A DNA stretch of 64,000 nucleotides from Lunatibacter salilacus. Lineage in GTDB: Bacteria; Bacteroidota; Bacteroidia; Cytophagales; Cyclobacteriaceae. Every line of letters begins with the position of its first letter. The stretch's first letter is position 1. The stretch is taken from positions 496,001 to 560,000 of the forward strand of contig NZ_VOLC01000001.1 in NCBI RefSeq assembly GCF_009797935.1, read 5' to 3'. This document shows, piece by piece, positions 1-64,000 of the stretch. The notes beneath the pieces are model-generated. The model was not told the origin of the DNA. It worked only from the letters and a program-made list of their open reading frames with translations, and made no database searches. Made by a program: the position numbers and the translations under genes.

Positions 1-789
1 GGAAGCTCCATGACCATCCAAGATTTCTCCGGAGTAGTAAAAATGCCCAAGGGTGTATTGGTTGGATTGGGATGCCAGCTTACCTTTATGCCGCTATCTG
101 GCCTGCTGATCGCCCAATGGAGTGGGCTTCCCACCGAAATTGCCGCTGGAATAATTTTGGTAGGTTGCTCACCAAGTGGAGTGGCATCGAATGTAATCAG
201 TTTTCTGGCCCGGGCAAATTTAGCGCTATCCATTACAATCACTGCATTATCTACGCTGCTTGCTCCACTGACCACACCCTTGCTGATGGGTTGGCTGGCT
301 GGATCCTATATCGAAATCAATGTATGGGATATGATGTGGAGCATATTCAAGCTGGTTATTTTTCCCATTGCAGCAGGCCTACTTTTTAACCGTGTCCTTC
401 AGGACAAAGCATATTGGCTGCAAAAATTGATGCCAACGGCTTCCATGATTGTGATTGCCTTAGTCATCGTTTTAATCACTGCATCTGGTCGGGACAATTT
501 ACTTGATATCGGTGGACTCCTGTTAATTATCGTCTTATTTCACAACCTTCTTGGTTACAATTTAGGCTACTGGGCCGCGAGGGTTTTTGGGCTTGATGAG
601 CGCGATAGCCGAACCATTGCTTTGGAGGTTGGGCTGCAAAATGGAGGTATGGCCGGAGGTTTGGCAAAAGAGATGGGCAAACTGGCTACAGTAGGACTGG
701 CACCGGCAGTTTTCAGCGTACTTCAGAATATTACCGGATCCATTCTGGCTTCTTTCTGGCATAAAAATCCGCCAAAACCTAAGGAGTAA
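1..789 (+). CDS. Bile acid:sodium symporter family transporter, 5' end outside the window
   Basis: This is an inner-membrane BASS-family (SBF fold) transporter, predicted to import an organic anion with sodium. The reading frame is open from base 1, so the ATG at 10 is internal and the first one or two helices lie outside the window. About eight to nine hydrophobic helices are visible. Two family signatures are present: a GCSPSGVASNV crossover stretch (residues 52-62 counted from the ATG at 10) and ALEVGLQNGG (204-213), whose Glu206 and Gln210 match the sodium-site Glu/Gln pair of ASBT-type proteins. The ligand cannot be read from the sequence. Nearby nutrient-uptake genes fit a role in taking up organic acids, but that is inference. 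Confidence 0.85.
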   Translation, partial: GSSMTIQDFSGVVKMPKGVLVGLGCQLTFMPLSGLLIAQWSGLPTEIAAGIILVGCSPSGVASNVISFLARANLALSITITALSTLLAPLTTPLLMGWLAGSYIEINVWDMMWSIFKLVIFPIAAGLLFNRVLQDKAYWLQKLMPTASMIVIALVIVLITASGRDNLLDIGGLLLIIVLFHNLLGYNLGYWAARVFGLDERDSRTIALEVGLQNGGMAGGLAKEMGKLATVGLAPAVFSVLQNITGSILASFWHKNPPKPKE

Positions 790-1246
790 GTGAGTAAATC
801 CATAGTTTGCGTAATCCAGTATACAGCCTCATTCAAACGATTCAGCCCAACCCTATATAATGGATAGACTTCAATTCCTTTCTAAAGTTAAAATTGCTTG
901 TTTTACCAAATTATTGCCTTGATAACGCAATTCCAACAAGCCGTCACTTAAATTTTATATTTCATCTATTAACTTTATTAATAATATCACTAAAGAATTA
1001 AGGTTTTTTTAAAAAAATAGTAGATTCCTTTCATAAAGAAATCAGAAATATCTAAGTTTAGCTTTTCAATGTCATTGACCTTTTTATGCGAATAGGTAGT
1101 TGCCATATGATATTTTCGCTAAATTAAATATTTAAAAATTAACCTTAAATGTAAATGATCCACAAAGTTCGATTTTAGTAAAAATTTCAAGTCGATAGTC
1201 CGGCAAACCTTCAAAGTATTTTATTTCTAAACTAAATATCCTAATT
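790..1246. other. AT-rich intergenic region upstream of the first SusC gene
   Basis: This 457-base stretch has no convincing gene on either strand and contains homopolymer runs such as a T7-A7 block near 1006-1019. It presumably holds the promoter of the SusC/SusD operon that starts at 1247. I could not find a TAnnTTTG -7 element with a properly spaced -33 TTTG. No terminator hairpin was seen after the symporter gene. Confidence 0.5.
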
Positions 1247-4200
1247 ATGATAAAAATTTTATCAATCTCGTGTGGGTTGATTTTCATGCTTTTTATGAGC
1301 ATCCAAGTCAACGCCCAAACTCGCATCCTGACAGGTACTGTCGTGTCTGAAGTGGATGGTACGCCGATTCCAGGTGTTTCTGTCTTGGATAGGACAAATC
1401 AAACAGGAACAGCCACGGACATGGACGGAAAGTATTCCATCAGTGTCAATGATAACACCATTTTAGTATTTTCCTTCATCGGATTTTCAAGTCAGGAGTT
1501 CACGGTAGGAAATCGCAGCCAACTTGACGTGACACTCGCTGAAGACGCAAGTGAATTGGGTGAAGTGGTGGTAACCGCTTTGGGTTTGACCAAAGAAAAG
1601 AGAAAACTTGGGTATGCTATTACCACGGTCAGCAGTGATGTTATGGACAAGGCTCGGGAACCAAACGTAGCAAACTCTTTGGTAGGACAAGTTGCAGGCC
1701 TTGTGGTAAAAGGTACCAACGGAGGACCTCAGGGATCTGCCAATATTGTGCTTCGGGGTCTTCCCAGTATTTCAGGTTCAGGATCACCGCTTTTCGTAAT
1801 TAATGGGGTACCCATGGATAATACGCAGCGAGGTTCAGCGGGCGAATGGGGTGGATCGGACAATGGGGATGGTATAGGCAATCTTAGCCCTGATGATATT
1901 GAATCGATGACTGTTCTTAAAGGACAAGCGGCGTCTGCCCTTTATGGTGCCAGAGCGTCAAATGGCGTTATTTTGGTTACCACCAAAGGTGCGAAAAAAG
2001 GCGGAGATTGGTCGCTGTCTTACAATGTCAATGTCATGACGGATCGGCCGATGGATTTTAATAACTTCCAAAACGAATATGGACAAGGTGTAGGTGGTCA
2101 AAGACCTCAGAACGAAGCGGAAGCCCGCACAACAGGAAGATTTGCGTGGGGTGAGAGAATGGGCGGTACAGTAATCGGATATGATGGGAATCAATATCCT
2201 TATACTCCCTCAGGTGAAAATTATCTGGATTTCTATAGGACAGGAACTAATATAACTAATGCGGTATCAGTCTCTAAGGGACTTGGCGAAGACGGGGCTT
2301 TTAGATTATCCATTTCTAACCTAAAATCTAACTCAATCGTGCCTAGTAGTGGGAATGACCGGTTAAGTATCAACTTAAATGTTGATCAGAATATTACAGA
2401 TAAACTCAATGTGTCGGCCATGATCAATTATATTGACCAACAAAGCACGAATATTCCAAATTTGAGTGATGGTCCGAGAAACCCCAATAACTTTATGTTC
2501 TTGGCACCCAATGTAGCCCCAAGTATCTTCGCTCCTGGCTATGATGAAAGCGGAAACGAAATTGTTTTCAGCGACGACATATACGTAACAAACCCCTATT
2601 TTATGGCAAACAAGGGGATTAATGATAGGGGCAGGAAAAGAAACATTTCTGCTTTGTCAGCGACATATAGCTTTACTCCAAAAGTCTATGCCATGCTTCG
2701 GGTTGGAAATGATGTCTCCAATGATGACTTTTTCGTAGTAGAGCCTACTGGAATTGCCTACTCGCCAGATCTAAAGGGTAACTTAAATGGCAGAGGTTTA
2801 TCGACGAGATCAGAATTAAATGTTGATGCACTCTTCGGGGCCGATGTAAGTTTGAACGATGACATCTCACTTGATGCACTTGTTGGTGGAACATTCAGAA
2901 ATAATAGATACGAAGAAGTTGGCGTAAGCGGTTCAAGATTTGTGATTCCTGGATTGTATTCACCTTTTAACGTGGAAATATTCAATCGATCCTATGGGTT
3001 TAATGAGCGGGAAGTACATTCAGGCTTTTATTCCATGGGATTTGAATATAAGGATTTTCTTACCTTAACGACTACAGGTAGGTACGATATGTACAGTACA
3101 TTGCCTGTGGATAACAACAGTATATTTTCTCCATCGGTTACCGGTGCGTTCCTGTTTGATAAGTTTTTGAATATCCCTGCCTTGGATTTCGGAAAGCTTA
3201 GAGCATCCTATGCGGTGACGAGCGGTGAGCCATTTGCGGCTTATCAAACACAGTTCTATTACAATTCTGCGAATTCCTTCAATGGAGTGTCAGCGGGTTC
3301 TTCTCCGCTAGGTTTACCGAACCTGTTCTTGAAGCCATTTACTACAGATGAAATTGAATTGGGTTTAGACCTAGTCTTCTTTAACAATCGGCTGACCTTT
3401 GATGTGGCGTATTTCTCGAAAACGACAAATAATGAAATCATGAATGCTAGTTACAGTATAGCTACTGGATTTAATAGCGCGGTAGTGGCAACCGGATCTA
3501 CAAACAATACAGGATTAGAACTGATGGTTTCTGGAACACCTATTCAGACCGCAGACTTTACCTGGAGAACTTCTTTAAATTTCACCAACGTGAAAAATGA
3601 AGTGTTGAGTACTAATCTGGATAACAATCCGATCAATCTCGGACAAAACAGAGCTACCTTGGGAAATGCAGTTACAGCCTATGTTCCTGGTCTTCCCGGT
3701 CCTCAAATAAGGGCGTTTGATTATGAATACGATGCCAATGGAAATATAGTCGTGAATGATGCAGGCCTTCCGGTAAGGGGCGAACTTAAAAATTGGGGTT
3801 CGGTGCTTCCTACGCACTATGGTGGTTGGAACAACGAATTTATGTACAAGGGAATTTCCTTTTCTTTTCTGATTGATTACAGCTTCGGAAACAAAGTGCT
3901 GTCCGCTACAGAGTTCTATTCACACTTCAGAGGATTGCATCAAAATACGCTTGTTGGAAGAGAGGGCGGTGTGACCACAAATGAAATCACGGCCCCGGCT
4001 CAAAATTATTATCAAGCACTTGCGCAGAATGTGACTAAGACAAGTGTAGTGGATGGTGATTTTATCAAGCTTCGTCAGCTAACTTTTGGGTACACTTTCC
4101 CCGAAACCTGGTTTAATTCAGTTCCTGTATTCAAAGGATTGACCGCATCAGTTGTAGGGAGAAATCTAGCGATCTTAATGAGAAAGGCAGAGAATATTGA

Positions 4201-4306
4201 TCCTGAGACAACATTTGGCGCCAATATTAATTACTTGGGTATTGAAGGTACCAGCTTGCCACCTACTCAATCTATTGGTTTTAATTTAAATTTCAAATTG
4301 CACTAA
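1247..4306 (+). CDS. SusC/RagA-family TonB-linked outer-membrane transporter
   Basis: This is a TonB-dependent outer-membrane channel that, with its SusD partner, imports oligomeric nutrients. A signal peptide (about residues 1-23, ending VNA) precedes a carboxypeptidase-regulatory-like domain (about 26-103, with GTVVSEVDGTPIPGVSV). The plug domain follows at about 107-230, starting with the LGEVVVTALG motif shared by SusC proteins and including VINGVPMDN. The remaining ~790 residues form the beta barrel. The length (1019 aa) is normal. The SusD gene starts 2 bases after its stop, so the two are co-transcribed and probably translationally coupled. The substrate is not evident: no glycoside hydrolase is adjacent. 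Confidence 0.95.
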   Translation: MIKILSISCGLIFMLFMSIQVNAQTRILTGTVVSEVDGTPIPGVSVLDRTNQTGTATDMDGKYSISVNDNTILVFSFIGFSSQEFTVGNRSQLDVTLAEDASELGEVVVTALGLTKEKRKLGYAITTVSSDVMDKAREPNVANSLVGQVAGLVVKGTNGGPQGSANIVLRGLPSISGSGSPLFVINGVPMDNTQRGSAGEWGGSDNGDGIGNLSPDDIESMTVLKGQAASALYGARASNGVILVTTKGAKKGGDWSLSYNVNVMTDRPMDFNNFQNEYGQGVGGQRPQNEAEARTTGRFAWGERMGGTVIGYDGNQYPYTPSGENYLDFYRTGTNITNAVSVSKGLGEDGAFRLSISNLKSNSIVPSSGNDRLSINLNVDQNITDKLNVSAMINYIDQQSTNIPNLSDGPRNPNNFMFLAPNVAPSIFAPGYDESGNEIVFSDDIYVTNPYFMANKGINDRGRKRNISALSATYSFTPKVYAMLRVGNDVSNDDFFVVEPTGIAYSPDLKGNLNGRGLSTRSELNVDALFGADVSLNDDISLDALVGGTFRNNRYEEVGVSGSRFVIPGLYSPFNVEIFNRSYGFNEREVHSGFYSMGFEYKDFLTLTTTGRYDMYSTLPVDNNSIFSPSVTGAFLFDKFLNIPALDFGKLRASYAVTSGEPFAAYQTQFYYNSANSFNGVSAGSSPLGLPNLFLKPFTTDEIELGLDLVFFNNRLTFDVAYFSKTTNNEIMNASYSIATGFNSAVVATGSTNNTGLELMVSGTPIQTADFTWRTSLNFTNVKNEVLSTNLDNNPINLGQNRATLGNAVTAYVPGLPGPQIRAFDYEYDANGNIVVNDAGLPVRGELKNWGSVLPTHYGGWNNEFMYKGISFSFLIDYSFGNKVLSATEFYSHFRGLHQNTLVGREGGVTTNEITAPAQNYYQALAQNVTKTSVVDGDFIKLRQLTFGYTFPETWFNSVPVFKGLTASVVGRNLAILMRKAENIDPETTFGANINYLGIEGTSLPPTQSIGFNLNFKLH

Positions 4307-4308
4307 TT

Positions 4309-5910
4309 ATGAAAAAATATATAAGCTTATTTCTACTAAGCAGCTTATTTGTGGTCACATCCTGTGATGATAGATTTGAAGAGCTCAATACAGATCCTAA
4401 CAGGCCCGGTGCAGAGGTTTTTGATCCAAATCTTATTTTGCCTATAGCCACCTTCGGATATGGAGATATGCATACAGGTTATTCGGGACCGATTTTATTC
4501 CAAAGTATGTGGATTCAGGCGTTGGCTTCTACGTCCACAGGCGGAGCCAATTATTATTCAAACGCTGATAAATATGTAATCTCCGGTAGTACCAACTCTT
4601 ATATTCAGGGAGTTTGGAATAATGGATATACAGTAGCGTCCAGACTCAATCAGATGCAAAGTCTCGCCAGAAGGAAAGATCTTAACAACTTAAATGCTGT
4701 TGGTGGAATTTTCAAAGTGAGCACATTGTCTTTTGTGTCTGACGTTTATGGGGATATTCCTTATTCAGAGGGCCTTCAAGCGGAAGAGGGAATTACCCAG
4801 CCTAAATATGATAACCAATCAGAGGCATATATAGCCATGCTGAATGATTTGGAGGCATCGATTAATGCATTAAATCCCGCTGGAGACCCAATTAGGAATG
4901 ATGTGATGTACGGTGGTGATATATCGAAATGGAGAAAATACGGATACTCCGTCATGCTGAAAATGGCCTTGCGTCTTGTTAAGGTCGACCCTTCGGCGGC
5001 GCAAGCCTGGGTGCAAAAAGCCGTAGCAGGTGGCGTTTTTTCCTCACCGGACGATGATGCGTTGGTGCCTTCTGACCAGGCCAATGGATACGCCAATTCT
5101 AACGCCAATGCCTTGAACGTTGTTGACGATATTTACGAAGTAAGGTGGTCTAAGGAAATGATCGACTATTTGAAAAGTACGAATGATCCGAGGTTAAGTA
5201 TCGTAGCGGAGGTGCCACCTGCTGGCTTAGCGGCCAATAGGAATGGCGTGATTGTAGGAAACAGTGATCCCGCAGTTCAAATTGGTTTGCCTAACGGCTA
5301 TGACATTGCAGGTGGTCAATTTGATATTTCAAATCATCCTGATTTTCCTGGGCCAACGGGTTCCGGGGGTGATGCAGCAGCAATTGGTGCCTACTCAAGA
5401 CCGACAGCCATATACAGAGACAGAGATGCTCCAATATTCACTTTTACGTATGCTGAGGTACAACTGTTGTTAGCTGATGCCGTTGTACGGGGTTTTACAA
5501 CAGGTTCAGCAGCCAACTTTTACAAAAATGGAGTTGAAGCAGCTTTTACTTCTATAGGGAAATTTGGTGGTAGGACCGTTTCTTCCAGTGAAGCAACAAA
5601 TTACACAACCGCTAACCCCTTGGATGTAACTACTACAGAAGCTTCTTTGAAAATGATCAATGAGCAAATATGGGCTACAAATAGCCTATTCGCTAATTAT
5701 GTGGAGGCTTGGAATAATTGGAAGCGAACGGGATACCCTGAGTTGACTCCGGTTAATTTCCCCGGAAACTTCGCTTCCGGCCAAATTCCGCGAAGACAGC
5801 CCTATCCAGTTGGAGAAGGTGGAGTAAACCCCGAATCTTTGAGTAATGCTGTTTCCCGGATGGGAGGAGATGATTGGTTAACAAGAACCTGGTGGGACGG
5901 AGGAAATTAA
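4309..5910 (+). CDS. SusD/RagB-family nutrient-binding lipoprotein
   Basis: This surface lipoprotein caps the SusC channel encoded just upstream and binds substrate. A lipoprotein signal ends VVTSC, giving lipid-modified Cys19. It is followed by DDRFEELNTDPNRP, typical of the SusD-like_2 branch often paired with peptide or undefined-substrate transporters rather than classic starch utilisation. The C-terminus has the NNWKRTGYPELTPV and RRQPYP motifs common to that branch. Length is 533 aa. A strong intrinsic terminator lies 25 bases downstream, so the SusC/SusD pair ends here. Confidence 0.93.
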   Translation: MKKYISLFLLSSLFVVTSCDDRFEELNTDPNRPGAEVFDPNLILPIATFGYGDMHTGYSGPILFQSMWIQALASTSTGGANYYSNADKYVISGSTNSYIQGVWNNGYTVASRLNQMQSLARRKDLNNLNAVGGIFKVSTLSFVSDVYGDIPYSEGLQAEEGITQPKYDNQSEAYIAMLNDLEASINALNPAGDPIRNDVMYGGDISKWRKYGYSVMLKMALRLVKVDPSAAQAWVQKAVAGGVFSSPDDDALVPSDQANGYANSNANALNVVDDIYEVRWSKEMIDYLKSTNDPRLSIVAEVPPAGLAANRNGVIVGNSDPAVQIGLPNGYDIAGGQFDISNHPDFPGPTGSGGDAAAIGAYSRPTAIYRDRDAPIFTFTYAEVQLLLADAVVRGFTTGSAANFYKNGVEAAFTSIGKFGGRTVSSSEATNYTTANPLDVTTTEASLKMINEQIWATNSLFANYVEAWNNWKRTGYPELTPVNFPGNFASGQIPRRQPYPVGEGGVNPESLSNAVSRMGGDDWLTRTWWDGGN

Positions 5911-5934
5911 TTTTTCCGTTAAATTAAGCTTTAT

Positions 5935-5974
5935 ACAGAGGTTTCGAAACAAATCGAAACCTCTGTTTTTTTTT
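5935..5974 (+). terminator. Intrinsic terminator of the first SusC/SusD operon
   Basis: A perfect 12-bp stem (ACAGAGGTTTCG at 5935-5946 with its complement at 5955-5966) has an 8-base loop and runs into a tract of nine Ts. It lies directly after the SusD stop. Confidence 0.93.
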
Positions 5975-6144
5975 CCAGCTTTTTGCGTTAAAGACGCTTG
6001 TAATAGCATTCACCTAGCAAAGGAATAAAAGCCAAAATAGAGTAATGGATTTGGTCATCTACTCTATGACTAATGATCTGATCGAATCAAAAAAGAAAAT
6101 CTCCAAAACCTTAAAATTATTAATTTTTTAACGTGTTACGAAAA

Positions 6145-9100
6145 CTATGGGTTAAGTGCATAAACTTGTAGCCTATCATTATTCAGTGAATATATCACAT
6201 AGGTTTTTCCCCCGACCGTGAGGGGATGAATATCCCGAACATCTCCCCGGATTTTGATGCCCGAAGACAAAGAAGGTTTAACTGCAAAATTTCCTTTCCC
6301 ATCCCCCAAGAAAACAAAGCCATAATTTGCATCCTGTTGCCCACTGCTTACCCTGGCTTTTGTCAGGTTTCCCCCAGTGAGCAAATCAGGATGACCGTCC
6401 CCATTAACATCATATACCGCAGTCGCATATAAAGGAGAATACTGCGCTTCTTGGGGAAAGGGATTAAAGCTGAAGTTGGCATTTCCGTCGTTTTTAAAAT
6501 AACCGGATTTCAGTGTCTTTGTAGTTAGCGTATCCGCTCCCCCAATCTGCTCTGGAGTGAAAAACTGGTCAACAGGTGTCTTGGCAAAAGTTCGGTAATC
6601 CGAAAATTTCCCCCTAAATGTCGGAAGCTGACCCACCAATTCATCCCGGCTATACGCAAACGCGTTTGTATCTGCCATATAGTGGGTGAATATCGGATCT
6701 ATAGATCCATTCCCATCGAAATCTTTGGAAATAAGCCGCATGGGCTGGTCAGGTCTGGCCCTAAAGGTGTTGTTTTCACCCTGATTACCCATCACTAAAT
6801 CCAAATTATTATCCCCGTCCAAATCAGCTACAGTAATATGTTTCCACCAGCCTGATGATCCTTGGGGAAACGCATTTGCTTTTAACTCCAAAGACTTTCC
6901 CTCCTGATTCAGGTAGACCTGGGGAGCCATCCATTCTCCCGTGATTACTAAATCAACCCAATCATCTCCGTTTAGGTGCACGAGTTTGGCATCGGACAGT
7001 AACCCGGGATTTAAAAGAGTTGGACAAAAATTCTCGGTGATGTCAGCAAATGTAGCATCACCCAGATTCATCAGGAGATAGCTCCTCGCTGCGTTGGGAA
7101 AGCTACCCGGAATATATCTGCCACCTACGAAGAGGTCTGGAAATCCGTCATTATCCAAATCTGCCACCTGAACGACACTTCCACTAACCCGCATTTCGGG
7201 CAACGCTGTCTCATTTTTGGTGAAATTTCCCTTGCCATCATTCATATAGAGTCTATCCTGATAGCCTTCATCTCCCGCAGGAAAATCACTGCCACCACTT
7301 ACTACATAAAGGTCCAGGAAACCATTACCTGACACATCCACAAAAGCCGCATCAGTATCCACTTGTGATTTATCAGCTTCAAAGGCAGGCTGTGACATCA
7401 GTTGAAAAGTTCCATTGGACAGCTGCTGATAAAGGTGTCCAGGCTGGTCTTTGCCTCCACCTATATAAATATCTTCCAGCCCATCCCCGTTGATATCTCC
7501 CAATGTGATTTTTGGGCCAAGTGCAGACATGGTGTTTGGCATTAACCGATCTTGTATAAAGTCAAGAAAGGTGCTTTCCTGGTGCATAAAATCTATTCCC
7601 AAGGCATCAGGCACTGGATTAAATCTGTTCGATTGTGCGATTGGGTGTTGGTCGTATATCACTGATTCCCGTTGGTCCAACACCAGTAGCGTGTCCACTA
7701 CCGGATTGGATAGCTGCTGAAATCTCCCGTCCGGCCACCAGACTTCCAGGCTATCCAACTTAAAATGATCTCCGAGCCCAAAGACCAGCTCATGGTCCAC
7801 GGCTGATTGGTATCCACGCACGGGCATCAATTCTTGATGAAATATACGGTCACCTGCATAAAGCTGAACCCGAGCACCAATACCGGAAGTATTCATACCC
7901 TCCCCCTTAAATTTAACTTTGAGGAAATGACGGTCAAAAAGCCGCTCACTATTATTTCGGTAGATGCTAACTGGATCATTGGTATGGCAAACAATTAGAT
8001 CCAAATCCCCATCTCCATCCAAATCGGCATAAGCAGCTGCATTGGAAACGGTCATGCCTTTAATCCCCCATTCATTCGCCCTATTTGTAAATGTCAGGTC
8101 ACCGTTATTATGGTACAGGTAATTTTCCACATAGATGGGAGGCATCTTTTCAATCAGTTCAATCAATGCGTCTTCCTTTCCGGCACTCCCCGGCGTGGAG
8201 CGGATACGCTCGCTGACCATATAATTTAGAAAATCCATGTCCAGGTAATTGCGCGCATAACCGTTGGCTACAAAAAGGTCCTTCCAGCCGTCGTTGTCGA
8301 AATCCGCTGCAAGTACCGACCAACTCCAGTCTGTCTGGGAAATACCCGCATACTGTCCTATTTCACTGAAATAACCATTTCCCTGATTCAGGTGCAGCAT
8401 ATTGCGCATAGTCTGCGGATAAAATCCCTTAGCCAGTAATTCCCTGTATTTATCATAATTCTCAGGACCCAAGATTGCCTTTTGGTTGAAGGTATATTCA
8501 GGCATCATGTCCATGGTGATGATATCAGGAAGTCCATCATTATTCAGATCGGCAGCATCCGCACCCATGGAGAACAAGGAAACATGACCCATATATTGTT
8601 TTACCGATTCCTGAAAAGTACCATCCTGTTGATTGATATACAGGTAGTCTTCTTCATTATAATCATTACTGACATAGATATCCGGCCATCCGTCCTGATT
8701 TACGTCGGTGACGGTCACGGCTAGCCCAAAGCCCAAAACATTACCAATGATGCCGCTTTCATCGGAAACGTCCACAAATTTCCCGTTATCATTGCGATAT
8801 AGCTTGTCCCCTAAAAACTCTCCTTTCCGTTGCTTAAAATTGCCGTCGATTCGGCTAAAACCGGCATATTCTTGGGTAGAATGGTTTAACAAAAACATAT
8901 CTAAGTCGCCATCTCTATCGTAGTCAAAAAAGGTAGCCTGGGTGGAATACCCCGGATCATCCAGTCCAAATTCCTTTGCTTTATCGGTAAAGGTTAGGTC
9001 ACCGTTATTGATTAACAGGACATTTCTCCGTCGTTCGGGGTCGTTGGCTGCGGATCTGCAGATATAGATGTCCAATAAGCCGTCACCATTTACATCGGCC

Positions 9101-9462
9101 ATGGTCACGCCCGTATTCCAAAGCCCCGCAGCAGCAGCTCCAGCGGACTCGGTGATGTCTTCAAATTCTAAATTACCTTTATTCAAATACAGCTTACTTG
9201 CCATCATATTACCCGTAAAATACAGGTCAGGAAGACCGTCGTTGTTGATATCCCCTACAGCGACTCCACCCCCCTGATAGAAATAACCGTATGTCAATAC
9301 GTTAAACTCTTCCGACTCACGAACCAGGTTCCTGAAATTAACACCCGTACGTTTGGAGGACATCTCAGTAAATAAGGCATTGGGATCTTCCTTTTGGCAG
9401 GCTGTCAGACTTGTGAGAATTAAAAAAAGAAAGAGAAGACGCATTGTATATTGGGAAATCAT
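6145..9462 (-). CDS. FG-GAP/VCBS repeat lipoprotein with ASPIC/UnbV domain
   Basis: This is a large (1105 aa) secreted beta-propeller-type protein of the CRTAC1/ASPIC family. The signal peptide ends LTAC, so it is probably a lipoprotein; the ATG at 9444 is an equally good start (MRLLFLF). I count about fourteen calcium-binding loops of the D-x-N/D-x-D-G-x-x-D type, for example DINNDGLPD, DVNGDGLLD, DFDNDGWKD and DINGDGLED. They occur in two blocks flanking an ASPIC/UnbV domain (roughly residues 510-580, with GARVQLYAG and ELVFGLGDH). Function of the family is unproven; surface ligand binding is usual. It lies downstream of the second SusC/SusD pair but beyond that pair's terminator, so read-through or its own promoter is needed. 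Confidence 0.88.
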   Translation of the reverse strand: MISQYTMRLLFLFLILTSLTACQKEDPNALFTEMSSKRTGVNFRNLVRESEEFNVLTYGYFYQGGGVAVGDINNDGLPDLYFTGNMMASKLYLNKGNLEFEDITESAGAAAAGLWNTGVTMADVNGDGLLDIYICRSAANDPERRRNVLLINNGDLTFTDKAKEFGLDDPGYSTQATFFDYDRDGDLDMFLLNHSTQEYAGFSRIDGNFKQRKGEFLGDKLYRNDNGKFVDVSDESGIIGNVLGFGLAVTVTDVNQDGWPDIYVSNDYNEEDYLYINQQDGTFQESVKQYMGHVSLFSMGADAADLNNDGLPDIITMDMMPEYTFNQKAILGPENYDKYRELLAKGFYPQTMRNMLHLNQGNGYFSEIGQYAGISQTDWSWSVLAADFDNDGWKDLFVANGYARNYLDMDFLNYMVSERIRSTPGSAGKEDALIELIEKMPPIYVENYLYHNNGDLTFTNRANEWGIKGMTVSNAAAYADLDGDGDLDLIVCHTNDPVSIYRNNSERLFDRHFLKVKFKGEGMNTSGIGARVQLYAGDRIFHQELMPVRGYQSAVDHELVFGLGDHFKLDSLEVWWPDGRFQQLSNPVVDTLLVLDQRESVIYDQHPIAQSNRFNPVPDALGIDFMHQESTFLDFIQDRLMPNTMSALGPKITLGDINGDGLEDIYIGGGKDQPGHLYQQLSNGTFQLMSQPAFEADKSQVDTDAAFVDVSGNGFLDLYVVSGGSDFPAGDEGYQDRLYMNDGKGNFTKNETALPEMRVSGSVVQVADLDNDGFPDLFVGGRYIPGSFPNAARSYLLMNLGDATFADITENFCPTLLNPGLLSDAKLVHLNGDDWVDLVITGEWMAPQVYLNQEGKSLELKANAFPQGSSGWWKHITVADLDGDNNLDLVMGNQGENNTFRARPDQPMRLISKDFDGNGSIDPIFTHYMADTNAFAYSRDELVGQLPTFRGKFSDYRTFAKTPVDQFFTPEQIGGADTLTTKTLKSGYFKNDGNANFSFNPFPQEAQYSPLYATAVYDVNGDGHPDLLTGGNLTKARVSSGQQDANYGFVFLGDGKGNFAVKPSLSSGIKIRGDVRDIHPLTVGGKTYVIYSLNNDRLQVYALNP

Positions 9463-9485
9463 AGAAAGGCAATTAAGCTATAAAG

Positions 9486-9516
9486 TAAAAAAAGTGCCAT
9501 TAAAAAATGGCACTTT
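9486..9516 (-). terminator. Intrinsic terminator after the second SusD gene
   Basis: The stem pairs AAAGTGCCAT (9491-9500) with ATGGCACTTT (9507-9516) around a 6-base loop. Read on the minus strand, the hairpin continues into a run of Ts (complement of the A run at 9487-9493). It lies between the SusD stop and the FG-GAP protein start, so it separates or attenuates transcription between them. Confidence 0.85.
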
Positions 9517-9546
9517 CCTTTGCATTTATTTTAGAAGTAGGCCAGT

Positions 9547-11166
9547 TTAAGGCTTGGCATCCCACCAGAGTTTGGTGGAGTTCTTATTACCACCTCTTGA
9601 AGTAAGTTCTGGAAATTCCTCTGCTGCTTCGACAGCTGCTCTGTTATTGTTGTATTCTCCTTCTACAAAAATGAGTCTAGGCATAACTACATCACGAGGA
9701 ACATCAACGTTATCGGAAGCAACCCGAGGATAAAACTTCGGGTATCTGTTTCTTCGTAATTCAGCCCAGGCCTCCCAACCATCAGGATAGAGAGCGAGCC
9801 ATTTTTGGGTAGCAATTTGCTCCAACTGCTTCTCTTTGGTACCAGTAGTCAAAAAAGCTACAGGTATATCTGACGAGGCAGGCAAATTCCATTCGGTTCT
9901 CGAATAAGTTACAGGTGCGGGAGTATTTGTACTCGAAATATAGGCCTGCACTTGTTCGGCAGAAGCACCAATCCTTTCTTCTGTCATTGACATTTCGATT
10001 CCTTTTTCATAAAGATCTTTGGCAGTACCACCCATTGCCCATCCTTCCAAAGCCCCTTCGGCTCTGTTAAAATATACCTCAGCAGCTGGTAGCATTCTCA
10101 ATGGAGGGCCAGCTGGAGACCCTCCCCTTCCAAGATTCAACCACCTTTCACCCACATCGGAAAAGCCTCTACTCAAAGCTCCTTGATCAAGATCTGCCCT
10201 GGGAAGACCATTTCTAAGACCCCTATAGGGCACACTTGTATCACCGGTTCTAAAATCATCCGTTGTCCGGAAATAAACTTCAAGCCGAGGGTCTTCATAT
10301 CCCTTCAATAAACTCTCCATTAAAGCACTCATACGGAATTCATTCCAATCCGTTATCGTCCATAGTGGATGCCGTGAATTGATAGTCGTATTAATAGCCG
10401 CACTCTCGTCGTTGGTCAACATCACTCCATCAGCAACAGCCTTTTCAGCTTCGGATTTCGCTAAAGCTGGCTCCACATACTTTACGCGAAGTGCAAGTCT
10501 CAACCGAAGAGAGTTTGCATAAGTCAACCATTTATCCACGCTTCCGCTAAATACTTGATCATGAGCTGTGAAAGCAGATCCACCCCTATTTGCCTTAAGT
10601 ACAGCTACAGCCGCATCCAGTTCTTGAAAGAAGTTTTTGTATATGGATTCTTGGGTATCATAAGGGACAACGGTTTCTCCATTTCCAAAATTTGAATAGA
10701 TTACCGGCCCATAATAATCCGTGTACCTGTGATAGGCCTGAACCTTCAATACTTTTGCAAAGGCATTTTCCAACGGTAAATTATTTGTCGCAGTAAAATC
10801 TTCAACAAACTTAATTATCGGTGCCGCCTGTCCGTAGAAATAATTCCAACTACCGTTTGTCCAGCCACCCACTTGAATATGCCTATCTGAATCGAAATTG
10901 GTGGCTGTATTTGCGAAATACTGCGCATAAATGTCAGCAAACAGATTTTGACCTGTCTGATAGTTTCCTGCTCCACCACCTGGTGCACCAGTCATCGCCC
11001 GCATCTGGCCATTGGCAAATGCCTGACCCAAAAGACCAATATCCAGGTTATCCGCAAGGATCACATCAGGCTTCGTGTTGAGCTCTTCAAAATTCTCTGT
11101 ACAACCTCCAAAGACAAAGGCAGCGATAGAAAATCCAATAATATTTTTAAATATTTTCATAGTCAT
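9547..11166 (-). CDS. SusD/RagB-family nutrient-binding lipoprotein (second pair)
   Basis: This surface-exposed lipoprotein is the partner of the SusC protein encoded upstream. The lipoprotein signal ends VFGGC and leads into TENFEELNTKPDV, the same SusD-like_2 N-terminal pattern as the first SusD. Length is 539 aa. Two start codons 6 bases apart are possible (11166 and 11160); MKIFKN from 11160 gives the more typical signal peptide. The SusC gene ends 10 bases upstream, so the two form an operon, and a terminator follows the stop. The C-terminal segment contains the WWDAKP end common in this group. Confidence 0.93.
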   Translation of the reverse strand: MTMKIFKNIIGFSIAAFVFGGCTENFEELNTKPDVILADNLDIGLLGQAFANGQMRAMTGAPGGGAGNYQTGQNLFADIYAQYFANTATNFDSDRHIQVGGWTNGSWNYFYGQAAPIIKFVEDFTATNNLPLENAFAKVLKVQAYHRYTDYYGPVIYSNFGNGETVVPYDTQESIYKNFFQELDAAVAVLKANRGGSAFTAHDQVFSGSVDKWLTYANSLRLRLALRVKYVEPALAKSEAEKAVADGVMLTNDESAAINTTINSRHPLWTITDWNEFRMSALMESLLKGYEDPRLEVYFRTTDDFRTGDTSVPYRGLRNGLPRADLDQGALSRGFSDVGERWLNLGRGGSPAGPPLRMLPAAEVYFNRAEGALEGWAMGGTAKDLYEKGIEMSMTEERIGASAEQVQAYISSTNTPAPVTYSRTEWNLPASSDIPVAFLTTGTKEKQLEQIATQKWLALYPDGWEAWAELRRNRYPKFYPRVASDNVDVPRDVVMPRLIFVEGEYNNNRAAVEAAEEFPELTSRGGNKNSTKLWWDAKP

Positions 11167-11175
11167 TACAATTTT

Positions 11176-14100
11176 TTAAAATCCAAGATTAAGATTAAAA
11201 CCGAAGGATCTTGCTGTTGGTGGAGCAAAAGACTCTCTGCCTCCTGAATTGGAGCCTGTACCAACTGTCACGTCTGGATCAAGGTTTCCTGCTTCGTTAA
11301 GGAAGAAAAACAAATTCCTGGCAACGAAGTTGATACTTACGCTGTTGATTGGAAAACCTTCCAGCTTTTTGGCAGGAATAGTATATCCTACAACAGCTTC
11401 TCTCATTCGTATGTTAGTCGCAGAAACAGTAAACACTTCACCAATAGGTGCATTTCTACCACCCATATTTACCCAGAATTGTTCCGCTGTTATTTGAATA
11501 TCATTAGGTTCACCTGTTTCCAAAACTGCAGTTTCATGTTCCATAAAGTTTTGACCGAAGATCAATCCCCCTTCCCGTCCTGGCAAGGTCTCTTCTGTCA
11601 ACCCATCAGCATAAATGATGGCATTGGTAAAGGAAGTGATGCTTCCTCCCTGACGGAAATCGATGGTAAAGTTCGCACGGAAGTTTTTGTAGTTAAATGA
11701 GTTTTGAATACCTCCCAACCAAATTGGGTTGTAATTCGCAACACGGACAGTAAATCCAGGAGTCGTTCTTGGAATACCGTTTTCGCCAATGATTACCCGT
11801 CCTTGATCGTCCCTGAGGTAACCCCTGGAATAAACCTCTCCAAATTGGGACCCTTCTTCAATTCGAAAGCGGGTTAAGAAAGAAGAGCCGATTTCTACAC
11901 TTGGGCGCTCGTCATTAATTTCTTTAACTAAAGAAATATTTCTTGCAAAATTCGAAGTGATCGTCCATTCAAAATCAGCTTTACGTACTGGAGTCAATGT
12001 AATTACCGCTTCGATACCTTCATTCTGCACATTTCCCCCGTTTGTGAAAAACTGGGAAGCTCCAGAACCTACAGGAAGGCCTACTGTAAATAGCTGGTTA
12101 AATGAATTTGTTTTATAGTAAGTGAAATCCAATCCCACCTTATTGTCAACAAATCTCATATCAGCACCAAGTTCTATGGATTGGGTAGTTTCTGGAAGAA
12201 GATTAGCATTTGGAAGAGTTGTACTTAAGGATAAATATCCTGCCCGTCCTCCAGCTGCAAAGGCCGCTTGACGCTGCAATTGGAAAGGACTTGTGTCGTT
12301 ACCCACTTCGGCAAAAGAACCCCTAAGTTTGGCAAAAGTAAACCAAGTTGGCATTTCAACCAAGTCGGAGATTACAGCGTTCAATCCTACAGATGGATAG
12401 AAGAACGACCAATTGTCTCTTGGTAGGGTAGAACTCCAATCATTTCTGGCTGTAATATCCAAGAATACAGCATTTTTCCAGGCAAACTGTCCAAATGCAT
12501 ATAATGAATTTACATCCCTTGGGCTACCAATATTATAACTAGAAACTACCTGCTGCGTATTACCCAGTGCAAAGAAATTAGGAACTACCAACTGATTGCC
12601 TGTATTAGAACTTAACCCAGTATTTCGGTCTTTCCTTGCGTTACCACCAACGTTAACATTAAAAAACCAATCTTGACTAAGTGTCTTTTCGTAGGATATT
12701 AAAAAGTCAGTGTTAATCTCCATTGCTTCTGATGTACCAACTGAAAAACGTCCATTTTGGGCAATAATGTAAGAATCATTGTATTCCGTGTTGGTGCTGC
12801 CGCCAAATGAACGGTCCATCGCTGCTCTTGCCAGGATACTTAACCCTTCAGCTAACTCATAGCTTAAAGAGGTGAATGCAATGATCCGATCAGAAGTATT
12901 TGTACGAAGATTTCGATTGTTTGACCAATATGGGTTGGCACCACCGTTTGATCCTGGATTAAAATAATTCTGTCTTAGTAGTCCAGCGGAATTCACATAT
13001 TCATACTGTGATATATCCTCTGTCCGGATATTCCTTGGTAATCTATAAATATGCCTCGCTGGATTGGCATAATTTTCATCCTGAGGTAATGATTGGGAAA
13101 TGTCCTGTCGGATATAATTTATCTTAGAATCCAACGACAAATTATCCGCTAATTTATTAGTTAAACGAAGGTTGATACTATGTCGCTTTAAATCGTTATC
13201 CGGCACAACACCAGCAGCATCCGCATAGGTATAGGAGAAATAGGTTTGACTTCTTTCTGTACCACCACTCACGGATAATGTTGTAGCCATATTATGTCCG
13301 GTTTGGAAGAAATCCAGAATATTGTTAGGCTGGGGAGAATATGGATAAGTCGTTCCCTCTTTTCCAGGGGCCATGGACCATTGGGCTACTTGTTGACCAT
13401 CCATTCGGGGACCCCAAGAAAACTCAGATGCCGGAGAATAAACTCCCCCGCTTCCCTGACCGTATACATCTTGGTAGTTAGTCAACAGAATGGGCTGATC
13501 AAACATATAAGAAGTATTCAAGCTTACATTAAATCCCTGCTTACCTCTTTTCGTATTCACTACAATCGCTCCATTGTTTGCTCGGCTTCCGTACAAAGCC
13601 GCAGCATTTGGACCTTTCAACACGTTGATACTTTCAATATCATCCGGGTTCAGGTTCTCGATTCCACGTGCCGGAACACCATCAACTATATACAGGGGTT
13701 GGGAATCTCCACTAATGGACCTATTACCACGCAATACTACACGTGTTGCAGAGCCAACACCGGAACCTCCTCTATTTATGGATAAGCCGGCGACTTTACC
13801 GGAAAGAGAATTCATCACGTTCAATTCACGGGCTTCAGTCAACTCACGGGTACCAACATCCTGTACCGTGTAAGTCAATGATTTCTTTTCCCTTTCCAAT
13901 CCAAATGCAGTAACGACGACTTCAGATAAGGCAGATTCTTCTGCATTTAAAGCAACGTTAAGTACGTTTGAATTACCGATTACTAATTCCTGTCGTCCAT
14001 ATCCCAGATAGGAGAAAACCAACGTGGTTGCGGAGGATGGAACAGAGATACTGTACTGACCATCAATGTCCGTAATTGTACCCGTATTTGTTCCTTTTAC

Positions 14101-14232
14101 CAATACGCTTACCCCAGGAAGTGGGGCATCAGCGTCCGAATCAGTCACTGTACCAGTGACTGTCCTCTCCTGTGCAAAGGCAAAAACGCCAGTAAAAAGC
14201 AACAGAAGAAAAGCAAGTAGACTTTTTTTCAT
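11176..14232 (-). CDS. SusC/RagA-family TonB-linked outer-membrane transporter (second pair)
   Basis: This is a TonB-dependent outer-membrane channel. The signal peptide MKKSLLAFLLLLFTG... ends AFAQ. It is followed by a carboxypeptidase-regulatory-like domain (RTVTGTVTDSDADAPLPGV), the SEVVVTAFG motif, the plug domain (with VVLRGNRSISG and YIVDGVP) and a beta barrel ending NLNLGF with a terminal Phe. Length is 1018 aa, nearly the same as the first SusC, but the sequences differ throughout, so they are not a recent duplication. It heads an operon with the following SusD, pointing towards the first pair so that the two loci converge. Substrate unknown. Confidence 0.95.
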   Translation of the reverse strand: MKKSLLAFLLLLFTGVFAFAQERTVTGTVTDSDADAPLPGVSVLVKGTNTGTITDIDGQYSISVPSSATTLVFSYLGYGRQELVIGNSNVLNVALNAEESALSEVVVTAFGLEREKKSLTYTVQDVGTRELTEARELNVMNSLSGKVAGLSINRGGSGVGSATRVVLRGNRSISGDSQPLYIVDGVPARGIENLNPDDIESINVLKGPNAAALYGSRANNGAIVVNTKRGKQGFNVSLNTSYMFDQPILLTNYQDVYGQGSGGVYSPASEFSWGPRMDGQQVAQWSMAPGKEGTTYPYSPQPNNILDFFQTGHNMATTLSVSGGTERSQTYFSYTYADAAGVVPDNDLKRHSINLRLTNKLADNLSLDSKINYIRQDISQSLPQDENYANPARHIYRLPRNIRTEDISQYEYVNSAGLLRQNYFNPGSNGGANPYWSNNRNLRTNTSDRIIAFTSLSYELAEGLSILARAAMDRSFGGSTNTEYNDSYIIAQNGRFSVGTSEAMEINTDFLISYEKTLSQDWFFNVNVGGNARKDRNTGLSSNTGNQLVVPNFFALGNTQQVVSSYNIGSPRDVNSLYAFGQFAWKNAVFLDITARNDWSSTLPRDNWSFFYPSVGLNAVISDLVEMPTWFTFAKLRGSFAEVGNDTSPFQLQRQAAFAAGGRAGYLSLSTTLPNANLLPETTQSIELGADMRFVDNKVGLDFTYYKTNSFNQLFTVGLPVGSGASQFFTNGGNVQNEGIEAVITLTPVRKADFEWTITSNFARNISLVKEINDERPSVEIGSSFLTRFRIEEGSQFGEVYSRGYLRDDQGRVIIGENGIPRTTPGFTVRVANYNPIWLGGIQNSFNYKNFRANFTIDFRQGGSITSFTNAIIYADGLTEETLPGREGGLIFGQNFMEHETAVLETGEPNDIQITAEQFWVNMGGRNAPIGEVFTVSATNIRMREAVVGYTIPAKKLEGFPINSVSINFVARNLFFFLNEAGNLDPDVTVGTGSNSGGRESFAPPTARSFGFNLNLGF

Positions 14233-14727
14233 AAGTTTAGTTATTGATTAAATTATAATTGTTGACAGCACTTTATACTTCCACTAATAGTTTATTTATT
14301 ACGCTAAATTTTTTTCGACCGAAATCTCTTTCCTAAATATCGTCACATAATTGTCCTTTCTTTTTTTGATTATAGCCTAAATTATTTATTTCGGTAGATT
14401 ATACCGGAAGGTTTAGTTTGTAGGTACTAAAATATGGAGATGGATAGGTTGATAGGTGTTTATTTCGGGCTAGGCAAATTTATTATTACTCGAATATTAC
14501 GAATAAATTATATTCCAAACAATGGATAAACCATTTAAATATTTCTTCGATTTATCTTTTCTTTCAAGAGGTGTTAATTTTGAGCGGCTTACTTTTAAAA
14601 ATGAATTCGTTTCATACGACATTTTTTTGTATTTGAAATATATTAAACAACGTTTTACGATTGAATTTTTGCAGCTAATATGAAAATATTGATTTAGGTT
14701 TAAATTTAAATAAAATACCTAGTTAAA
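14233..14727. other. AT-rich intergenic region between SusC and the Nramp-like gene
   Basis: This 495-base stretch carries no supported gene. It must contain the promoter of the second SusC/SusD operon (minus strand). A minus-strand -7-like element (CAAATTTA on +, 14475-14482) is present, but no -33 element is correctly spaced, so I do not call a promoter. No terminator hairpin was seen after the Nramp-like gene, whose transcript ends here. Confidence 0.45.
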
Positions 14728-15996
14728 TCAAAGTAATTCCTTCAATGCCAAAAATCCCGTATAGGAGATAATAATTGAAAAAACAAAAGCAGCCGAAAGT
14801 CCGATGTTCAGGAGTAACCCAGCCTTGTGTTCTCCCATCAAATCCCTCCTATTAATAAGGTATAAAATACATCCAATCACGACTGGTAAAATAAAAACAG
14901 CAGCCACCTGGGTCATAATCTGAGCCAAAATGGGGTTGGCTCCCAAAATTGGCACAGTGAGTCCAAACACACAGGCTATTCCGGTAAGGATTTTAAACCG
15001 CTTCGAGGTAGTATCCAAAACCCCTTCTTTATAATCGGCAATTAATAAAGGTGCAACCATCAATATTGGAAAAATGGAAGAAAGCCCTGCACTCAGTGCC
15101 CCTGTCATAAAGAGTGCCACGGCAAACTTCCCTGCAATGGGTTCCAAGGTATATACCATATCCAGCACCCGCTCTATAGTTTTGCCCTCCACAAAAAGAG
15201 ATCCTGCTGCCGCTGCCATAATCGAAAGGTTGATAACAAACATTAAAACGGCCGAGAAAAGCGCATCGTTGGATTGTTCTTTTGTATGGGCCTTCGTCCA
15301 ACCCTTTCCTCTCAACAACAAAGGTCTAACGACAAATGTCGGGGCCGCCATGGTTGTACCCACAAATGCTGCCACCAAAAGTTTTCCACCCGGTACAGCT
15401 GGTATTGTCGGCTTCAAACCACCTACTATATCCATAGGGTCCGGCAAAACCACAAACATGGAAATAATGAAGGAGATGCCCATCAGGGTGACAAATACGA
15501 TCAAAACTTTTTCAAAAAAGGAATATTGGCCCACCCACAACAACGCATACATGGTGACTATCAGGGTAATTGCGATGCCCAAAACAGCCCAATAACTTTC
15601 CGAAGGAAGGGAAGGGACAAAAAGTACAGCTACCTCATAAAGGGCACTGGCACTTAGTCCAAGTATGCCCGTAAGCGAATTCCACTGGGCGATTACAATC
15701 CCTGTCACTACAATAATGGCGAGGGTCTTTCCTCCTCTAATCTTCGTTTTAAAACTATATATGGAGGTTTGTCCTGTAACTATGGCGTACCTCCCATAAG
15801 CTTCCATCAGGACCCATGCGAAAAGACAGCTTAAAAACAATACCCAAAGCAGCTGCATTCCAAATTGGCTCCCAGCCTTAGCCATTGATGTCACACTACC
15901 TGTACCAACTGTATAGCCAATACAAAATATTCCGGGGCCTATGCTGAGCATCCATGCCCATATGCTTTGCAAAAATGAATTCTTCTGTTTGTCCAT
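14728..15996 (-). CDS. Non-canonical Nramp-family transporter lacking metal-site motifs
   Basis: This inner-membrane protein (422 aa, about 11 helices) has the Nramp/LeuT-type layout, with an IGPGIFCIGY first helix and a sixth helix beginning FVGTT. Canonical Nramp proteins coordinate metal with DPGN in helix 1 and MPHN/MPHH in helix 6. Here those positions read VGTG (30-33) and AAPT (217-220), so every side-chain ligand is missing. It is therefore unlikely to move manganese or iron. Because the fold belongs to the APC superfamily, transport of an organic molecule is plausible. It is divergently arranged with the amidohydrolase/PLP/RidA genes starting at 16270, suggesting uptake of their product or substrate; that link is inference from position. 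Confidence 0.8.
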   Translation of the reverse strand: MDKQKNSFLQSIWAWMLSIGPGIFCIGYTVGTGSVTSMAKAGSQFGMQLLWVLFLSCLFAWVLMEAYGRYAIVTGQTSIYSFKTKIRGGKTLAIIVVTGIVIAQWNSLTGILGLSASALYEVAVLFVPSLPSESYWAVLGIAITLIVTMYALLWVGQYSFFEKVLIVFVTLMGISFIISMFVVLPDPMDIVGGLKPTIPAVPGGKLLVAAFVGTTMAAPTFVVRPLLLRGKGWTKAHTKEQSNDALFSAVLMFVINLSIMAAAAGSLFVEGKTIERVLDMVYTLEPIAGKFAVALFMTGALSAGLSSIFPILMVAPLLIADYKEGVLDTTSKRFKILTGIACVFGLTVPILGANPILAQIMTQVAAVFILPVVIGCILYLINRRDLMGEHKAGLLLNIGLSAAFVFSIIISYTGFLALKELL

Positions 15997-16269
15997 GATA
16001 AGAAAAGCCTCCTTTATGGCTATGGGTTTTGGTTTATCGGTAATTGATTCAGTGAATTATTGGCTGGCAGACAACAATTAAACCCTATCGTAACTCTTAA
16101 TCCTAAACTTATAAAATAATGCTTTGCAAAAATAAATTTTTATGTAATATTTAATAAATAATTCCTTCACCCTATCCATCCCATTTATGAAATAAATTGA
16201 GCGAGTATTGTACCTATCCAAAGGGTATGATCTATCAAATAACGAGAAATCTTCAACTACAAATTCCCC

Positions 16270-17568
16270 ATGCGAAAAGCCAGCCTCCATTCTTTTAAAA
16301 AAGGTGTCATCCGACTCACTTTAATTGGTTTAGTTATTCTCTTTGGCAGTCTTCCCTCATTTCTTTATGCCCAAGAAATTGATATTCTACTTAAAGGTGG
16401 ACATGTCATTGATCCCAAAAATGGCATCGATGCCGTCATGGACATTGCCATATCCAACAGGAAAATACATCAGGTCGCAGCCAATATTCCTAGTAACCAA
16501 GCCAAGCAAATCATTGATGTCAGCGGATTGTACGTTACCCCTGGATTGATAGACATGCATGTACATGTCTTCCACGGAACCGAACCCCAGTCCTATATAG
16601 CTGACGGACATACGAGCTTACCCCCGGATGGATTTACCTTTCGTTCGGGTGTCACTACAGTAGTGGATGCCGGATCCGCCGGATGGCGAAATTTTAGGTT
16701 GTTTAAGCAGCAGACTATTGACCGCTCTCAAACACGAATTTTGGCCTTCCTAAATATTGTAGGGACCGGGATGTATGGCCGCTTTGAGGAACAGGATGTG
16801 TCAGACATGAACCCCACTATGACGGCCAACATGATTACCAGACTATTTCCTGAACTATTGGTAGGTATAAAATCAGCTCACTATTGGGGAGGATTTACCC
16901 AAGTTGATCTTGCTGTGGAAGCGGGCAATCTGGCCAATGTTCCCGTAATGGTAGATTTTGGAGAACATCAGCCCCCAAATTCCATCGAGGCCCTGTTTAT
17001 GAAGCACCTGCGACCGGGAGATATATTCACCCACACCTACTCCTATGGACCTGCAAACCGGGAAACAGTGGTAAATGAAGACCTACAGGTAAACCCCTTT
17101 ATTTTCGAAGCCCAAAAACGGGGAATTATTTTTGATGTTGGCCATGGTGGTGGTGCATTCTCTTTTAGACAAGCTATACCTTCTCTGCAGCAGGGTTTTC
17201 TGCCGGATGTAATCAGTTCTGACTTGCACAAAGACAGCATGAATGGTGCCTTTAAAGACATGACCAACCTGCTTTCTAAATTTATGAATATGGGCATGTC
17301 ACTTTCTGACGTGATTCTGCGGTCTACTTGGAAACCTGCACAGGTTATTTCACGCGAAGATTTGGGGCATTTGAGCGTGGGTACGGAAGCGGATATTGCA
17401 GTTTTCAGCTTGAGAGAGGGGAATTTCGGATTTCAGGATATCCGACGCACAAAGATTGAAGGGACTCAAAAGCTGGAAGCCGAACTAACTATCAGGGCAG
17501 GGAGAATCATGTGGGACCTGAACGGCATCAGTGCCCCCCATTGGGAAACAGAGATTAGCAAAAAATGA
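16270..17568 (+). CDS. Exported amidohydrolase/deacetylase-family metallohydrolase (copy 1)
   Basis: This is a TIM-barrel amidohydrolase of the group containing EF_0837 and Atu3266-type enzymes, which remove acyl groups from amino-acid- or hydroxy-acid-like substrates. A signal peptide (about 1-35, ending LYAQE) puts it in the periplasm. Metal-site residues are intact: HxH in PGLIDMHVH (His97, His99), candidate carboxylated Lys201 in VGIKSAH, His233 in FGEHQP, His255 in FTHTYS and catalytic Asp318 in SSDLH. The C-terminus returns to the small beta-sandwich (LSVGTEADIAVF). The next gene overlaps its stop (ATGA), so translation may be coupled. The exact substrate cannot be told; cytosolic relatives are often encoded beside SelA-like enzymes, as here. 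Confidence 0.88.
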   Translation: MRKASLHSFKKGVIRLTLIGLVILFGSLPSFLYAQEIDILLKGGHVIDPKNGIDAVMDIAISNRKIHQVAANIPSNQAKQIIDVSGLYVTPGLIDMHVHVFHGTEPQSYIADGHTSLPPDGFTFRSGVTTVVDAGSAGWRNFRLFKQQTIDRSQTRILAFLNIVGTGMYGRFEEQDVSDMNPTMTANMITRLFPELLVGIKSAHYWGGFTQVDLAVEAGNLANVPVMVDFGEHQPPNSIEALFMKHLRPGDIFTHTYSYGPANRETVVNEDLQVNPFIFEAQKRGIIFDVGHGGGAFSFRQAIPSLQQGFLPDVISSDLHKDSMNGAFKDMTNLLSKFMNMGMSLSDVILRSTWKPAQVISREDLGHLSVGTEADIAVFSLREGNFGFQDIRRTKIEGTQKLEAELTIRAGRIMWDLNGISAPHWETEISKK

Positions 17569-18824
17569 ATAAATCGGAGGGGCAGTTCCATATGGTGCAT
17601 CGTTTTCTATTATTCCTGATTTTAGGATTAGTGTTGGGAACGCCATTAATAGCTCAGGATCATGACATCATCCTTGTCAACGGACATCTAATAGATGCTA
17701 AAAATGGAATAAACCAACCCATGGACATTGCCATACGGGATGGAAAAGTCTCTAAAATAGCCGAAAAAATCCTTCATAAAGAGGGGAAGCGTGTAATTGA
17801 TGTTCAGGGATTAATCATAAGCCCCGGACTGATAGATCCCCACACCCATGTTTATGTGGGTGAAAAGCCCAGAACCTTTGCCGGTGGAAGTTCCAGTGTA
17901 TCGCCGGACGACTTCACATTTCGGTCAGGAGTCACCACAGTAGTAGACGCTGGAACCTCGGGGTGGAGGAATTTTGAAGACTTCAAAAAGACGGTAATCG
18001 ATGTTTCCCAAACCCGGATTTTGGCATTTCTTAATATTGCCGGGGGAGGCATGCAAGGTAATCCAGCCCAAGAGGATATCACGGATATGAATCCGGAAAT
18101 CACTGCGCAGACTATAGCTAAACACCCGCAGCATTTGGTAGGCGTAAAAATAGGCCACTATGAGGGAAAGGATTGGACTCCTTTTGACCGTGCCTTGAAT
18201 GCTGGTAGCTTGGCTAACGTACCTCTTTTGGTAGAGTGCCATTTACCGGAATATTCCCTCGCAGACCAGTTAAAACGAATGCGTCCGGGGGATATATTAA
18301 GCCATACCTATGAAAATATCCGCGACAGGGAGCCCATTATTGATAGCCAAGGAAAACTACTGCCAGAAGTCAAAGCAGCCAAAGATCGGGGTATTCTCTT
18401 CGATGTGAGCCATGGAGGAGCGGGGTTTTGGTTTAATCAAGCTATCCCTGCCATTCAGCAAGGTTTGACGCCAGATACTTTTGGTACAGATTTGCATCGG
18501 TTCAGCATGAACTCCGGCATGAAGAATTTTTCCAATGTTTTGTCTAAATTTATGGCCATGGGAATGTCCCTTGAGGCAGTACTCACCCAAGCCTCCTGGA
18601 AGACGGCACAAGCCCTAAAACGGGAAGATCTGGGACACCTCAGCGTGGGAACTGAAGCAGATATTGCTATATTTAGAATACGTAAAGGAGAATTCGGGTT
18701 TGTAGACTCGGCAGGACAACATATACAAGGAAATCAACTTTTGGAGGCTGAATTAACCATCAGGGCAGGACGAATCGTCTATGACTTAAATGGGCTGTCA
18801 GCTTCCCCATATAACAACCACTAA
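17565..18824 (+). CDS. Exported amidohydrolase/deacetylase-family metallohydrolase (copy 2)
   Basis: This is a tandem paralogue of the preceding gene, with the same fold and motifs: HxH at His93/His95 (LIDPHTH), Lys195 (VGVKIGH), His226 (VECHLP), His247 (LSHTYE) and Asp309 (GTDLH). Both copies therefore look catalytically competent. The residues around these positions differ between the copies (FGEHQP against VECHLP), suggesting different substrate preferences. Two starts are possible: 17565, overlapping the upstream stop, or 17592, which gives a cleaner signal peptide (MVHRFLLFLILG...LIAQ) and has a GGAGGGG purine tract about 10 bases upstream, unusual in a phylum that rarely uses Shine-Dalgarno sequences. 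The PLP gene begins 5 bases after its stop. Confidence 0.87.
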   Translation: MNKSEGQFHMVHRFLLFLILGLVLGTPLIAQDHDIILVNGHLIDAKNGINQPMDIAIRDGKVSKIAEKILHKEGKRVIDVQGLIISPGLIDPHTHVYVGEKPRTFAGGSSSVSPDDFTFRSGVTTVVDAGTSGWRNFEDFKKTVIDVSQTRILAFLNIAGGGMQGNPAQEDITDMNPEITAQTIAKHPQHLVGVKIGHYEGKDWTPFDRALNAGSLANVPLLVECHLPEYSLADQLKRMRPGDILSHTYENIRDREPIIDSQGKLLPEVKAAKDRGILFDVSHGGAGFWFNQAIPAIQQGLTPDTFGTDLHRFSMNSGMKNFSNVLSKFMAMGMSLEAVLTQASWKTAQALKREDLGHLSVGTEADIAIFRIRKGEFGFVDSAGQHIQGNQLLEAELTIRAGRIVYDLNGLSASPYNNH

Positions 18825-18829
18825 ATAAA

Positions 18830-20443
18830 ATGGATAGAAGACATGTAATTAAGAATTTGGCCATGTTGCCCATAGGTGGCAGCTTCCTTTCTATTGGAAA
18901 TGCCGCTCAGGCCAAAAGTGTAGGTCCCATCTCTTTGGATGAAGACATTTACGGATCTATTGGGGTAGACACTATTATCAACTGCCGGGGTACCTTCACC
19001 ATTATAGGCGGGTCTCGTGAACGACCGGAAGTGTTGACAGCGATGAAAGCCGCTGCTGGTAATTTTATCCAATATGATGAAATGGCACATGGTATCGGAC
19101 AGCGTCTGGCGGATATCACGAAAGCAGAATGGGGAATCATCACAGCAGGGTGTGCCGCTGCGATGAAACACGCCACCGCCGCCTGTGTCAGTGGGGGTAA
19201 TCCCGAGATTTTGCTACGAATTCCAGATCTATCCCTAGTGCATAAAAATGAGGTGATCATACCCCGCTATTCCCGAAATGTCTACGATGCTTCTATACGA
19301 AACATCGGGGTGACCATTATGGAAGTAAGTACACCTGAGGAATTGGAAGCTGCCATTTCATCAAAAACAGCCATGATTTATATCACAACAGGCAGGCAGT
19401 CGGCAACTGGACAGCCTCTCTCGCTGGAGGTGATCGCAGGAATTGCCAAACCTAAAAATATTCCGGTTTTGGTAGATGCGGCGGCAGAAGACCTTACGAT
19501 TCCAAATGTACACCTGGAAAAAGGAGCAACCATGGTCGCTTATTCCGGAGGCAAGGCCATCTGTGGTCCTCAGTGCGCAGGTATTCTGTTGGGTCAAAAA
19601 GACATCCTCATGTCTGCTTGGCAAGCAAGCTCCCCCCACCATGGACCGGGAAGAGACAACAAAGTGGGAAAAGAAGAAATGATGGGCATGTTGGCCGCTG
19701 TGGAAGCTTGGGTTACCAGAGACCATGAACAGGAGTGGAAAAATTGGGAAAATTGGTTAGAACAAATTTCAGCAAAGGTTACAAAAGTAAAAGGTGTGAC
19801 TGCCAATGTCCAGCTGCCAGCAGCAGATGAATTAAACAACCGTGCCCCAACCCTACAGGTGATGTGGGACCCAAACTCCCTACATATTACCGGACCGGAA
19901 ATGGCTGAATACTTGGGCAGAAATAAACCCCGTATTGCTGTTGGAGGTCGTGACAACGGGGAAAACAATACGCTAATCACGATAACTCCCAGTCAGATGG
20001 TTGCCGGCGAAGTACCCATCGTAGCTGACCGCTTGGTGGAGGTACTAAGTAAAAAGAGACAACCTAAGAAACCAATGGCTGCGCCGTCTGGAAGCTTGGC
20101 AGGTCGTTGGTTGGTGGAAATCCAGTTTTTCAGCAGCACATCTACCCATAAATGGTATTTGGAACAGGATGAAAACTGGTTGATGGGGAGGCATGAAAGT
20201 GACTATACAAGTCAGGATATCCTAGGTACGATTGAAGGCAATGAGGTAAAACTTCACAGCACATATCGGGAACCCGGTAAGCAGGTGCAGTACATGTTTG
20301 GCGGAAAACTTCAAGGTGATACCCTTACGGGAAATATTCATTTGGGAGAATATCAAACTGCCACCTTTACGGCAAAGCGGGTAACGTACAGTCCCGATAG
20401 AAAACCCATATTAATACCCGACGGTCCACCTCTAGCGACTTAA
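18830..20443 (+). CDS. Tat-signal SelA-like PLP enzyme with C-terminal beta-rich domain
   Basis: This is a fold-type I PLP enzyme of the SelA/DgaE-like group (relatives include D-glucosaminate-6-phosphate ammonia-lyase-type proteins). The N-terminus carries a twin-arginine motif (RRHVIKN, residues 3-9), a hydrophobic stretch and an AQA cleavage site near 28, so it should be exported folded with its cofactor. Asp216 (VLVDAAAE) should contact the PLP ring nitrogen and Lys242 (SGGK) should form the Schiff base. Residues about 421-520 form an added domain rich in predicted beta strands (LAGRWLVEIQF, TLTGNIHLGEY) absent from the catalytic fold; I do not recognise it. The operon position after two amidohydrolases suggests elimination of ammonia or water from the deacylated product. 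The reaction is inferred. Confidence 0.85.
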   Translation: MDRRHVIKNLAMLPIGGSFLSIGNAAQAKSVGPISLDEDIYGSIGVDTIINCRGTFTIIGGSRERPEVLTAMKAAAGNFIQYDEMAHGIGQRLADITKAEWGIITAGCAAAMKHATAACVSGGNPEILLRIPDLSLVHKNEVIIPRYSRNVYDASIRNIGVTIMEVSTPEELEAAISSKTAMIYITTGRQSATGQPLSLEVIAGIAKPKNIPVLVDAAAEDLTIPNVHLEKGATMVAYSGGKAICGPQCAGILLGQKDILMSAWQASSPHHGPGRDNKVGKEEMMGMLAAVEAWVTRDHEQEWKNWENWLEQISAKVTKVKGVTANVQLPAADELNNRAPTLQVMWDPNSLHITGPEMAEYLGRNKPRIAVGGRDNGENNTLITITPSQMVAGEVPIVADRLVEVLSKKRQPKKPMAAPSGSLAGRWLVEIQFFSSTSTHKWYLEQDENWLMGRHESDYTSQDILGTIEGNEVKLHSTYREPGKQVQYMFGGKLQGDTLTGNIHLGEYQTATFTAKRVTYSPDRKPILIPDGPPLAT

Positions 20444-20462
20444 TTTAAAAAACGAAGTAAAA

Positions 20463-20499
20463 GGCAAGCTCCTCTTGTTTTAGAGATGAGCTATTTGCC
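20463..20499 (+). other. Stable hairpin after the PLP-enzyme gene
   Basis: An imperfect stem pairs GGCAA, GCTC and CTCT (20463-20475) with AGAG, GAGC and TTGCC (20482-20499), interrupted by AT and TA bulges on the 3' side, around a TGTTTT loop. It lies just after the stop at 20443. No T tract follows, so it is not a textbook intrinsic terminator. It could protect the 3' end of the operon mRNA or be a processing site before the RidA gene. Confidence 0.5.
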
Positions 20500-20592
20500 G
20501 GGGACTTATCTTAAGCCAAAAACTTAAAAATAATTTCCATCTTTGCTGCCATTAATTATACACATTCAACCACTAATCTAAACGTTAGATCC

Positions 20593-21165
20593 ATGAAAAA
20601 ACTCCTGTTTTTAGGAAGCTTGTCACTGCTATTGATGCTGAATTGCACCAGTAAAAAAACCGAGACTGCCGAAGCCCAAGTCACCACTTCCACCAATGAC
20701 GGTATCGATGCCGAAAAACGCATCGAAGAATTGGGAATCAAATTGGTGCTTCCCAATCCTCCCACTGCCAATTATTTAAAGGCGAAGCGGGTGGGTAATC
20801 TGATATATATGGCAGGTCACGGTCCCGACAAGCCGGATGGAACTCAAGTAATCGGCCGACTAGGGGAAGACTTGGAACTTGAGGCTGGATATGAGGCCGC
20901 ACGTTTTACAGGCATTTCACTTCTCTCTTCCCTAAAGGCTGAAATTGGTGACTTAAACAAAGTAAAAAACATCATTCAAGCACAGGGAATGGTAAACGCT
21001 CATCCTTCCTTCAAACAGCACTCCCAGGTAATCAATGGATTCTCCGATCTGATGGTAGAGGTGTTTGGTGAAAAAGGAAAGCATGCGCGAGCAGCGATTG
21101 GAATGAGTTCTTTACCGAACAATATAGCCGTAGAAATAGATATGGTGGTAGAAGTGGAGGATTGA
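20593..21165 (+). CDS. RidA/YjgF-family protein with lipoprotein signal
   Basis: RidA-family proteins hydrolyse reactive imines/enamines such as 2-aminoacrylate released by PLP enzymes. The core domain spans about residues 45-190. The active-site Arg (Arg105 in the E. coli protein) is present as Arg166 in HARAAIGMSSLP, followed by the NNIAVEID strand, so imine deaminase activity is plausible. Unlike the usual cytosolic RidA (about 130 aa), this protein begins with a hydrophobic signal and a Cys18 (LMLNC), so it is probably a periplasm-facing lipoprotein; the Asn at -1 makes the lipobox imperfect. It lies 149 bases after the PLP gene on the same strand and is followed by a terminator. The placement suggests that it processes the PLP enzyme's product. 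Confidence 0.88.
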   Translation: MKKLLFLGSLSLLLMLNCTSKKTETAEAQVTTSTNDGIDAEKRIEELGIKLVLPNPPTANYLKAKRVGNLIYMAGHGPDKPDGTQVIGRLGEDLELEAGYEAARFTGISLLSSLKAEIGDLNKVKNIIQAQGMVNAHPSFKQHSQVINGFSDLMVEVFGEKGKHARAAIGMSSLPNNIAVEIDMVVEVED

Positions 21166-21207
21166 TTTCGAATGGGGGGATAAACTGTCCCACAGATTGA
21201 TGCCATA

Positions 21208-21242
21208 AGAAGAGCTGCGGAATTATTCTGCAGCTCTTTTTT
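21208..21242 (+). terminator. Intrinsic terminator after the RidA-family gene
   Basis: The stem core AGAGCTGC (21211-21218) pairs with GCAGCTCT (21230-21237), extended by wobble pairs, and runs into TTTTT. It ends the exported amidohydrolase-PLP-RidA run. Confidence 0.88.
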
Positions 21243-21351
21243 ATGCCTTCAATCTTATTCAGGTTACAGGACTGAGATTGTAGGTTTTAAAGCGAACCTG
21301 ATTCAATTGCTTTACCGTTACGATTAGTCCCGAAATAGGAATAAGATACCC

Positions 21352-23913
21352 CTATCTGGCAGAATTGGCATCGATTGTCTGCCCAAAGAATACCGCATTC
21401 AAAAACAGCTTGTTGGTTCCAAACCAAAAGGCCCTAAAATTTGGGTTATCCACGAACCCGATAATTCTTCCACTGCCCAGTGCCGCTACCTGAATAATCC
21501 CTGTACTTCGCAGTTTTTCCAAGTTGGTCGGATGGATATAGCCACTTGCCAACGGATCATCGGTGTAGACTAAGGGATTTGCGTAAGGGTTTTTGGATGG
21601 TGTTAAAAATTGGTTGCCACTTTTAAAAACAAAGATCTCAGGAACCGCATATCCGTACCCCAAGGGGTGGGTAATGTCCAGCCTACCTTTAAAAATCGCA
21701 CCTCCAGTCACCCTGGCGCCGCGGTCTCTGATTAGGTTGGAATAATCCCTTTGGGTGACTGTCGAGTCCTGCTGTTCGGAACTGACAAAGGAAAAAGGAG
21801 CCAACTCTTGTTGGGCCAGCCAGTACATCGCATTACCCCTTGCAATTAGCGTCCCTCCATTTTGAACCCAAGCTTTTAATTTATCCGCACCTTCTTTTCC
21901 CAGGGCAGCATATGATCCACTCGGAAAAACAATCACCGAATACCGCTCCAAGCCTGCTCCGGTAAACCGATCTGTTGGCAGAAGCGTAATGGGAACATCT
22001 ATCCGTTGGTCGAACAAATGCCAAATTTCGCCCGCTTCATTTCCAGCCACCCCCTTGTCCACCATCAGCGCTATAGTCGGTTTCTTTAACAAACTGATAC
22101 TGGGAGAACCAAGATTCACACCTGTAGTATATCCCGTGGTGAGGGCATGTATAGTGATACTGGAGGCATTTGCTGCCTCCTGTAAATCGATGTAAAAAAC
22201 TTCATCCGAAGCACCACTATTTCCCTTATCGACTAAGATAGATCCTCTTCCGAAGTTTACGCCTAGGTCATTTTGAAAAGGCTCGTGAGCCACCCGCAGT
22301 TGATATCCTTTGTCCATAAGAAAATAAAGGGCTTTGGGAGCATAATATTCTGCCCATTCAAAGGCATAGCTGATCGCACCCGAAGATCCAATTACTTTCC
22401 CCTGGTTCATAGGGCTCCCCTTAGGCACTTCTATAACATCCGCTAGGTTTAGTATACGACTACTCAATGCCAAATAATCCATATTAAATGCCATAGGTAG
22501 ATTCCATGCTGAAACGTCGTAAAACAAGCTATCCTGAAAGGTTGTTCTCGTCTCAAACATCGATTTGATAAACCGATATTGGGGCTGGTTAAGAGGAACA
22601 ATGAATGATCTATCTGCCTCAAACGGCACGCCGTTAAGTACGACATCCTCTTTTAAGCTATAAAGTTTGATATCATGCTGGAGGATCATATCAGCCAAAT
22701 GATATGACCTAGCATAATCATCTTTCGTCCCAAAAATATACGCTTTATTTGTATCCTCATCGGATTCAGAAATAGATTCCATATAAAAGTCAGCCATATA
22801 TTGGTTTAACTCCACACGCATATCCTTGGCTGCTTCGAAAGAGGAAAGAGCCGTCCTTACCTGATTGCGAATCGTAAAGGGAAAACTAATACTACCATAT
22901 TGATTCTCCTGCAAATGCCCTCGGGAAGATGCTTGCTCAAAAAGGATCCCCACTGCACCCTGAACATCCGGATAAGTTGAACCTTTCCCGTAATAAAAAT
23001 CATCAAAACTCTCTTGGCTGTAGTAAAGTGATCCAATCTCATCCAGATATTTTGCATGATACTGAGCGATTTTTTCAGTAAGTTCAAAATTCTTTCGGGG
23101 GGTCAATGGATGATTTCTACTTGGAATTCCAGGTTGAAAAAAGTAGGTATTGTCGGGACCCATTTCATGAAAATCCAAGACGATATTGGGTTTCCATTCC
23201 TGAATCTGGGTAATCCTACCACGAGATTCCGGATGCTGTACCGGAAGCCAATCCCGATTAAGATCAAACCAGTAATGGTTGGTTCTACCGCCCGGCCATG
23301 CCTCGTTGAGCTCTCTACTGTTCCGGTCTCCGGTACTGTGGTATCCTTTGTGGGTATTCACCCATGAGGCAAATCGGTTTATTCCATCTGGATTCAGGGC
23401 TGGGTCAATGAGGAGAACCATATTTTCCAAATCTGATTCAAGTTCTTCCGCTGCAGCAAAATGGTACGCAGAGATAAGAGAGGCTTGAATACCAGAGGGC
23501 TCATTACCATGCACGGAATGCCCCATATACATGACCAAGGGAGTTCCTTCTACATCAGCAGCTGCCGGTTCATGGCGAAGGGAGTTACGCTTAGCTTTAA
23601 TGTCATCTAACTTCTGGTGATTGGAAGGTGAAGTAAGTACTAACATGACTAGAGGTCTCATTTCATAGGTCCGTCCATATTCCACCAGCGTAACCCGGTC
23701 GGAGGACTCTGCCACTTTACGGAAGTAATTCACTACCTGATCATGGCTGGCATGCCATTCACCCACCTCAAAACCCAGCACCGAAGCCGGAGTGGGAACC
23801 TCCGGTGAATAGGTATATCCGCTAGGCAAATAATAATCTAAACCGGTATCCTGACCAAAAGAGGTAGATATGAAAAAAGAAAAAATACAAAGCCAAAGTA
23901 CAATTCGGTTCAT
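21352..23913 (-). CDS. Secreted M14-family zinc carboxypeptidase
   Basis: This is a metallopeptidase of the M14 (carboxypeptidase A-like) family, 853 aa with a signal peptide ending SFGQ. Zinc ligands are visible as the HxxE motif in GHSVHGNEPSG (His135, Glu138) and His249 in IVLDFHEMG. The probable catalytic Glu is Glu326 in GILFEQASSRG. The substrate-binding region has NPDGINR (174-180) and FDLNRDW. Residues beyond about 400 are a long C-terminal part with a predicted class I glutamine-amidotransferase-like segment (IVFPSGSYAALGKEG), common in this Bacteroidota subgroup. It is predicted to trim peptides in the periplasm or outside the cell and stands alone, convergent with the RidA gene. 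Confidence 0.92.
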   Translation of the reverse strand: MNRIVLWLCIFSFFISTSFGQDTGLDYYLPSGYTYSPEVPTPASVLGFEVGEWHASHDQVVNYFRKVAESSDRVTLVEYGRTYEMRPLVMLVLTSPSNHQKLDDIKAKRNSLRHEPAAADVEGTPLVMYMGHSVHGNEPSGIQASLISAYHFAAAEELESDLENMVLLIDPALNPDGINRFASWVNTHKGYHSTGDRNSRELNEAWPGGRTNHYWFDLNRDWLPVQHPESRGRITQIQEWKPNIVLDFHEMGPDNTYFFQPGIPSRNHPLTPRKNFELTEKIAQYHAKYLDEIGSLYYSQESFDDFYYGKGSTYPDVQGAVGILFEQASSRGHLQENQYGSISFPFTIRNQVRTALSSFEAAKDMRVELNQYMADFYMESISESDEDTNKAYIFGTKDDYARSYHLADMILQHDIKLYSLKEDVVLNGVPFEADRSFIVPLNQPQYRFIKSMFETRTTFQDSLFYDVSAWNLPMAFNMDYLALSSRILNLADVIEVPKGSPMNQGKVIGSSGAISYAFEWAEYYAPKALYFLMDKGYQLRVAHEPFQNDLGVNFGRGSILVDKGNSGASDEVFYIDLQEAANASSITIHALTTGYTTGVNLGSPSISLLKKPTIALMVDKGVAGNEAGEIWHLFDQRIDVPITLLPTDRFTGAGLERYSVIVFPSGSYAALGKEGADKLKAWVQNGGTLIARGNAMYWLAQQELAPFSFVSSEQQDSTVTQRDYSNLIRDRGARVTGGAIFKGRLDITHPLGYGYAVPEIFVFKSGNQFLTPSKNPYANPLVYTDDPLASGYIHPTNLEKLRSTGIIQVAALGSGRIIGFVDNPNFRAFWFGTNKLFLNAVFFGQTIDANSAR

Positions 23914-23940
23914 AAGAATTTGATAAATGAAATAGAAAAC

Positions 23941-24834
23941 TTATTTATAAATATCCGCCAAGGCCATATCCAACAGCGGGAAACGATAGGTAAAACCAGA
24001 GGATTGAATCTTGTCATTACACACCCGATTACCTCCCAAGACCATTTCAGCCATTTCACCCAATATCAACTTTAGTCCAAATCCCGGAACGCCAATGTTG
24101 ATAAACGGCTTTCCAGCAGCCTTGGCGGCCTTCAGTGTAAGAATTGTATTTGAAACCGGCACGGGCCCTACCGCATTGTACTCACCCTGTATTCCATTGT
24201 TCTCTATGGCATAAACAAACATTTCCGCCAGATCCTGAATATGAATCCAGCTCATATATTGTTTCCCATTGCCAAGTGGGGCTGTCACAGGAGGCTTTAG
24301 CATTTCCTGTAGTGCCCCTCCCCCTTTCGCTAATACAATTCCTATACGAAGTTTAACCGTTCGAATGCCTAAAGTAGAAAATTTTTCGGATTCTGCTTCC
24401 CATTTTTTTACTACATCGGCCAAAAAATCATTTCCTGGCGGATTTCCTTCATGTTGAAGTTCATCTTGTGTGTCCATTCCGTAGTAACCGACTGCACTTG
24501 AGGCTATAATTGACTCTGGCTTTTTCTTCATGGACTTTAACTGGTCGTATAAGAGCAGTGTAGACATTACCCTACTGGATATAATTTCCCGCTTCCGTTC
24601 GTCCGTCCACCGCTTCTCTGCGACACCCGCACCGGCCAAGTGTATGATGCTATCGCACCAAAGCAGTGCTGAATCGTCCATTTTCTGCTCATTCACATCC
24701 CAAAAAAATGACTTTTGTTTATTCTTCTCCGGGCTTCTGCTTAACCAAGCCACTTTGTAACCTTTTTGTTCTAATATTTGTGTGATCTCTTTTCCAATAA
24801 GACCCGATCCGCCTGTAATCAATATGTTCTTCAT
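23941..24834 (-). CDS. TIGR01777/SDR39U1-type NAD(P)-dependent epimerase
   Basis: This is a cytosolic short-chain dehydrogenase-like protein (297 aa). The Rossmann nucleotide-binding motif GGSGLIG is at residues 8-14, and IIHLAGAGVAEKRW and SSAVGYYG (catalytic Tyr region) are characteristic of the YfcH/SDR39U1 group. The C-terminal DUF1731-like segment is present (ILGEMAEMVLGG). The substrate of this family is not established. It lies 27 bases after the M14 peptidase start on the same strand, so it is upstream in the same transcription unit, but no functional connection is apparent. It is divergent from the fluoride unit. Confidence 0.9.
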   Translation of the reverse strand: MKNILITGGSGLIGKEITQILEQKGYKVAWLSRSPEKNKQKSFFWDVNEQKMDDSALLWCDSIIHLAGAGVAEKRWTDERKREIISSRVMSTLLLYDQLKSMKKKPESIIASSAVGYYGMDTQDELQHEGNPPGNDFLADVVKKWEAESEKFSTLGIRTVKLRIGIVLAKGGGALQEMLKPPVTAPLGNGKQYMSWIHIQDLAEMFVYAIENNGIQGEYNAVGPVPVSNTILTLKAAKAAGKPFINIGVPGFGLKLILGEMAEMVLGGNRVCNDKIQSSGFTYRFPLLDMALADIYK

Positions 24835-25013
24835 AATTTTTTTCCATTTTAGGACTCCCGTCCAAAGGGGTCGTTTAGAAAAACGGCCACCTATAAATTA
24901 AACTCAAAAAGCATTCCACCTATGGTTGAAACCGGAAATTAACTTACTATAATCCAATTACGCTATACATCAAACCGTTTTTTTAAGAATTAGTTGGAGA
25001 AATTATTGGCTGC

Positions 25014-25046
25014 GTTGCAATTTTGGAAAAGGTATATTTATATTTG
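25014..25046 (+). promoter_or_regulatory. Bacteroidota-type promoter of the fluoride-exporter gene
   Basis: A -33 element GTTG (25014-25017) is followed after 21 bases by the -7 element TATATTTG (25039-25046), matching the TTG/TAnnTTTG consensus of the phylum. The predicted start of transcription, about 5-7 bases on, coincides with the first base of the riboswitch at 25051, which supports both calls. Confidence 0.65.
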
Positions 25047-25050
25047 ACAC

Positions 25051-25131
25051 AGGTGATGGGGTTCCACCTCAAAACAGGTTGAATAATTTGTTTTACCAAC
25101 TACCAAGAGAATTTGGTTGATGACTCCTACT
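25051..25131 (+). promoter_or_regulatory. Fluoride riboswitch (crcB motif)
   Basis: The 5' half AGGTGATGGGGTTCCACCT (25051-25069) forms the P1 stem AGGTG/CACCT around the ATGGGGTTC loop, matching the GGnGAUGGnGUUCnnCC part of the crcB consensus. The 3' half TGATGACTCCTAC (25118-25130) matches the highly conserved UGAUGrCUCCUAC end. Its GACTCC can pair with GGGGTT of the P1 loop, giving the expected pseudoknot. A short ACCAA/TTGGT hairpin (25102-25117) lies directly before it. The gene controlled is a CLC-F-type fluoride exporter, the expected target. The internal ATG at 25120 belongs to the aptamer, not to the protein. Confidence 0.85.
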
Positions 25132-25148
25132 TCAACTTATACCCGGCC

Positions 25149-25180
25149 AATACAAACGGAATGGGCCCGTGTATTTTTAT
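25149..25180 (+). terminator. Possible regulatory terminator in the riboswitch leader
   Basis: Between the aptamer and the proposed start codon, AATACA (25149-25154) can pair with TGTATT (25170-25175), and CGG (25157-25159) with CCG (25167-25169), across an AA bulge. The stem's 3' arm runs into TTTTTATT. It could be the expression platform of the fluoride riboswitch, but it does not overlap the aptamer, so the switching mechanism is unclear. Confidence 0.35.
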
Positions 25181-25200
25181 TCCTAACTAATGCTTTATTT

Positions 25201-26535
25201 ATGTTGAAGAGGATTTCTACTGCACTTAAGCTGAATAAATTCTTAAATGCCGAATTTGCTCCAAGTTTGTTGTTCACTGCAAAATGGCTGGTTATGGCTA
25301 TAATTGTAGGAATGCTTGCCGGATCTGCTTCTGCCATCTTTCTCATTTCTTTAACCTGGGCCACGGACTTTCGGGAAAACAACTTGTGGATCATTGCCCT
25401 ATTGCCTTTAGGGGGATTCCTTATAGGCTGGGCCTATCACCGATTTGGGGAATCCGTAGTAAAAGGAAACAACCAGCTTCTAGAGGAGTTTTACAATCCC
25501 CTTAAAGTAATTCCCCTTCGTATGGCACCTTTAGTCCTTTTCGGGACAGTCATGACCCACTTGGTGGGTGGTTCCGCCGGACGTGAAGGAACCGCCGTAC
25601 AGATGGGAGGTGCCATAGCAGACCAATTCACAAAATGGTTTCGATTCGATGCGCCAGACCGAAAAATATTGATTACCATGGGCGTAGCTGCCGGGTTTGC
25701 CTCTGTATTTGGTACACCGTTGGCCGGGGCAGTGTTTGCGCTTGAGTGGCTTCTTGTTGGACGCATCCGATACGAGTCGATCTTACCCGCATTTTTGGCG
25801 GCATATATTGCCAACTATACCTGCGCTACCTTATGGATGGTTCCACACACACATTATATCATCCCTGAAATCCCCAATTTGGATTTAATAAACCTACTTT
25901 GGATTATGCCAGCTGGCATTTGTTTTGGACTGGCTGGACGTGTATTTGCAAAAGCAATACATTTTTGGGGAATTCTGTTTACTAAAAAAATCACTTATCC
26001 ACCCCTTCGGCCAGTAGTCGGTGGCATTTTAATTGCGCTATTCGTATACCTTACTGGTACGACCAAATATATAGGGTTAGGCATTCCAACCATATTGGAT
26101 GCCTTTTCGGAAGATCTGCCGTGGTATGATTTTTTGGTGAAAATCGGAACGACTTCCCTTACCTTGGGAGCTGGATTTAAAGGCGGGGAAGTCACTCCGC
26201 TTTTTTATACGGGAGCAACTCTTGGCAACGCACTATCGGGTATTATCCCACTTCCGGTAGCACTTCTTGCAGGAATGGGGTTTGTTGGAGTATTTTCCGG
26301 TGCCACCAACACTCCTTTGGCATGCACCCTAATGGGAATCGAACTTTTTGGTGCTACCTCAGGAACCTATATAGGGCTTGCCTGTGTGGTCGCATATATG
26401 TTTAGCGGACATGCTGGCATTTACAACTCCCAAATCATAGGGTCACCCAAGCATCGAAAACATATATCAGCAAAGGGTAAAATGCTGGGAATGCTGGATA
26501 AAAAAACTTCGAATGATAAAACTCGAAATGACTAA
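25201..26535 (+). CDS. CLC-F-type fluoride/proton antiporter
   Basis: This is an inner-membrane CLC-family protein (444 aa from this start) that should expel fluoride. The gating-glutamate motif reads GREGT (127-131, Glu129) instead of the GREGP of chloride channels. The later anion-site motif reads GGEVTPLF (328-335) rather than GGxFxP. From memory of the family, both are typical of the fluoride-exporting CLC-F clade, and the fluoride riboswitch just upstream agrees. The reading frame stays open upstream to 25117, but the ATG at 25120 lies inside the riboswitch and the intervening residues look unlike a CLC N-terminus. The ATG at 25201 (MLKRISTALK) is therefore chosen. General databases may call it a voltage-gated chloride channel. 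Confidence 0.88.
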   Translation: MLKRISTALKLNKFLNAEFAPSLLFTAKWLVMAIIVGMLAGSASAIFLISLTWATDFRENNLWIIALLPLGGFLIGWAYHRFGESVVKGNNQLLEEFYNPLKVIPLRMAPLVLFGTVMTHLVGGSAGREGTAVQMGGAIADQFTKWFRFDAPDRKILITMGVAAGFASVFGTPLAGAVFALEWLLVGRIRYESILPAFLAAYIANYTCATLWMVPHTHYIIPEIPNLDLINLLWIMPAGICFGLAGRVFAKAIHFWGILFTKKITYPPLRPVVGGILIALFVYLTGTTKYIGLGIPTILDAFSEDLPWYDFLVKIGTTSLTLGAGFKGGEVTPLFYTGATLGNALSGIIPLPVALLAGMGFVGVFSGATNTPLACTLMGIELFGATSGTYIGLACVVAYMFSGHAGIYNSQIIGSPKHRKHISAKGKMLGMLDKKTSNDKTRND

Positions 26536-26574
26536 AGACTTCAATTCATTTATGCATTCCACAATTCATCCGAA

Positions 26575-26614
26575 AATCAAAAAACCCCCGAAAATTCTAA
26601 GATCTCGGGGGTTT
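26575..26614 (-). terminator. Intrinsic terminator of the ATP synthase operon
   Basis: The stem AAACCCCCGA (26582-26591) pairs with TCGGGGGTTT (26605-26614) around a 13-base loop. On the minus strand it is followed by a T-rich run (complement of the A run at 26576-26584). It lies just beyond the atpG stop; the CLC-F gene ends 47 bases away on the other side and may use it too. Confidence 0.88.
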
Positions 26615-26632
26615 AAATGTATTTTAAAGACT

Positions 26633-27508
26633 TTATTTACTGCTACTAAGTGCTTCAGCACCCGCTACGATTTCCAATATTTCATTGGTAATCGCGGCCT
26701 GTCTTGTTCTGTTATATACCAATTTCAACTCCTTAAGTAGATCGTTGGCATTTTCAGTTGCTTTGTCCATAGCGGTCATCCGGGCACCATGCTCAGAGGC
26801 ATTGCTGTCCAAAATAGCTTTGTAAAACTGAATCTTCAAGGAATTTGGAACCAATTCCTCAATGATATATTCACGTGAAGGTTCAACAATATAGTCCACC
26901 TGACTGGTATTGGAGGAATCAATTTCCTTTTTTTCAATCGGCAAAAATTGCTCTACCTGTACGAATTGGGTAGCGACATTTTTAAACTCATTATATACTA
27001 ACACCACTTTATCATAGTCTCCCTTTTCAAAAGCTCCCATGGCATATTCAGCGGCCATCTTTACATTGTCAAAGGAAACGTCCTGAAAGAGAAAAGCAAA
27101 ATCTGTTACTAATGGCATTTCCTGTTTTCTGAAGAAATCCAAGGCTTTCTTTCCGATAGGCATTGCCGTCACCTGCTTTCCAAGATATTTTGTTTCCAAA
27201 ACATATGTGGCTGCTTTCAATACGTTAGAATTAAAAGCTCCGCATAATCCTTTATCGGATGTGATAGGAACTATTAAAATTCTCTCTGCCGCTCTTTCTT
27301 GGGCATATACGATATCGGTACTACCCTCTGTTCCTGAAGAAATACTATTAAGTATAGCCGTCAACTTCTGGGAATAGGGCCTCATCTGTATTATCTTTTC
27401 TTGGGCCTTTCTCAATTTGGCAGCAGCGACCATTTTCATGGCCCTGGTGATCTGCTGTGTCGAGCTGACTGAATTTATTCTTTCTTTTACTTCCTTAAGG
27501 TTCGCCAT
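26633..27508 (-). CDS. atpG: ATP synthase F1 gamma subunit
   Basis: This is the central rotor shaft of F1 that couples proton-driven rotation to catalysis. The N-terminus MANLKEVKERINSVSSTQQITRAMKMV is a textbook gamma start, and the C-terminal helix ends RQAAITNEILEIVAGAEAL as in other gamma subunits. Length (291 aa) is normal. It is the last gene of the operon: the catalytic beta and epsilon genes (atpD, atpC) do not follow, and a terminator stands right after the stop. Confidence 0.97.
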   Translation of the reverse strand: MANLKEVKERINSVSSTQQITRAMKMVAAAKLRKAQEKIIQMRPYSQKLTAILNSISSGTEGSTDIVYAQERAAERILIVPITSDKGLCGAFNSNVLKAATYVLETKYLGKQVTAMPIGKKALDFFRKQEMPLVTDFAFLFQDVSFDNVKMAAEYAMGAFEKGDYDKVVLVYNEFKNVATQFVQVEQFLPIEKKEIDSSNTSQVDYIVEPSREYIIEELVPNSLKIQFYKAILDSNASEHGARMTAMDKATENANDLLKELKLVYNRTRQAAITNEILEIVAGAEALSSSK

Positions 27509-27559
27509 GATTTACTGCTATGCGGTTTTATTCCTCCCTAATACCTGAAAATAGTATTA

Positions 27560-29140
27560 TTATACTTTTGCGTATTTGGGAGTCAGCTCGTTAACAGCCT
27601 TTTTTAACAATTCTCCAGCCGTTTCCAAATCTCCTTTTTTGATAGCCGTAAGGGCTTCAGGATATTGGGCGTTGATCAAATTATAGAAATCACCTTCAAA
27701 TGCTTTCACATTCTCTACTGGAATCTTGTCTAGGAATCCCTTTGTGGATAAGTAAATTATAGCTACTTGCAATTCTACCGGTACTGGAGAATACTGCTTC
27801 TGCTTTAGAATCTCTTGGTTTCTTCTACCACGCTCAATGGTTCGCTTGGTTGTAGGGTCAAGATCAGATCCAAATTTGGAGAAAGCTTCCAATTCCCGAA
27901 ATTGAGCCTGATCCAATTTCAATGTACCAGCCACCTTTTTCATGGCTTTTATTTGAGCATTGCCACCCACTCGGGATACGGAAATACCTACGTTAATGGC
28001 AGGACGAATTCCCGCGTTGAACAGGTTGGTTTCCAAGAATATCTGTCCGTCTGTAATGGAAATTACGTTGGTAGGGATGTAGGCAGAAACGTCACCGGCT
28101 TGTGTTTCGATAATTGGCAACGCAGTCAATGATCCACCTCCTTTGACCAAATGTTTGATCGATTCAGGTAAATCATTCATCTGCCTGGCAATATCATCCG
28201 AAGCATTGATTTTTGCAGCCCGTTCCAATAATCTGGAATGAAGGTAGAAAACATCACCCGGATAGGCTTCACGTCCCGGAGGTCTTCTAAGTAAAAGAGA
28301 CACTTCGCGATATGCGACAGCCTGCTTGGAAAGGTCATCATAAACCACCAAAGCGGGCCTTCCGGTATCCCGGAAAAATTCCCCAATAGCCGCACCTGTA
28401 AACGGAGCAAAGAACTGCATAGGAGCAGGATCAGCCGCAGACGCACTGACGATAACTGTATATGGTAAAGCGCCGCCTTTTTCCAAAGCAGCGACTACGT
28501 TGGCCACTGTAGAAGCTTTTTGTCCTATGGCTACATAGATACAGAATACGGGCTCGCCACGCTCATAAAATTCCTTTTGGTTCAAGATTGTATCGATAGC
28601 GACGGCTGTTTTGCCTGTCTGCCGATCACCAATGATCAATTCACGCTGTCCTCTACCGATAGGAATCATGGCATCGATGGACTTAATACCCGTCTGAAGG
28701 GGTTCATTTACCGGCTGACGGTAGATTACGCCAGGAGCCTTTCTTTCCAAAGGCATTTCATACAATTCTCCTAAAAGAGGTCCTTTGCCGTCAATTGGAA
28801 TACCCAAGGTATCTACTACACGACTTAGCATCCCTTCGCCTACTTTCAGGGAGGCAATTTGGCGGGTTCTTTTGACGACATCCCCTTCTTTTACAGTTTT
28901 GGAGTCACCAAACAATACCGCGCCCACATTATCTTCTTCCAAATTCAAGACCATGGCTTTCATGCCATTCTCAAATTCTATCAATTCTCCGGCCTGCGCC
29001 TTAGAAAGTCCATAGATGCGGGCAACACCATCACCTACTTGTAGGACGGTACCCACTTCTTCCAGTTCAGCATGAGTTCTCGCACCGGAAAGTTGTTCTT
29101 TCAGGATTGCGGAAACTTCATCAGGTCTTACATCTGCCAT
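27560..29140 (-). CDS. atpA: ATP synthase F1 alpha subunit
   Basis: This is the non-catalytic nucleotide-binding subunit of F1. The Walker A motif GDRQTGKT is at residues 171-178. [15 protein letters not shown], the [11 protein letters not shown] segment and the [21 protein letters not shown] stretch (which includes the alpha-subunit PPGREA signature) are all present. Length (526 aa) is normal for the family. It lies between atpH (36 bases upstream) and atpG (51 bases downstream). Confidence 0.98.
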
Positions 29141-29176
29141 TATTATATTGGATTATATAGTAGTTACTATGTTCAA

Positions 29177-29737
29177 TTAATATTTTTTCTCGTAGAGATT
29201 TTCGGTAAAATCCAACTTCAGTTTTCTCAGCTGACTACTGATGGACTCGTCGAGTTGTTTATCGTCTATTTTCAGGACAAACCCACCAATAAGATTTTCG
29301 TTGATTTTCTCCTTGAGCTCTACTTTCTCTTTCCCCGATATCTCTTTGACAATACTTTTGAATTCAGCTCTTAGTGCATCATCTATTGCAAATGTAGTCG
29401 TCACTTCGGCCAACTGTATCCCCATGTGTTGGTTGTATTGCTTGTGAAATTCCCTTGCAATACTGGGCAAATAGGATTCCCTACCCTTTTGGGAAACCAA
29501 CTTGAAAAAGGAACGTGTTAGCTCCGAAGTCTTGGTTCCAAACAACGCATTAATCACCGAAAGTTTTTTATTAGAACCGACGATTGGACTTTTGATCAAG
29601 GAAACAAAATCGGAACTGATTTGCTCAATTTCCAAAAACCTATTCATATCCGTATGTACAGCATCCAGAATACGCTTTTCTACGGCTAGGTCTAGCAAGG
29701 ATTTGGCATATCGGGAAGCAACTCTAAATTCTGACAT
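29177..29737 (-). CDS. atpH: ATP synthase F1 delta subunit
   Basis: This subunit joins the peripheral stalk to the top of F1. At 186 aa it has the usual N-terminal helical bundle (MSEFRVASRYAKSLLDLAVEK) and the C-terminal motif GGFVLKIDDKQLDESISSQL, which is conserved in delta subunits. It begins 3 bases after the atpF stop, as expected for co-translated stalk subunits. Confidence 0.95.
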   Translation of the reverse strand: MSEFRVASRYAKSLLDLAVEKRILDAVHTDMNRFLEIEQISSDFVSLIKSPIVGSNKKLSVINALFGTKTSELTRSFFKLVSQKGRESYLPSIAREFHKQYNQHMGIQLAEVTTTFAIDDALRAEFKSIVKEISGKEKVELKEKINENLIGGFVLKIDDKQLDESISSQLRKLKLDFTENLYEKKY

Positions 29738-29740
29738 CCC

Positions 29741-30235
29741 TTAATTGAGTTTTATGTCCTTTACAAATTCTTCTACTAATTTCTTTTGTTCGGGTACTTC
29801 CGCTAAGTTTTTACGGAGAAGCTTTTCTGCAATATGAAGAGAAATTTCCGCCACCTGAATTTTAACATCGGTTAAGGCAGCTTCTTTCTCTGTCTGAATG
29901 ATTGCCTTGGCATCTTGGATCATTTTTGCCCCTTGTTTTGCCGCCTCGTCTTTTGCTTGCTCCATAATCTTGGCAGCATATTCATTCGCTGATTTAAGAA
30001 TTTCATCCCGTTCGATTCTTGCTTCCTGAAGAATTTTTTCATTTTCCGCTACCAAGCCTTCCATGTCCTTGCGTGCTTTTTCAGCAGCATACAAGGCGGT
30101 TTCGATGGTACCTTCCCGCTCTTCCAAGGCAGAAAGAATGGGTCTCCAAGCATATTTGGCCAAGATTATAAAGAGAATGGCAAATCCAATCGTTTGCCAG
30201 ATAATCAAACCTAAATCGGGACTAATCAGATCCAT
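29741..30235 (-). CDS. atpF: ATP synthase Fo b subunit
   Basis: This is the membrane-anchored peripheral stalk subunit (164 aa). One N-terminal transmembrane helix (about residues 7-27, LGLIIWQTIGFAILFIILAKY) is followed by a long charged helix that should form a coiled coil (ALEEREGTIETALYAAEKARKDMEGL). Only one b gene is present, so the stalk is probably a b homodimer. Confidence 0.96.
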   Translation of the reverse strand: MDLISPDLGLIIWQTIGFAILFIILAKYAWRPILSALEEREGTIETALYAAEKARKDMEGLVAENEKILQEARIERDEILKSANEYAAKIMEQAKDEAAKQGAKMIQDAKAIIQTEKEAALTDVKIQVAEISLHIAEKLLRKNLAEVPEQKKLVEEFVKDIKLN

Positions 30236-30274
30236 AGCTATATTTTTACTTCGTGATTGTTCAACTGTAAAATG

Positions 30275-30297
30275 GGGATCAACCTAACGTTGATCCC
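30275..30297 (-). other. Intercistronic hairpin between atpE and atpF
   Basis: A perfect 9-bp stem (GGGATCAAC at 30275-30283 with GTTGATCCC at 30289-30297) and a 5-base loop sit 10 bases after the atpE stop in the transcript. On the minus strand only a short ATTTTA follows, so full termination is unlikely; a run of eight Ts lies on the other strand. It may stabilise or partly terminate the atpB-atpE part of the mRNA, favouring the multi-copy c subunit. Confidence 0.65.
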
Positions 30298-30306
30298 TGA
30301 TTTTTT

Positions 30307-30564
30307 TTAGAATGTAAGGTTGCCATTAAGTGCAATAAGTAGACATACTACCACTGCAAATAAAGAAACCACCTCAATAAGTGCTGCGATGATCAACATG
30401 GCTGTCTGGATTTTTCCAGCAGCTTCAGGCTGACGCGCAATACCTTCCATGGCTTGTCCACCGATACGACCGATACCTAGACCTGCGCCAATCGCTACAA
30501 TTCCGGCACCAATACCAGCACCCATAAGTGCAAAACCGGCAGTCAATAATAATGAAGTTAACAT
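30307..30564 (-). CDS. atpE: ATP synthase Fo c subunit
   Basis: This small (85 aa) hairpin protein forms the rotor ring. It has two transmembrane helices joined by the polar loop ARQPE (43-47). The glycine-rich first helix ([18 protein letters not shown]) and the ion-binding carboxylate Glu64 in the second helix ([10 protein letters not shown]) are clear. The neighbourhood of Glu64 does not show the full sodium-ring signature, so proton coupling is more likely. A hairpin follows the gene. Confidence 0.96.
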
Positions 30565-30608
30565 ACGTGTGATTTATTTATATAAAATTGAACAAAGAAA
30601 TTCTTCTA

Positions 30609-31646
30609 TTAATGATGCGCTTCTTCATGCCCGTGGTCAGCAACCGCCGCCCCGATATACATAGCAGAAAACAACGTAAATACATATGCCTGAATGGTGG
30701 CTACCAGCAATTCGATGATATTTATAAATACGACCATTAGCGTACTTGCCACACCTACCGCATACGATTCAAATACAAAGATTAGCCCTATAAAACTTAG
30801 GATCACAATGTGTCCGGCGGTAATCGCAACAAACAATCGGACCGTGAGTGCAAAAGGCTTTGTAAACAATCCTATAATTTCAACCGGGACGATAATCAAT
30901 AACAAGGGAAGAGGTACACCCGGGGTGGCGACCACGTGCTTCCAATACGCTTTGTTTCCGTTGAAATTGGTTACAAAGAAAGTAATGATAGCCAAGGTGA
31001 TGGTCACGGCAATATTTCCGGTAAGGTTTGCCGCCCCTGGCAGAAGCCCCATTAGGTTACCTATCCAAATAAAGAAAAAAAGAGTAAGCAGGTAGGGGGT
31101 GAATTTTTTGTATTTCGGCCCAATATTGGGAAGAGCAATTTCATCTCTGACAAATAGCACGATAGGTTCCACAAAAGAAGCGATTCCCTTCGGGGCTTTA
31201 TTTGGATTGCTTTTGTAATGTCTGGACGCCGATAGCAGTATATATAGCGTGATCGCAAGAACCAAAAAGAGCATGGCAACATTTTTGGTAATAGAAAGGT
31301 CAATGAATGACCTGCTTTCATCTACACTTTTGAGCTTGTCGTTCTCGTCGATAAAGTAGCCATTGTGCTCTTTACCGAATAGGTGGGTTTCGGGATCTAC
31401 AAAGCTGGCTGAGGAATAAAACTCAAACCCTCGATCTGACGAATAAATAATCACCGGAAGTTGCAGCGTAACATGCGTATGGCCCACTGTGGCAAAGTGC
31501 CAGGCATGAGAATCCTTAATATGGTGCATTATGAAGCTCGTCTTGTCTTCAGTTCCACCGGCAGCCGCGAAAGCACCAGCCGTAAAAGTCAGGAAAATTA
31601 CTGACAATAAAGCAGTTAAGCGTATAAATTTGCGAACCATCAACAT
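30609..31646 (-). CDS. atpB: ATP synthase Fo a subunit
   Basis: This is the stator channel subunit that passes protons to the c ring. The essential Arg is Arg270 in KPFALTVRLF. The protein is 345 aa, longer than the ~270 aa E. coli protein, because a signal-peptide-like segment (about 1-28, ending AFAAAG) and a periplasmic region of about 90 residues precede the first conserved helix; this extension is usual in Bacteroidota. The ATG at 31640 (MVRKFIRL) is an alternative start. A His-rich C-terminus (DHGHEEAHH) is present. Confidence 0.96.
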   Translation of the reverse strand: MLMVRKFIRLTALLSVIFLTFTAGAFAAAGGTEDKTSFIMHHIKDSHAWHFATVGHTHVTLQLPVIIYSSDRGFEFYSSASFVDPETHLFGKEHNGYFIDENDKLKSVDESRSFIDLSITKNVAMLFLVLAITLYILLSASRHYKSNPNKAPKGIASFVEPIVLFVRDEIALPNIGPKYKKFTPYLLTLFFFIWIGNLMGLLPGAANLTGNIAVTITLAIITFFVTNFNGNKAYWKHVVATPGVPLPLLLIIVPVEIIGLFTKPFALTVRLFVAITAGHIVILSFIGLIFVFESYAVGVASTLMVVFINIIELLVATIQAYVFTLFSAMYIGAAVADHGHEEAHH

Positions 31647-31658
31647 TAATATTATTGC

Positions 31659-32045
31659 CTATTTCAAATGAAGGCGCAAATTAGTTATTAAGCTGTAGAT
31701 ATCAAACAATAAGTACAACAAATAAATAGTAAAGAAATTTATCACAAACCAAAGGATATTTTTATCCCCGCCCCATAATGCCACTAAAACAAAGGCTAGG
31801 CTGACAAGCAATCTGAAAACTGCGCTACCTAAGATTATAGACACAGAATTTAATTTGTCCTTTTTTAGAAAATGTATGGAAACCACGCCAGTAAGAGCAG
31901 TGAGAATGACATAAAATATAAAGATGGCCCAGATTTTTTCATGGATCCATCTGCCGGGGAAAACCTGCTGAAGAAAGTAAATTAAACCCCCAAGCATAAT
32001 TGATCCAATTAGCAACTGCAACAAGTGGGCTTTGGTAGGAGTCAT
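31659..32045 (-). CDS. Small four-helix membrane protein of the ATP synthase operon (AtpI-like)
   Basis: This 128-aa protein has four hydrophobic segments (around residues 8-25, 39-60, 68-92 and 98-120) and few charged residues outside them. It lies between the AtpZ-type gene and atpB, the position where atpI is found in other bacteria, and ends 12 bases before atpB. Sequence similarity to AtpI is not obvious by eye, so the assignment rests on size, topology and position. A role in c-ring assembly or magnesium supply to the synthase is possible. Confidence 0.65.
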   Translation of the reverse strand: MTPTKAHLLQLLIGSIMLGGLIYFLQQVFPGRWIHEKIWAIFIFYVILTALTGVVSIHFLKKDKLNSVSIILGSAVFRLLVSLAFVLVALWGGDKNILWFVINFFTIYLLYLLFDIYSLITNLRLHLK

Positions 32046-32068
32046 AATTAAATGGGAGTTCGGTCGCG

Positions 32069-32308
32069 TTATTTTGAGCTTGAATTGTCTTTGGGCAGAC
32101 TTTTAAACAACTGATAAAAGGCTACTCCAATTGAAAGCAAGCAACCGGTAAGTAACCAGACCGGAAAATTCCAGGAGTTGTTTTGATCAAAGTAGTATCC
32201 AATCCATGTTCCTAAAGCAATAATAGCCATCATTTGAAATGCCACCCCAATGAATCTGATATAGTCGGGGGTCTTGTAACCAGAAGTCTTTTCCTTTTCG
32301 GTAGCCAT
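32069..32308 (-). CDS. AtpZ/AtpI-family protein (ATPase gene 1 type)
   Basis: This 79-aa protein has two transmembrane helices (about 21-41 and 49-68) with the pattern FQMMAIIALGTWIGYYFD ... NFPVWLLTGCLLSIGVAFYQLF seen in the AtpZ/'ATPase_gene1' family. AtpZ and AtpI together have been linked to magnesium/calcium transport feeding ATP synthase. It is part of the ATP synthase leader genes, between the bactofilin and the AtpI-like gene. Confidence 0.85.
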   Translation of the reverse strand: MATEKEKTSGYKTPDYIRFIGVAFQMMAIIALGTWIGYYFDQNNSWNFPVWLLTGCLLSIGVAFYQLFKSLPKDNSSSK

Positions 32309-32323
32309 TTGTTAGTAAACTGC

Positions 32324-32704
32324 TTAATTCAGGGAATCTTCTGCCATATTTCCCATGTTGCACTTGCCATTCAATTCCGCACCATTCTCTATGATTAGTT
32401 TTTTGGTGAAAATATCCCCGATAATAAGTGCCGTTTTTCTCAAGAAGAGGGATTCGGAGCAGCGAATTTCTCCCTTAACATGGCCTGAAATCTCCACTTC
32501 CTTGGCAAACACATTTCCATTTACTAGGGCAGATTCTCCAATAATAACTTTGTTCTGCGACTCCAGTGACCCCTCCACATTTCCTTCTACGCGAATATTT
32601 CCGGGAGTGGCAATATTCCCTACTATGATGGTACCGGCAGCAACCAAATTGCTGGAAGTTACCATTTCAGTAGTTTTTCCTTTTTCCTCTTTACTGCTTG
32701 CCAT
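32324..32704 (-). CDS. Bactofilin (polymer-forming cytoskeletal protein)
   Basis: Bactofilins polymerise without nucleotide into membrane-associated filaments that position cell-wall enzymes. This 126-aa protein has a charged N-terminal tail (MASSKEEKGKTTEM) and the repetitive right-handed beta-helix core with short repeats such as GNIATPGNIRVEGNVEGSLESQ, GESALVNGNVFAKEVEISGHVKG and TALIIGDIFTKKL. It begins 2 bases after the M23 peptidase stop. This pairing is common, and LytM peptidases are known bactofilin partners in cell-shape control. Confidence 0.93.
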   Translation of the reverse strand: MASSKEEKGKTTEMVTSSNLVAAGTIIVGNIATPGNIRVEGNVEGSLESQNKVIIGESALVNGNVFAKEVEISGHVKGEIRCSESLFLRKTALIIGDIFTKKLIIENGAELNGKCNMGNMAEDSLN

Positions 32705-32706
32705 AT

Positions 32707-33576
32707 TTAATCAAAGGTAATAAATTCTTGCGGATTAAGCGGGTTGCCTTTATACCAAAGCTCAAGGTGGAGATGTTGACCGGTGGTGAGTTCACCTGTG
32801 TTTCCTATGATCGAAATAATCTCGCCACCCCGAACGGCGTCGCCTACAGCCTTTAATATTACGGAATTATGCTTGTAAATTGAAATCAACTCATTGGAGT
32901 GCTGTACGCCTGCCACGTAGCCTGTTTCCAGCGTCCAAGAGGAAAATATCACAGTGCCCTCAGCAATTGCTTTGACGGGCTCGTTCTCTGCAGCTACGAC
33001 ATCCACGCCGAAATGACCTGAAGACGGCGTAAATCCACTTACTACCACTCCCTTGACCGGCGGAAAAAAGTAAGTGTCTGTAAAGGCACTGCTACTTATT
33101 CTTCCAAAGCTATTTTCATCCAACGGCATACTTTCAAATTCCCTCACAACGCTAAGGGTGGCTTCGCTGTATTTATACAAATCGATTTCATTTCGTTTTA
33201 CTTCAAGCTTGTTTTCCTCGAGGGGTTGGGGAGCCTCCTCTGGCAATTCTTCACCTGAGATGATCTGCTGAATATTCTTCACATAAAGATCCTTGGCCTC
33301 TACTTCTAGAATCAGGGAATCGATGGCATCGGAAAGCGCATATATTTTAGCCGTATTCTCCGACTCAATGTAGGCCGGATCAAACCAACGGGCCAAGAGA
33401 GACTTCGAAAGCATCAAAGAAATCCCAAATGAAGTCATTAAAAGTAAGGATAACAATAAACCTATCTTTATCTTCGTAATACTAAATGAAGTGATTACAG
33501 AGAAATCCTCCTCCCTTCGAATGACGAAAAGAAATTTGGTCTCAATCCAATCGTTTAATTTTTGTTTTACGTTCAA
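32707..33576 (-). CDS. M23 (LytM-type) peptidoglycan endopeptidase, membrane-anchored
   Basis: This is a cell-wall peptidase of 289 aa. One transmembrane helix (about 36-58) anchors it, with a short coiled-coil-like stretch at 70-105. The C-terminal LytM domain has all zinc and catalytic residues: His188 and Asp192 (HFGVD), and the HxH pair His268/His270 (GQHLHLELW). It should cut peptide cross-links in the periplasm. It is the first gene of the operon continuing through bactofilin, AtpZ and ATP synthase, and it is divergent from porW with a 98-base spacer. Confidence 0.92.
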   Translation of the reverse strand: MNVKQKLNDWIETKFLFVIRREEDFSVITSFSITKIKIGLLLSLLLMTSFGISLMLSKSLLARWFDPAYIESENTAKIYALSDAIDSLILEVEAKDLYVKNIQQIISGEELPEEAPQPLEENKLEVKRNEIDLYKYSEATLSVVREFESMPLDENSFGRISSSAFTDTYFFPPVKGVVVSGFTPSSGHFGVDVVAAENEPVKAIAEGTVIFSSWTLETGYVAGVQHSNELISIYKHNSVILKAVGDAVRGGEIISIIGNTGELTTGQHLHLELWYKGNPLNPQEFITFD

Positions 33577-33606
33577 TTTTAATCTGATTAATTGAATTTA
33601 ATTCCA

Positions 33607-33614
33607 CAAAAATA
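33607..33614 (-). promoter_or_regulatory. Candidate -7 element upstream of the M23-bactofilin-ATP synthase operon
   Basis: On the minus strand the sequence reads TATTTTTG, matching TAnnTTTG, about 30 bases before the M23 start codon. No good -33 TTTG is visible at the expected distance, so the call rests on one element and its position. Confidence 0.35.
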
Positions 33615-33674
33615 GAATATTAATGGAAGCATTTACATATTTATTTTAAATGCGGTAATTTGTCCCACCGGAAA

Positions 33675-36335
33675 ATGAATAAAGTTTTGAATAGAAAGAT
33701 TCTATTAGTTGCATACTTGCTTGGATGTGTGTTGGTTTTTTCCTGCACCTCCCAGAAGGATACTTTTATGAACAGACTTTACCACAACACAACGGCCAGG
33801 TTCAACGCATATTATCTGGCAAAAGAAAAAATGGAAGAACTTGACCGGAAGATTATGGAGGAATATGAAGAAGATTTCTCACAAATCCTTCCAGTTTTTT
33901 ACCCCCTGGATAGTGCAGTAATTGAAGGTAGCGAGGCTGAACTTGATGAAATCAGGTCCCTTTGCTCAAAAGCAATTGATTGGCACCGGATTAGCAATTG
34001 GGTGGATCCTTCTTATTTTTTGTTGGGAAAGGTCGACTACTATATGGCAAATTTTGATGATGCTCAAAACACATTCAAATACCTCAATGTAAATAGTAAG
34101 CAAGATGAGGTCAGGCATCTTTCCCTGATTCATCTACTCCGCCTATTTGTTGATTTGGAGAAATTTGACGATGCGGTCTATGTGATGGACTTCCTATCGA
34201 AAGAGACCTATATCAGCGATGAAAATCGCTATATGTTGTATAAAACATTGGCCTACTACTATGAAGCCAAGAAAGAACAGGATATGGTGGCACCGGCCCT
34301 ATTCCGTGCGCTTGAATTTGCCGAAAACAAAAATGACATTTCCAGGATAAACTTTATTTTGGGTCAATTGTATCAACGTGCAGGTTTGGATGCTGTTGCA
34401 TATGAATATTACCAAAAGGCAGTGACAGGAAGTCCTACCTATGAGCGAACATTCTTTGCCCAGCTGTTTTCTCAACAGGTAGCCGAGTTGGAAAAAAGCA
34501 AGGATTTCAGAAGGGTACGAAGCTATTACGATGACCTGTATAAAGACCGGAAAAATATAGAATTTCGGGATGTGATATTGTATGAAAAAGCCATGTTTGA
34601 ATACAAACAGGAAGAAATTCCGGAAAGTATACGTTTACTTTCGCTTGCAGCAAAAGAACCTACGGAAAACCGACGGCAGAAAGGATATATTTACCAGAAA
34701 TTGGCTGATATTTATCTTCGGGACAATAATGACTACTTAACCACAAAATATTATTTAGACTCGGCAATGGAGCAGTTTCGGGAGACTGACCGAAACTACG
34801 CTGCCCTTGCTGCCCAGAAAGAGGTCTTTGACAATTACGCCCTTAATTTTGAGCTGATTCAAAGAAATGACAGCCTTATTGCCCTGAGCAAATTATCGCC
34901 GGAAGAACAGGAAGCGTTTGTCGAAGATTTTTTGAAAAATGAGGAAGCCCGGCTTTTACGTGAAGCAGAAGCAGCCAAATCCAATAAATCAAGCAGACCG
35001 TTTGAAAATCTCCTTGCATCGGTTGGTGGGGCGTCTGGTTCCACTTTTTACTGGGATAATCCGACCGCCATTCAACAGGGAGCTATAGAATTCTCCAGGG
35101 TATGGGGTAAAAGAGACCTGACTGACCACTGGAGAAGAAGTAATAAAAGTTTTCAAGAATCTTCCATGGGTCAGCAGGATGAACAAAACATTGAACCCTC
35201 CGCTGAACTAGCCATAGATGGAGGGGAACAGACTGATGGGCAAGTTCCAACTTTGCCTGATAGAAATTCACTTCTAGAACGAATACCAAAAGACGAATCC
35301 ACTATAAAAAATATGCTGGATGAAATGGAAGATGGCTATTTTAATCTAGGCAAGCTATTGTTTTTTGACCTAAAGGAACCTCAAAAATCTATTGCCTATT
35401 TGGAAAAGCTGGTTTCTCAATATCCCAATTCAATTAAAAAACCCGAAGCTTATTATACTATGTATTTGGCATTTAAGGAGTTAAATGAAAACACTGCTCA
35501 CTATGCTAATTTGCTAAATGAGGAATTTCCGGATTCCCAATATACCAAGTCGGTAAACAACCCCGAGTCAGTGTCCGGTACCCAGGCCAATTTTGAGTCC
35601 TCAAGGAACTACCGGGAGGCCTATATACTTTATCAATCCAATGAGTTTGACCAGTCTAGGAGTATAATTAGATCAACGCTAGACGAATACCCACTTTCCA
35701 AAAACACGGACCGACTTTTGCTATTGGACATCATGATCTCTGGAAAATCCGGCAATACACAAGAATTTGTACAACGCCTAGAAACCTATATTTTAAACGT
35801 CAATGATCTGGATTTACTGTATTTGGCAAAGAATATGCTTAGAAATTTTGGAGGAACTGAAGATGGCGCCCTAGCTGACAATACCATGGCAGCTGAGGGG
35901 ACCTCCGAGGGCGAGCTCGAAAGTACAGAATCAATAGATGAAACACCGGAAACACCCGCTGAAGAGTCGCCTTATAGTTTAAATCTAAATCAAACGCATG
36001 TATTTATACTTGCCATTGAGCCTGGAATTGCATCGGAATCAAAAAATCTAACAGCCGACTTGGAAAACTTCCACTCACAAAACTTCACCAATGACCGCCT
36101 CAGAACGGGAACCATTTCCCTGACACGGGAAAATACGATTGTAATCATCAGTCCGTTTTCCAATGGGGAGAAGGCTACAAAATACCGGGAAGAGTTTTTA
36201 AAGAGTTTTAACACGGAAAATTTATCCGAAGAACTAAAAATGAGTAGTTTTGTGATTTCTATTGAAAACTTTCAACAGTTGAACAAAAGGAAAGACATAG
36301 ATGAATATAAGGCTTTTTATAAAGAGTCTTACTGA
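33675..36335 (+). CDS. porW: PorW/SprE-type gliding and type IX secretion lipoprotein
   Basis: This 886-aa tetratricopeptide-rich lipoprotein is needed for type IX secretion (PorW in Porphyromonas, SprE in Flavobacterium) and links the periplasmic core to the outer-membrane translocon. The lipoprotein signal ends LVFSC (Cys24), followed by the family's TSQKDTFMNRLYHNTTARFNAYY start. Repeats with the AKIAYEYYQKA-like helical pattern (e.g. FDDAQNTFKYLN, AVAYEYYQKAVTG) run through the middle, and the C-terminal part carries an acidic linker before a final conserved domain. The frame is open to a TTG at 33660, but the ATG at 33675 gives the proper signal. PBP1A follows 7 bases after the stop. Confidence 0.9.
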   Translation: MNKVLNRKILLVAYLLGCVLVFSCTSQKDTFMNRLYHNTTARFNAYYLAKEKMEELDRKIMEEYEEDFSQILPVFYPLDSAVIEGSEAELDEIRSLCSKAIDWHRISNWVDPSYFLLGKVDYYMANFDDAQNTFKYLNVNSKQDEVRHLSLIHLLRLFVDLEKFDDAVYVMDFLSKETYISDENRYMLYKTLAYYYEAKKEQDMVAPALFRALEFAENKNDISRINFILGQLYQRAGLDAVAYEYYQKAVTGSPTYERTFFAQLFSQQVAELEKSKDFRRVRSYYDDLYKDRKNIEFRDVILYEKAMFEYKQEEIPESIRLLSLAAKEPTENRRQKGYIYQKLADIYLRDNNDYLTTKYYLDSAMEQFRETDRNYAALAAQKEVFDNYALNFELIQRNDSLIALSKLSPEEQEAFVEDFLKNEEARLLREAEAAKSNKSSRPFENLLASVGGASGSTFYWDNPTAIQQGAIEFSRVWGKRDLTDHWRRSNKSFQESSMGQQDEQNIEPSAELAIDGGEQTDGQVPTLPDRNSLLERIPKDESTIKNMLDEMEDGYFNLGKLLFFDLKEPQKSIAYLEKLVSQYPNSIKKPEAYYTMYLAFKELNENTAHYANLLNEEFPDSQYTKSVNNPESVSGTQANFESSRNYREAYILYQSNEFDQSRSIIRSTLDEYPLSKNTDRLLLLDIMISGKSGNTQEFVQRLETYILNVNDLDLLYLAKNMLRNFGGTEDGALADNTMAAEGTSEGELESTESIDETPETPAEESPYSLNLNQTHVFILAIEPGIASESKNLTADLENFHSQNFTNDRLRTGTISLTRENTIVIISPFSNGEKATKYREEFLKSFNTENLSEELKMSSFVISIENFQQLNKRKDIDEYKAFYKESY

Positions 36336-36342
36336 ACTAAAA

Positions 36343-38655
36343 ATGGCCAAGAAAAAAAACACTAGCTCCTCCGTTGATTTTAACAAAATCATTCGATATC
36401 TCTGGGGAATTTTCATAGTAGGAACAGTTGGTTTCCTGCTTTTTATTTTAGCCGTAAGCTCAAATTTCTTGGGTTTATTTGGCGAAATGCCTGAATTCAA
36501 GTCACTGGAAAATCCGGAAAGTGAACTGGCTTCGGAGCTGTTCTCTAGCGACGGCTATCTGTTGGGTAAATATTATAGAGAAAACAGAAGCCCAGTAACT
36601 TACAGCGAGTTATCCAAAAACACAATCAACGCGCTAATCGCCACTGAAGATATCCGTTTTGAGAAACATTCCGGGATTGATGCTAGAGGACTTTCTCGCG
36701 TTTTGATCAAAACCATCCTCTTGCGACAAAAAAGCGCAGGTGGAGGTAGCACCCTAAGCCAGCAGACAGCCAAGAACTTGTTTAAAACCCGAAGTCGGGA
36801 CACGCAGGGGCTCCTAAATAAAATCCCAGGATTGAACATGCTCATTATTAAGACTAAGGAATGGATCGTAGCCACACAACTGGAAAAATCCTATACCAAA
36901 GATGAGATTTTGACCATGTACTTGAACACCTCAGACTTTGGAAGTAATGCATACGGCATCAAGACTGCGGCGAAGACCTTTTTCAACAAAGAACCAAATG
37001 ACTTGAATATTCAGGAATCGGCGACTTTGGTTGGACTTTTCAAAGCACCATCCTACTACAGCCCCGTTTTTAACCCCGAAAATTCAACTAGAAGAAGAAA
37101 TACTGTATTGGATCAAATGAGAAAGTATGAATTTATCACAACCATACAGTATGACTCAATTTCAAAATTGCCCATAGAATTAATTTATAACGTGGAGAAT
37201 CACAACCGTGGTTTGGCTACCTATTTTAGGGAAGTTGTAAAGGCGGATTTGCTGAAATGGACCCGTGAAAACCTCAAGCCAGACGGATCTACCTATGACT
37301 TATTTGGGGATGGTTTGAGGATTTATGCTACCGTAGACAGTAGGGTTCAGCGGTATGCTGAAGACGCCATACAAGATCATATGGCAGATTTGCAAAAGAA
37401 ATTTGATACAGAGGTTGGTAATAGGGAACCGTGGATAGACAACCGCGGAAGAGCCATACCCAATTTCATAGAAAATGCGGTGTTACGTACAGATGCCTAC
37501 CGGAACCTAAAAAGGAGATACGAGTCTAATGAAGATTCAATTCAGTATAAGTTGAATGAAAAGAAAAAAATGCGTGTCTTCTCTTGGGAACAAGGGGAAA
37601 TAGATACCTTGATGAGTACGATGGATTCTATGAGGCATTATAAAAAATTCCTTCAGGCAGGGTTTGTCTCTATGGACCCACACACTGGGCACATCAAAGC
37701 GTGGGTTGGTGGAATAAATCACAAGCATTTCAAGTACGATCACGTAAAGCAAGGTAAAAGGCAGCCAGGTTCCACCTTTAAGCCATTTGTGTATGCCGCA
37801 GCCATAGAGAATGGCTATGGTCCTTGCTACATGGTCATTGACCAACCGGTTGAAGTTAATATTCCTAACCAACCTACCTGGAGACCAACTAATGCGAATA
37901 ATAAGTTCACATACGAACGGATGACTATACGGAAGGCTATGGCCCAGTCTGTCAATTCCGTGACCGCCTATATGATGAAAAAACTCAGCCCGAGGGTTGT
38001 GGTGGAAACGGCCCATAGACTGGGGATTACGAGTGATTTAGATGAGGTTCCGGCACTTGCCTTGGGCACAAGTGATGTATCAATTATTGAAATGGTTGGT
38101 GCATTTAGCACGTTTGCCAACAAAGGGGAGCATATTACTCCGATCTATATAGACCGGATTGAGGATAAAAACGGAAATGTTTTACACCAGTTTATCCCAA
38201 AAAAGAAGCCAGCGATGAGTGAAGAACACGCCTACTTGATGCTGTATATGCTCCGAGGTGGAACAGAAGAGGAAGGTGGCACCAGCCAGGGCGTTCCCTG
38301 GGCACTGAGAGATCAAGGAAATGAAATCGGAGGAAAAACTGGAACCACCCAAAATGCTTCCGATGGTTGGTATATGGGTGTCACCAAAGATTTGGTCAGT
38401 GGAGTATGGGTAGGTGGAGATGATCGCGCTATCCACTTCCGAAGCTGGATTAGTGGGCAGGGATCCCGCACAGCACGGCCTATCTGGACCAACTTTATGG
38501 CCAAGGTGTATGAGGATGCATCACTGGGAATTACAAAAGGGCCGTTCCCAAGACCTGAAAGACCTCTGAGCGTTGAAATTGACTGTTCTATGTATGATTT
38601 CGACCGAAACCAGTTTGACGAGTTTGAATACGACACGAATACGACAGACTTCTAG
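36343..38655 (+). CDS. Class A penicillin-binding protein (PBP1A type)
   Basis: This bifunctional peptidoglycan synthase (770 aa) has an N-terminal membrane anchor (about 18-40). The GT51 glycosyltransferase domain has catalytic Glu102 in TEDIRFEKHSG and the GGGSTLSQQTAKNL motif. The transpeptidase domain has the nucleophile motif STFK (Ser477-Lys480), SVN (536-538) and KTGT (665-668), so both activities look intact. The ATG at 36301 is in frame but overlaps porW by 35 bases; MAKKKNT at 36343, 7 bases after porW, is the more typical start. It is in an operon with porW. Confidence 0.95.
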   Translation: MAKKKNTSSSVDFNKIIRYLWGIFIVGTVGFLLFILAVSSNFLGLFGEMPEFKSLENPESELASELFSSDGYLLGKYYRENRSPVTYSELSKNTINALIATEDIRFEKHSGIDARGLSRVLIKTILLRQKSAGGGSTLSQQTAKNLFKTRSRDTQGLLNKIPGLNMLIIKTKEWIVATQLEKSYTKDEILTMYLNTSDFGSNAYGIKTAAKTFFNKEPNDLNIQESATLVGLFKAPSYYSPVFNPENSTRRRNTVLDQMRKYEFITTIQYDSISKLPIELIYNVENHNRGLATYFREVVKADLLKWTRENLKPDGSTYDLFGDGLRIYATVDSRVQRYAEDAIQDHMADLQKKFDTEVGNREPWIDNRGRAIPNFIENAVLRTDAYRNLKRRYESNEDSIQYKLNEKKKMRVFSWEQGEIDTLMSTMDSMRHYKKFLQAGFVSMDPHTGHIKAWVGGINHKHFKYDHVKQGKRQPGSTFKPFVYAAAIENGYGPCYMVIDQPVEVNIPNQPTWRPTNANNKFTYERMTIRKAMAQSVNSVTAYMMKKLSPRVVVETAHRLGITSDLDEVPALALGTSDVSIIEMVGAFSTFANKGEHITPIYIDRIEDKNGNVLHQFIPKKKPAMSEEHAYLMLYMLRGGTEEEGGTSQGVPWALRDQGNEIGGKTGTTQNASDGWYMGVTKDLVSGVWVGGDDRAIHFRSWISGQGSRTARPIWTNFMAKVYEDASLGITKGPFPRPERPLSVEIDCSMYDFDRNQFDEFEYDTNTTDF

Positions 38656-38691
38656 CGTCAATAGCTTGTAAGATCACAATTGCCCCGAGCT

Positions 38692-40524
38692 ATGCCAATG
38701 GAACACAATCCAAACCTAGATTCTCCATCCTACAGTACAACAGAATATCATCTTCTACCTGATCAGCCAGGTGTTTATCGATATTATAATTCTGATGGAG
38801 AGTTAATCTATGTTGGAAAAGCCAAAAGCCTAAAAAAGCGGGTAGCCAGCTATTTCGGGAACAGTATTGGCATTAACCGAAAGACCAGGCGCATGGTGAA
38901 GGAGATTAAAAAAATCGAATTCACCATGGTTAACTCGGAATTTGATGCACTTTTGCTTGAAAACAACCTGATCAAAAAATCACAACCCAAATACAACATC
39001 CTTCTCAAGGATGACAAAACCTACCCATACTTGTTATTGACTAAAGAATCCTTTCCAAGGATATTTGCTACTCGAAGGGTTATCCCGTCAAGAGGGACAT
39101 ATTTCGGACCATTTGCGAGCGTCAAAGGCATGAACAATGTGCTGGAACTGATCCGATCCTTATTCACCATTAGAACGTGCAAGCTGGACCTCTCTCCCTA
39201 CAAACTGCGTGAAAAAAAATATAAGGTTTGTCTTGAATATCATATAGGCAACTGTTTAGGACCCTGCGAGGAATTTCAGTCTGAAAAAGATTACCTAAAC
39301 GAAATCGAGCAAGCGAAGCATATCTTAAAAGGAAACTTGGGAGTCGCCAAAAACCACTTTAAGGAAGCAATGCAGGAAGCAGCTGAAAGGCTGGCTTTCG
39401 AATCTGCACAACGGTACAAGGAAAAATTGGATTTGCTAGAAAAATACCAGGCAAAGTCACTCGTCATCAGTCCATCTGTCAACAGCTTGGATGCTTTTTC
39501 CATTGTCAGTGACGAAAAATTCGCCTTTGTAAATTACTTACGTATCAAAAACGGAGCACTTATCCTGTCCAAGACAGTTGAGCTGAAAAAAAGGTTGGAT
39601 GAAGAGCCTTCGGAATTGTTGCTAACGGCCATTATCAGACTTAGGGATCAATTTCAAAGTGATGCCAAGGAAATCATCGCCAACATACCCTTTGAAGATG
39701 AAATAGAAGGTTTTCAAATTACTCAGCCAAAAATCGGCGATAAGAAAAAACTGATCGAGCTTTCATTGAAAAATGCCCTGTATTATAAAAAAGAGAAGGC
39801 CTTACTAGCCGGAGAAAATGAAGACAAAAAGAACAGGGTACTCCGCCAACTGAAAAATGATCTTTCTTTATCAGAGCTTCCAGACCACATCGAATGCTTT
39901 GACAATTCCAATATTCAGGGAACAAGTCCAGTAGCCAGTATGGTTTGCTTTCTGAATGGAAAACCAGCTAACAAAGAATACCGCCACTATCATATCAAGA
40001 CTGTAGAAGGACCTAATGATTTTGCCAGCATGACAGAGATAGTTGGCAGAAGGTATAAGCGATTGTTGGATGAAGAAAAGCCGCTTCCAAAGCTGATTGT
40101 TATCGATGGTGGGAAGGGTCAATTGTCCGCATCTGTCGAAGCACTACGTGCACTGGGGATTTATGGGAAAATTCCAATTATAGGCATTGCAAAGCGGTTA
40201 GAAGAAATCTATTTCCCCGAAGACAGTTTCCCGATTTACATTGACAAGAAGTCTGAGTCACTCCGACTGCTGCAACGGATACGGGATGAGGCACACAGAT
40301 TTGCAATAACCTTTCACCGGGACGTCCGCAGCAAAAAGGCTTTTGGGACCCAGCTTACGGATATAGAGGGTATTGGACCCGGAACTGCGGAGAAGCTACT
40401 TTCCCATTTCAAATCCGTGAGAAAGATTAGAGAAGCGGAAAAAGAGGCACTGGAGTCGCTTATTGGGAAGGATAAAACAGAGAAGTTATTAATACACTTA
40501 CAAAACTGGGAAACCGCTGAATAA
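38692..40524 (+). CDS. uvrC: Excinuclease ABC subunit C
   Basis: This nucleotide-excision-repair nuclease makes both cuts around a UvrB-bound lesion. Visible parts in order are the GIY-YIG domain (PGVYRYY ... IYVGKAKSLKKRV), the cysteine pair region (CLEYHIGNCLGPC), a UVR motif, the C-terminal RNase H-like nuclease with HIECFDNSN and IVIDGGKGQL, and a tandem HhH DNA-binding end (DIEGIGPGTAEKLL). Length of about 610 aa is normal. Starts at 38692 and 38698 are both possible; the upstream TTG at 38680 is less likely. It sits 36 bases after the PBP1A gene and ends at a bidirectional terminator. Confidence 0.97.
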   Translation: MPMEHNPNLDSPSYSTTEYHLLPDQPGVYRYYNSDGELIYVGKAKSLKKRVASYFGNSIGINRKTRRMVKEIKKIEFTMVNSEFDALLLENNLIKKSQPKYNILLKDDKTYPYLLLTKESFPRIFATRRVIPSRGTYFGPFASVKGMNNVLELIRSLFTIRTCKLDLSPYKLREKKYKVCLEYHIGNCLGPCEEFQSEKDYLNEIEQAKHILKGNLGVAKNHFKEAMQEAAERLAFESAQRYKEKLDLLEKYQAKSLVISPSVNSLDAFSIVSDEKFAFVNYLRIKNGALILSKTVELKKRLDEEPSELLLTAIIRLRDQFQSDAKEIIANIPFEDEIEGFQITQPKIGDKKKLIELSLKNALYYKKEKALLAGENEDKKNRVLRQLKNDLSLSELPDHIECFDNSNIQGTSPVASMVCFLNGKPANKEYRHYHIKTVEGPNDFASMTEIVGRRYKRLLDEEKPLPKLIVIDGGKGQLSASVEALRALGIYGKIPIIGIAKRLEEIYFPEDSFPIYIDKKSESLRLLQRIRDEAHRFAITFHRDVRSKKAFGTQLTDIEGIGPGTAEKLLSHFKSVRKIREAEKEALESLIGKDKTEKLLIHLQNWETAE

Positions 40525-40526
40525 AA

Positions 40527-40555
40527 AAAGCGGGCTAAAACCCGCTTTTAATTTT
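40527..40555 (+). terminator. Bidirectional intrinsic terminator between uvrC and gldN
   Basis: AAAGCGGG (40527-40534) pairs with CCCGCTTT (40541-40548) around a 6-base loop. A T-rich run follows on + and, from the A run at 40522-40529, also on -. It therefore serves both uvrC and the gldKLMN operon, which converge here. Confidence 0.9.
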
Positions 40556-41365
40556 TTACCATTCCCAAAGATCATTTTCCCATTCGAGCAACCCATACTC
40601 AAATTCAAGTGACTTCAAATAGGCTTGCATTCGTGCGTTCGGTTGGCTATTATCCACCATATCCGCAATTAAGGCGTTATCCGCATTGGTGTATTTTCTT
40701 ACAACAGATTTGAACAGACGCATATCAAATGCTTGGTTGTAGGGAATACTTTTGGATGTGTTTTGGAAGTTTAGCCATTTAGCTTCAGGATCATTTTTAA
40801 AGTGATTATAGAAATCCTTGTATCTGAAAAACCCTATCGTCCTCTCGCCTGCGTTACTGTTAGTTTCAGAAGGCATAACCAATTGCAGGTATTTGATGTC
40901 AAACTTTATTTCGGATCTATTTTTGTCAAAAAGAAAATCTTCCTTAAAATCCACAAAATAAAGATCCCTTACAAAAATACTGTCACCAAGCTCATTAATC
41001 CAAAAGTTAGTCTCGAAATCGGTAATACCTAACTCTTGCGTAAAATCCTCATCCGCATAGGGCTTTAACATACCAGACTGTACTGCTCCTAAGATATTCC
41101 GGACAATTCCTCCGAGCTTAAGCCCGCCAGTACCATAGAATGGGAGATTATATTTTTCCCGTAGGTCTATCCTTCGCCAAACGCCAATTTGATACATCTT
41201 GTCGTCTTCCCGGATAGGCAATACTGAAAAGGTGGTATCCATAACGGACCTTGGGTTATCCCCTCCATCAAATTGGGAGGTAGGCTGCTGAGCCAGGACA
41301 TCAAGGTTAATAATAAAGATAAGCAGGATGGATGTAATCAGAGAATATTTACCCGTTGCTTTCAT
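40556..41365 (-). CDS. gldN: Type IX secretion/gliding ring protein GldN
   Basis: GldN (PorN) is a periplasmic partner of GldK in the type IX secretion ring and interacts with GldM. This protein (269 aa) has a signal peptide (KYSLITSILLIFIINLDVLAQ). The family core IREDDKMYQIGVWRRIDLREKYNLPF begins near residue 49. Further typical segments are GGLKLGGIVRNIL and IGFFRYKDFYNHF. The open frame runs to 41407, but MKATGKY at 41365 gives a proper signal peptide. It is the last gene of gldKLMN and ends at the bidirectional terminator. Confidence 0.93.
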   Translation of the reverse strand: MKATGKYSLITSILLIFIINLDVLAQQPTSQFDGGDNPRSVMDTTFSVLPIREDDKMYQIGVWRRIDLREKYNLPFYGTGGLKLGGIVRNILGAVQSGMLKPYADEDFTQELGITDFETNFWINELGDSIFVRDLYFVDFKEDFLFDKNRSEIKFDIKYLQLVMPSETNSNAGERTIGFFRYKDFYNHFKNDPEAKWLNFQNTSKSIPYNQAFDMRLFKSVVRKYTNADNALIADMVDNSQPNARMQAYLKSLEFEYGLLEWENDLWEW

Positions 41366-41507
41366 ATGATTATAATTGTTTTTCAGTTGCCATATGGAAT
41401 CTCGCATGTAGGATAATCTGCTCCATTTATGACGGTTTCAGTCCTGCTCGATTTCATAATTTCATTTTTTTAATAGCTTACTACTGAGTAACGTCGAAAC
41501 CAGCGTA

Positions 41508-43109
41508 TTAGCGTATGGCCATACTATAAACCTCATTAAAAGGACTAGCAATTTTATTTCCTTGGAAGTTTGTACGCGTTACCTCGTTTATAATAATTAT
41601 CAGTCTATCTCCAGCTTGGGCTTCCGCCAACAAACTTGTGGTTGAAACATTCCTGCCGGAAATCCTCACTGATGCCCTCGGAACATCATTTCTCACGAGT
41701 CGTACCTCACCAGAAGTAACTTCAAAATTAGAATCCCTGGACATAGTCTGTGCAAACGTAGGCTCTGGCACAGCTCTAATCTGTAAAGATCGTGGACCTG
41801 GAAAAGGGAAGGGATTTTGAAAGTCTATAGGTGTATCCCCGTTAAATGCTCTGATGGTGGGGGCTGGCACCGGTCTGATATCATAATCAACAGATCCAAT
41901 TCGATTGCCTCCACTAGACACACCAATAACCACTTTGCCGCTTCTACCGGGGATAATGGTAACATCCCCTGCTCGCTGACCTTTAATAGCCTGTCCACCC
42001 GTAACGGAAAACTCAGGAGCATAAGAGTTTCCCAACGCAGGTACGTCAATATTCAAGTCGTTGGCGCATTCAGCGTAAAGCTGGCTAACCACTACTGATG
42101 AAACTTTAATTAGTGGCTGAGCGACAAAATATTCGTAATCCACCGAAATTAAACTGTCTACACCACCAATAGGTACAATTATCTCCCCTTTCAGCGTTCG
42201 TCGGGCCAATCCCCTATCGTCATAACTGGAAGCTGGAGCAACAGGAAACTCTATCTTGCCAAAACCATCCACCACTGGAACTGTACGCCCGTCCGCAGAC
42301 ATCCTAAGTTCGGCACCGGAGGAAGCGGAAGCGATAAATAGATCAGCTTCAAATTTGGTTCCGGCTGCCACAACGTTTGAATTAGCAGCAACCCGTGCCA
42401 TCAGTCTATCGGCTTCAAATATAAAGGAACCCAACGAGTTGGTGATTGCAGTAAGCGCTTCACTTTCGATGTTCAAAACCTCATTTTGATGCTGACTGAG
42501 GATTGCCAACACTGCTCCAACCGGAGATTTTACATAGTTTAAATTTACGTAATCCTTGTAATTGACTTCCCTGTCATTTTTAAACAAATCGATTTCACTT
42601 GCATCCTTAGCAATATCTCCAAAAGAGGAATTTATACCCAAACTGGATAGTATGCCGTTTATTTCCGCAGGATATACATTCAACTTTTCTTGCATTTCAT
42701 ATCCAACCCGGTTATTGTTGAACAAGTTACCTGGGATTTCAACGTTTTTAAGGGCCGCCGTTCTAAAATTTCCTTCGTCGTTTTTCAAATTAGCCTGCTG
42801 AATTAGGCTTTGTTTGATGTCTTCTAAGTAACTATAGATTTCTCTACTTTTTGTCCTAATCTGTTGGGCTGCGGCCACTTTAGGAAGGTCTTTCTCATTG
42901 TTTCCCTGTTGTTCAACAGTAGAAGCTATAATATCTAAGGAAAACTCATTTTTCTGAATGTAATTGCTGGAAGTTCGCTCCAGACCATCATTCAACAAAA
43001 TGAATTTCTGCAATATTTGATTACTTATTTGTAAGGCCAAAAGAGCCGTGAGGACCAGGTACATCATACCGATCATCCGCTGTCTTGGTGTTTCTTTACC
43101 ACCCGCCAT
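41508..43109 (-). CDS. gldM: Type IX secretion/gliding motor protein GldM
   Basis: GldM spans the inner membrane with GldL to form the proton-driven rotary motor of type IX secretion and gliding, and its long periplasmic domains reach the GldK-GldN ring. The N-terminus MAGGKETPRQRMIGMMYLVLTALLALQ is a hallmark of the family, with a single transmembrane helix at about 13-35. The rest (533 aa in total) is a helical first domain followed by beta-rich D2-D4 domains. It starts 61 bases after gldL. Confidence 0.96.
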   Translation of the reverse strand: MAGGKETPRQRMIGMMYLVLTALLALQISNQILQKFILLNDGLERTSSNYIQKNEFSLDIIASTVEQQGNNEKDLPKVAAAQQIRTKSREIYSYLEDIKQSLIQQANLKNDEGNFRTAALKNVEIPGNLFNNNRVGYEMQEKLNVYPAEINGILSSLGINSSFGDIAKDASEIDLFKNDREVNYKDYVNLNYVKSPVGAVLAILSQHQNEVLNIESEALTAITNSLGSFIFEADRLMARVAANSNVVAAGTKFEADLFIASASSGAELRMSADGRTVPVVDGFGKIEFPVAPASSYDDRGLARRTLKGEIIVPIGGVDSLISVDYEYFVAQPLIKVSSVVVSQLYAECANDLNIDVPALGNSYAPEFSVTGGQAIKGQRAGDVTIIPGRSGKVVIGVSSGGNRIGSVDYDIRPVPAPTIRAFNGDTPIDFQNPFPFPGPRSLQIRAVPEPTFAQTMSRDSNFEVTSGEVRLVRNDVPRASVRISGRNVSTTSLLAEAQAGDRLIIIINEVTRTNFQGNKIASPFNEVYSMAIR

Positions 43110-43170
43110 AATCTATTTTAATTTTTTCAGGAACAAAATTTTGTAACACGAATTTGAAGCAAATACTGTA

Positions 43171-43986
43171 TTAAGATTTCATGGCAGTTAACATACCACC
43201 ATAAACTTTATTCAACGCGTTCACGTTTGAATTAAGCTTTGCCAATTCTGTTTTGAAAGACTGGGTTTCTTTGCCCGCCTCATTGAGGCCTTCCATAGCG
43301 GCCGCAATATTGGAGTAAAATTTATTAATTACTTTCACATGGCTTTCGGTTTCCTGTAGTTCCATTTCATAAATATTATTCAGTGCGCCCAGGCTTTTCG
43401 TCACATTGACTACCTGCTCCCTATATTGTCTGGCATCCTGCGTGGCAGAAGTCATTTCTGCCAGGGCTGTTGCAGTCTTCTCGTAGGAGGTGTTTATGGA
43501 CACAAGTGAAGTAGAAGCTTTCTTGAGGTTTTGCGTATATTCGTTAGTTGCCAAAGTAGCCTCTGATATATTGCCCATTTTCTGCGCAGAAGTGGCTAAA
43601 TTTTGGATTCCTTTTCCCAAACTTTCAATCAGATCCGGACCGATTTTAGCATTTTCAAGCAGACTGTCCAGTTTTTGGGCAGTCTGATCGGATTGTACTG
43701 GTGAAGCCTTTCTTGATATTGGAGTAGCACCCGCATTTTCTCCCTCTGCTAATTCCGGATACACTTTCGCCCAATCAATTTCTTCGTTTCTTGGCTCAAA
43801 AGCTGAGAGAAAAAATATTACTGCCTCAGTACTCAACCCTACACCTATCATAAGATTTGCAAAAGGCCAGTCGAGAATTTTAAACATTGCACCCAAAATT
43901 ACAACTGCTGCGCCGATGCCGTAAATCTTTGGCATAACGTCTGTATAGAACCTATAAGATAAGGATTTTTTGTTTGTTGCTGACAT
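43171..43986 (-). CDS. gldL: Type IX secretion/gliding motor protein GldL
   Basis: GldL is the cytoplasmic-membrane partner of GldM in the motor. It has two transmembrane helices (about 16-37 and 42-63; YGIGAAVVILGAMFKILDW, ANLMIGVGLSTEAVIFFLSAF). The second ends in the conserved Glu-containing segment important for proton-driven rotation in other species. The rest (to 271 aa) is a Q/A/S-rich cytoplasmic tail with predicted coiled coil, including LDSLLENAKIGPDLIESLGKG. Operon order gldK-L-M-N is intact. Confidence 0.95.
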   Translation of the reverse strand: MSATNKKSLSYRFYTDVMPKIYGIGAAVVILGAMFKILDWPFANLMIGVGLSTEAVIFFLSAFEPRNEEIDWAKVYPELAEGENAGATPISRKASPVQSDQTAQKLDSLLENAKIGPDLIESLGKGIQNLATSAQKMGNISEATLATNEYTQNLKKASTSLVSINTSYEKTATALAEMTSATQDARQYREQVVNVTKSLGALNNIYEMELQETESHVKVINKFYSNIAAAMEGLNEAGKETQSFKTELAKLNSNVNALNKVYGGMLTAMKS

Positions 43987-44041
43987 ACGTTTTTTAAAAA
44001 GAGGGGTGATTATAAGTTAAATTGTCTAATTAAGGAATCTG

Positions 44042-45124
44042 TTATCTTCTACTTCTTCGGTTGGACTTCACACTCATGGAGCCAGATCTACCAATATAGG
44101 TCATGGCTGTTCTGAATCCGATATGTGCTGTCTTCAAATCTTGATATTCATAATTTCTTGTACTTGTCTCCAAATAATGAGCCACATCTTTCCAAGATCC
44201 ACCACGCACGACCTTTCGGGGTTCGTTTTCATCAAAATAGGTTGGATTCATATCCCAAACCAACGCATTCGCCGCTGGATTATATGCATCTTCCACCCAT
44301 TCCGAAACATTTCCTGCCATATTGTATAATCCATATCCGTTAGGCGCAAATGCATCTACCGGCGCTGTGTACGCAAATCCATCATCAATATAATTACCTC
44401 TACCCGGTTTGAAATTGGCCATTAAGCAACCTCTTCGATTTTTAAGGTAAGGGCCACCCCATGGATATTTGGCAATATCTTTTCCGCCTTTGGCTGCGTA
44501 TTCCCATTCTGCTTCGAAAGGCAACCTAAATTTTGGCATGTCAAATTCCGACTGATCATTAGCATTCATGTGATAGGATTTCCATTCACAGAATTGCTTA
44601 GCTTGGTTCCAACTCACTCCAACGACAGGATAATCATCAAAAGCCGGATGATCAAAGTAATATTGCATCAAGGGATCTCCGTAATGATGCGTAAAACTAT
44701 TGGTCCATACCGTAGTGTCAGGAATTAATTCCTCGATATTAAACTGAGGAGGTTCAGCTTGTGTGGTTGGAGTGCCTAAGGCAAGTTCGCCCATGCGTAC
44801 AGATTCCAGAAATTGCCTATATTTATTGTTGGATACTTCATACTTGTCCATAAAGAACTCTGAAATGGTAACCTGCTTGTTCATGGAAGACATACTGAGA
44901 GAGATATCCTCATCCGCTTGGCCCATCCAAAAGGTTCCGGCTTTCACGGGTACCATTTGATGAGGCAGTGCTTGTTGCCAGCCGGATCTCTTAGGAACCC
45001 CTGTAACTTCACCCCTTCTATTCTGCTTTTCACTGGCAGCACCCTTGCTTCCAAAAAGCCCGCAACCCTGAAGTAGCGTCGCAACGATAAGCCCAATTGC
45101 GAGAGCAAAATAACGCGAGTTCAT
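44042..45124 (-). CDS. gldK: Type IX secretion/gliding ring lipoprotein GldK
   Basis: GldK (PorK) is an outer-membrane-associated lipoprotein with a formylglycine-generating-enzyme-like (SUMF1) fold that forms the secretion ring with GldN. From the ATG at 45124 the signal ends LLQGC (Cys21). The SUMF1 domain includes MVPVKAGTFWMGQADED, YPVVGVSWNQAKQFCEW, WEYAAKGG and NMAGNVSEWVEDAYNP, ending in RKVVRGGSWKD. The frame extends to 45172, but the longer version gives a poor signal peptide. GldJ has the same fold; position at the head of gldLMN favours GldK. Confidence 0.92.
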   Translation of the reverse strand: MNSRYFALAIGLIVATLLQGCGLFGSKGAASEKQNRRGEVTGVPKRSGWQQALPHQMVPVKAGTFWMGQADEDISLSMSSMNKQVTISEFFMDKYEVSNNKYRQFLESVRMGELALGTPTTQAEPPQFNIEELIPDTTVWTNSFTHHYGDPLMQYYFDHPAFDDYPVVGVSWNQAKQFCEWKSYHMNANDQSEFDMPKFRLPFEAEWEYAAKGGKDIAKYPWGGPYLKNRRGCLMANFKPGRGNYIDDGFAYTAPVDAFAPNGYGLYNMAGNVSEWVEDAYNPAANALVWDMNPTYFDENEPRKVVRGGSWKDVAHYLETSTRNYEYQDLKTAHIGFRTAMTYIGRSGSMSVKSNRRSRR

Positions 45125-45250
45125 TTTTCGTAACATAAATGACAATAAATTAACTACATTCAATTTCAACAATTTAACTCATCAAAGAAATCGAAATTTA
45201 GAAGAAAATAATAGAAAAACACAAATAATTTGGTTTTTTATACTTCGGTT

Positions 45251-46228
45251 TTAAAATCTAAATCTCGGTGTTCTCTGTATTACCCTTTCCAATTCTTTTC
45301 TGACTTGGGGGAGGTCGTAAGTTAACATAAATTCGTGAGTAGTAGGGGATTTTGCTTCAAGGCCTCCCACGACTAGGTCAAATGCGTAACCTAAACGTAA
45401 AGAATTATCCCTTAACAAACTGTATCCCAGCAAAACAGATGCTGATTCCTCCCCTCTATATGCTAATCCTAAACTTATTTTTTTGTTGTACGTGCCTATA
45501 ACGCTAACGTCATAAGAAAAATTATTCAAAGATACTGATTTTAATAATATACTTGGTTCAACACTGAACAATGCAAAAGTGTTTATTCTGTAGCCGACTA
45601 GTAAATAATGATGCCTTTCCAGTTGGTTTCCCAGCGCCCCATCTCCAAAATCAAATTCTGGCTCATTAAAATGCCTTGTACTTGCCCCTGCATAAAAATT
45701 GCTTCGGTCATACAAAAAACCTAAAGAAAAGCTATTGTTAATCTGATTTTCCCTACCTGCGCTCGGTAGGCTTGGATCTGGATTTACCGGGTTCAATTCA
45801 TCGTACTTTAATGTACTGGAAAAAAACCCTCCTGAAGCACCAAAACTAAGTTTCCCTCTACCCACTCTTAAATGATAGGCCAAAGATAGGTTAATTTCCT
45901 GGTTGTTTGAGATGCCAATGTCATCGTTGACGACAGTAAGGCCAAAACCAAGGTTCGTTTTCTCGAATCCTCCGGAAACGGTTACAAGCTGGGTGGTTGG
46001 CGCCCCGCCACCTCCTGTGCCAGTGGTATACGAAAGCCACTGACTTCTATGCAAGGCAGAGAAGGAATATCCTGCGTCCTTTCCGGAAAATGCAGGATTA
46101 TAAAAGAGGCCGTTGTACATATACTGCGTAAACTGAGCATCCTGCTGGGCAGTTAGGGGAATAGAAAATAAAACCAATAGGGGTAAACAGACGATGACAC
46201 TCCTATACAGGTAAATTCTTTTCATCAT
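45251..46228 (-). CDS. PorP/SprF-family outer-membrane protein
   Basis: This is a beta-barrel outer-membrane protein (325 aa) of the type IX secretion-associated PorP/SprF family, whose members anchor type B cargo proteins or feed the motor complex. A signal peptide ends IPLTAQQ, the family start DAQFTQYMYNGLFYNPAFSG follows, and the C-terminus ends RFRF with a terminal Phe. It lies directly upstream of gldK (79 bases to the open frame), the same arrangement as porP-porK in other species, so it may be the motor-associated PorP itself. Confidence 0.92.
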   Translation of the reverse strand: MMKRIYLYRSVIVCLPLLVLFSIPLTAQQDAQFTQYMYNGLFYNPAFSGKDAGYSFSALHRSQWLSYTTGTGGGGAPTTQLVTVSGGFEKTNLGFGLTVVNDDIGISNNQEINLSLAYHLRVGRGKLSFGASGGFFSSTLKYDELNPVNPDPSLPSAGRENQINNSFSLGFLYDRSNFYAGASTRHFNEPEFDFGDGALGNQLERHHYLLVGYRINTFALFSVEPSILLKSVSLNNFSYDVSVIGTYNKKISLGLAYRGEESASVLLGYSLLRDNSLRLGYAFDLVVGGLEAKSPTTHEFMLTYDLPQVRKELERVIQRTPRFRF

Positions 46229-46305
46229 GTGTAAATGACTTTTTGACTTTGAAAACCTATTCTACACATTTTAACTGAAATTACCTTAAAAAAGATTAAA
46301 AGTAT

Positions 46306-47079
46306 TTACAATTTGTTTGCTTTTTTTATGTAAAGTTCCAGAGCGCCTGTCATACTCGGTGCGTTTGGAAGCGGCGCTTCAATATCCAAAATCAAATGTT
46401 GCTCTTTAACAGCCTGGGCCGTAGTCGGTCCAAACGCAGCTATGCGGGTGTTATTCTGCTCAAAATCAGGGAAGTTCTGATATAGTGACTTGATTCCTGA
46501 TGGACTGAAAAAAGCCAAAATGTCATATTTAATATCTTTGAGGTCGGAAAGATCCGCCGGTACTGTATGGTAAATAATCGCCTCCGAGTAATTGATATTG
46601 TTTTTTGCAAGATAATCAGGGATGTCTTCCTTTCGGATATCCGAGCAGGGAAACAAATATTTTTCAGACTTATGTTTTTTGAAATAGTCAAACAGATCTG
46701 CCGCAGTCCGCGTTCCCACAAACAATTTTCGCTTGCGGATAACAATATATTTTTGCAGATAATGCGCAGTTTGATCCGAGATGCAGAAATACTTCATGTC
46801 TGCGGGCATTTCAATTTTTAGCTCTTGGCATATATTGAAAAAATGGTCAATCGCATTTCGGCTGGTAAAAATAATTGCCGTGTGCTTTAGGATATCAATT
46901 TTTTGCTTTCTGAATTCCTTTACCGGTACTGGCTCTACTTGGATGAATGGCCGAAAATCAATTTTTATCTTGTATTTTTCGGCTAACTGAAAATAAGGTG
47001 ACCTTTCATCGGTAGGTTTTGGCTGAGACACCAGTATACTTCTAACCCGGTTAAGTCTGTCTTTTGTTGAATGAGTCAT
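46306..47079 (-). CDS. hemD: Uroporphyrinogen-III synthase
   Basis: This enzyme closes and isomerises hydroxymethylbilane to uroporphyrinogen III in haem biosynthesis. The 257-aa protein has the two-domain HemD layout with typical weakly conserved features: TAIIFTSRNAIDHFF (67-81), a central YLFPCSDIRKEDIPDYL segment and ILAFFSPSGIKSLYQNF plus FGPTTAQAV near the C-terminus. Sequence conservation in this family is low, so the call rests on these blocks and length. It follows the DUF4271 gene by 26 bases, a pairing common in Bacteroidota. Confidence 0.88.
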   Translation of the reverse strand: MTHSTKDRLNRVRSILVSQPKPTDERSPYFQLAEKYKIKIDFRPFIQVEPVPVKEFRKQKIDILKHTAIIFTSRNAIDHFFNICQELKIEMPADMKYFCISDQTAHYLQKYIVIRKRKLFVGTRTAADLFDYFKKHKSEKYLFPCSDIRKEDIPDYLAKNNINYSEAIIYHTVPADLSDLKDIKYDILAFFSPSGIKSLYQNFPDFEQNNTRIAAFGPTTAQAVKEQHLILDIEAPLPNAPSMTGALELYIKKANKL

Positions 47080-47105
47080 CTTAATTTTTTCCTTAATTAG
47101 TAAGT

Positions 47106-48224
47106 TTACCCCATGAGCAATTTAGTAATCACCAAAAAGGGAATCAATTCTGCGGTGCAAATGTAAGAAAATAAATGGTAATTTTTTAATGTTAGTTTAT
47201 TCGTCATTAATATCCAAAGCATGCCTGTGGCCACCAAGTAGTATATGAAATACCCCTTAATCAAAAGAGAAGTAAGTTCCACCAAATCAGCAGATGCGTT
47301 TGCAATGCTGAAAACTAGCACCACAAGAACGACGAGTAATCCTAACGAAATAGCCCTTAGCATATAAAGAAAATGGGGAATTTCAAATTTCAGAATCGAA
47401 AAAATAATTGACAGGACTTTGAGCCACACATATTTGACAAACAGTACGAATGTGCCAATTACTGTACCCAACAGCCAAAAAAAGAACAGGCCATTTAAAT
47501 CTCTTGCAAGTGTATAAGCCCCTAGATCAACATCAAGAAAATAGAGGCCACTGATGGCGATAAGTATAAGCACTAGGTTCACCACCAACAAATAAAACAA
47601 CAGCGCACTCGAGAAAAAACGAGAGGTGATAGTCGTATCGGTAAGCTCTTCCGCTGTAACCAAAAACCTGGGGTTTAAAAAAATACTGAACACAGTCGGA
47701 TGAACGATCCGGAATATGGCTACCAACAACAAAATAATTAACACACTTAGAAAAAAGAATTCTCTAAAATCGTCCTTAGTCCGTTTTAAAAACTCCTCCT
47801 TCATTTCAAATGCAGGTGCTCCAAGCACCTCTCCATTTTGGAAATTTATCTTTTGTACCGACACCTGGCCAAGTTCAATTTCCGGCTTGAAGATTACCAG
47901 CTCAACCTGCTCCTCTTTTGCTGGTGCCAAACGCTGAATTTCTGTCATTGGCAGCTGATAAATCGTGTCGGATACAGACAAATCCCATAACACCCCAGCC
48001 AAAAATACTGCCGCGCCCTCTGGAACCTTAACTTGAAGATGGGATAAGGGAAAGCTGTTCAGCGGAATGGAAACCGTCAACTTTTCAGTCGTCTTTAAAA
48101 TCGTTCCCCTTGTGGTTACCTTCAGTTCCGGGTTGAAATTTTCCAATACCTGAGCACGCCCCATTTGAAAGAAGCTACAGCAAAAAATAAGGGTGACAAG
48201 GAAAAGTATCCGATTGCTTTTCAT
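47106..48224 (-). CDS. DUF4271-family membrane protein
   Basis: This 372-aa protein has a signal peptide (ending MGRAQ), an extracytoplasmic region of about 120 residues, then six to seven hydrophobic helices (from about residue 155, EFFFLSVLIILLLVAIF). The family is of unknown function and typical of Bacteroidota, usually next to hemD as here. The C-terminal segment TAELIPFLVITKLLMG is characteristic. It begins directly after the Omp85-type gene, with no spacer. Confidence 0.85.
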   Translation of the reverse strand: MKSNRILFLVTLIFCCSFFQMGRAQVLENFNPELKVTTRGTILKTTEKLTVSIPLNSFPLSHLQVKVPEGAAVFLAGVLWDLSVSDTIYQLPMTEIQRLAPAKEEQVELVIFKPEIELGQVSVQKINFQNGEVLGAPAFEMKEEFLKRTKDDFREFFFLSVLIILLLVAIFRIVHPTVFSIFLNPRFLVTAEELTDTTITSRFFSSALLFYLLVVNLVLILIAISGLYFLDVDLGAYTLARDLNGLFFFWLLGTVIGTFVLFVKYVWLKVLSIIFSILKFEIPHFLYMLRAISLGLLVVLVVLVFSIANASADLVELTSLLIKGYFIYYLVATGMLWILMTNKLTLKNYHLFSYICTAELIPFLVITKLLMG

Positions 48225-49958
48225 TTAAAATCTTCCGGTATAGCCAAAGTGTATTCGTGAATAATTGAACCCCAAGGGTTGGGTTTCCGAACTGCCTAAT
48301 GCATAGACAAAATTGAAAATCCCCCCTTTGGTCTGCATGCTAAACCCTCCCCCAAATGAGAAAGGGAAATCCCTTCCCAGTTCGGTTACTTGGTTGTTAA
48401 TTCCGGCAGCGTCCACAAAAATCAAAAAATAGGACGAGGTATCAAAGTAAAATCTCGGCTCAACGGTAAGATAGGCATATTGACTTGCAAAGAAGTAGTT
48501 TTCATTAAACCCCCGAATAGACTTTAGTCCTCCCAGCCGGAAAAGATCGTTGAGCAGCAAGTTTGGATTGGCTGTTTGGCCTGCCTGTAGATTGACCATC
48601 GTTCCCAGCTGAGGCCTCCATAAGTGATGGTAAGTAATACCACCCTGTAGATAATATTGAAAAGTTTCTCTGTCGATGTCCTCATACAACCTTGGGGCCA
48701 AACCTGTGTTTTGAACAATCCGTTTATTGCCCAATCCAAAAGTAAATGATGAAAGAATGCCACGTTTGGGGAAAAACACATCATCCACTGTGTTGAATTC
48801 CAAGCTCATCCCGTAATTGGTGAACCTAAAATCCGCAACATCTGGCAGAACTTCAACCTCTGCCAGCTGGGAAGTTGAAAGCAAATCACCTGTCTGCCGC
48901 CTAGTGAAAAAACTCAGATACGTCGATGGGCTCACCCGGTATCCGACGTCCAGCTTAAAATCCCTGTTCAAAAACGTAGTGTCTTCCTTGAGGAGGAAAA
49001 AGGAGGCCTTTACATCCAGACCGGAGCCCAATACCATAGGCTCTACGGCAGTCAGACGCAGGTTTTGAGAATACTGGCTTAAGCGCTGCCAGGAGGCTAG
49101 GTAGTTTCTGCCTTTTCCGGATACATTATATAATGCAATATCAAACTGTCCAGTTACCAATAATTTATTGCCCTCCACCTCATTGGGCAGGATGCCAATG
49201 ATCCCGTCCAAGCTGTTTATTCTTCTGTCATTGATCGGGAAATAGACCGTTGCTTCTTCATTTTGAAAACTAAGCTTTGGCTCTCCCACCAGCTGGAGAT
49301 AGGGAATATTTTTTAATAAACCGAAGGACCGATCCACCTTTGCTTGAGAAAATGGCTCTCCAGGTAGGAGATCCATTAGCCGGGCGAAAAAGATAGGGCG
49401 CGTCAGTGAGTTGCCCGTCACCCTTAGGGTATCAAATGTAATTCTTGGTCCGGCATTATAGGCAATAGCTGCCCCAATTTGTTGTCCGGTTAGGCGGATA
49501 CTGTCCAAATGGATGGAAGCAAAGGGGTAACCCTGATTTTCCGACACCTTCAGTACAGCATCAAAAATCCGCTTCACCGCTGTATAGTCAACCGGTATTC
49601 GTTGAAATTTTTGGGGGTCTATTCCCGATTTGAGAATCAACCACTCCTCCAGATTCCCTTTATTTAAAGAAAGCCATTCAAACCTTTTACCGGTTTGAAT
49701 TTTCACATTTTGGTCTCCCTGTTCAGTAATATATAATTCGGCCACATGGGCGAATAGGTATCCTTCGCCTTGAAGAATGAATAGCAATTCACGTACAAAT
49801 TGGTGTCTGGAAAGTGTATCGGCAAAAACCTCTTCACCCCGGCGTTCAGTTTCACCAGTTATTATATAGGTAAGTTTAAAGTCGGCGTTTCCAAAAGCTA
49901 ACTCAGCTAAAAAGAAACCCGACATAAAAAGCATGGTAGACGTAACCTTTTTTACCAA
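48225..49958 (-). CDS. Omp85/BamA-TamA-type outer-membrane protein
   Basis: This 577-aa protein has a signal peptide (ending LAFGN), POTRA-like periplasmic domains (about residues 30-230; for example GPRITFDTLRVTGNSL) and a 16-strand-type barrel. The barrel includes DVFFPKRGILSSFTFGLG and GGLKSIRGFNENYF, the latter matching the conserved L6 RGF motif of Omp85 proteins, and ends YTGRF with a terminal Phe. It is shorter than BamA (about 800 aa), so it is probably a TamA-like or accessory insertase/translocase rather than the essential BamA. Its start overlaps the SMP-30 stop by 7 bases. Confidence 0.88.
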   Translation of the reverse strand: MVKKVTSTMLFMSGFFLAELAFGNADFKLTYIITGETERRGEEVFADTLSRHQFVRELLFILQGEGYLFAHVAELYITEQGDQNVKIQTGKRFEWLSLNKGNLEEWLILKSGIDPQKFQRIPVDYTAVKRIFDAVLKVSENQGYPFASIHLDSIRLTGQQIGAAIAYNAGPRITFDTLRVTGNSLTRPIFFARLMDLLPGEPFSQAKVDRSFGLLKNIPYLQLVGEPKLSFQNEEATVYFPINDRRINSLDGIIGILPNEVEGNKLLVTGQFDIALYNVSGKGRNYLASWQRLSQYSQNLRLTAVEPMVLGSGLDVKASFFLLKEDTTFLNRDFKLDVGYRVSPSTYLSFFTRRQTGDLLSTSQLAEVEVLPDVADFRFTNYGMSLEFNTVDDVFFPKRGILSSFTFGLGNKRIVQNTGLAPRLYEDIDRETFQYYLQGGITYHHLWRPQLGTMVNLQAGQTANPNLLLNDLFRLGGLKSIRGFNENYFFASQYAYLTVEPRFYFDTSSYFLIFVDAAGINNQVTELGRDFPFSFGGGFSMQTKGGIFNFVYALGSSETQPLGFNYSRIHFGYTGRF

Positions 49959-50872
49959 ACTCCTCTCACTTTCATTTGGAGGGTATACACGGCGTCAGAC
50001 GCGGTGATAAACAGAGTCTTTCTATCCCCAGCCGCAAAACATACATTGGCTGTCCAAGGTGCATCTACCGGAATATGGCCTATCTGTACACCTTTAGCAT
50101 TGAAAATGGTCACCCCATCTCCGGTCAGATATACATTTCCCCGGTTATCGATGGTCATTCCGTCTGAACCCATTTCTACAAAAAGCTGCTTGTTGGTCAG
50201 GTAACCGTCTTCCTCAATATCGTAAACATAGGTCTTCTTGGCACCAATATCGGCAACGTATAGTTTTTTACCGTCAGGTGTACCTACGAGCCCGTTTGGT
50301 TTCACCAGAGTCTCATCTACCCGAAACAATTGTAGGCCATCGTCGCTCACGTAATAAAGATGTTCACCGTCTTGTTGCATCTCCGGATCTCTTTCCCAAT
50401 AATCCCTTTTGTAGAGGGGATCAGTAAAATAAATCCCTCCACGGGGATTAATCCACAGATCGTTGGGACCATTGAGTTTTTTCCCTTTAAAGCTTTCAAC
50501 CAGCACTTTTTTATTGCCATCCCTGTCAATAGACCAGAGCTCATTATTCATGTCCGCACAGGCAAGTAAGTCACCTTTTAGGTTAAAATAGAGACCGTTG
50601 GATCTACCAGCTTCCTCTTCGAAAGTAGATAACTCACCTGTAGTAAAGGTCCATTTTAAAATCTTATTATTTGGCTGGTCAGTAAAGAAAACATTCCCCG
50701 GCCTATCCACGGCAGGGCCCTCAGTAAATTTATACCCATCCCCCAGCTTTACTACTTCGGCATTTTTGGCTACCAAATTACTTTTGACTTCCATTTGGGC
50801 CAATCCCGGAACAGTATATATAAGAAAGGAAAGCAGAACGAGGCTACTGATTTTTTGGGAAAGTTGATTCAT
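49952..50872 (-). CDS. Exported SMP-30/gluconolactonase-family lactonase
   Basis: This is a six-bladed beta-propeller lactonase of the SMP-30/gluconolactonase type, about 306 aa from this start. A signal peptide (about 1-26, ending GLAQ) exports it. Metal-site residues are visible: Glu in YKFTEGPAVD, Asn/Asp in LNGPNDLWINP and Asp in GSDGMTIDNRG. It probably opens sugar lactones in the periplasm. The frame extends to 50944, but the ATG at 50872 (MNQLSQKISSLV) gives the proper signal. Its overlap with the Omp85-type gene suggests coupling, though no functional connection is known. Confidence 0.88.
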   Translation of the reverse strand: MNQLSQKISSLVLLSFLIYTVPGLAQMEVKSNLVAKNAEVVKLGDGYKFTEGPAVDRPGNVFFTDQPNNKILKWTFTTGELSTFEEEAGRSNGLYFNLKGDLLACADMNNELWSIDRDGNKKVLVESFKGKKLNGPNDLWINPRGGIYFTDPLYKRDYWERDPEMQQDGEHLYYVSDDGLQLFRVDETLVKPNGLVGTPDGKKLYVADIGAKKTYVYDIEEDGYLTNKQLFVEMGSDGMTIDNRGNVYLTGDGVTIFNAKGVQIGHIPVDAPWTANVCFAAGDRKTLFITASDAVYTLQMKVRGVW

Positions 50873-51141
50873 TTTTTGAGTTTGTTTTATCCCGATGTAC
50901 ATTTGGTATGGACCGGGTTTATAGTTTAAATTGAGACTTTTCAATGAAAATAAAATATTGATGATCCCCTTATGAAATGAAAGGGTGAGTATCAGTAATC
51001 ATTATTCTTCGAAATTAGTAATTTTTTATTTCCTACCGATAAAATGATGACAAGATATGGCTCTATTGCGCAAGTCTTCGTTTCTTTGAACGGAATTTCC
51101 CATTAATTAGCTTATTAATCCCGATAAATATTTGTGAATAC

Positions 51142-52266
51142 ATGGCAGGAATCTATCTACATATCCCTTTCTGTAAAAAAGCCTGCCACTATTGTGATTT
51201 CCATTTTAGCACAAGCAGCAACCTGATGGAAGAATTGATACATCAAATAGGAAAAGAATTGGTCTTTCGAAAAAATTACCTACCCGAGGGAGAGATCATT
51301 GAATCAATCTATTTTGGGGGGGGGACTCCTTCTCTTTTGTCGCAATCCCAGCTTTCGTATTTGATGGATACCATCCACGCAAATTACCCGGTCAAACTGC
51401 GGGAGGTCACGTTAGAAGCAAATCCGGATGATTTAAATGACGCAAAACTTACTCAATTTTTATCCTGTGGGATCGATAGACTCAGCATTGGAATACAAAG
51501 CTTTAGAAATGAGGTGCTAACTTTTTATAACCGGGCACATAATGCCGAGGAATCACTTCAATGCATTGAACTGGCCAGAAACGCCGGTTTCGCCAAATTA
51601 TCCATCGACCTGATGTATGGTTTTCCCTCCTTAGACCATACCGGGTGGGAAGCAGATCTGCGCACAGCATTGGATCTGGACCCGGGACACATCAGCAGCT
51701 ATGCATTGACTATAGAACCGCGAACAGCCCTTGGGACTTGGGTAAAAAGAGGTACCTTCCAGCCCGCGTCGGACGATTTTGTCGCTGAGGAATTTGAGAT
51801 CTTGCAGGATGCCACGGAAGCTGCCGGATATATTCAGTATGAGATTTCCAATTTCGGCAAACCGGATGCCTTCGCCTTGCACAATACAAATTATTGGACC
51901 GGCGCCCCTTATTTGGGAGTAGGTCCAAGCGCACATTCCTTTGACGGGACAAACCGGGGATACAACGTATCTAACAATTCCGGTTATGTAAGGGCTCTGC
52001 GTGAAGGAAAGTTAGTCTTTGAAACAGATAATCTAAACGCAGAAGATCGGATTAATGAGTACATACTTACCTCTCTACGTACGATTTGGGGTACAGATTT
52101 GAATTTTTTGGAAACCACCTATCAGGTGAACTTAATTGAGCTTAAGTCAGCGGAATTAAACTTTTTGAGCAAATCCGGTTGGGTAAGCATCCAAGACGGA
52201 CACCTAATTTTAAGCCGAAAAGGCAAACTTTTGGCAGACAGTGTCGCCGCAAAGTTGTTCCTATAA
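51142..52266 (+). CDS. hemW: Radical SAM haem chaperone HemW
   Basis: HemW-type proteins resemble oxygen-independent coproporphyrinogen oxidase but act in haem delivery. The iron-sulfur cluster motif CxxxCxxC is at Cys11, Cys15 and Cys18 (PFCKKACHYCDF) and the SAM-binding GGGTPSLL at about 60-67. The DRLSIGIQSF and LSIDLMYGFPS segments follow, and a HemW-type C-terminal winged region (LSRKGKLLADSV) ends the protein. Length (374 aa) and the short N-terminus favour HemW over HemN. The GGG codons at 51316-51324 form a run of nine Gs. No operon partner in haem synthesis is adjacent. Confidence 0.92.
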   Translation: MAGIYLHIPFCKKACHYCDFHFSTSSNLMEELIHQIGKELVFRKNYLPEGEIIESIYFGGGTPSLLSQSQLSYLMDTIHANYPVKLREVTLEANPDDLNDAKLTQFLSCGIDRLSIGIQSFRNEVLTFYNRAHNAEESLQCIELARNAGFAKLSIDLMYGFPSLDHTGWEADLRTALDLDPGHISSYALTIEPRTALGTWVKRGTFQPASDDFVAEEFEILQDATEAAGYIQYEISNFGKPDAFALHNTNYWTGAPYLGVGPSAHSFDGTNRGYNVSNNSGYVRALREGKLVFETDNLNAEDRINEYILTSLRTIWGTDLNFLETTYQVNLIELKSAELNFLSKSGWVSIQDGHLILSRKGKLLADSVAAKLFL

Positions 52267-52322
52267 AATCACATTTTTGAAAATCCTTTCGCTCCATTAT
52301 CTGACGGTTTGAATTAATCCTG

Positions 52323-52330
52323 TATCTTTG
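52323..52330 (+). promoter_or_regulatory. Candidate -7 element just before the DUF721 gene
   Basis: TATCTTTG matches TAnnTTTG and ends 4 bases before the ATG at 52335, so transcription would start at or within a base or two of the start codon, giving a leaderless or near-leaderless mRNA. No well-spaced -33 TTTG was found. Confidence 0.3.
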
Positions 52331-52334
52331 ACCT

Positions 52335-52649
52335 ATGCGAAAATATGCCAACGATGCAGCCAGAAAGAGCATCACTTCTCCGTTAAAGGATGTGTTTAGA
52401 GAACTGCTTGAGGCCTATAAAATCCGGGATAAATTCGACGAAAGGGTAGTGGTGAATGGCTGGTCGGAGCTTATGGGCAAAACCGTGGCCAAACGGACAG
52501 GAAACGTCAGCGTAAGAAACAAAGTGCTCTACGTTCAATTGACTTCTGGCCCTATTAAGAAAGAACTCATGATGAACAAATCAAAGGTATTGTCCCTCAT
52601 CTCTGCAAAATACGGGGAAGGAGTGATTACTGATGTGGTTTTTTTATAA
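52335..52649 (+). CDS. DUF721/DciA-like protein
   Basis: This small protein (104 aa) has the DUF721 pattern: an N-terminal helix (SPLKDVFRELLEAYKIRDKFDERVVVNGW), the WSELMGKTVAKRT motif and a KH-like fold ending in VLYVQLTSGPIKKEL. The related DciA protein loads the replicative helicase in many bacteria that lack DnaC. Whether this version does so is inference. It has no close neighbours on the same strand. Confidence 0.85.
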   Translation: MRKYANDAARKSITSPLKDVFRELLEAYKIRDKFDERVVVNGWSELMGKTVAKRTGNVSVRNKVLYVQLTSGPIKKELMMNKSKVLSLISAKYGEGVITDVVFL

Positions 52650-52714
52650 CCTTAATCCCCTTCCCCACTCGACTGAACTTCAAATTCGTCAATCGGAATG
52701 GGCAGGTTTTTCAA

Positions 52715-53428
52715 CTATTGCACTGAACCAAATACCCTGCGCATAATGGCAGTCGTCCGTTCGGCTGGATTCTCCCTGATTTTGAGCTCTTCCTCGGCGA
52801 TCAGTTTAAACAACCCATCAATGGCCATCTCAGTAACATAAGCATTGAGATCCGGATTTATTTTTCGGGTAGTAGGTATGGCATTATAGGCATTCACCAA
52901 ATCGGTATAGTGCCTGGTAGCACCGACCTCGTTTAGAGACTCCTGCACTTTAGGCTCAAAAAGAACGGTCAATTGCTCAGTAGTGGTTCTTCTCAAAAAC
53001 TGGGTAGCGGCATCCTGATCACCTCTTAGTACGGCAAAAGCATCCTGAATGGTAAGTTGCCGAATGGCGTTTATAAAGATCGGTTTGGCTTCTTTGGCTG
53101 CACTTTCCGCTCCCCTGTTGATTGTGAGAAGGACACGGTCCACTTCTGCCCCCAATCCAAATTGCCGCATGGTGGATTCTAATCGGCGAAGGTCTTCTGG
53201 AAGCGCAATTCGAATCAAATCATTGCCAAAAAAACCGTTTTCCTTAGCTGCCTGGTCTGCTCCGACGGAAATCCCCTTTACAAGTGCGTCACGGAGGCCA
53301 TTTCCTACGTCTTCATTTGTGAGAGTAGCTTGGGAAGCCCCTTGTATAAAACGGTTGACATCGGCACTGGTACATCCAAATGTCAATAGTGACACTGTAA
53401 AAAAGAATAAATAGTTGATTCGGTTCAT
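52715..53428 (-). CDS. DUF4197-family lipoprotein
   Basis: This 237-aa protein has a lipoprotein signal (MNRINYLFFFTVSLLTFGC, Cys19) followed by the all-helical DUF4197 domain, with recognisable GNGLRDALVKGISVGADQA, GFFGNDLIRIALPEDL and FLRRTTTEQL segments and the NPDLNAYVTEMAIDGLF block. The function of the family is unknown. It is encoded alone, convergent with the DUF721 gene. Confidence 0.88.
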   Translation of the reverse strand: MNRINYLFFFTVSLLTFGCTSADVNRFIQGASQATLTNEDVGNGLRDALVKGISVGADQAAKENGFFGNDLIRIALPEDLRRLESTMRQFGLGAEVDRVLLTINRGAESAAKEAKPIFINAIRQLTIQDAFAVLRGDQDAATQFLRRTTTEQLTVLFEPKVQESLNEVGATRHYTDLVNAYNAIPTTRKINPDLNAYVTEMAIDGLFKLIAEEELKIRENPAERTTAIMRRVFGSVQ

Positions 53429-53514
53429 GGTTCAGTTTAGGTATATAACAAGGTTTTATAAAATGAGTTCATGCTTTCTGACAGGTAATATGTATTATTG
53501 CGTTCCTTTTATTT

Positions 53515-55581
53515 ATGTTCAGACTACCTAACATACAACTTAGCAAGATTACGGTTTTTCTTGCAATACTTACCTGGATTGGGTTATTATTGGTTGACCT
53601 TACCCGAGTATTTGGTAATGTCAATGAGATTGAGGTAGGGTTGGATTCAGAACTGACTTGGATTCTTGAGATCATTTTTTTCATTTTGCTATACCTTTTT
53701 TTCAGCCAGTCTATCTCCCGCCATCAAAATGAAAACTTTCTCCACCTAATTTGGCGGGCGGCTTCCACCGGCCTTTTTGCCACTGGGGTTGCCCTTTTGA
53801 TTGTTGTTTTATACAACCTGATGGAGGACACTGCCCTGTATTCGGATCCATTGCTTAGGAATTTCTTTTATCACGTCAACTTCGCGCTTACGAGTTTATT
53901 TTTGGTTTCTACGGCTTTGTTGTGGAAGCACCTCATTCTCTACCAGCGTAGCAAGGCAGTGGTACAACAATGGCAGGCGTTTGAGATCATTCTTCTGGTC
54001 AGTATGTTTTTTGTATTGATCAATAAAAATGATTTGGATTACGGCTTCTTTTTTGGAATGACCTTTTTGATTATTTACAGCATTATTCTTTCCGCCAATC
54101 TAAAATGGATTCCCTACCTGACCTTCAAGGAAAAATGGAAATCTATCTTGTTTTTGTCAACTATCCTCATTTGTGCAGGTTACCTGCTGTATCAAACTTT
54201 GGATTACAGCCTTAAAAACCCATATTTCATAAATCTTTCGCAAAATCTATTCCTTCTCGGTTTATTTGCCTTCGTCATAATTTATTCGCTATTCAGTTTT
54301 TTAGTCACCTTGTTTAATTTGCCGACTTCTTCGGTTTTTGAACAGAAGCTTATCGAAGCAATCAACTTTCAGCGGTTAAGTCAATCCATACAACCTGGGG
54401 AAAACGAAGAGCAGGTGTTGGATATTCTGATGGACAGCTGCATGAGTGCTGCCTATGTGGATGCCGCGTGGTTAGAGATCATGCCCAGAGATTCCGATCC
54501 AAAGGAAATCGTCCATCAGCGTTTTATTTCAGACGAAGAGCGTCTGGATGTTCGGCAAATTATGGGACAAACCAAGCCATTTTCCGATCACCTGAGCAAT
54601 GAAAATAATGAGAAGATAGAATACATCTTCGGAAAAATACCTCATGAACTTTACAAATCCGCATTGGTTTTTCCCATTCGGGTAAACAAAAAACTTCTGG
54701 GAAACATTTTTCTAGTAAAGGAAGTGAAAGATGGGTTCAACAAAGAGATGATTAACATTATTTCCACTTTTGTCGGACAGGCATCTATATCTGTAGAAAA
54801 CTATCGGCTACTCAATGAAGCCATCGTAACGGAAAGGTATAAGGAAGAATTGGAGATTGCCCAGCGGGTTCAGCGCAGTCTCCTTCCTACGGAGCTGCAC
54901 CACAATACCTGCTTTGAAATCGAGGGGTTTTCTGCCGCAGCGGATGAAGTTGGAGGGGATTATTACGAAACGTATCAGTTTGACGACCATAATTTTGCGC
55001 TAATTATTGGAGATGTTTCGGGCAAGGGTACATCTGCAGCTTTCAATATGTCACAGATGAAAGGTATCTTTCACAGTCTGGTGCAGTTTGGGCTACCTCC
55101 AATAACCTTTCTTATAAAAGCAAATAACGCGCTAAGCCATTGCTTGGAAAAAAACCATTTCATCACCACTACTTATTACCTGTTGGATACTGCATCCAAA
55201 AATATCCGGTTTGCAAGGGCTGGACATTGCCCCACGTTATACTTTAATTCTGCCTTGGGAAGGAGCGAGTTTTTGAAAATCAACGGGATGGGATTGGGGA
55301 TGGTGCGAAACCAACAATATGGGGATTTTCTAGAAGAAGGGAAACTAACCTATGCGCCAAGGGATGTACTGGTAATGTATACGGATGGAATAATTGAGGC
55401 GAAAAATCTGGCAGCAAAAGAATTTGGATACGACCAACTCAGAAATGTGTTGAATTTATGCCACCATCTTTCTGCGAAAGAAATTAAAGAAGAGATTATT
55501 CGGAAAGTATATGAATTCATAGGAAAAGATGCTCTTCCAGATGATGATTATTCGCTTATGGTTATAAAATTTATTGAATGA
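53515..55581 (+). CDS. Membrane-bound RsbU-type PP2C phosphatase with GAF-like sensor domain
   Basis: This 688-aa signalling protein begins with about seven to eight transmembrane helices (residues 10-275), then a GAF-like region (about 290-440, GNIFLVKEVKDG) and a SpoIIE/RsbU-type PP2C domain (about 455-688). Metal-binding Asp motifs are present: GGDYYE near 480, GDVSGKG near 499 and YTDGIIEAKN near 623. Such phosphatases dephosphorylate STAS antagonists in partner-switching pathways. The next two genes on the same strand encode exactly those partners (spacing 31 bases, then an overlap). Confidence 0.9.
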   Translation: MFRLPNIQLSKITVFLAILTWIGLLLVDLTRVFGNVNEIEVGLDSELTWILEIIFFILLYLFFSQSISRHQNENFLHLIWRAASTGLFATGVALLIVVLYNLMEDTALYSDPLLRNFFYHVNFALTSLFLVSTALLWKHLILYQRSKAVVQQWQAFEIILLVSMFFVLINKNDLDYGFFFGMTFLIIYSIILSANLKWIPYLTFKEKWKSILFLSTILICAGYLLYQTLDYSLKNPYFINLSQNLFLLGLFAFVIIYSLFSFLVTLFNLPTSSVFEQKLIEAINFQRLSQSIQPGENEEQVLDILMDSCMSAAYVDAAWLEIMPRDSDPKEIVHQRFISDEERLDVRQIMGQTKPFSDHLSNENNEKIEYIFGKIPHELYKSALVFPIRVNKKLLGNIFLVKEVKDGFNKEMINIISTFVGQASISVENYRLLNEAIVTERYKEELEIAQRVQRSLLPTELHHNTCFEIEGFSAAADEVGGDYYETYQFDDHNFALIIGDVSGKGTSAAFNMSQMKGIFHSLVQFGLPPITFLIKANNALSHCLEKNHFITTTYYLLDTASKNIRFARAGHCPTLYFNSALGRSEFLKINGMGLGMVRNQQYGDFLEEGKLTYAPRDVLVMYTDGIIEAKNLAAKEFGYDQLRNVLNLCHHLSAKEIKEEIIRKVYEFIGKDALPDDDYSLMVIKFIE

Positions 55582-55612
55582 ACATTAAGATTTCATACAC
55601 GTATAACAGACT

Positions 55613-55957
55613 ATGTTAGAGATAACACTAAGCAAAAAAGAATCGTATACCCTTATCCGGCTTAATGGAGAAGTTGATGCCAGCAACTCCGTGGAGTTGG
55701 ATCAAGCCATTCAGGAAATATTGGCTGCAGGCACGAAGAAAATACTGGTTGACGGGTCTACATTAGAGTATATTTCCTCTGCTGGATTAGGAGTCTTTAT
55801 GTCCTATTTGGAGGATTTTCAGGACAATAATATCGCTTTCGTCATTTTCGGACTGAATGATAAAGTACAGAATGTATTTCATATTTTAGGATTGGATCAA
55901 TTGATTACCATTGAGAAGGACCAGCATGAAGCATTGGCAAGAATTTATGATGCATGA
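55613..55957 (+). CDS. STAS-domain anti-sigma factor antagonist (RsbV/SpoIIAA type)
   Basis: This 114-aa protein is a single STAS domain (MLEITLSKKESYTLIRLNGE ... LEYISSAGLGVFMSYLED). Ser55/Ser56 in ISSAGLG are the expected phosphorylation site. In partner switching its phosphorylation by the HATPase kinase is reversed by the upstream PP2C phosphatase. The kinase gene overlaps its 3' end. Confidence 0.92.
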   Translation: MLEITLSKKESYTLIRLNGEVDASNSVELDQAIQEILAAGTKKILVDGSTLEYISSAGLGVFMSYLEDFQDNNIAFVIFGLNDKVQNVFHILGLDQLITIEKDQHEALARIYDA

Positions 55958-56363
55958 ACTGAAGTTAGCCTGCGAAAAAAATAGGCTGGGTGAGCTGAGA
56001 TCATTTCTTTCAGATATTTTGAAACCGAAGGACCTCAATGAAATCGTACAAAATCAATTGATTCTGGCTGTGGAAGAAGTGTGTGCCAATCTCATTATCC
56101 ACTCCCACAACTGCAACCCGGACGATTTCATCAAACTCCGGGTCACTGATGACGCGCATAAAATAACTTTTGAGATTTTTGATTCTGGACAGGCATTTAA
56201 TATCCTCGAATACGAAGCTCCTGATTTGTCCAAAGTGATAAAAGAAAAACGAAAGGGAGGAATAGGAATTCTATTGGTCAAAAAGATCATGGACAAAATT
56301 GAATTTGAGTCTAAAAACAGCCAAAACGTGTGCAGGCTGGTCAAGCAGCTCAAATCCAAATGA
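55947..56363 (+). CDS. HATPase anti-sigma factor/serine kinase (RsbW type)
   Basis: This is a GHKL-fold ATPase (about 138 aa) that phosphorylates STAS proteins and can bind sigma factors. The N-box is LAVEEVCANLIIHSH (Glu and Asn), the G1 box FEIFDSGQAF and the G2 box GGIGILLVKKI. The frame is open upstream to a TTG at 55911, but the ATGs at 55947/55950 (MMHELKLACEKN) match the usual start of the family and overlap the STAS stop by about 10 bases. No sigma factor gene is nearby. Confidence 0.9.
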   Translation: MMHELKLACEKNRLGELRSFLSDILKPKDLNEIVQNQLILAVEEVCANLIIHSHNCNPDDFIKLRVTDDAHKITFEIFDSGQAFNILEYEAPDLSKVIKEKRKGGIGILLVKKIMDKIEFESKNSQNVCRLVKQLKSK

Positions 56364-56453
56364 TTGTTAAATTCAAGGAGATATCAGGCAATAACACACC
56401 GATTGTCTATTAAAATTTGTAACATTGCATGATTATTTCCTGGATGCGTAAAA

Positions 56454-58475
56454 ATGAAAACCAGTCTTAGATGCTTGTTGATGGGATGTATGGCACTAGC
56501 CTGTACCCCAAAAATCACTGCAGACAGCCAGCTGACAACCTCCCCACCGGAGGATCCCTATCTGATTTCAATCGATGGTATCCCTGTGCCGGCTGAGGAG
56601 TTTTTGTATGTTCTATCCAAAAATAGCGCACCGTCCGAAGAAAACAAACTCGTAAGTTCAGCAGAGTTTGAAGAAAATTTCCAGTTATTCATCAACTATA
56701 AGTTAAAAGTAACAGAAGCAGAGAAGCTAGGATATCATGAATCGGAAGAGTTCATCGAGGAATTCGGTTCCTTCAGGGAAGATATTCGGAAGCCTTTCCT
56801 ACTGGAAAACGAAGTTCAGGAAGGCGAGTTGCAAAAAGCCTACAGCCGTCTCAAGGAGGTAGTAAAAGCCAGTCATATCCTCCTCTCATTTCCTCCCAAC
56901 GCAAATCTTGATGACTCCTTGACTGTTTTAAGGATGGCCAATAAAATCCAAGCTGAGGCGAGTGAGGGAATGGATTTCAGCCAATTAGCCCTAACACATT
57001 CCCAAGATCCATCCGTTGAGACCAACCGGGGTAATTTGGGTTACTTTACTGCCATGCAAATGGTTTATCCCTTTGAAGCAGCAACCTACAACCTGCAAGT
57101 CGGGGAGGTATCAAAGCCTATATTAACAGATTACGGCTATCACATCATAAAATTGGAAGACCGAAGACCAAATCCGGGTGAAATCCGTGTATCTCATTTG
57201 TTGGTAAGAACCAGTCCCGATGATGAGATGAGTGAGGATAGGGCCAAGCGTAAAGTAGTTGATATTTATGAACAACTGCTCAAAGAGAACAGTACTTGGG
57301 AAGAAATTGTAGGCACATTTTCAGAGGATCCAGGTACCCGCCAAAGCGGAGGGTTACTTCCTTGGTTCGGAGTCGGCAGTATCGTTCCCGAATTTGAGCA
57401 GGCTGCTTTTGCCCTGCAAGAAATTGGCGAGATTTCCAATCCGGTGAAAACACCTTTCGGTTACCATATTATCCGTCTTGAGGAGGTTAAGCCTGTAGCT
57501 CCTTACGAAGAACTCGAACAAACCTTGAAATCCCGAATTCTGAGAGATAGCAGATCTACTCTGATAAAGTCCCAAGTGACGGCCATGCAAAAGGCAAAAT
57601 ACGATGCCCAGGAAAATGATTCCATTTTCCACCTTCTTGCTGAGACATTTCAACAAGAAAACAACCTAGCCCCTGAAAGCTTGAAAGGGAAATGGGAACA
57701 GCGAGAGTTATGGGACAAATGGGTGTTGCGGATTGGAACAGATACTTTAAGAGTGGTAGATTTTTGGCAGTATATTATCGAGGAAAGTTCTTCGGTAAAA
57801 GCCAATAAAAAGACGGACTTGGAATCATGGAAAGACGGATTTATAGTAACTCAGCTTAATGAAGCCGAAGAGAGAGATTTATTCAAAAACAACAAAGATT
57901 ATAGGCTGCTCGTGCAGGAATTCAGAGATGGAATCTTGCTGTTCAATCTGATGAATGATTTGGTCTGGCAAAAAGCCATTAATGATTCTGTCGGCCAAAG
58001 AACATACTATGAAGAACACTTGGACCGTTATTATTGGCAAGAGAGGGTTCCTTCACTCGTAGTGAAGATCACCCAACCCCAGAACGAAGAAATCTCCAAA
58101 CTAAGGGGATACCTGCAAAATAAAGAATATGAAAAAGGGTTGGAAAAAGTGCTTCAGGAAACCTTTTTAGAAAGATTCCCATTGTTATTTACTTTAGAAG
58201 ACCGATTAGTAGAGACTACTGAAAATCCAATTTTCCAAGACTTAGACCTTTCGAAAAATTTTCACGAAAAAATGGTAAATGGAATTCGCTATTTTATCCT
58301 AACCGGGGACAAACTACCTGAAGGTTCTAAAGAATTTGAGGAAACCAGAGGAAAGGTTATACAAGATTATCAGACATACCTAGACGAAACGTTGATAAAT
58401 AAGTTAAAAGAAAAATATAGTATTAAAATAAATGAAGGTGAAAAAAATAGAATCTACCACCTTGCAGTCAACTAA
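56454..58475 (+). CDS. Parvulin-type peptidyl-prolyl isomerase lipoprotein (SurA/PpiD-like, two parvulin domains)
   Basis: This 673-aa periplasmic folding factor has a lipoprotein signal ending ALAC (MKTSLRCLLMGCMALAC). An N-terminal SurA-like helical region (about 40-130) is followed by two tandem parvulin domains (about 137-240 and 245-345) with the motifs ASHILL, GNLGYF, GYHIIKLED and SHLLV, GGLLPWFG, GYHIIRLEE. The C-terminal half (350-673) is helical and unrecognised. It should isomerise prolines in outer-membrane or secreted proteins. The next gene overlaps its 3' end by 44 bases. Confidence 0.9.
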   Translation: MKTSLRCLLMGCMALACTPKITADSQLTTSPPEDPYLISIDGIPVPAEEFLYVLSKNSAPSEENKLVSSAEFEENFQLFINYKLKVTEAEKLGYHESEEFIEEFGSFREDIRKPFLLENEVQEGELQKAYSRLKEVVKASHILLSFPPNANLDDSLTVLRMANKIQAEASEGMDFSQLALTHSQDPSVETNRGNLGYFTAMQMVYPFEAATYNLQVGEVSKPILTDYGYHIIKLEDRRPNPGEIRVSHLLVRTSPDDEMSEDRAKRKVVDIYEQLLKENSTWEEIVGTFSEDPGTRQSGGLLPWFGVGSIVPEFEQAAFALQEIGEISNPVKTPFGYHIIRLEEVKPVAPYEELEQTLKSRILRDSRSTLIKSQVTAMQKAKYDAQENDSIFHLLAETFQQENNLAPESLKGKWEQRELWDKWVLRIGTDTLRVVDFWQYIIEESSSVKANKKTDLESWKDGFIVTQLNEAEERDLFKNNKDYRLLVQEFRDGILLFNLMNDLVWQKAINDSVGQRTYYEEHLDRYYWQERVPSLVVKITQPQNEEISKLRGYLQNKEYEKGLEKVLQETFLERFPLLFTLEDRLVETTENPIFQDLDLSKNFHEKMVNGIRYFILTGDKLPEGSKEFEETRGKVIQDYQTYLDETLINKLKEKYSIKINEGEKNRIYHLAVN

Positions 58476-59331
58476 TCTTTTTATTCTAGGATTTATTGTG
58501 CTGTTCCTTTCTAGCTGTGATATGTTTAAGATCAAAAGCGAGGAAGACGACGACGATCCCGTCGTCGCTTCTGTTGGTAAAACTAACCTTCATATTTCTG
58601 ACATTGATTTTATTACCAAAGACACCCAGTCCAACTTGGACAGCGCAGAACTCGTAAGTAGGTATATCCAAACTTGGATCAAAAAGCAACTTATGATCAA
58701 GGAAGCAGGTAAAAACCTTACAATAGACGAATCTGAACTAAACCGAAAGTTATTGGATTACCGATATGCGTTGATTATCTATGAATTTGAAAAATCACAG
58801 GTGGAACAGTCTTTGGACAAAAATGTCCCTTTGGAAGAAATTACTTCCTATTACGACAAATTCAAAGAAAACTTCTCGCTGAAAGAAATAATTGTTCGAA
58901 CCAATTTTATTAAAATGGAAAAAGGCCTTCCTCAAAAGCGGCAGGTAGAGCGATTGCTTAGAAGCACAAGAGATAGCGACCGTATAGAGCTAAAGGAACT
59001 TTCCCTCCGCTATGCCAACAACTATTTCTTGGAAGACTCAACTTGGATCAAATTTGACGATATTATCCTGAATACACCTCTGGCACAAAGTACAAATAAC
59101 GTACAATTATTGAAAAGTAATAAGCATATTGATATAGAAGACGACAACCATGCTTATTTCTTTCACATTCTGGAATACAAATTGCAGGACCAAGTTCCGC
59201 CTTTAGAATTTGTAAAGGATGAAATATCAAAAATAATCGTTAATAAAAGACGTGTCGCCCTTGCAGAAAAGCTGCATAAAGAAGTATACGATAAAGCATT
59301 GGAAAATAATGAGTTTGAAATTTATGATTAA
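58432..59331 (+). CDS. SurA-like lipoprotein without a recognisable parvulin domain
   Basis: This 299-aa lipoprotein (signal ending LSSC, Cys29) carries an acidic EEDDDDP stretch right after the lipid anchor, then a SurA N-terminal-like segment (VASVGKTNLHISDID and a RYIQTWIKKQLMIKEA helix) and further helices. A full parvulin domain with the HxxxH-type and GG motifs is not visible. It may be a pure chaperone or a diverged isomerase acting with its neighbours. It overlaps the upstream parvulin gene and the downstream surA-like gene, so the three are translated together. Confidence 0.75.
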   Translation: MKVKKIESTTLQSTNLFILGFIVLFLSSCDMFKIKSEEDDDDPVVASVGKTNLHISDIDFITKDTQSNLDSAELVSRYIQTWIKKQLMIKEAGKNLTIDESELNRKLLDYRYALIIYEFEKSQVEQSLDKNVPLEEITSYYDKFKENFSLKEIIVRTNFIKMEKGLPQKRQVERLLRSTRDSDRIELKELSLRYANNYFLEDSTWIKFDDIILNTPLAQSTNNVQLLKSNKHIDIEDDNHAYFFHILEYKLQDQVPPLEFVKDEISKIIVNKRRVALAEKLHKEVYDKALENNEFEIYD

Positions 59332-60742
59332 ATACCTGAAATTCACCTGTATCTTATTCCTTTTTGTTTTGGTCATTCTGCCTTCATTCGGTCAGGATAC
59401 CCTAGCAGTGGCAGATACTCCAAAACCTCCGGCTCCAATCCCGACTGGCCAGGTTTTGGACAAAATCATTGCCAAGGTAGATAACAATATAGTTCTGGAA
59501 TCCGACTTACAGAAGGCATACCTGGAGGCAATATCCCAAGCTCAGGAGGGATTTTCAACGCCTACCAGGTGTGAAGTGTTTGAATCCTTACTAATAAATA
59601 AACTGATGATGGCCAAGGCTGAAATCGATTCTGTGATCGTATCAGACCCGGAAGTAATGATTCAAACAGACCAGCGGTTTAGCATGATCATGCAACAGTT
59701 TGGCGGTGATGAGGAGACGCTGATAGAAGCCTATGGGAAAACCTCCGAGCAGTTAAAAAATGAATTGCAGGACGCCATTAAAGAACAGATGGTGGTGGCC
59801 AAGATGCAAAAGACTATTTCAGAGGATCTGACCGTCTCACCTGCAGATGTAAGGAAATTCTTTGGCAGCATTCCCACTGATTCCCTTCCTTTTTTCTCCG
59901 CAGAAGTTACAGTGGGACAAATTGTGAAAAAACCAGAAGTAAATAAGGCAGATAAGGACAAAGTCAGGGATTTTTTACTTGAGCTAAAGCAAAAAATCGC
60001 AGATGGTGATGAGGATTTTGCGAGTCTGGCCACGAAATATTCTGAAGATCCGGGTTCAAAAGTCCAAGGAGGTGATTTAGGCTTTTTTAGAAGGGGAGAA
60101 TTGGCACCGGAATATGAGGCAATGGCTTTTGCACTCCGTCCGGGTGAAATTGGCGATCCTGTTGAGACCATGTTCGGATTTCACCTAATCCAATTGCTTG
60201 AACGAAGAGGCACTACCTTTAATACCCGCCACATACTGATCATACCCAAGCCGTCAGAGGAGGATATTGCCAAGGCTGAGAGATACTTGGACAGCTTACG
60301 TACACAAATCGTAGAGGAGAAAATTACGTTTGCCAAGGCTGCGAAGGAATATTCAGATGACCGTTCGACTTCAGACAATGGTGGTTTTTTCACCGACCCT
60401 ATTAACGGATCAAGTAGGCTTACTCTGCGTACGTTGGAAGATCCCGTTTTATATTTCACCTTGGACAGCATGAAAATAGGAAGCGTCACCACGCCCATGA
60501 GGTTTGATGATGTAGATCCGCGTTCAGGTAGGTCAGAACCTGCAGTTAGAATTCTCTTTTACAAAGAGCGATTTGCTGCCCACCGTGCAAATATCAACGA
60601 CGATTATGAAAAATTGAAAGCTGCTGCCAGAAGGAAAAAAGAAGAAGAAATTCTTAGCAAGTGGTTTATTGTTGCCAAGGAGGAAGTATTTATCGACATC
60701 GATCCGGATTACGACAGGTGTGAGGCACTTCAGGAAAAGTAG
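59324..60742 (+). CDS. surA: Periplasmic chaperone and peptidyl-prolyl isomerase SurA
   Basis: This SurA-type protein (472 aa) has a cleavable signal (MIKYLKFTCILFLFVLVI ... SFGQ) and a SurA N-domain (VLDKIIAKVDNNIVLESDLQKAY). The first parvulin domain (about 195-290) contains EDPGSKVQGGDLGFF and FGFHLIQLLE. The second starts at FNTRHILII and has SDDRSTSDNGGFF. It should guide unfolded outer-membrane proteins. The frame runs upstream to a GTG at 59252; ATG 59324, overlapping the previous stop by 8 bases, gives the proper signal peptide. It ends the three-gene folding operon. Confidence 0.92.
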   Translation: MIKYLKFTCILFLFVLVILPSFGQDTLAVADTPKPPAPIPTGQVLDKIIAKVDNNIVLESDLQKAYLEAISQAQEGFSTPTRCEVFESLLINKLMMAKAEIDSVIVSDPEVMIQTDQRFSMIMQQFGGDEETLIEAYGKTSEQLKNELQDAIKEQMVVAKMQKTISEDLTVSPADVRKFFGSIPTDSLPFFSAEVTVGQIVKKPEVNKADKDKVRDFLLELKQKIADGDEDFASLATKYSEDPGSKVQGGDLGFFRRGELAPEYEAMAFALRPGEIGDPVETMFGFHLIQLLERRGTTFNTRHILIIPKPSEEDIAKAERYLDSLRTQIVEEKITFAKAAKEYSDDRSTSDNGGFFTDPINGSSRLTLRTLEDPVLYFTLDSMKIGSVTTPMRFDDVDPRSGRSEPAVRILFYKERFAAHRANINDDYEKLKAAARRKKEEEILSKWFIVAKEEVFIDIDPDYDRCEALQEK

Positions 60743-60764
60743 AAAAGGAATATAATTCCATACG

Positions 60765-60817
60765 AATCAAAGCACCTAAGAAAATTTAAATATTCTATTT
60801 TCTTAGGTGCTTTGATT
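60765..60817 (+). terminator. Long inverted repeat after the SurA operon
   Basis: A perfect 21-bp inverted repeat (60765-60785 with 60797-60817) with an 11-base loop lies 22 bases after the surA stop. Its stem contains GCACCTAAG. The following sequence has only a weak T run. It probably ends or stabilises the surA transcript, together with a second hairpin a few bases on. Confidence 0.7.
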
Positions 60818-60826
60818 TAGTTATCG

Positions 60827-60867
60827 CCCGGAAATAGAAAAGAGCACCTTCCCGGGTTTTTGTTTTT
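60827..60867 (+). terminator. Second hairpin with T tract after the SurA operon
   Basis: CCCGG (60827-60831), extended by GAA pairing, can pair with TTCCCGGG (60850-60857) with one bulge, and TTTTTGTTTTT follows. The arrangement looks like an intrinsic terminator on + and may complement the long inverted repeat just upstream. Confidence 0.55.
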
Positions 60868-60920
60868 AATAGTAATTGAAACTTGAATACGCTCTTTGAC
60901 TTTAGCAGGTCAACAGTTTA

Positions 60921-62630
60921 TCAATCAATTCCAACGATCTTGTAGACTTTCCCATCTGGCTTGGTGAAAATATAAACTTCACCATCAGCGTCTCTTCCTA
61001 GCCGAAGATCAACTCTTCTGGTTCCGGAGAGTTCCACTAGGGATTTTATAACACCATCTATTTTTACCTGCCACTCATATATTGGAACCGTTGCTCCATA
61101 AGATAGTTTGTCGGTTTCTACATAAAACAACCTACCTCTCACAATATCGCCAAACAAATATTTCCCATCTAATTTTGGCACATTTGCCCCCCAATATTCA
61201 AAGCCACCGGAAATTGCATTGCCTTCGTCGTGATCGTACATAGCCACCGGATAGGTGAAGCCCCAGTTGGCCTCATCTTCAGGCAATGTAAATACTTGAT
61301 TAATGGCGACCTTGGAATCGATCACCCATATTCCTTCACGCACTGGCCATCCGTAGTCTTCTCCCGGCTGAAGCATATAGAGCGACTCTACTTTACCCTG
61401 CCCAATATTCGTGGCCAATTTCTGCCCTTTCTTGGTCCAAGTCAATCGGTGTGGATTTCGGAACCCATGAACAAATATCTCCTCCACTTTGTCCTCTTGG
61501 CCCACAAAGGGATTGGAATCAGGAATGCCATACTTTCCGTTGCTACTGTTGGTACCTTGAGGATCTATGCGAAAAATGCTGCCCCAGGCTTGGCTTGGTC
61601 CATAAGGGATAAATTCATATCCTGATCCGACACTGCCCCCATCACCAATTCCGATATACAGCAACCCATAATCTTCATCTCCAGGCTTAGCCAAGGGGTT
61701 GAAGGTGATCTCCTGCATACCGTGGATACCAGTGACCATATCAATCCGGAACAATTCCCTGCTTTCTCCTTGGAAAGGTGTCCCCGCTGGATTCCCGGTT
61801 TTCCACTCTAGTACAACCCACTGCAGCGTAACCTTGATCGAATCCGCATATCCAAAATCAGACTGAGCTGAGCCTGGACCTTCCGTGTGGGTGGTGTAAA
61901 GCAGGCCGTTTTGGGTGAATTCGGGATGAAAAGCAAAACTCCCAAATCCAGTAGCCAATCCAGGTTTATTGATAAAATTGGGCATCAAGGCTTCCATGTC
62001 CATATAGGGAATAGTATTTCCATCGAGGATCTCAAACATTTTTCCCCGTAAATCGACAATGTACAACTTCTCGGATGTAGGTTCAAAGTCAAGTTTGGCG
62101 ATCCTAGTTCTGGGCATTTCCTCACTGGAAGGAGCGACTTGGGTGACTAGTTCAATCCTAGCAACCAAGTCAGATAGTGGAATCGGTTCCGGAATAGGAT
62201 TCGCAACCGAGTCCGCCCTGATGAAGGTGCTTGCCTCCGGAGCGTCATATTGGTGCATATACGCGATTATCGCATCAATTCCCTCCTCTCCCAGGTAATT
62301 AAAAGCGGGCATATACGATTGGTATCTGGCGAAGATGGCTTGGGAACGCTCATCCCCACCGTCAATCATTTCTGTGGGATTGTTGATAAATCCCCTCAAC
62401 CAATCTACCGGTACTATACGGGTTAAACCGCCAAGTTGAGGGCCGATGCCGTCTTGGTTAAAATCATGACAGGTAGCGCAGTTCTGTTCAAAAAGCTCCT
62501 GGCCCTTACTCACTGTGGCTTGATTCACCAAAATCAGCTCTTCTACGGACTTGGTCTTCGAAGTACAGGAAAAAAGAAACACCCACAAACATAAAAGGGC
62601 TGGAAAGTACCGATAGTATTTTTTGGTCAT
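60921..62630 (-). CDS. Lipoprotein with cytochrome c domain fused to a PQQ-type sugar dehydrogenase propeller
   Basis: This 569-aa lipoprotein (signal ending LFSC, Cys22) joins a class I cytochrome c domain (haem motif Cys51-Cys54-His55 in CATCHDFNQDGIGPQL; axial ligand candidate Met107 in MPAFNYL) to a glucose/sorbosone-dehydrogenase-type six-bladed propeller (about 150-569). Propeller motifs include FAFHPEFTQNGLLY, IGIGDGGSVGSGY, HGFRNPHRLTW and GEDYGWPVREG, consistent with PQQ binding. Electrons from the substrate would pass to the fused haem. The substrate is not predicted. The frame extends to 62660, but the ATG at 62630 (MTKKYYR) gives the proper signal. Confidence 0.88.
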   Translation of the reverse strand: MTKKYYRYFPALLCLWVFLFSCTSKTKSVEELILVNQATVSKGQELFEQNCATCHDFNQDGIGPQLGGLTRIVPVDWLRGFINNPTEMIDGGDERSQAIFARYQSYMPAFNYLGEEGIDAIIAYMHQYDAPEASTFIRADSVANPIPEPIPLSDLVARIELVTQVAPSSEEMPRTRIAKLDFEPTSEKLYIVDLRGKMFEILDGNTIPYMDMEALMPNFINKPGLATGFGSFAFHPEFTQNGLLYTTHTEGPGSAQSDFGYADSIKVTLQWVVLEWKTGNPAGTPFQGESRELFRIDMVTGIHGMQEITFNPLAKPGDEDYGLLYIGIGDGGSVGSGYEFIPYGPSQAWGSIFRIDPQGTNSSNGKYGIPDSNPFVGQEDKVEEIFVHGFRNPHRLTWTKKGQKLATNIGQGKVESLYMLQPGEDYGWPVREGIWVIDSKVAINQVFTLPEDEANWGFTYPVAMYDHDEGNAISGGFEYWGANVPKLDGKYLFGDIVRGRLFYVETDKLSYGATVPIYEWQVKIDGVIKSLVELSGTRRVDLRLGRDADGEVYIFTKPDGKVYKIVGID

Positions 62631-62794
62631 AGCATTTGTGGAAGTCTTAATTACCTCCATAGATATTAATTTGGCCTAAATTAATTCTAAATTTCTGAAT
62701 TCGAAAAGGAAGATTTTTAAAATGGTTTTTCTAGCCTTTAAAGATTCGCCTTTTCATTCCTGTAAAAATTAAATCATTAGAAGTTTTCCTTTGC

Positions 62795-62802
62795 TATATT
62801 TG
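62795..62802 (+). promoter_or_regulatory. Candidate -7 element upstream of the TonB-dependent receptor gene
   Basis: TATATTTG matches TAnnTTTG and ends 25 bases before the start codon at 62828. A matching -33 TTTG at the expected distance is not evident, so this is a position-supported guess. Confidence 0.4.
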
Positions 62803-62827
62803 ACCCTTCAATTCAACATTCCAGTCA

Positions 62828-64000
62828 ATGAAAAGCCAGTATTTGTCTTCTTTTGCAGCACTAACCTTCCTTTTAATTTTGGCAGGGAATCAGGTATTCG
62901 CACAGCAGCGTCCCGCTGGCAAAATCACCGGGAAAATAGTCGATGCCCAAAGCAAGCAGGCACTCGGATTTGCAACCGTCAGTATGTTTGCGGAAGTGCA
63001 GGGTGAAAAGCGGCTGGTAAATGGCAGCATAACGGCCGAAAACGGCACCTTTACATTGGATACCGAATTAGGCAATTTTTCTCTATTGGTGGAATTTATG
63101 GGATATGAACCGCTTGCTATTAACGAAATGGCGGTGACCAGGGAAAAAAACAGTATTAACCTGGGTGAACTCAGCCTGACATCATCCGCTGAAAACTTGG
63201 ATGAAGTCGTGGTATTGGGTGAAAAAAACCTGATGGAGCTCAGTTTAGACAAGCGAATTTTTAATGTGGGAAAAGACCTTGCCAATGCTGGGGGAACAGC
63301 TACCGATATCCTGATGAACCTTCCTTCAATCAATGTGGACCCGGAGGGGAATGTACGCTTAAGGGGAAGTGAAAATGTCCGGATTCTAATAGATGGCAAA
63401 CCTTCTGGATTAGTGAGCTTTAAGGGAAGCAGCGGCCTACAGCAGCTCCCGGCTAACCTCATCGAATCTGTGGAAGTAATTACCAACCCCTCTGCAAGAT
63501 ACGAAGCAGAAGGTATGGCGGGGGTCATCAATATAGTTCTCAAAAAAGAAAATGCCCAAGGCTTCAACGGTTCCTTCGAGGCTATAACAGGCAATCCCAC
63601 CAACTTGGGCTTTGCCGCGAACTTAAACTACCGAAAAAACAAGATCAACTGGTTTGTCAACTACGGTTTTGCCTACCGTGAGGTTCCTAGAGACGGATTT
63701 CTTCGCCAAGATGTGTTTAGTGCGGATACCTCATTTTACACCGAGCAGTTCACTGAGGGTTTTGTCAATAGTCGAAACAACAATATCCGGGCTGGTTTAG
63801 ACTACTACCTATCAGACAATAGCATCTTGACCGGTTCCTACTTACTCCGTAGAAGTGACGCCCACCGCATTACCAATATACGGTATGAAGATTATGATGT
63901 GAATAGGAACATGGACAGTTATTTTCAGAGACAGCAAAATGAAGTCGAGAACGAACCAAATTCCGAGTATAGCATTAGCTACAGCAAATCCTTTGAGCAA
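62828..64000 (+). CDS. TonB-dependent receptor with carboxypeptidase-like N-domain, 3' end outside the window
   Basis: The frame is open from 62828 to the window end (391 codons). A signal peptide ending VFAQQ is followed by a carboxypeptidase-regulatory-like domain (about 30-115; GKITGKIVDAQSKQALGFATVS). The plug domain includes LDEVVVLGEK, IFNVGKDLANAGGTATDIL and RILIDGKPSG, then GVINIVLKKENAQGF and the start of an OMP_b-brl_3-type barrel. It belongs to the non-SusC receptor group, so a SusD partner is not expected. The ligand is unknown. Confidence 0.9.
   Translation, partial: MKSQYLSSFAALTFLLILAGNQVFAQQRPAGKITGKIVDAQSKQALGFATVSMFAEVQGEKRLVNGSITAENGTFTLDTELGNFSLLVEFMGYEPLAINEMAVTREKNSINLGELSLTSSAENLDEVVVLGEKNLMELSLDKRIFNVGKDLANAGGTATDILMNLPSINVDPEGNVRLRGSENVRILIDGKPSGLVSFKGSSGLQQLPANLIESVEVITNPSARYEAEGMAGVINIVLKKENAQGFNGSFEAITGNPTNLGFAANLNYRKNKINWFVNYGFAYREVPRDGFLRQDVFSADTSFYTEQFTEGFVNSRNNNIRAGLDYYLSDNSILTGSYLLRRSDAHRITNIRYEDYDVNRNMDSYFQRQQNEVENEPNSEYSISYSKSFEQ

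Follow-up and report, generated by a model that had tools for sequence, protein, structure and literature searches.

The locus raises the question whether a deacylase, a PLP enzyme and a Rid protein can act together outside the cytoplasm. In the window, that is the whole stretch of 64,000 nucleotides from Lunatibacter salilacus which we analyzed, four consecutive plus-strand genes had been proposed to encode two amidohydrolases, a SelA-like PLP enzyme and a RidA-family protein, next to a divergent gene for an Nramp-fold transporter without metal ligands. The open reading frames lie where the original prediction placed them, and Pfam and NCBIfam models assign them to these families. AH1 (16270–17568, +) is a predicted Sec-exported amidohydrolase/deacetylase of the PRK09237 type and overlaps by 4 bases with AH2 (17565–18824, +), a second predicted Sec-exported amidohydrolase. 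After a gap of 5 bases follows the PLP gene (18830–20443, +). Profiles, alignment and fold match give its enzyme part (18830–20056) the SelA/DgaE/Cap15 fold, with a twin-arginine N-terminus and the PLP lysine K242; the C-terminal tail (20057–20443) is an eight-stranded beta-barrel resembling avidin and fatty-acid-binding proteins. The Rid lipoprotein (20593–21165, +; PF14588) starts 149 bases further on, and the Nramp-fold gene (14728–15996) is on the minus strand.

Several surrounding genes had been overlooked in the original prediction. Downstream of the Nramp-fold gene and on the same strand we find a SusC-type outer-membrane transporter (11176–14232, −), which adjoins the block also in loci L036–L038, its SusD-type lipoprotein partner (9547–11166, −) and an FG-GAP/VCBS-repeat lipoprotein (6145–9462, −) recurring beside SusCD in related loci including L212. 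At the other end of the minus-strand genes the window begins with the 3′ part of an SBF symporter (1–789, +), the rest of which lies outside. This symporter belongs to a set just left of the window made up of a second Rid with an RR leader, a gluconolactonase and two SBF symporters. The set probably belongs to the metabolism of the block as its second part; in genome G019 the FG-GAP gene of the block has a Rid-SBF-SBF set directly next to it. Neither a lactonase nor an aldolase gene is present within the window block itself, which we counted against a pathway of the kind proposed below.

All four products had been said to carry export signals, and by eye we recognize two Sec signals on the amidohydrolases, the RR signal DRRHVIK on the PLP protein and the lipobox LMLNC on the Rid protein. 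Signals were judged by eye and with a crude classifier, which assigns export to 75 of 145 and to 206 of 471 background open reading frames (12 and 50 of them as Tat). Two sets of PLP homologues were compared. Of the 26 matches above 200 bits, S1 (L036–L057) contains 24, two of which are paralogues from the genome of the window itself; the window and G016:C6 make up the other two, and each has an amidohydrolase and a Rid gene. S2 was built from the best 80 of 567 relatives, which favors close ones, and includes several short contigs (such as L122, 3.3 kb). As the original prediction requires, most homologues have signals: these are present in 24/24 proteins of S1 and in 92 of the 102 N-termini of S2 (83 called exported and 9 by eye). 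All 23 aligned homologues, window included, have the two arginines and the PLP lysine.

An amidohydrolase gene lies within 5 kb of 19 of the 24 PLP genes in S1 and a Rid gene of 16, whereas about 0.9% would be expected by chance to have a Rid neighbor in an 11-kb span; chance association was rejected on this count. The background is a count of 156 PF01042 matches across 39 genomes including the window's own, or about 0.8 per Mb (about 195 Mb, summed from rounded sizes). In 35 of 102 loci the PLP gene has both partners at a distance of no more than 5 kb, and these cases span three phyla. Both numbers count L037 and L061, which are the same locus, twice, and the 35 include L111 with broken or fused frames. 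In these 35 loci 42/43 PLP enzymes, 46/49 amidohydrolases and 37/38 Rid proteins are called exported and the remainder are signal-like by eye. In L207, L208 and L218 all three genes are leaderless by eye. Since leaderless trios also exist, the compartments agree within a set. Three actinomycetes have the same exported-type trio (L126, L135, L206). A search of the actinomycete class matched 5 of 394 genomes at 1e-50, the starting genome included; the other four contain the exported trio L206, the leaderless trios L207 and L208, and a leaderless PLP enzyme with Rid (L209). The genome of L207 has a second PLP gene (L210) without either partner. In L217 a Rid gene is 1.2 kb away from the PLP homologue, and the haloarchaeal loci L215 and L222 have no annotated amidohydrolase of the PRK09237 type or Rid. 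The long-form homologues of Rhizobium gallicum (L219) and Sinorhizobium numidicum (L220) were set aside as misfits in phosphonate or biosynthetic regions. Ten of 225 plasmid records were inspected; L221 and L223 are unannotated. Thus of the exported pathway that had been proposed, the signals and the recurrence of the trio stand, but the exact block including the Nramp-fold gene was found only in 8 Cyclobacteriaceae-type loci, the window among them.

The best NCBIfam models for the PLP protein are those of DgaE, TIGR01437 and NF047797, both below their cut-offs (161.7 against 385.3 and 144.4 against 600 bits). The predicted structure is closest to Cap15 (8t7j; Z 39.1, rmsd 2.1 over 351), followed by DgaE (7lc0; Z 37.1, rmsd 2.8 over 357) and, after a gap, SelA (24.8). 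Among 129 family rows, window included, the PLP-binding lysine is always kept, and the equivalent of DgaE His163 is never found. The window has a gap there, in a loop one residue shorter and in an alignment that is uncertain at 27% identity; 11 rows have some histidine elsewhere in this loop. The DgaE phosphate arginines R301, R332 and R346 are kept in 9, 2 and 0 of the 129 rows and are T, G and S in the window. At the position of the carboxylate arginine of DgaE, Arg226, the window protein has Gln, and a basic residue (R or K) occurs in only 85/129 rows; this counts against the reading given below. The loss of His163 tracks neither export nor Rid, because all seven aligned leaderless homologues without a neighboring Rid also lack it; it was therefore dropped as an export marker. 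The barrel tail is missing from short paralogues and gave nothing convincing in Pfam or PDB sequences, its fold being that of a small barrel. Existing annotation of this widespread family goes no further than class V aminotransferase or SelA-like.

AH1 and AH2, which are 54% identical, exceed the cut-off of the PRK09237 model NF006689 (446.9 and 409.3 against 371 bits) and fall below that of TIGR03583 (EF_0837; 227.3 and 224.5 against 432.15 bits). Both hold HxH, Lys, the beta6 His and the beta8 Asp, which in 99 aligned rows are retained in 99 and 98 (HxH), in 92 as Lys and 7 as Arg, in 99 and in 99. The metal-ligand histidine of beta5 is replaced in 98/99 rows (Asp 69, Glu 29, His 1), by Asp in AH1 and by Glu in AH2; the leaderless amidohydrolases of L207, L208 and L218 retain it.

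Rid proteins are usually viewed as cytoplasmic guards of PLP enzymes. The window Rid exceeds the PF14588 cut-off (62.3 against 35 bits), and the arginine of imine hydrolysis is conserved in 41/41 rows including the window. Two Rid subfamilies fill the same place, PF14588 with Sec or lipoprotein signals and PF01042 with RR signals.

The Nramp-like protein belongs to the Pfam Nramp family (193.1 against 29.8 bits). As had been noticed, DPGN and Met, which we take to be the metal ligands of Nramp transporters, are replaced in the alignment by GTGS (in helix 1) and Ala; GTGS is found in all 17 homologues from other loci as well. Among the 20 regions compared, 17 with Nramp-like relatives and three with RraA, all 17 of the former lack an adjoining PLP or Rid gene; one has a weak amidohydrolase match (23 bits) and several adjoin sugar-acid or sugar genes. 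Because these relatives form a larger family without such neighbors, we abandoned the idea that the transporter is a dedicated part of the pathway.

To our preferred reading we give a probability of about 60%: outside the cytoplasm, the enzymes of the block would break down an N-acyl-2-amino-3-hydroxy acid, and the most likely substrate of this kind is an amino sugar acid, for example N-acetylglucosaminate. Substrate, reaction, order and transport are inferred as follows. SusC/SusD would carry the substrate across the outer membrane and AH1/AH2 would strip the acyl group from the N-acyl-2-amino-aldonate. The PLP enzyme would leave via Tat folded and with cofactor bound. How PLP reaches a Tat substrate had been posed as an open question, which it is not, because PvdN and PtaA of pyoverdine maturation leave folded with PLP bound, as described in PMC6206403. 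The enzyme would then eliminate water or ammonia like DgaE, from a nonphosphorylated substrate, and, having no counterpart of the histidine with which DgaE protonates the enamine, might release a reactive enamine/imine; the H163A mutant of DgaE is reported to release free enamine, and its authors point to RidA (PMC9529869). The exported Rid would hydrolyze this intermediate to a 2-keto-3-deoxy acid and ammonia. The product may be taken up by an inner-membrane carrier, here the Nramp-like protein and elsewhere SBF symporters, and in some species a secreted RraA-like aldolase would cleave it before uptake.

Recurrent neighbors in 105 loci are GSDH-cytochrome c, a sugar dehydrogenase-cytochrome (36), gluconolactonase (12), CBM9 (10) and an RraA-like aldolase (10). 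In Granulicella the exported-type trio is joined by an exported RraA and a lactonase, the operons L069/L071 consist of GSDH-cytochrome c, gluconolactonase, amidohydrolase, PLP enzyme, Rid, Sec-RraA and SBF, and in Cyclobacterium (L063/L068) the GSDH-cytochrome c gene lies inside a window-type block. It is conceivable, and we suggest it tentatively, that a full oxidative amino-sugar route runs outside the cytoplasm, analogous to the nonphosphorylative Entner–Doudoroff pathway. GSDH-cytochrome c would oxidize the N-acyl amino sugar and a secreted lactonase would open the lactone. Deacylase, Tat-PLP lyase and exported Rid would then yield the 2-keto-3-deoxy acid. A secreted RraA-like aldolase would cleave this into an aldehyde and pyruvate, with uptake of the organic acids by SBF or Nramp-fold carriers; the toxic enamine would be held away from cytoplasmic PLP enzymes. 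Chitin oxidation by LPMO family AA10 was rejected as a source of substrate: LPMO_10 has no match in this genome, though two GH20 are present.

The same exported chemistry could serve small N-acyl-D-amino acids of the D-serine or D-threonine type instead of sugar acids; these would come from peptides, peptidoglycan or soil organic matter. In Rhizobium (L214) a leaderless PLP and Rid pair adjoins an ABC importer in a stretch with no such amidohydrolase, and Martelella has a leaderless trio beside an ABC importer whose two permease and two ATPase genes are the layout of peptide importers. The amidohydrolase model names a deacetylase in general terms only, and OngC is reported to deaminate D-serine and D-threonine too (PMC9537276). 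The neighbors listed above, however, are of the sugar type and Martelella itself holds DHDPS-family and acid-sugar-kinase genes, so we consider these substrates unlikely. It is still less likely that the PLP enzyme is an O2-dependent oxidase or monooxygenase giving an oxidative imine or amide, with Rid hydrolyzing the imine. Cap15 is the closest fold, just above DgaE, and glycyluridine is also a 3-hydroxy-2-amino acid. The latter, an amino acid on a nucleoside, is the substrate of Cap15 (PMC6384614). NCBIfam nevertheless places the DgaE-type models first, and lactonase, aldolase and symporter neighbors better match a keto-acid product.

Two further explanations question the pathway as such. 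The four proteins might be independently secreted enzymes of a polysaccharide-type locus, the Rid having another activity: 8/24 PLP genes in S1 have no Rid nearby and five of the 24 have neither partner, which we counted against the pathway, and in S2 (best 80 of 567 relatives) only 31 of 104 PLP copies have a Rid within 5 kb, leaving 73 without. The recurrence of the trio in three phyla with matching compartments and the constant Rid arginine make this very improbable. Hardly any weight goes to the idea that the RR N-terminus fails to direct export and leaves the PLP enzyme in the cytoplasm. The h-region of the window signal is weak by eye and 10/102 N-termini of S2 (best 80 of 567 relatives) are leaderless on visual inspection; seven of these ten belong to a single clade, 55–59% identical to the window protein. 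This clade, however, is nested among exported rows in a quick tree with long branches and has no amidohydrolase or Rid gene within 5 kb; the two arginines are invariant while the surrounding leader varies, TatC is present in the genome and the partners have export signals.

If the extracytoplasmic pathway is correct, a conserved exported PLP–Rid pair for which two Rid subfamilies were recruited would mean that enamine chemistry is managed outside the cytoplasm too, and would offer a clean case of a Rid protein dedicated to a single PLP enzyme. The sparsely annotated PLP family would gain a function, a role would be suggested for the essential RidA of the ong pathway, and a nonmetal role would be indicated for the large Nramp-like family.

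PvdN and PtaA differ from the block in that they tailor siderophores, and the available part of PMC6206403 mentions no Rid partner. Rid genes clustering with PLP enzymes have been described (PMC4433059) and share with the block the position beside a PLP enzyme and the catalytic arginine; the main text of that paper does not mention periplasm, signal peptide, secreted, glucosaminate, seryl-tRNA or amidohydrolase. Among the literature matches listed no title has an exported Rid–PLP pair, and none was found joining RidA, periplasm, Tat signal and pyridoxal, both being weak evidence of absence. Cap15, a PLP-dependent monooxygenase-decarboxylase of capuramycin biosynthesis (8t7j; PMC6384614), is an antibiotic enzyme using O2 and, unlike the window family, has a histidine at the 163 position in the alignment. 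DgaE shares the fold and the PLP lysine but acts on a phosphorylated substrate (PMC9529869), whereas the window family is without His163 and nearly all phosphate arginines and adds the RR leader and the barrel tail. The leaderless sets of actinomycetes and Martelella (L207, L208, L218) consist of the same three families as the block.

The block is best read as following the known cytoplasmic logic of the ong cluster, which here would be carried out by different protein families and outside the cytoplasm. The ong cluster of Pseudoalteromonas prydzensis ACAM 620, for N-acetylglucosaminate, encodes a deacetylase, a PLP deaminase giving 2-keto-3-deoxygluconate and ammonia, and a RidA-family protein that is needed for growth in a role described as unexplained (PMC9537276). 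Alike would be the set of deacylase-type, PLP and Rid proteins, TonB-dependent import across the outer membrane and deamination without prior phosphorylation. In ong, however, OngB is most similar to D-aminoacylases, and OngC belongs to the PLP enzymes of fold type III. Both are predicted to be cytoplasmic, where the catabolism is placed too, and an SSS importer and a KDG kinase take part (PMC9537276). By this description the Ong proteins are set apart from the SelA/DgaE-like PLP enzyme and the PRK09237-like deacylases of the block, where all have export-type N-termini.

The original prediction had proposed an exported pathway of amidohydrolases, a PLP enzyme and a RidA-family protein (Rid) with an Nramp-like transporter, and a check of the sequence confirmed its five open reading frames at the predicted positions. 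The amidohydrolases AH1 (16270-17568) and AH2 (17565-18824) are paralogues with 54% identity, both scoring over the cut-off of the PRK09237 amidohydrolase/deacetylase model, and Rid matches the Pfam profile PF14588. The best profile matches of the PLP protein are DgaE-type models with scores under their cut-offs. The Nramp-like gene (14728-15996), encoding an Nramp fold with GTGS in place of DPGN, is followed on the same strand by a SusC/SusD pair and an FG-GAP gene.

The complete set of SusC, the Nramp-like gene, AH1, AH2, PLP and Rid recurs at seven other loci (L036, L038, L061 = L037, L062, L063, L068 and L125), and a GSDH-cytochrome c gene lies inside the block in both Cyclobacterium loci, L063 and L068. 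Among 59 genomes, the own one included, the long PLP form was found in five, and short paralogues with 31-38% identity occur in these five and in others. Many of the short paralogues lie in other clusters with an exported amidohydrolase and an exported Rid, the latter being either a PF14588 protein with a Sec signal or a PF01042 protein with its own twin-arginine leader. Thus, judged by their leaders, two Rid subfamilies are exported beside the same PLP family.

All 24 PLP genes from 22 loci of relatives and the own genome (L036-L057) were called exported; within 5 kb we found an amidohydrolase for 19, Rid for 16, both for 16 and neither for five. In a collection of 84,980 species genomes there were 567 relatives, and the best 80 of these contain 104 PLP copies, of which 83 were called exported, 19 were not and two are cut. 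In this set of the best 80 an amidohydrolase lies within 5 kb of 56 exported, four non-exported and two cut copies, Rid within 5 kb of 28, two and one, and both of 26, one and one, respectively; inspection by eye of the 19 copies not called revealed a twin-arginine leader in nine and none in ten. The signal classifier is crude, calling 75/145 and 206/471 unrelated open reading frames exported (12 and 50 of them as Tat), and the arginine pair which is invariant in 23/23 aligned PLP rows is therefore the better evidence for export. At 35 of 102 loci amidohydrolase and Rid are both near the PLP gene, and there 42/43 PLP, 46/49 amidohydrolase and 37/38 Rid N-termini were called exported, the five remaining ones being signal-like by eye. 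The recurrence of the trio and its export-type N-termini leave the proposed exported pathway well supported by comparison. Tandem arrays of three long PLP genes with several AH1/AH2 genes and CBM9 are present in Daejeonella and a Sphingobacterium MAG (L083, L108, L110); no Rid was found within 5 kb of these PLP arrays.

Exported trios are also found, albeit rarely, in actinomycetes, where 5/394 genomes have a close PLP match; the order is PLP-Rid-AH in Streptomyces niveus (L126), Nonomuraea cypriaca (L135) and a third actinomycete (L206). In Granulicella tundricola the genes for RraA, short PLP, Rid, long PLP, amidohydrolase and lactonase are consecutive and all six have leaders by eye. Two actinomycetes (L207, L208) and a Martelella plasmid (L218), in which the trio is surrounded by ABC importer genes, have by eye leaderless PLP, amidohydrolase and Rid proteins. 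As the trios are either all exported or all leaderless, the predicted compartment agrees within each of these sets. Seven leaderless long-form PLP homologues from Chloroflexota, Latescibacterota and Gemmatimonadota form one clade amid exported ones in the tree; no amidohydrolase or Rid was found within 5 kb of their genes, one of which lies on a contig of just 3.3 kb. It seems that this clade lost its leader along with the partner genes. On rhizobial plasmids (L219, L220) leaderless-looking long-form homologues lie amid phosphonate or biosynthetic genes, so the PLP family has other uses.

The predicted structure of the PLP protein (mean pLDDT 77.9) is closest to the O2-using capuramycin enzyme Cap15 (8t7j; Z 39.1, rmsd 2.1 over 351) and to DgaE (7lc0; Z 37.1, rmsd 2.8 over 357), with SelA far below (Z 24.8). 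The C-terminal tail (20057-20443) is predicted to fold into an eight-stranded barrel (pLDDT 87.0) whose model resembles avidin and fatty-acid-binding proteins; a convincing relative was found neither in Pfam nor among PDB sequences. The tail is also structurally close to a quinohemoprotein amine dehydrogenase domain, and in the long form it is kept across phyla with invariant W, G and H residues (n=30 rows).

The PLP lysine (217 in the DgaE paper PMC9529869, 213 by chain index) is present in 129/129 family rows. The DgaE proton donor His163 is missing in all 129, with a gap in 121 and a histidine elsewhere in the loop in 11, and the phosphate-cluster arginines R301, R332 and R346 are retained in only 9, 2 and 0 rows; at the carboxylate Arg226 position 85/129 have R or K. 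According to that paper, DgaE H163A is still active (kcat 20 vs 27 per second), yet free enamine is released, and RidA is cited there as the type of enzyme by which such enamines are cleared. With His163 and nearly all the phosphate arginines lost, the PLP family looks suited to substrates that are not phosphorylated and to releasing an enamine, and Rid would then be useful, above all beyond the reach of the housekeeping RidA. Against this argument, however, His163 is also missing from leaderless homologues without a neighbouring Rid.

The catalytic arginine of Rid is kept in 41/41 aligned sequences. The 99 aligned, mostly exported amidohydrolases retain HxH, the lysine (Arg in seven), the beta6 histidine and the beta8 aspartate. 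The beta5 metal-ligand histidine is replaced by Asp in 69/99 and by Glu in 29/99, the sole histidine being that of L138; in the window AH1 has Asp and its paired paralogue AH2 Glu. This histidine is kept in the leaderless amidohydrolases of L207, L208 and L218 and also in the solved structures 2ogj and 8je0.

DPGN and a methionine are the metal ligands of metal Nramps. In the alignment the Nramp-like protein has GTGS for DPGN and Ala for Met. Nramp-fold proteins with GTGS form a large Bacteroidota family (14728-15996; L176-L189, L193-L195). Ten neighbours of relatives elsewhere were examined and include UxuA, enolase-superfamily, PfkB and xylose-isomerase-like genes; these sugar-acid and sugar neighbours, seen beside several family members, suggest that the family probably carries organic solutes, not metals.

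Longer operons at L069 (Sinomicrobium) and L071 have the order GSDH-cytochrome c, SMP-30-type gluconolactonase, amidohydrolase, PLP, Rid, RraA-like aldolase, DUF4440 and SBF symporter. Among 105 clustered stretches (L036-L140, reaching up to ~10 kb each side) 36 have GSDH-cytochrome c, 12 gluconolactonase and 10 each CBM9, RraA and SBF. All nine RraA-like proteins with an N-terminus in the best 80 of 567 relatives were called Sec-exported. RraA-like aldolases with Sec signals were seen at L069 (12380-13363), L049, L075, L079, L083 and in the window's genome (L190-L192), which has four RraA-like copies, three near SusC/SusD-type genes. At the left edge (window 1-5910 and the adjoining L059) lie gluconolactonase, a Rid that has a twin-arginine leader and no PLP gene of its own, two SBF symporters and then SusC/SusD. 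About 20 kb, including a second SusC/SusD pair, separates the gluconolactonase, Rid and SBF genes left of the window from the PLP gene. A Rid-SBF-SBF set directly adjoins the FG-GAP gene of the block in one compared genome (G019, L212) and occurs together with gluconolactonase in another (G001, L213). Possibly the left-hand set provides the other half of the metabolism encoded by the block.

While families, export-type N-termini, co-occurrence and residues were computed, we infer every step of the following mechanism. The substrate would pass the outer membrane via SusCD, the amidohydrolase would remove an acyl group, and elimination by the PLP enzyme would give an enamine. Its hydrolysis by Rid would yield ammonia and a 2-keto-3-deoxy acid, and either the Nramp-like protein or an SBF symporter would import the product. 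The original prediction saw a puzzle in how PLP reaches a Tat substrate. This is no paradox, since PvdN and PtaA, as described in PMC6206403, exit via Tat with PLP already bound.

A sugar acid as substrate is a reasoned guess based on the kinship to DgaE, the sugar-type neighbours and the ong pathway of Pseudoalteromonas prydzensis. According to PMC9537276, ong degrades N-acetylglucosaminate with a deacetylase and a PLP deaminase, and its RidA is required for growth, with no role assigned there. The logic of deacetylase, PLP deaminase and RidA is thus similar, whereas the ong pathway is placed in the cytoplasm and the one proposed here would be exported. As the ong proteins are described there as D-aminoacylase-like and fold type III, the exported trio would be an independent solution.
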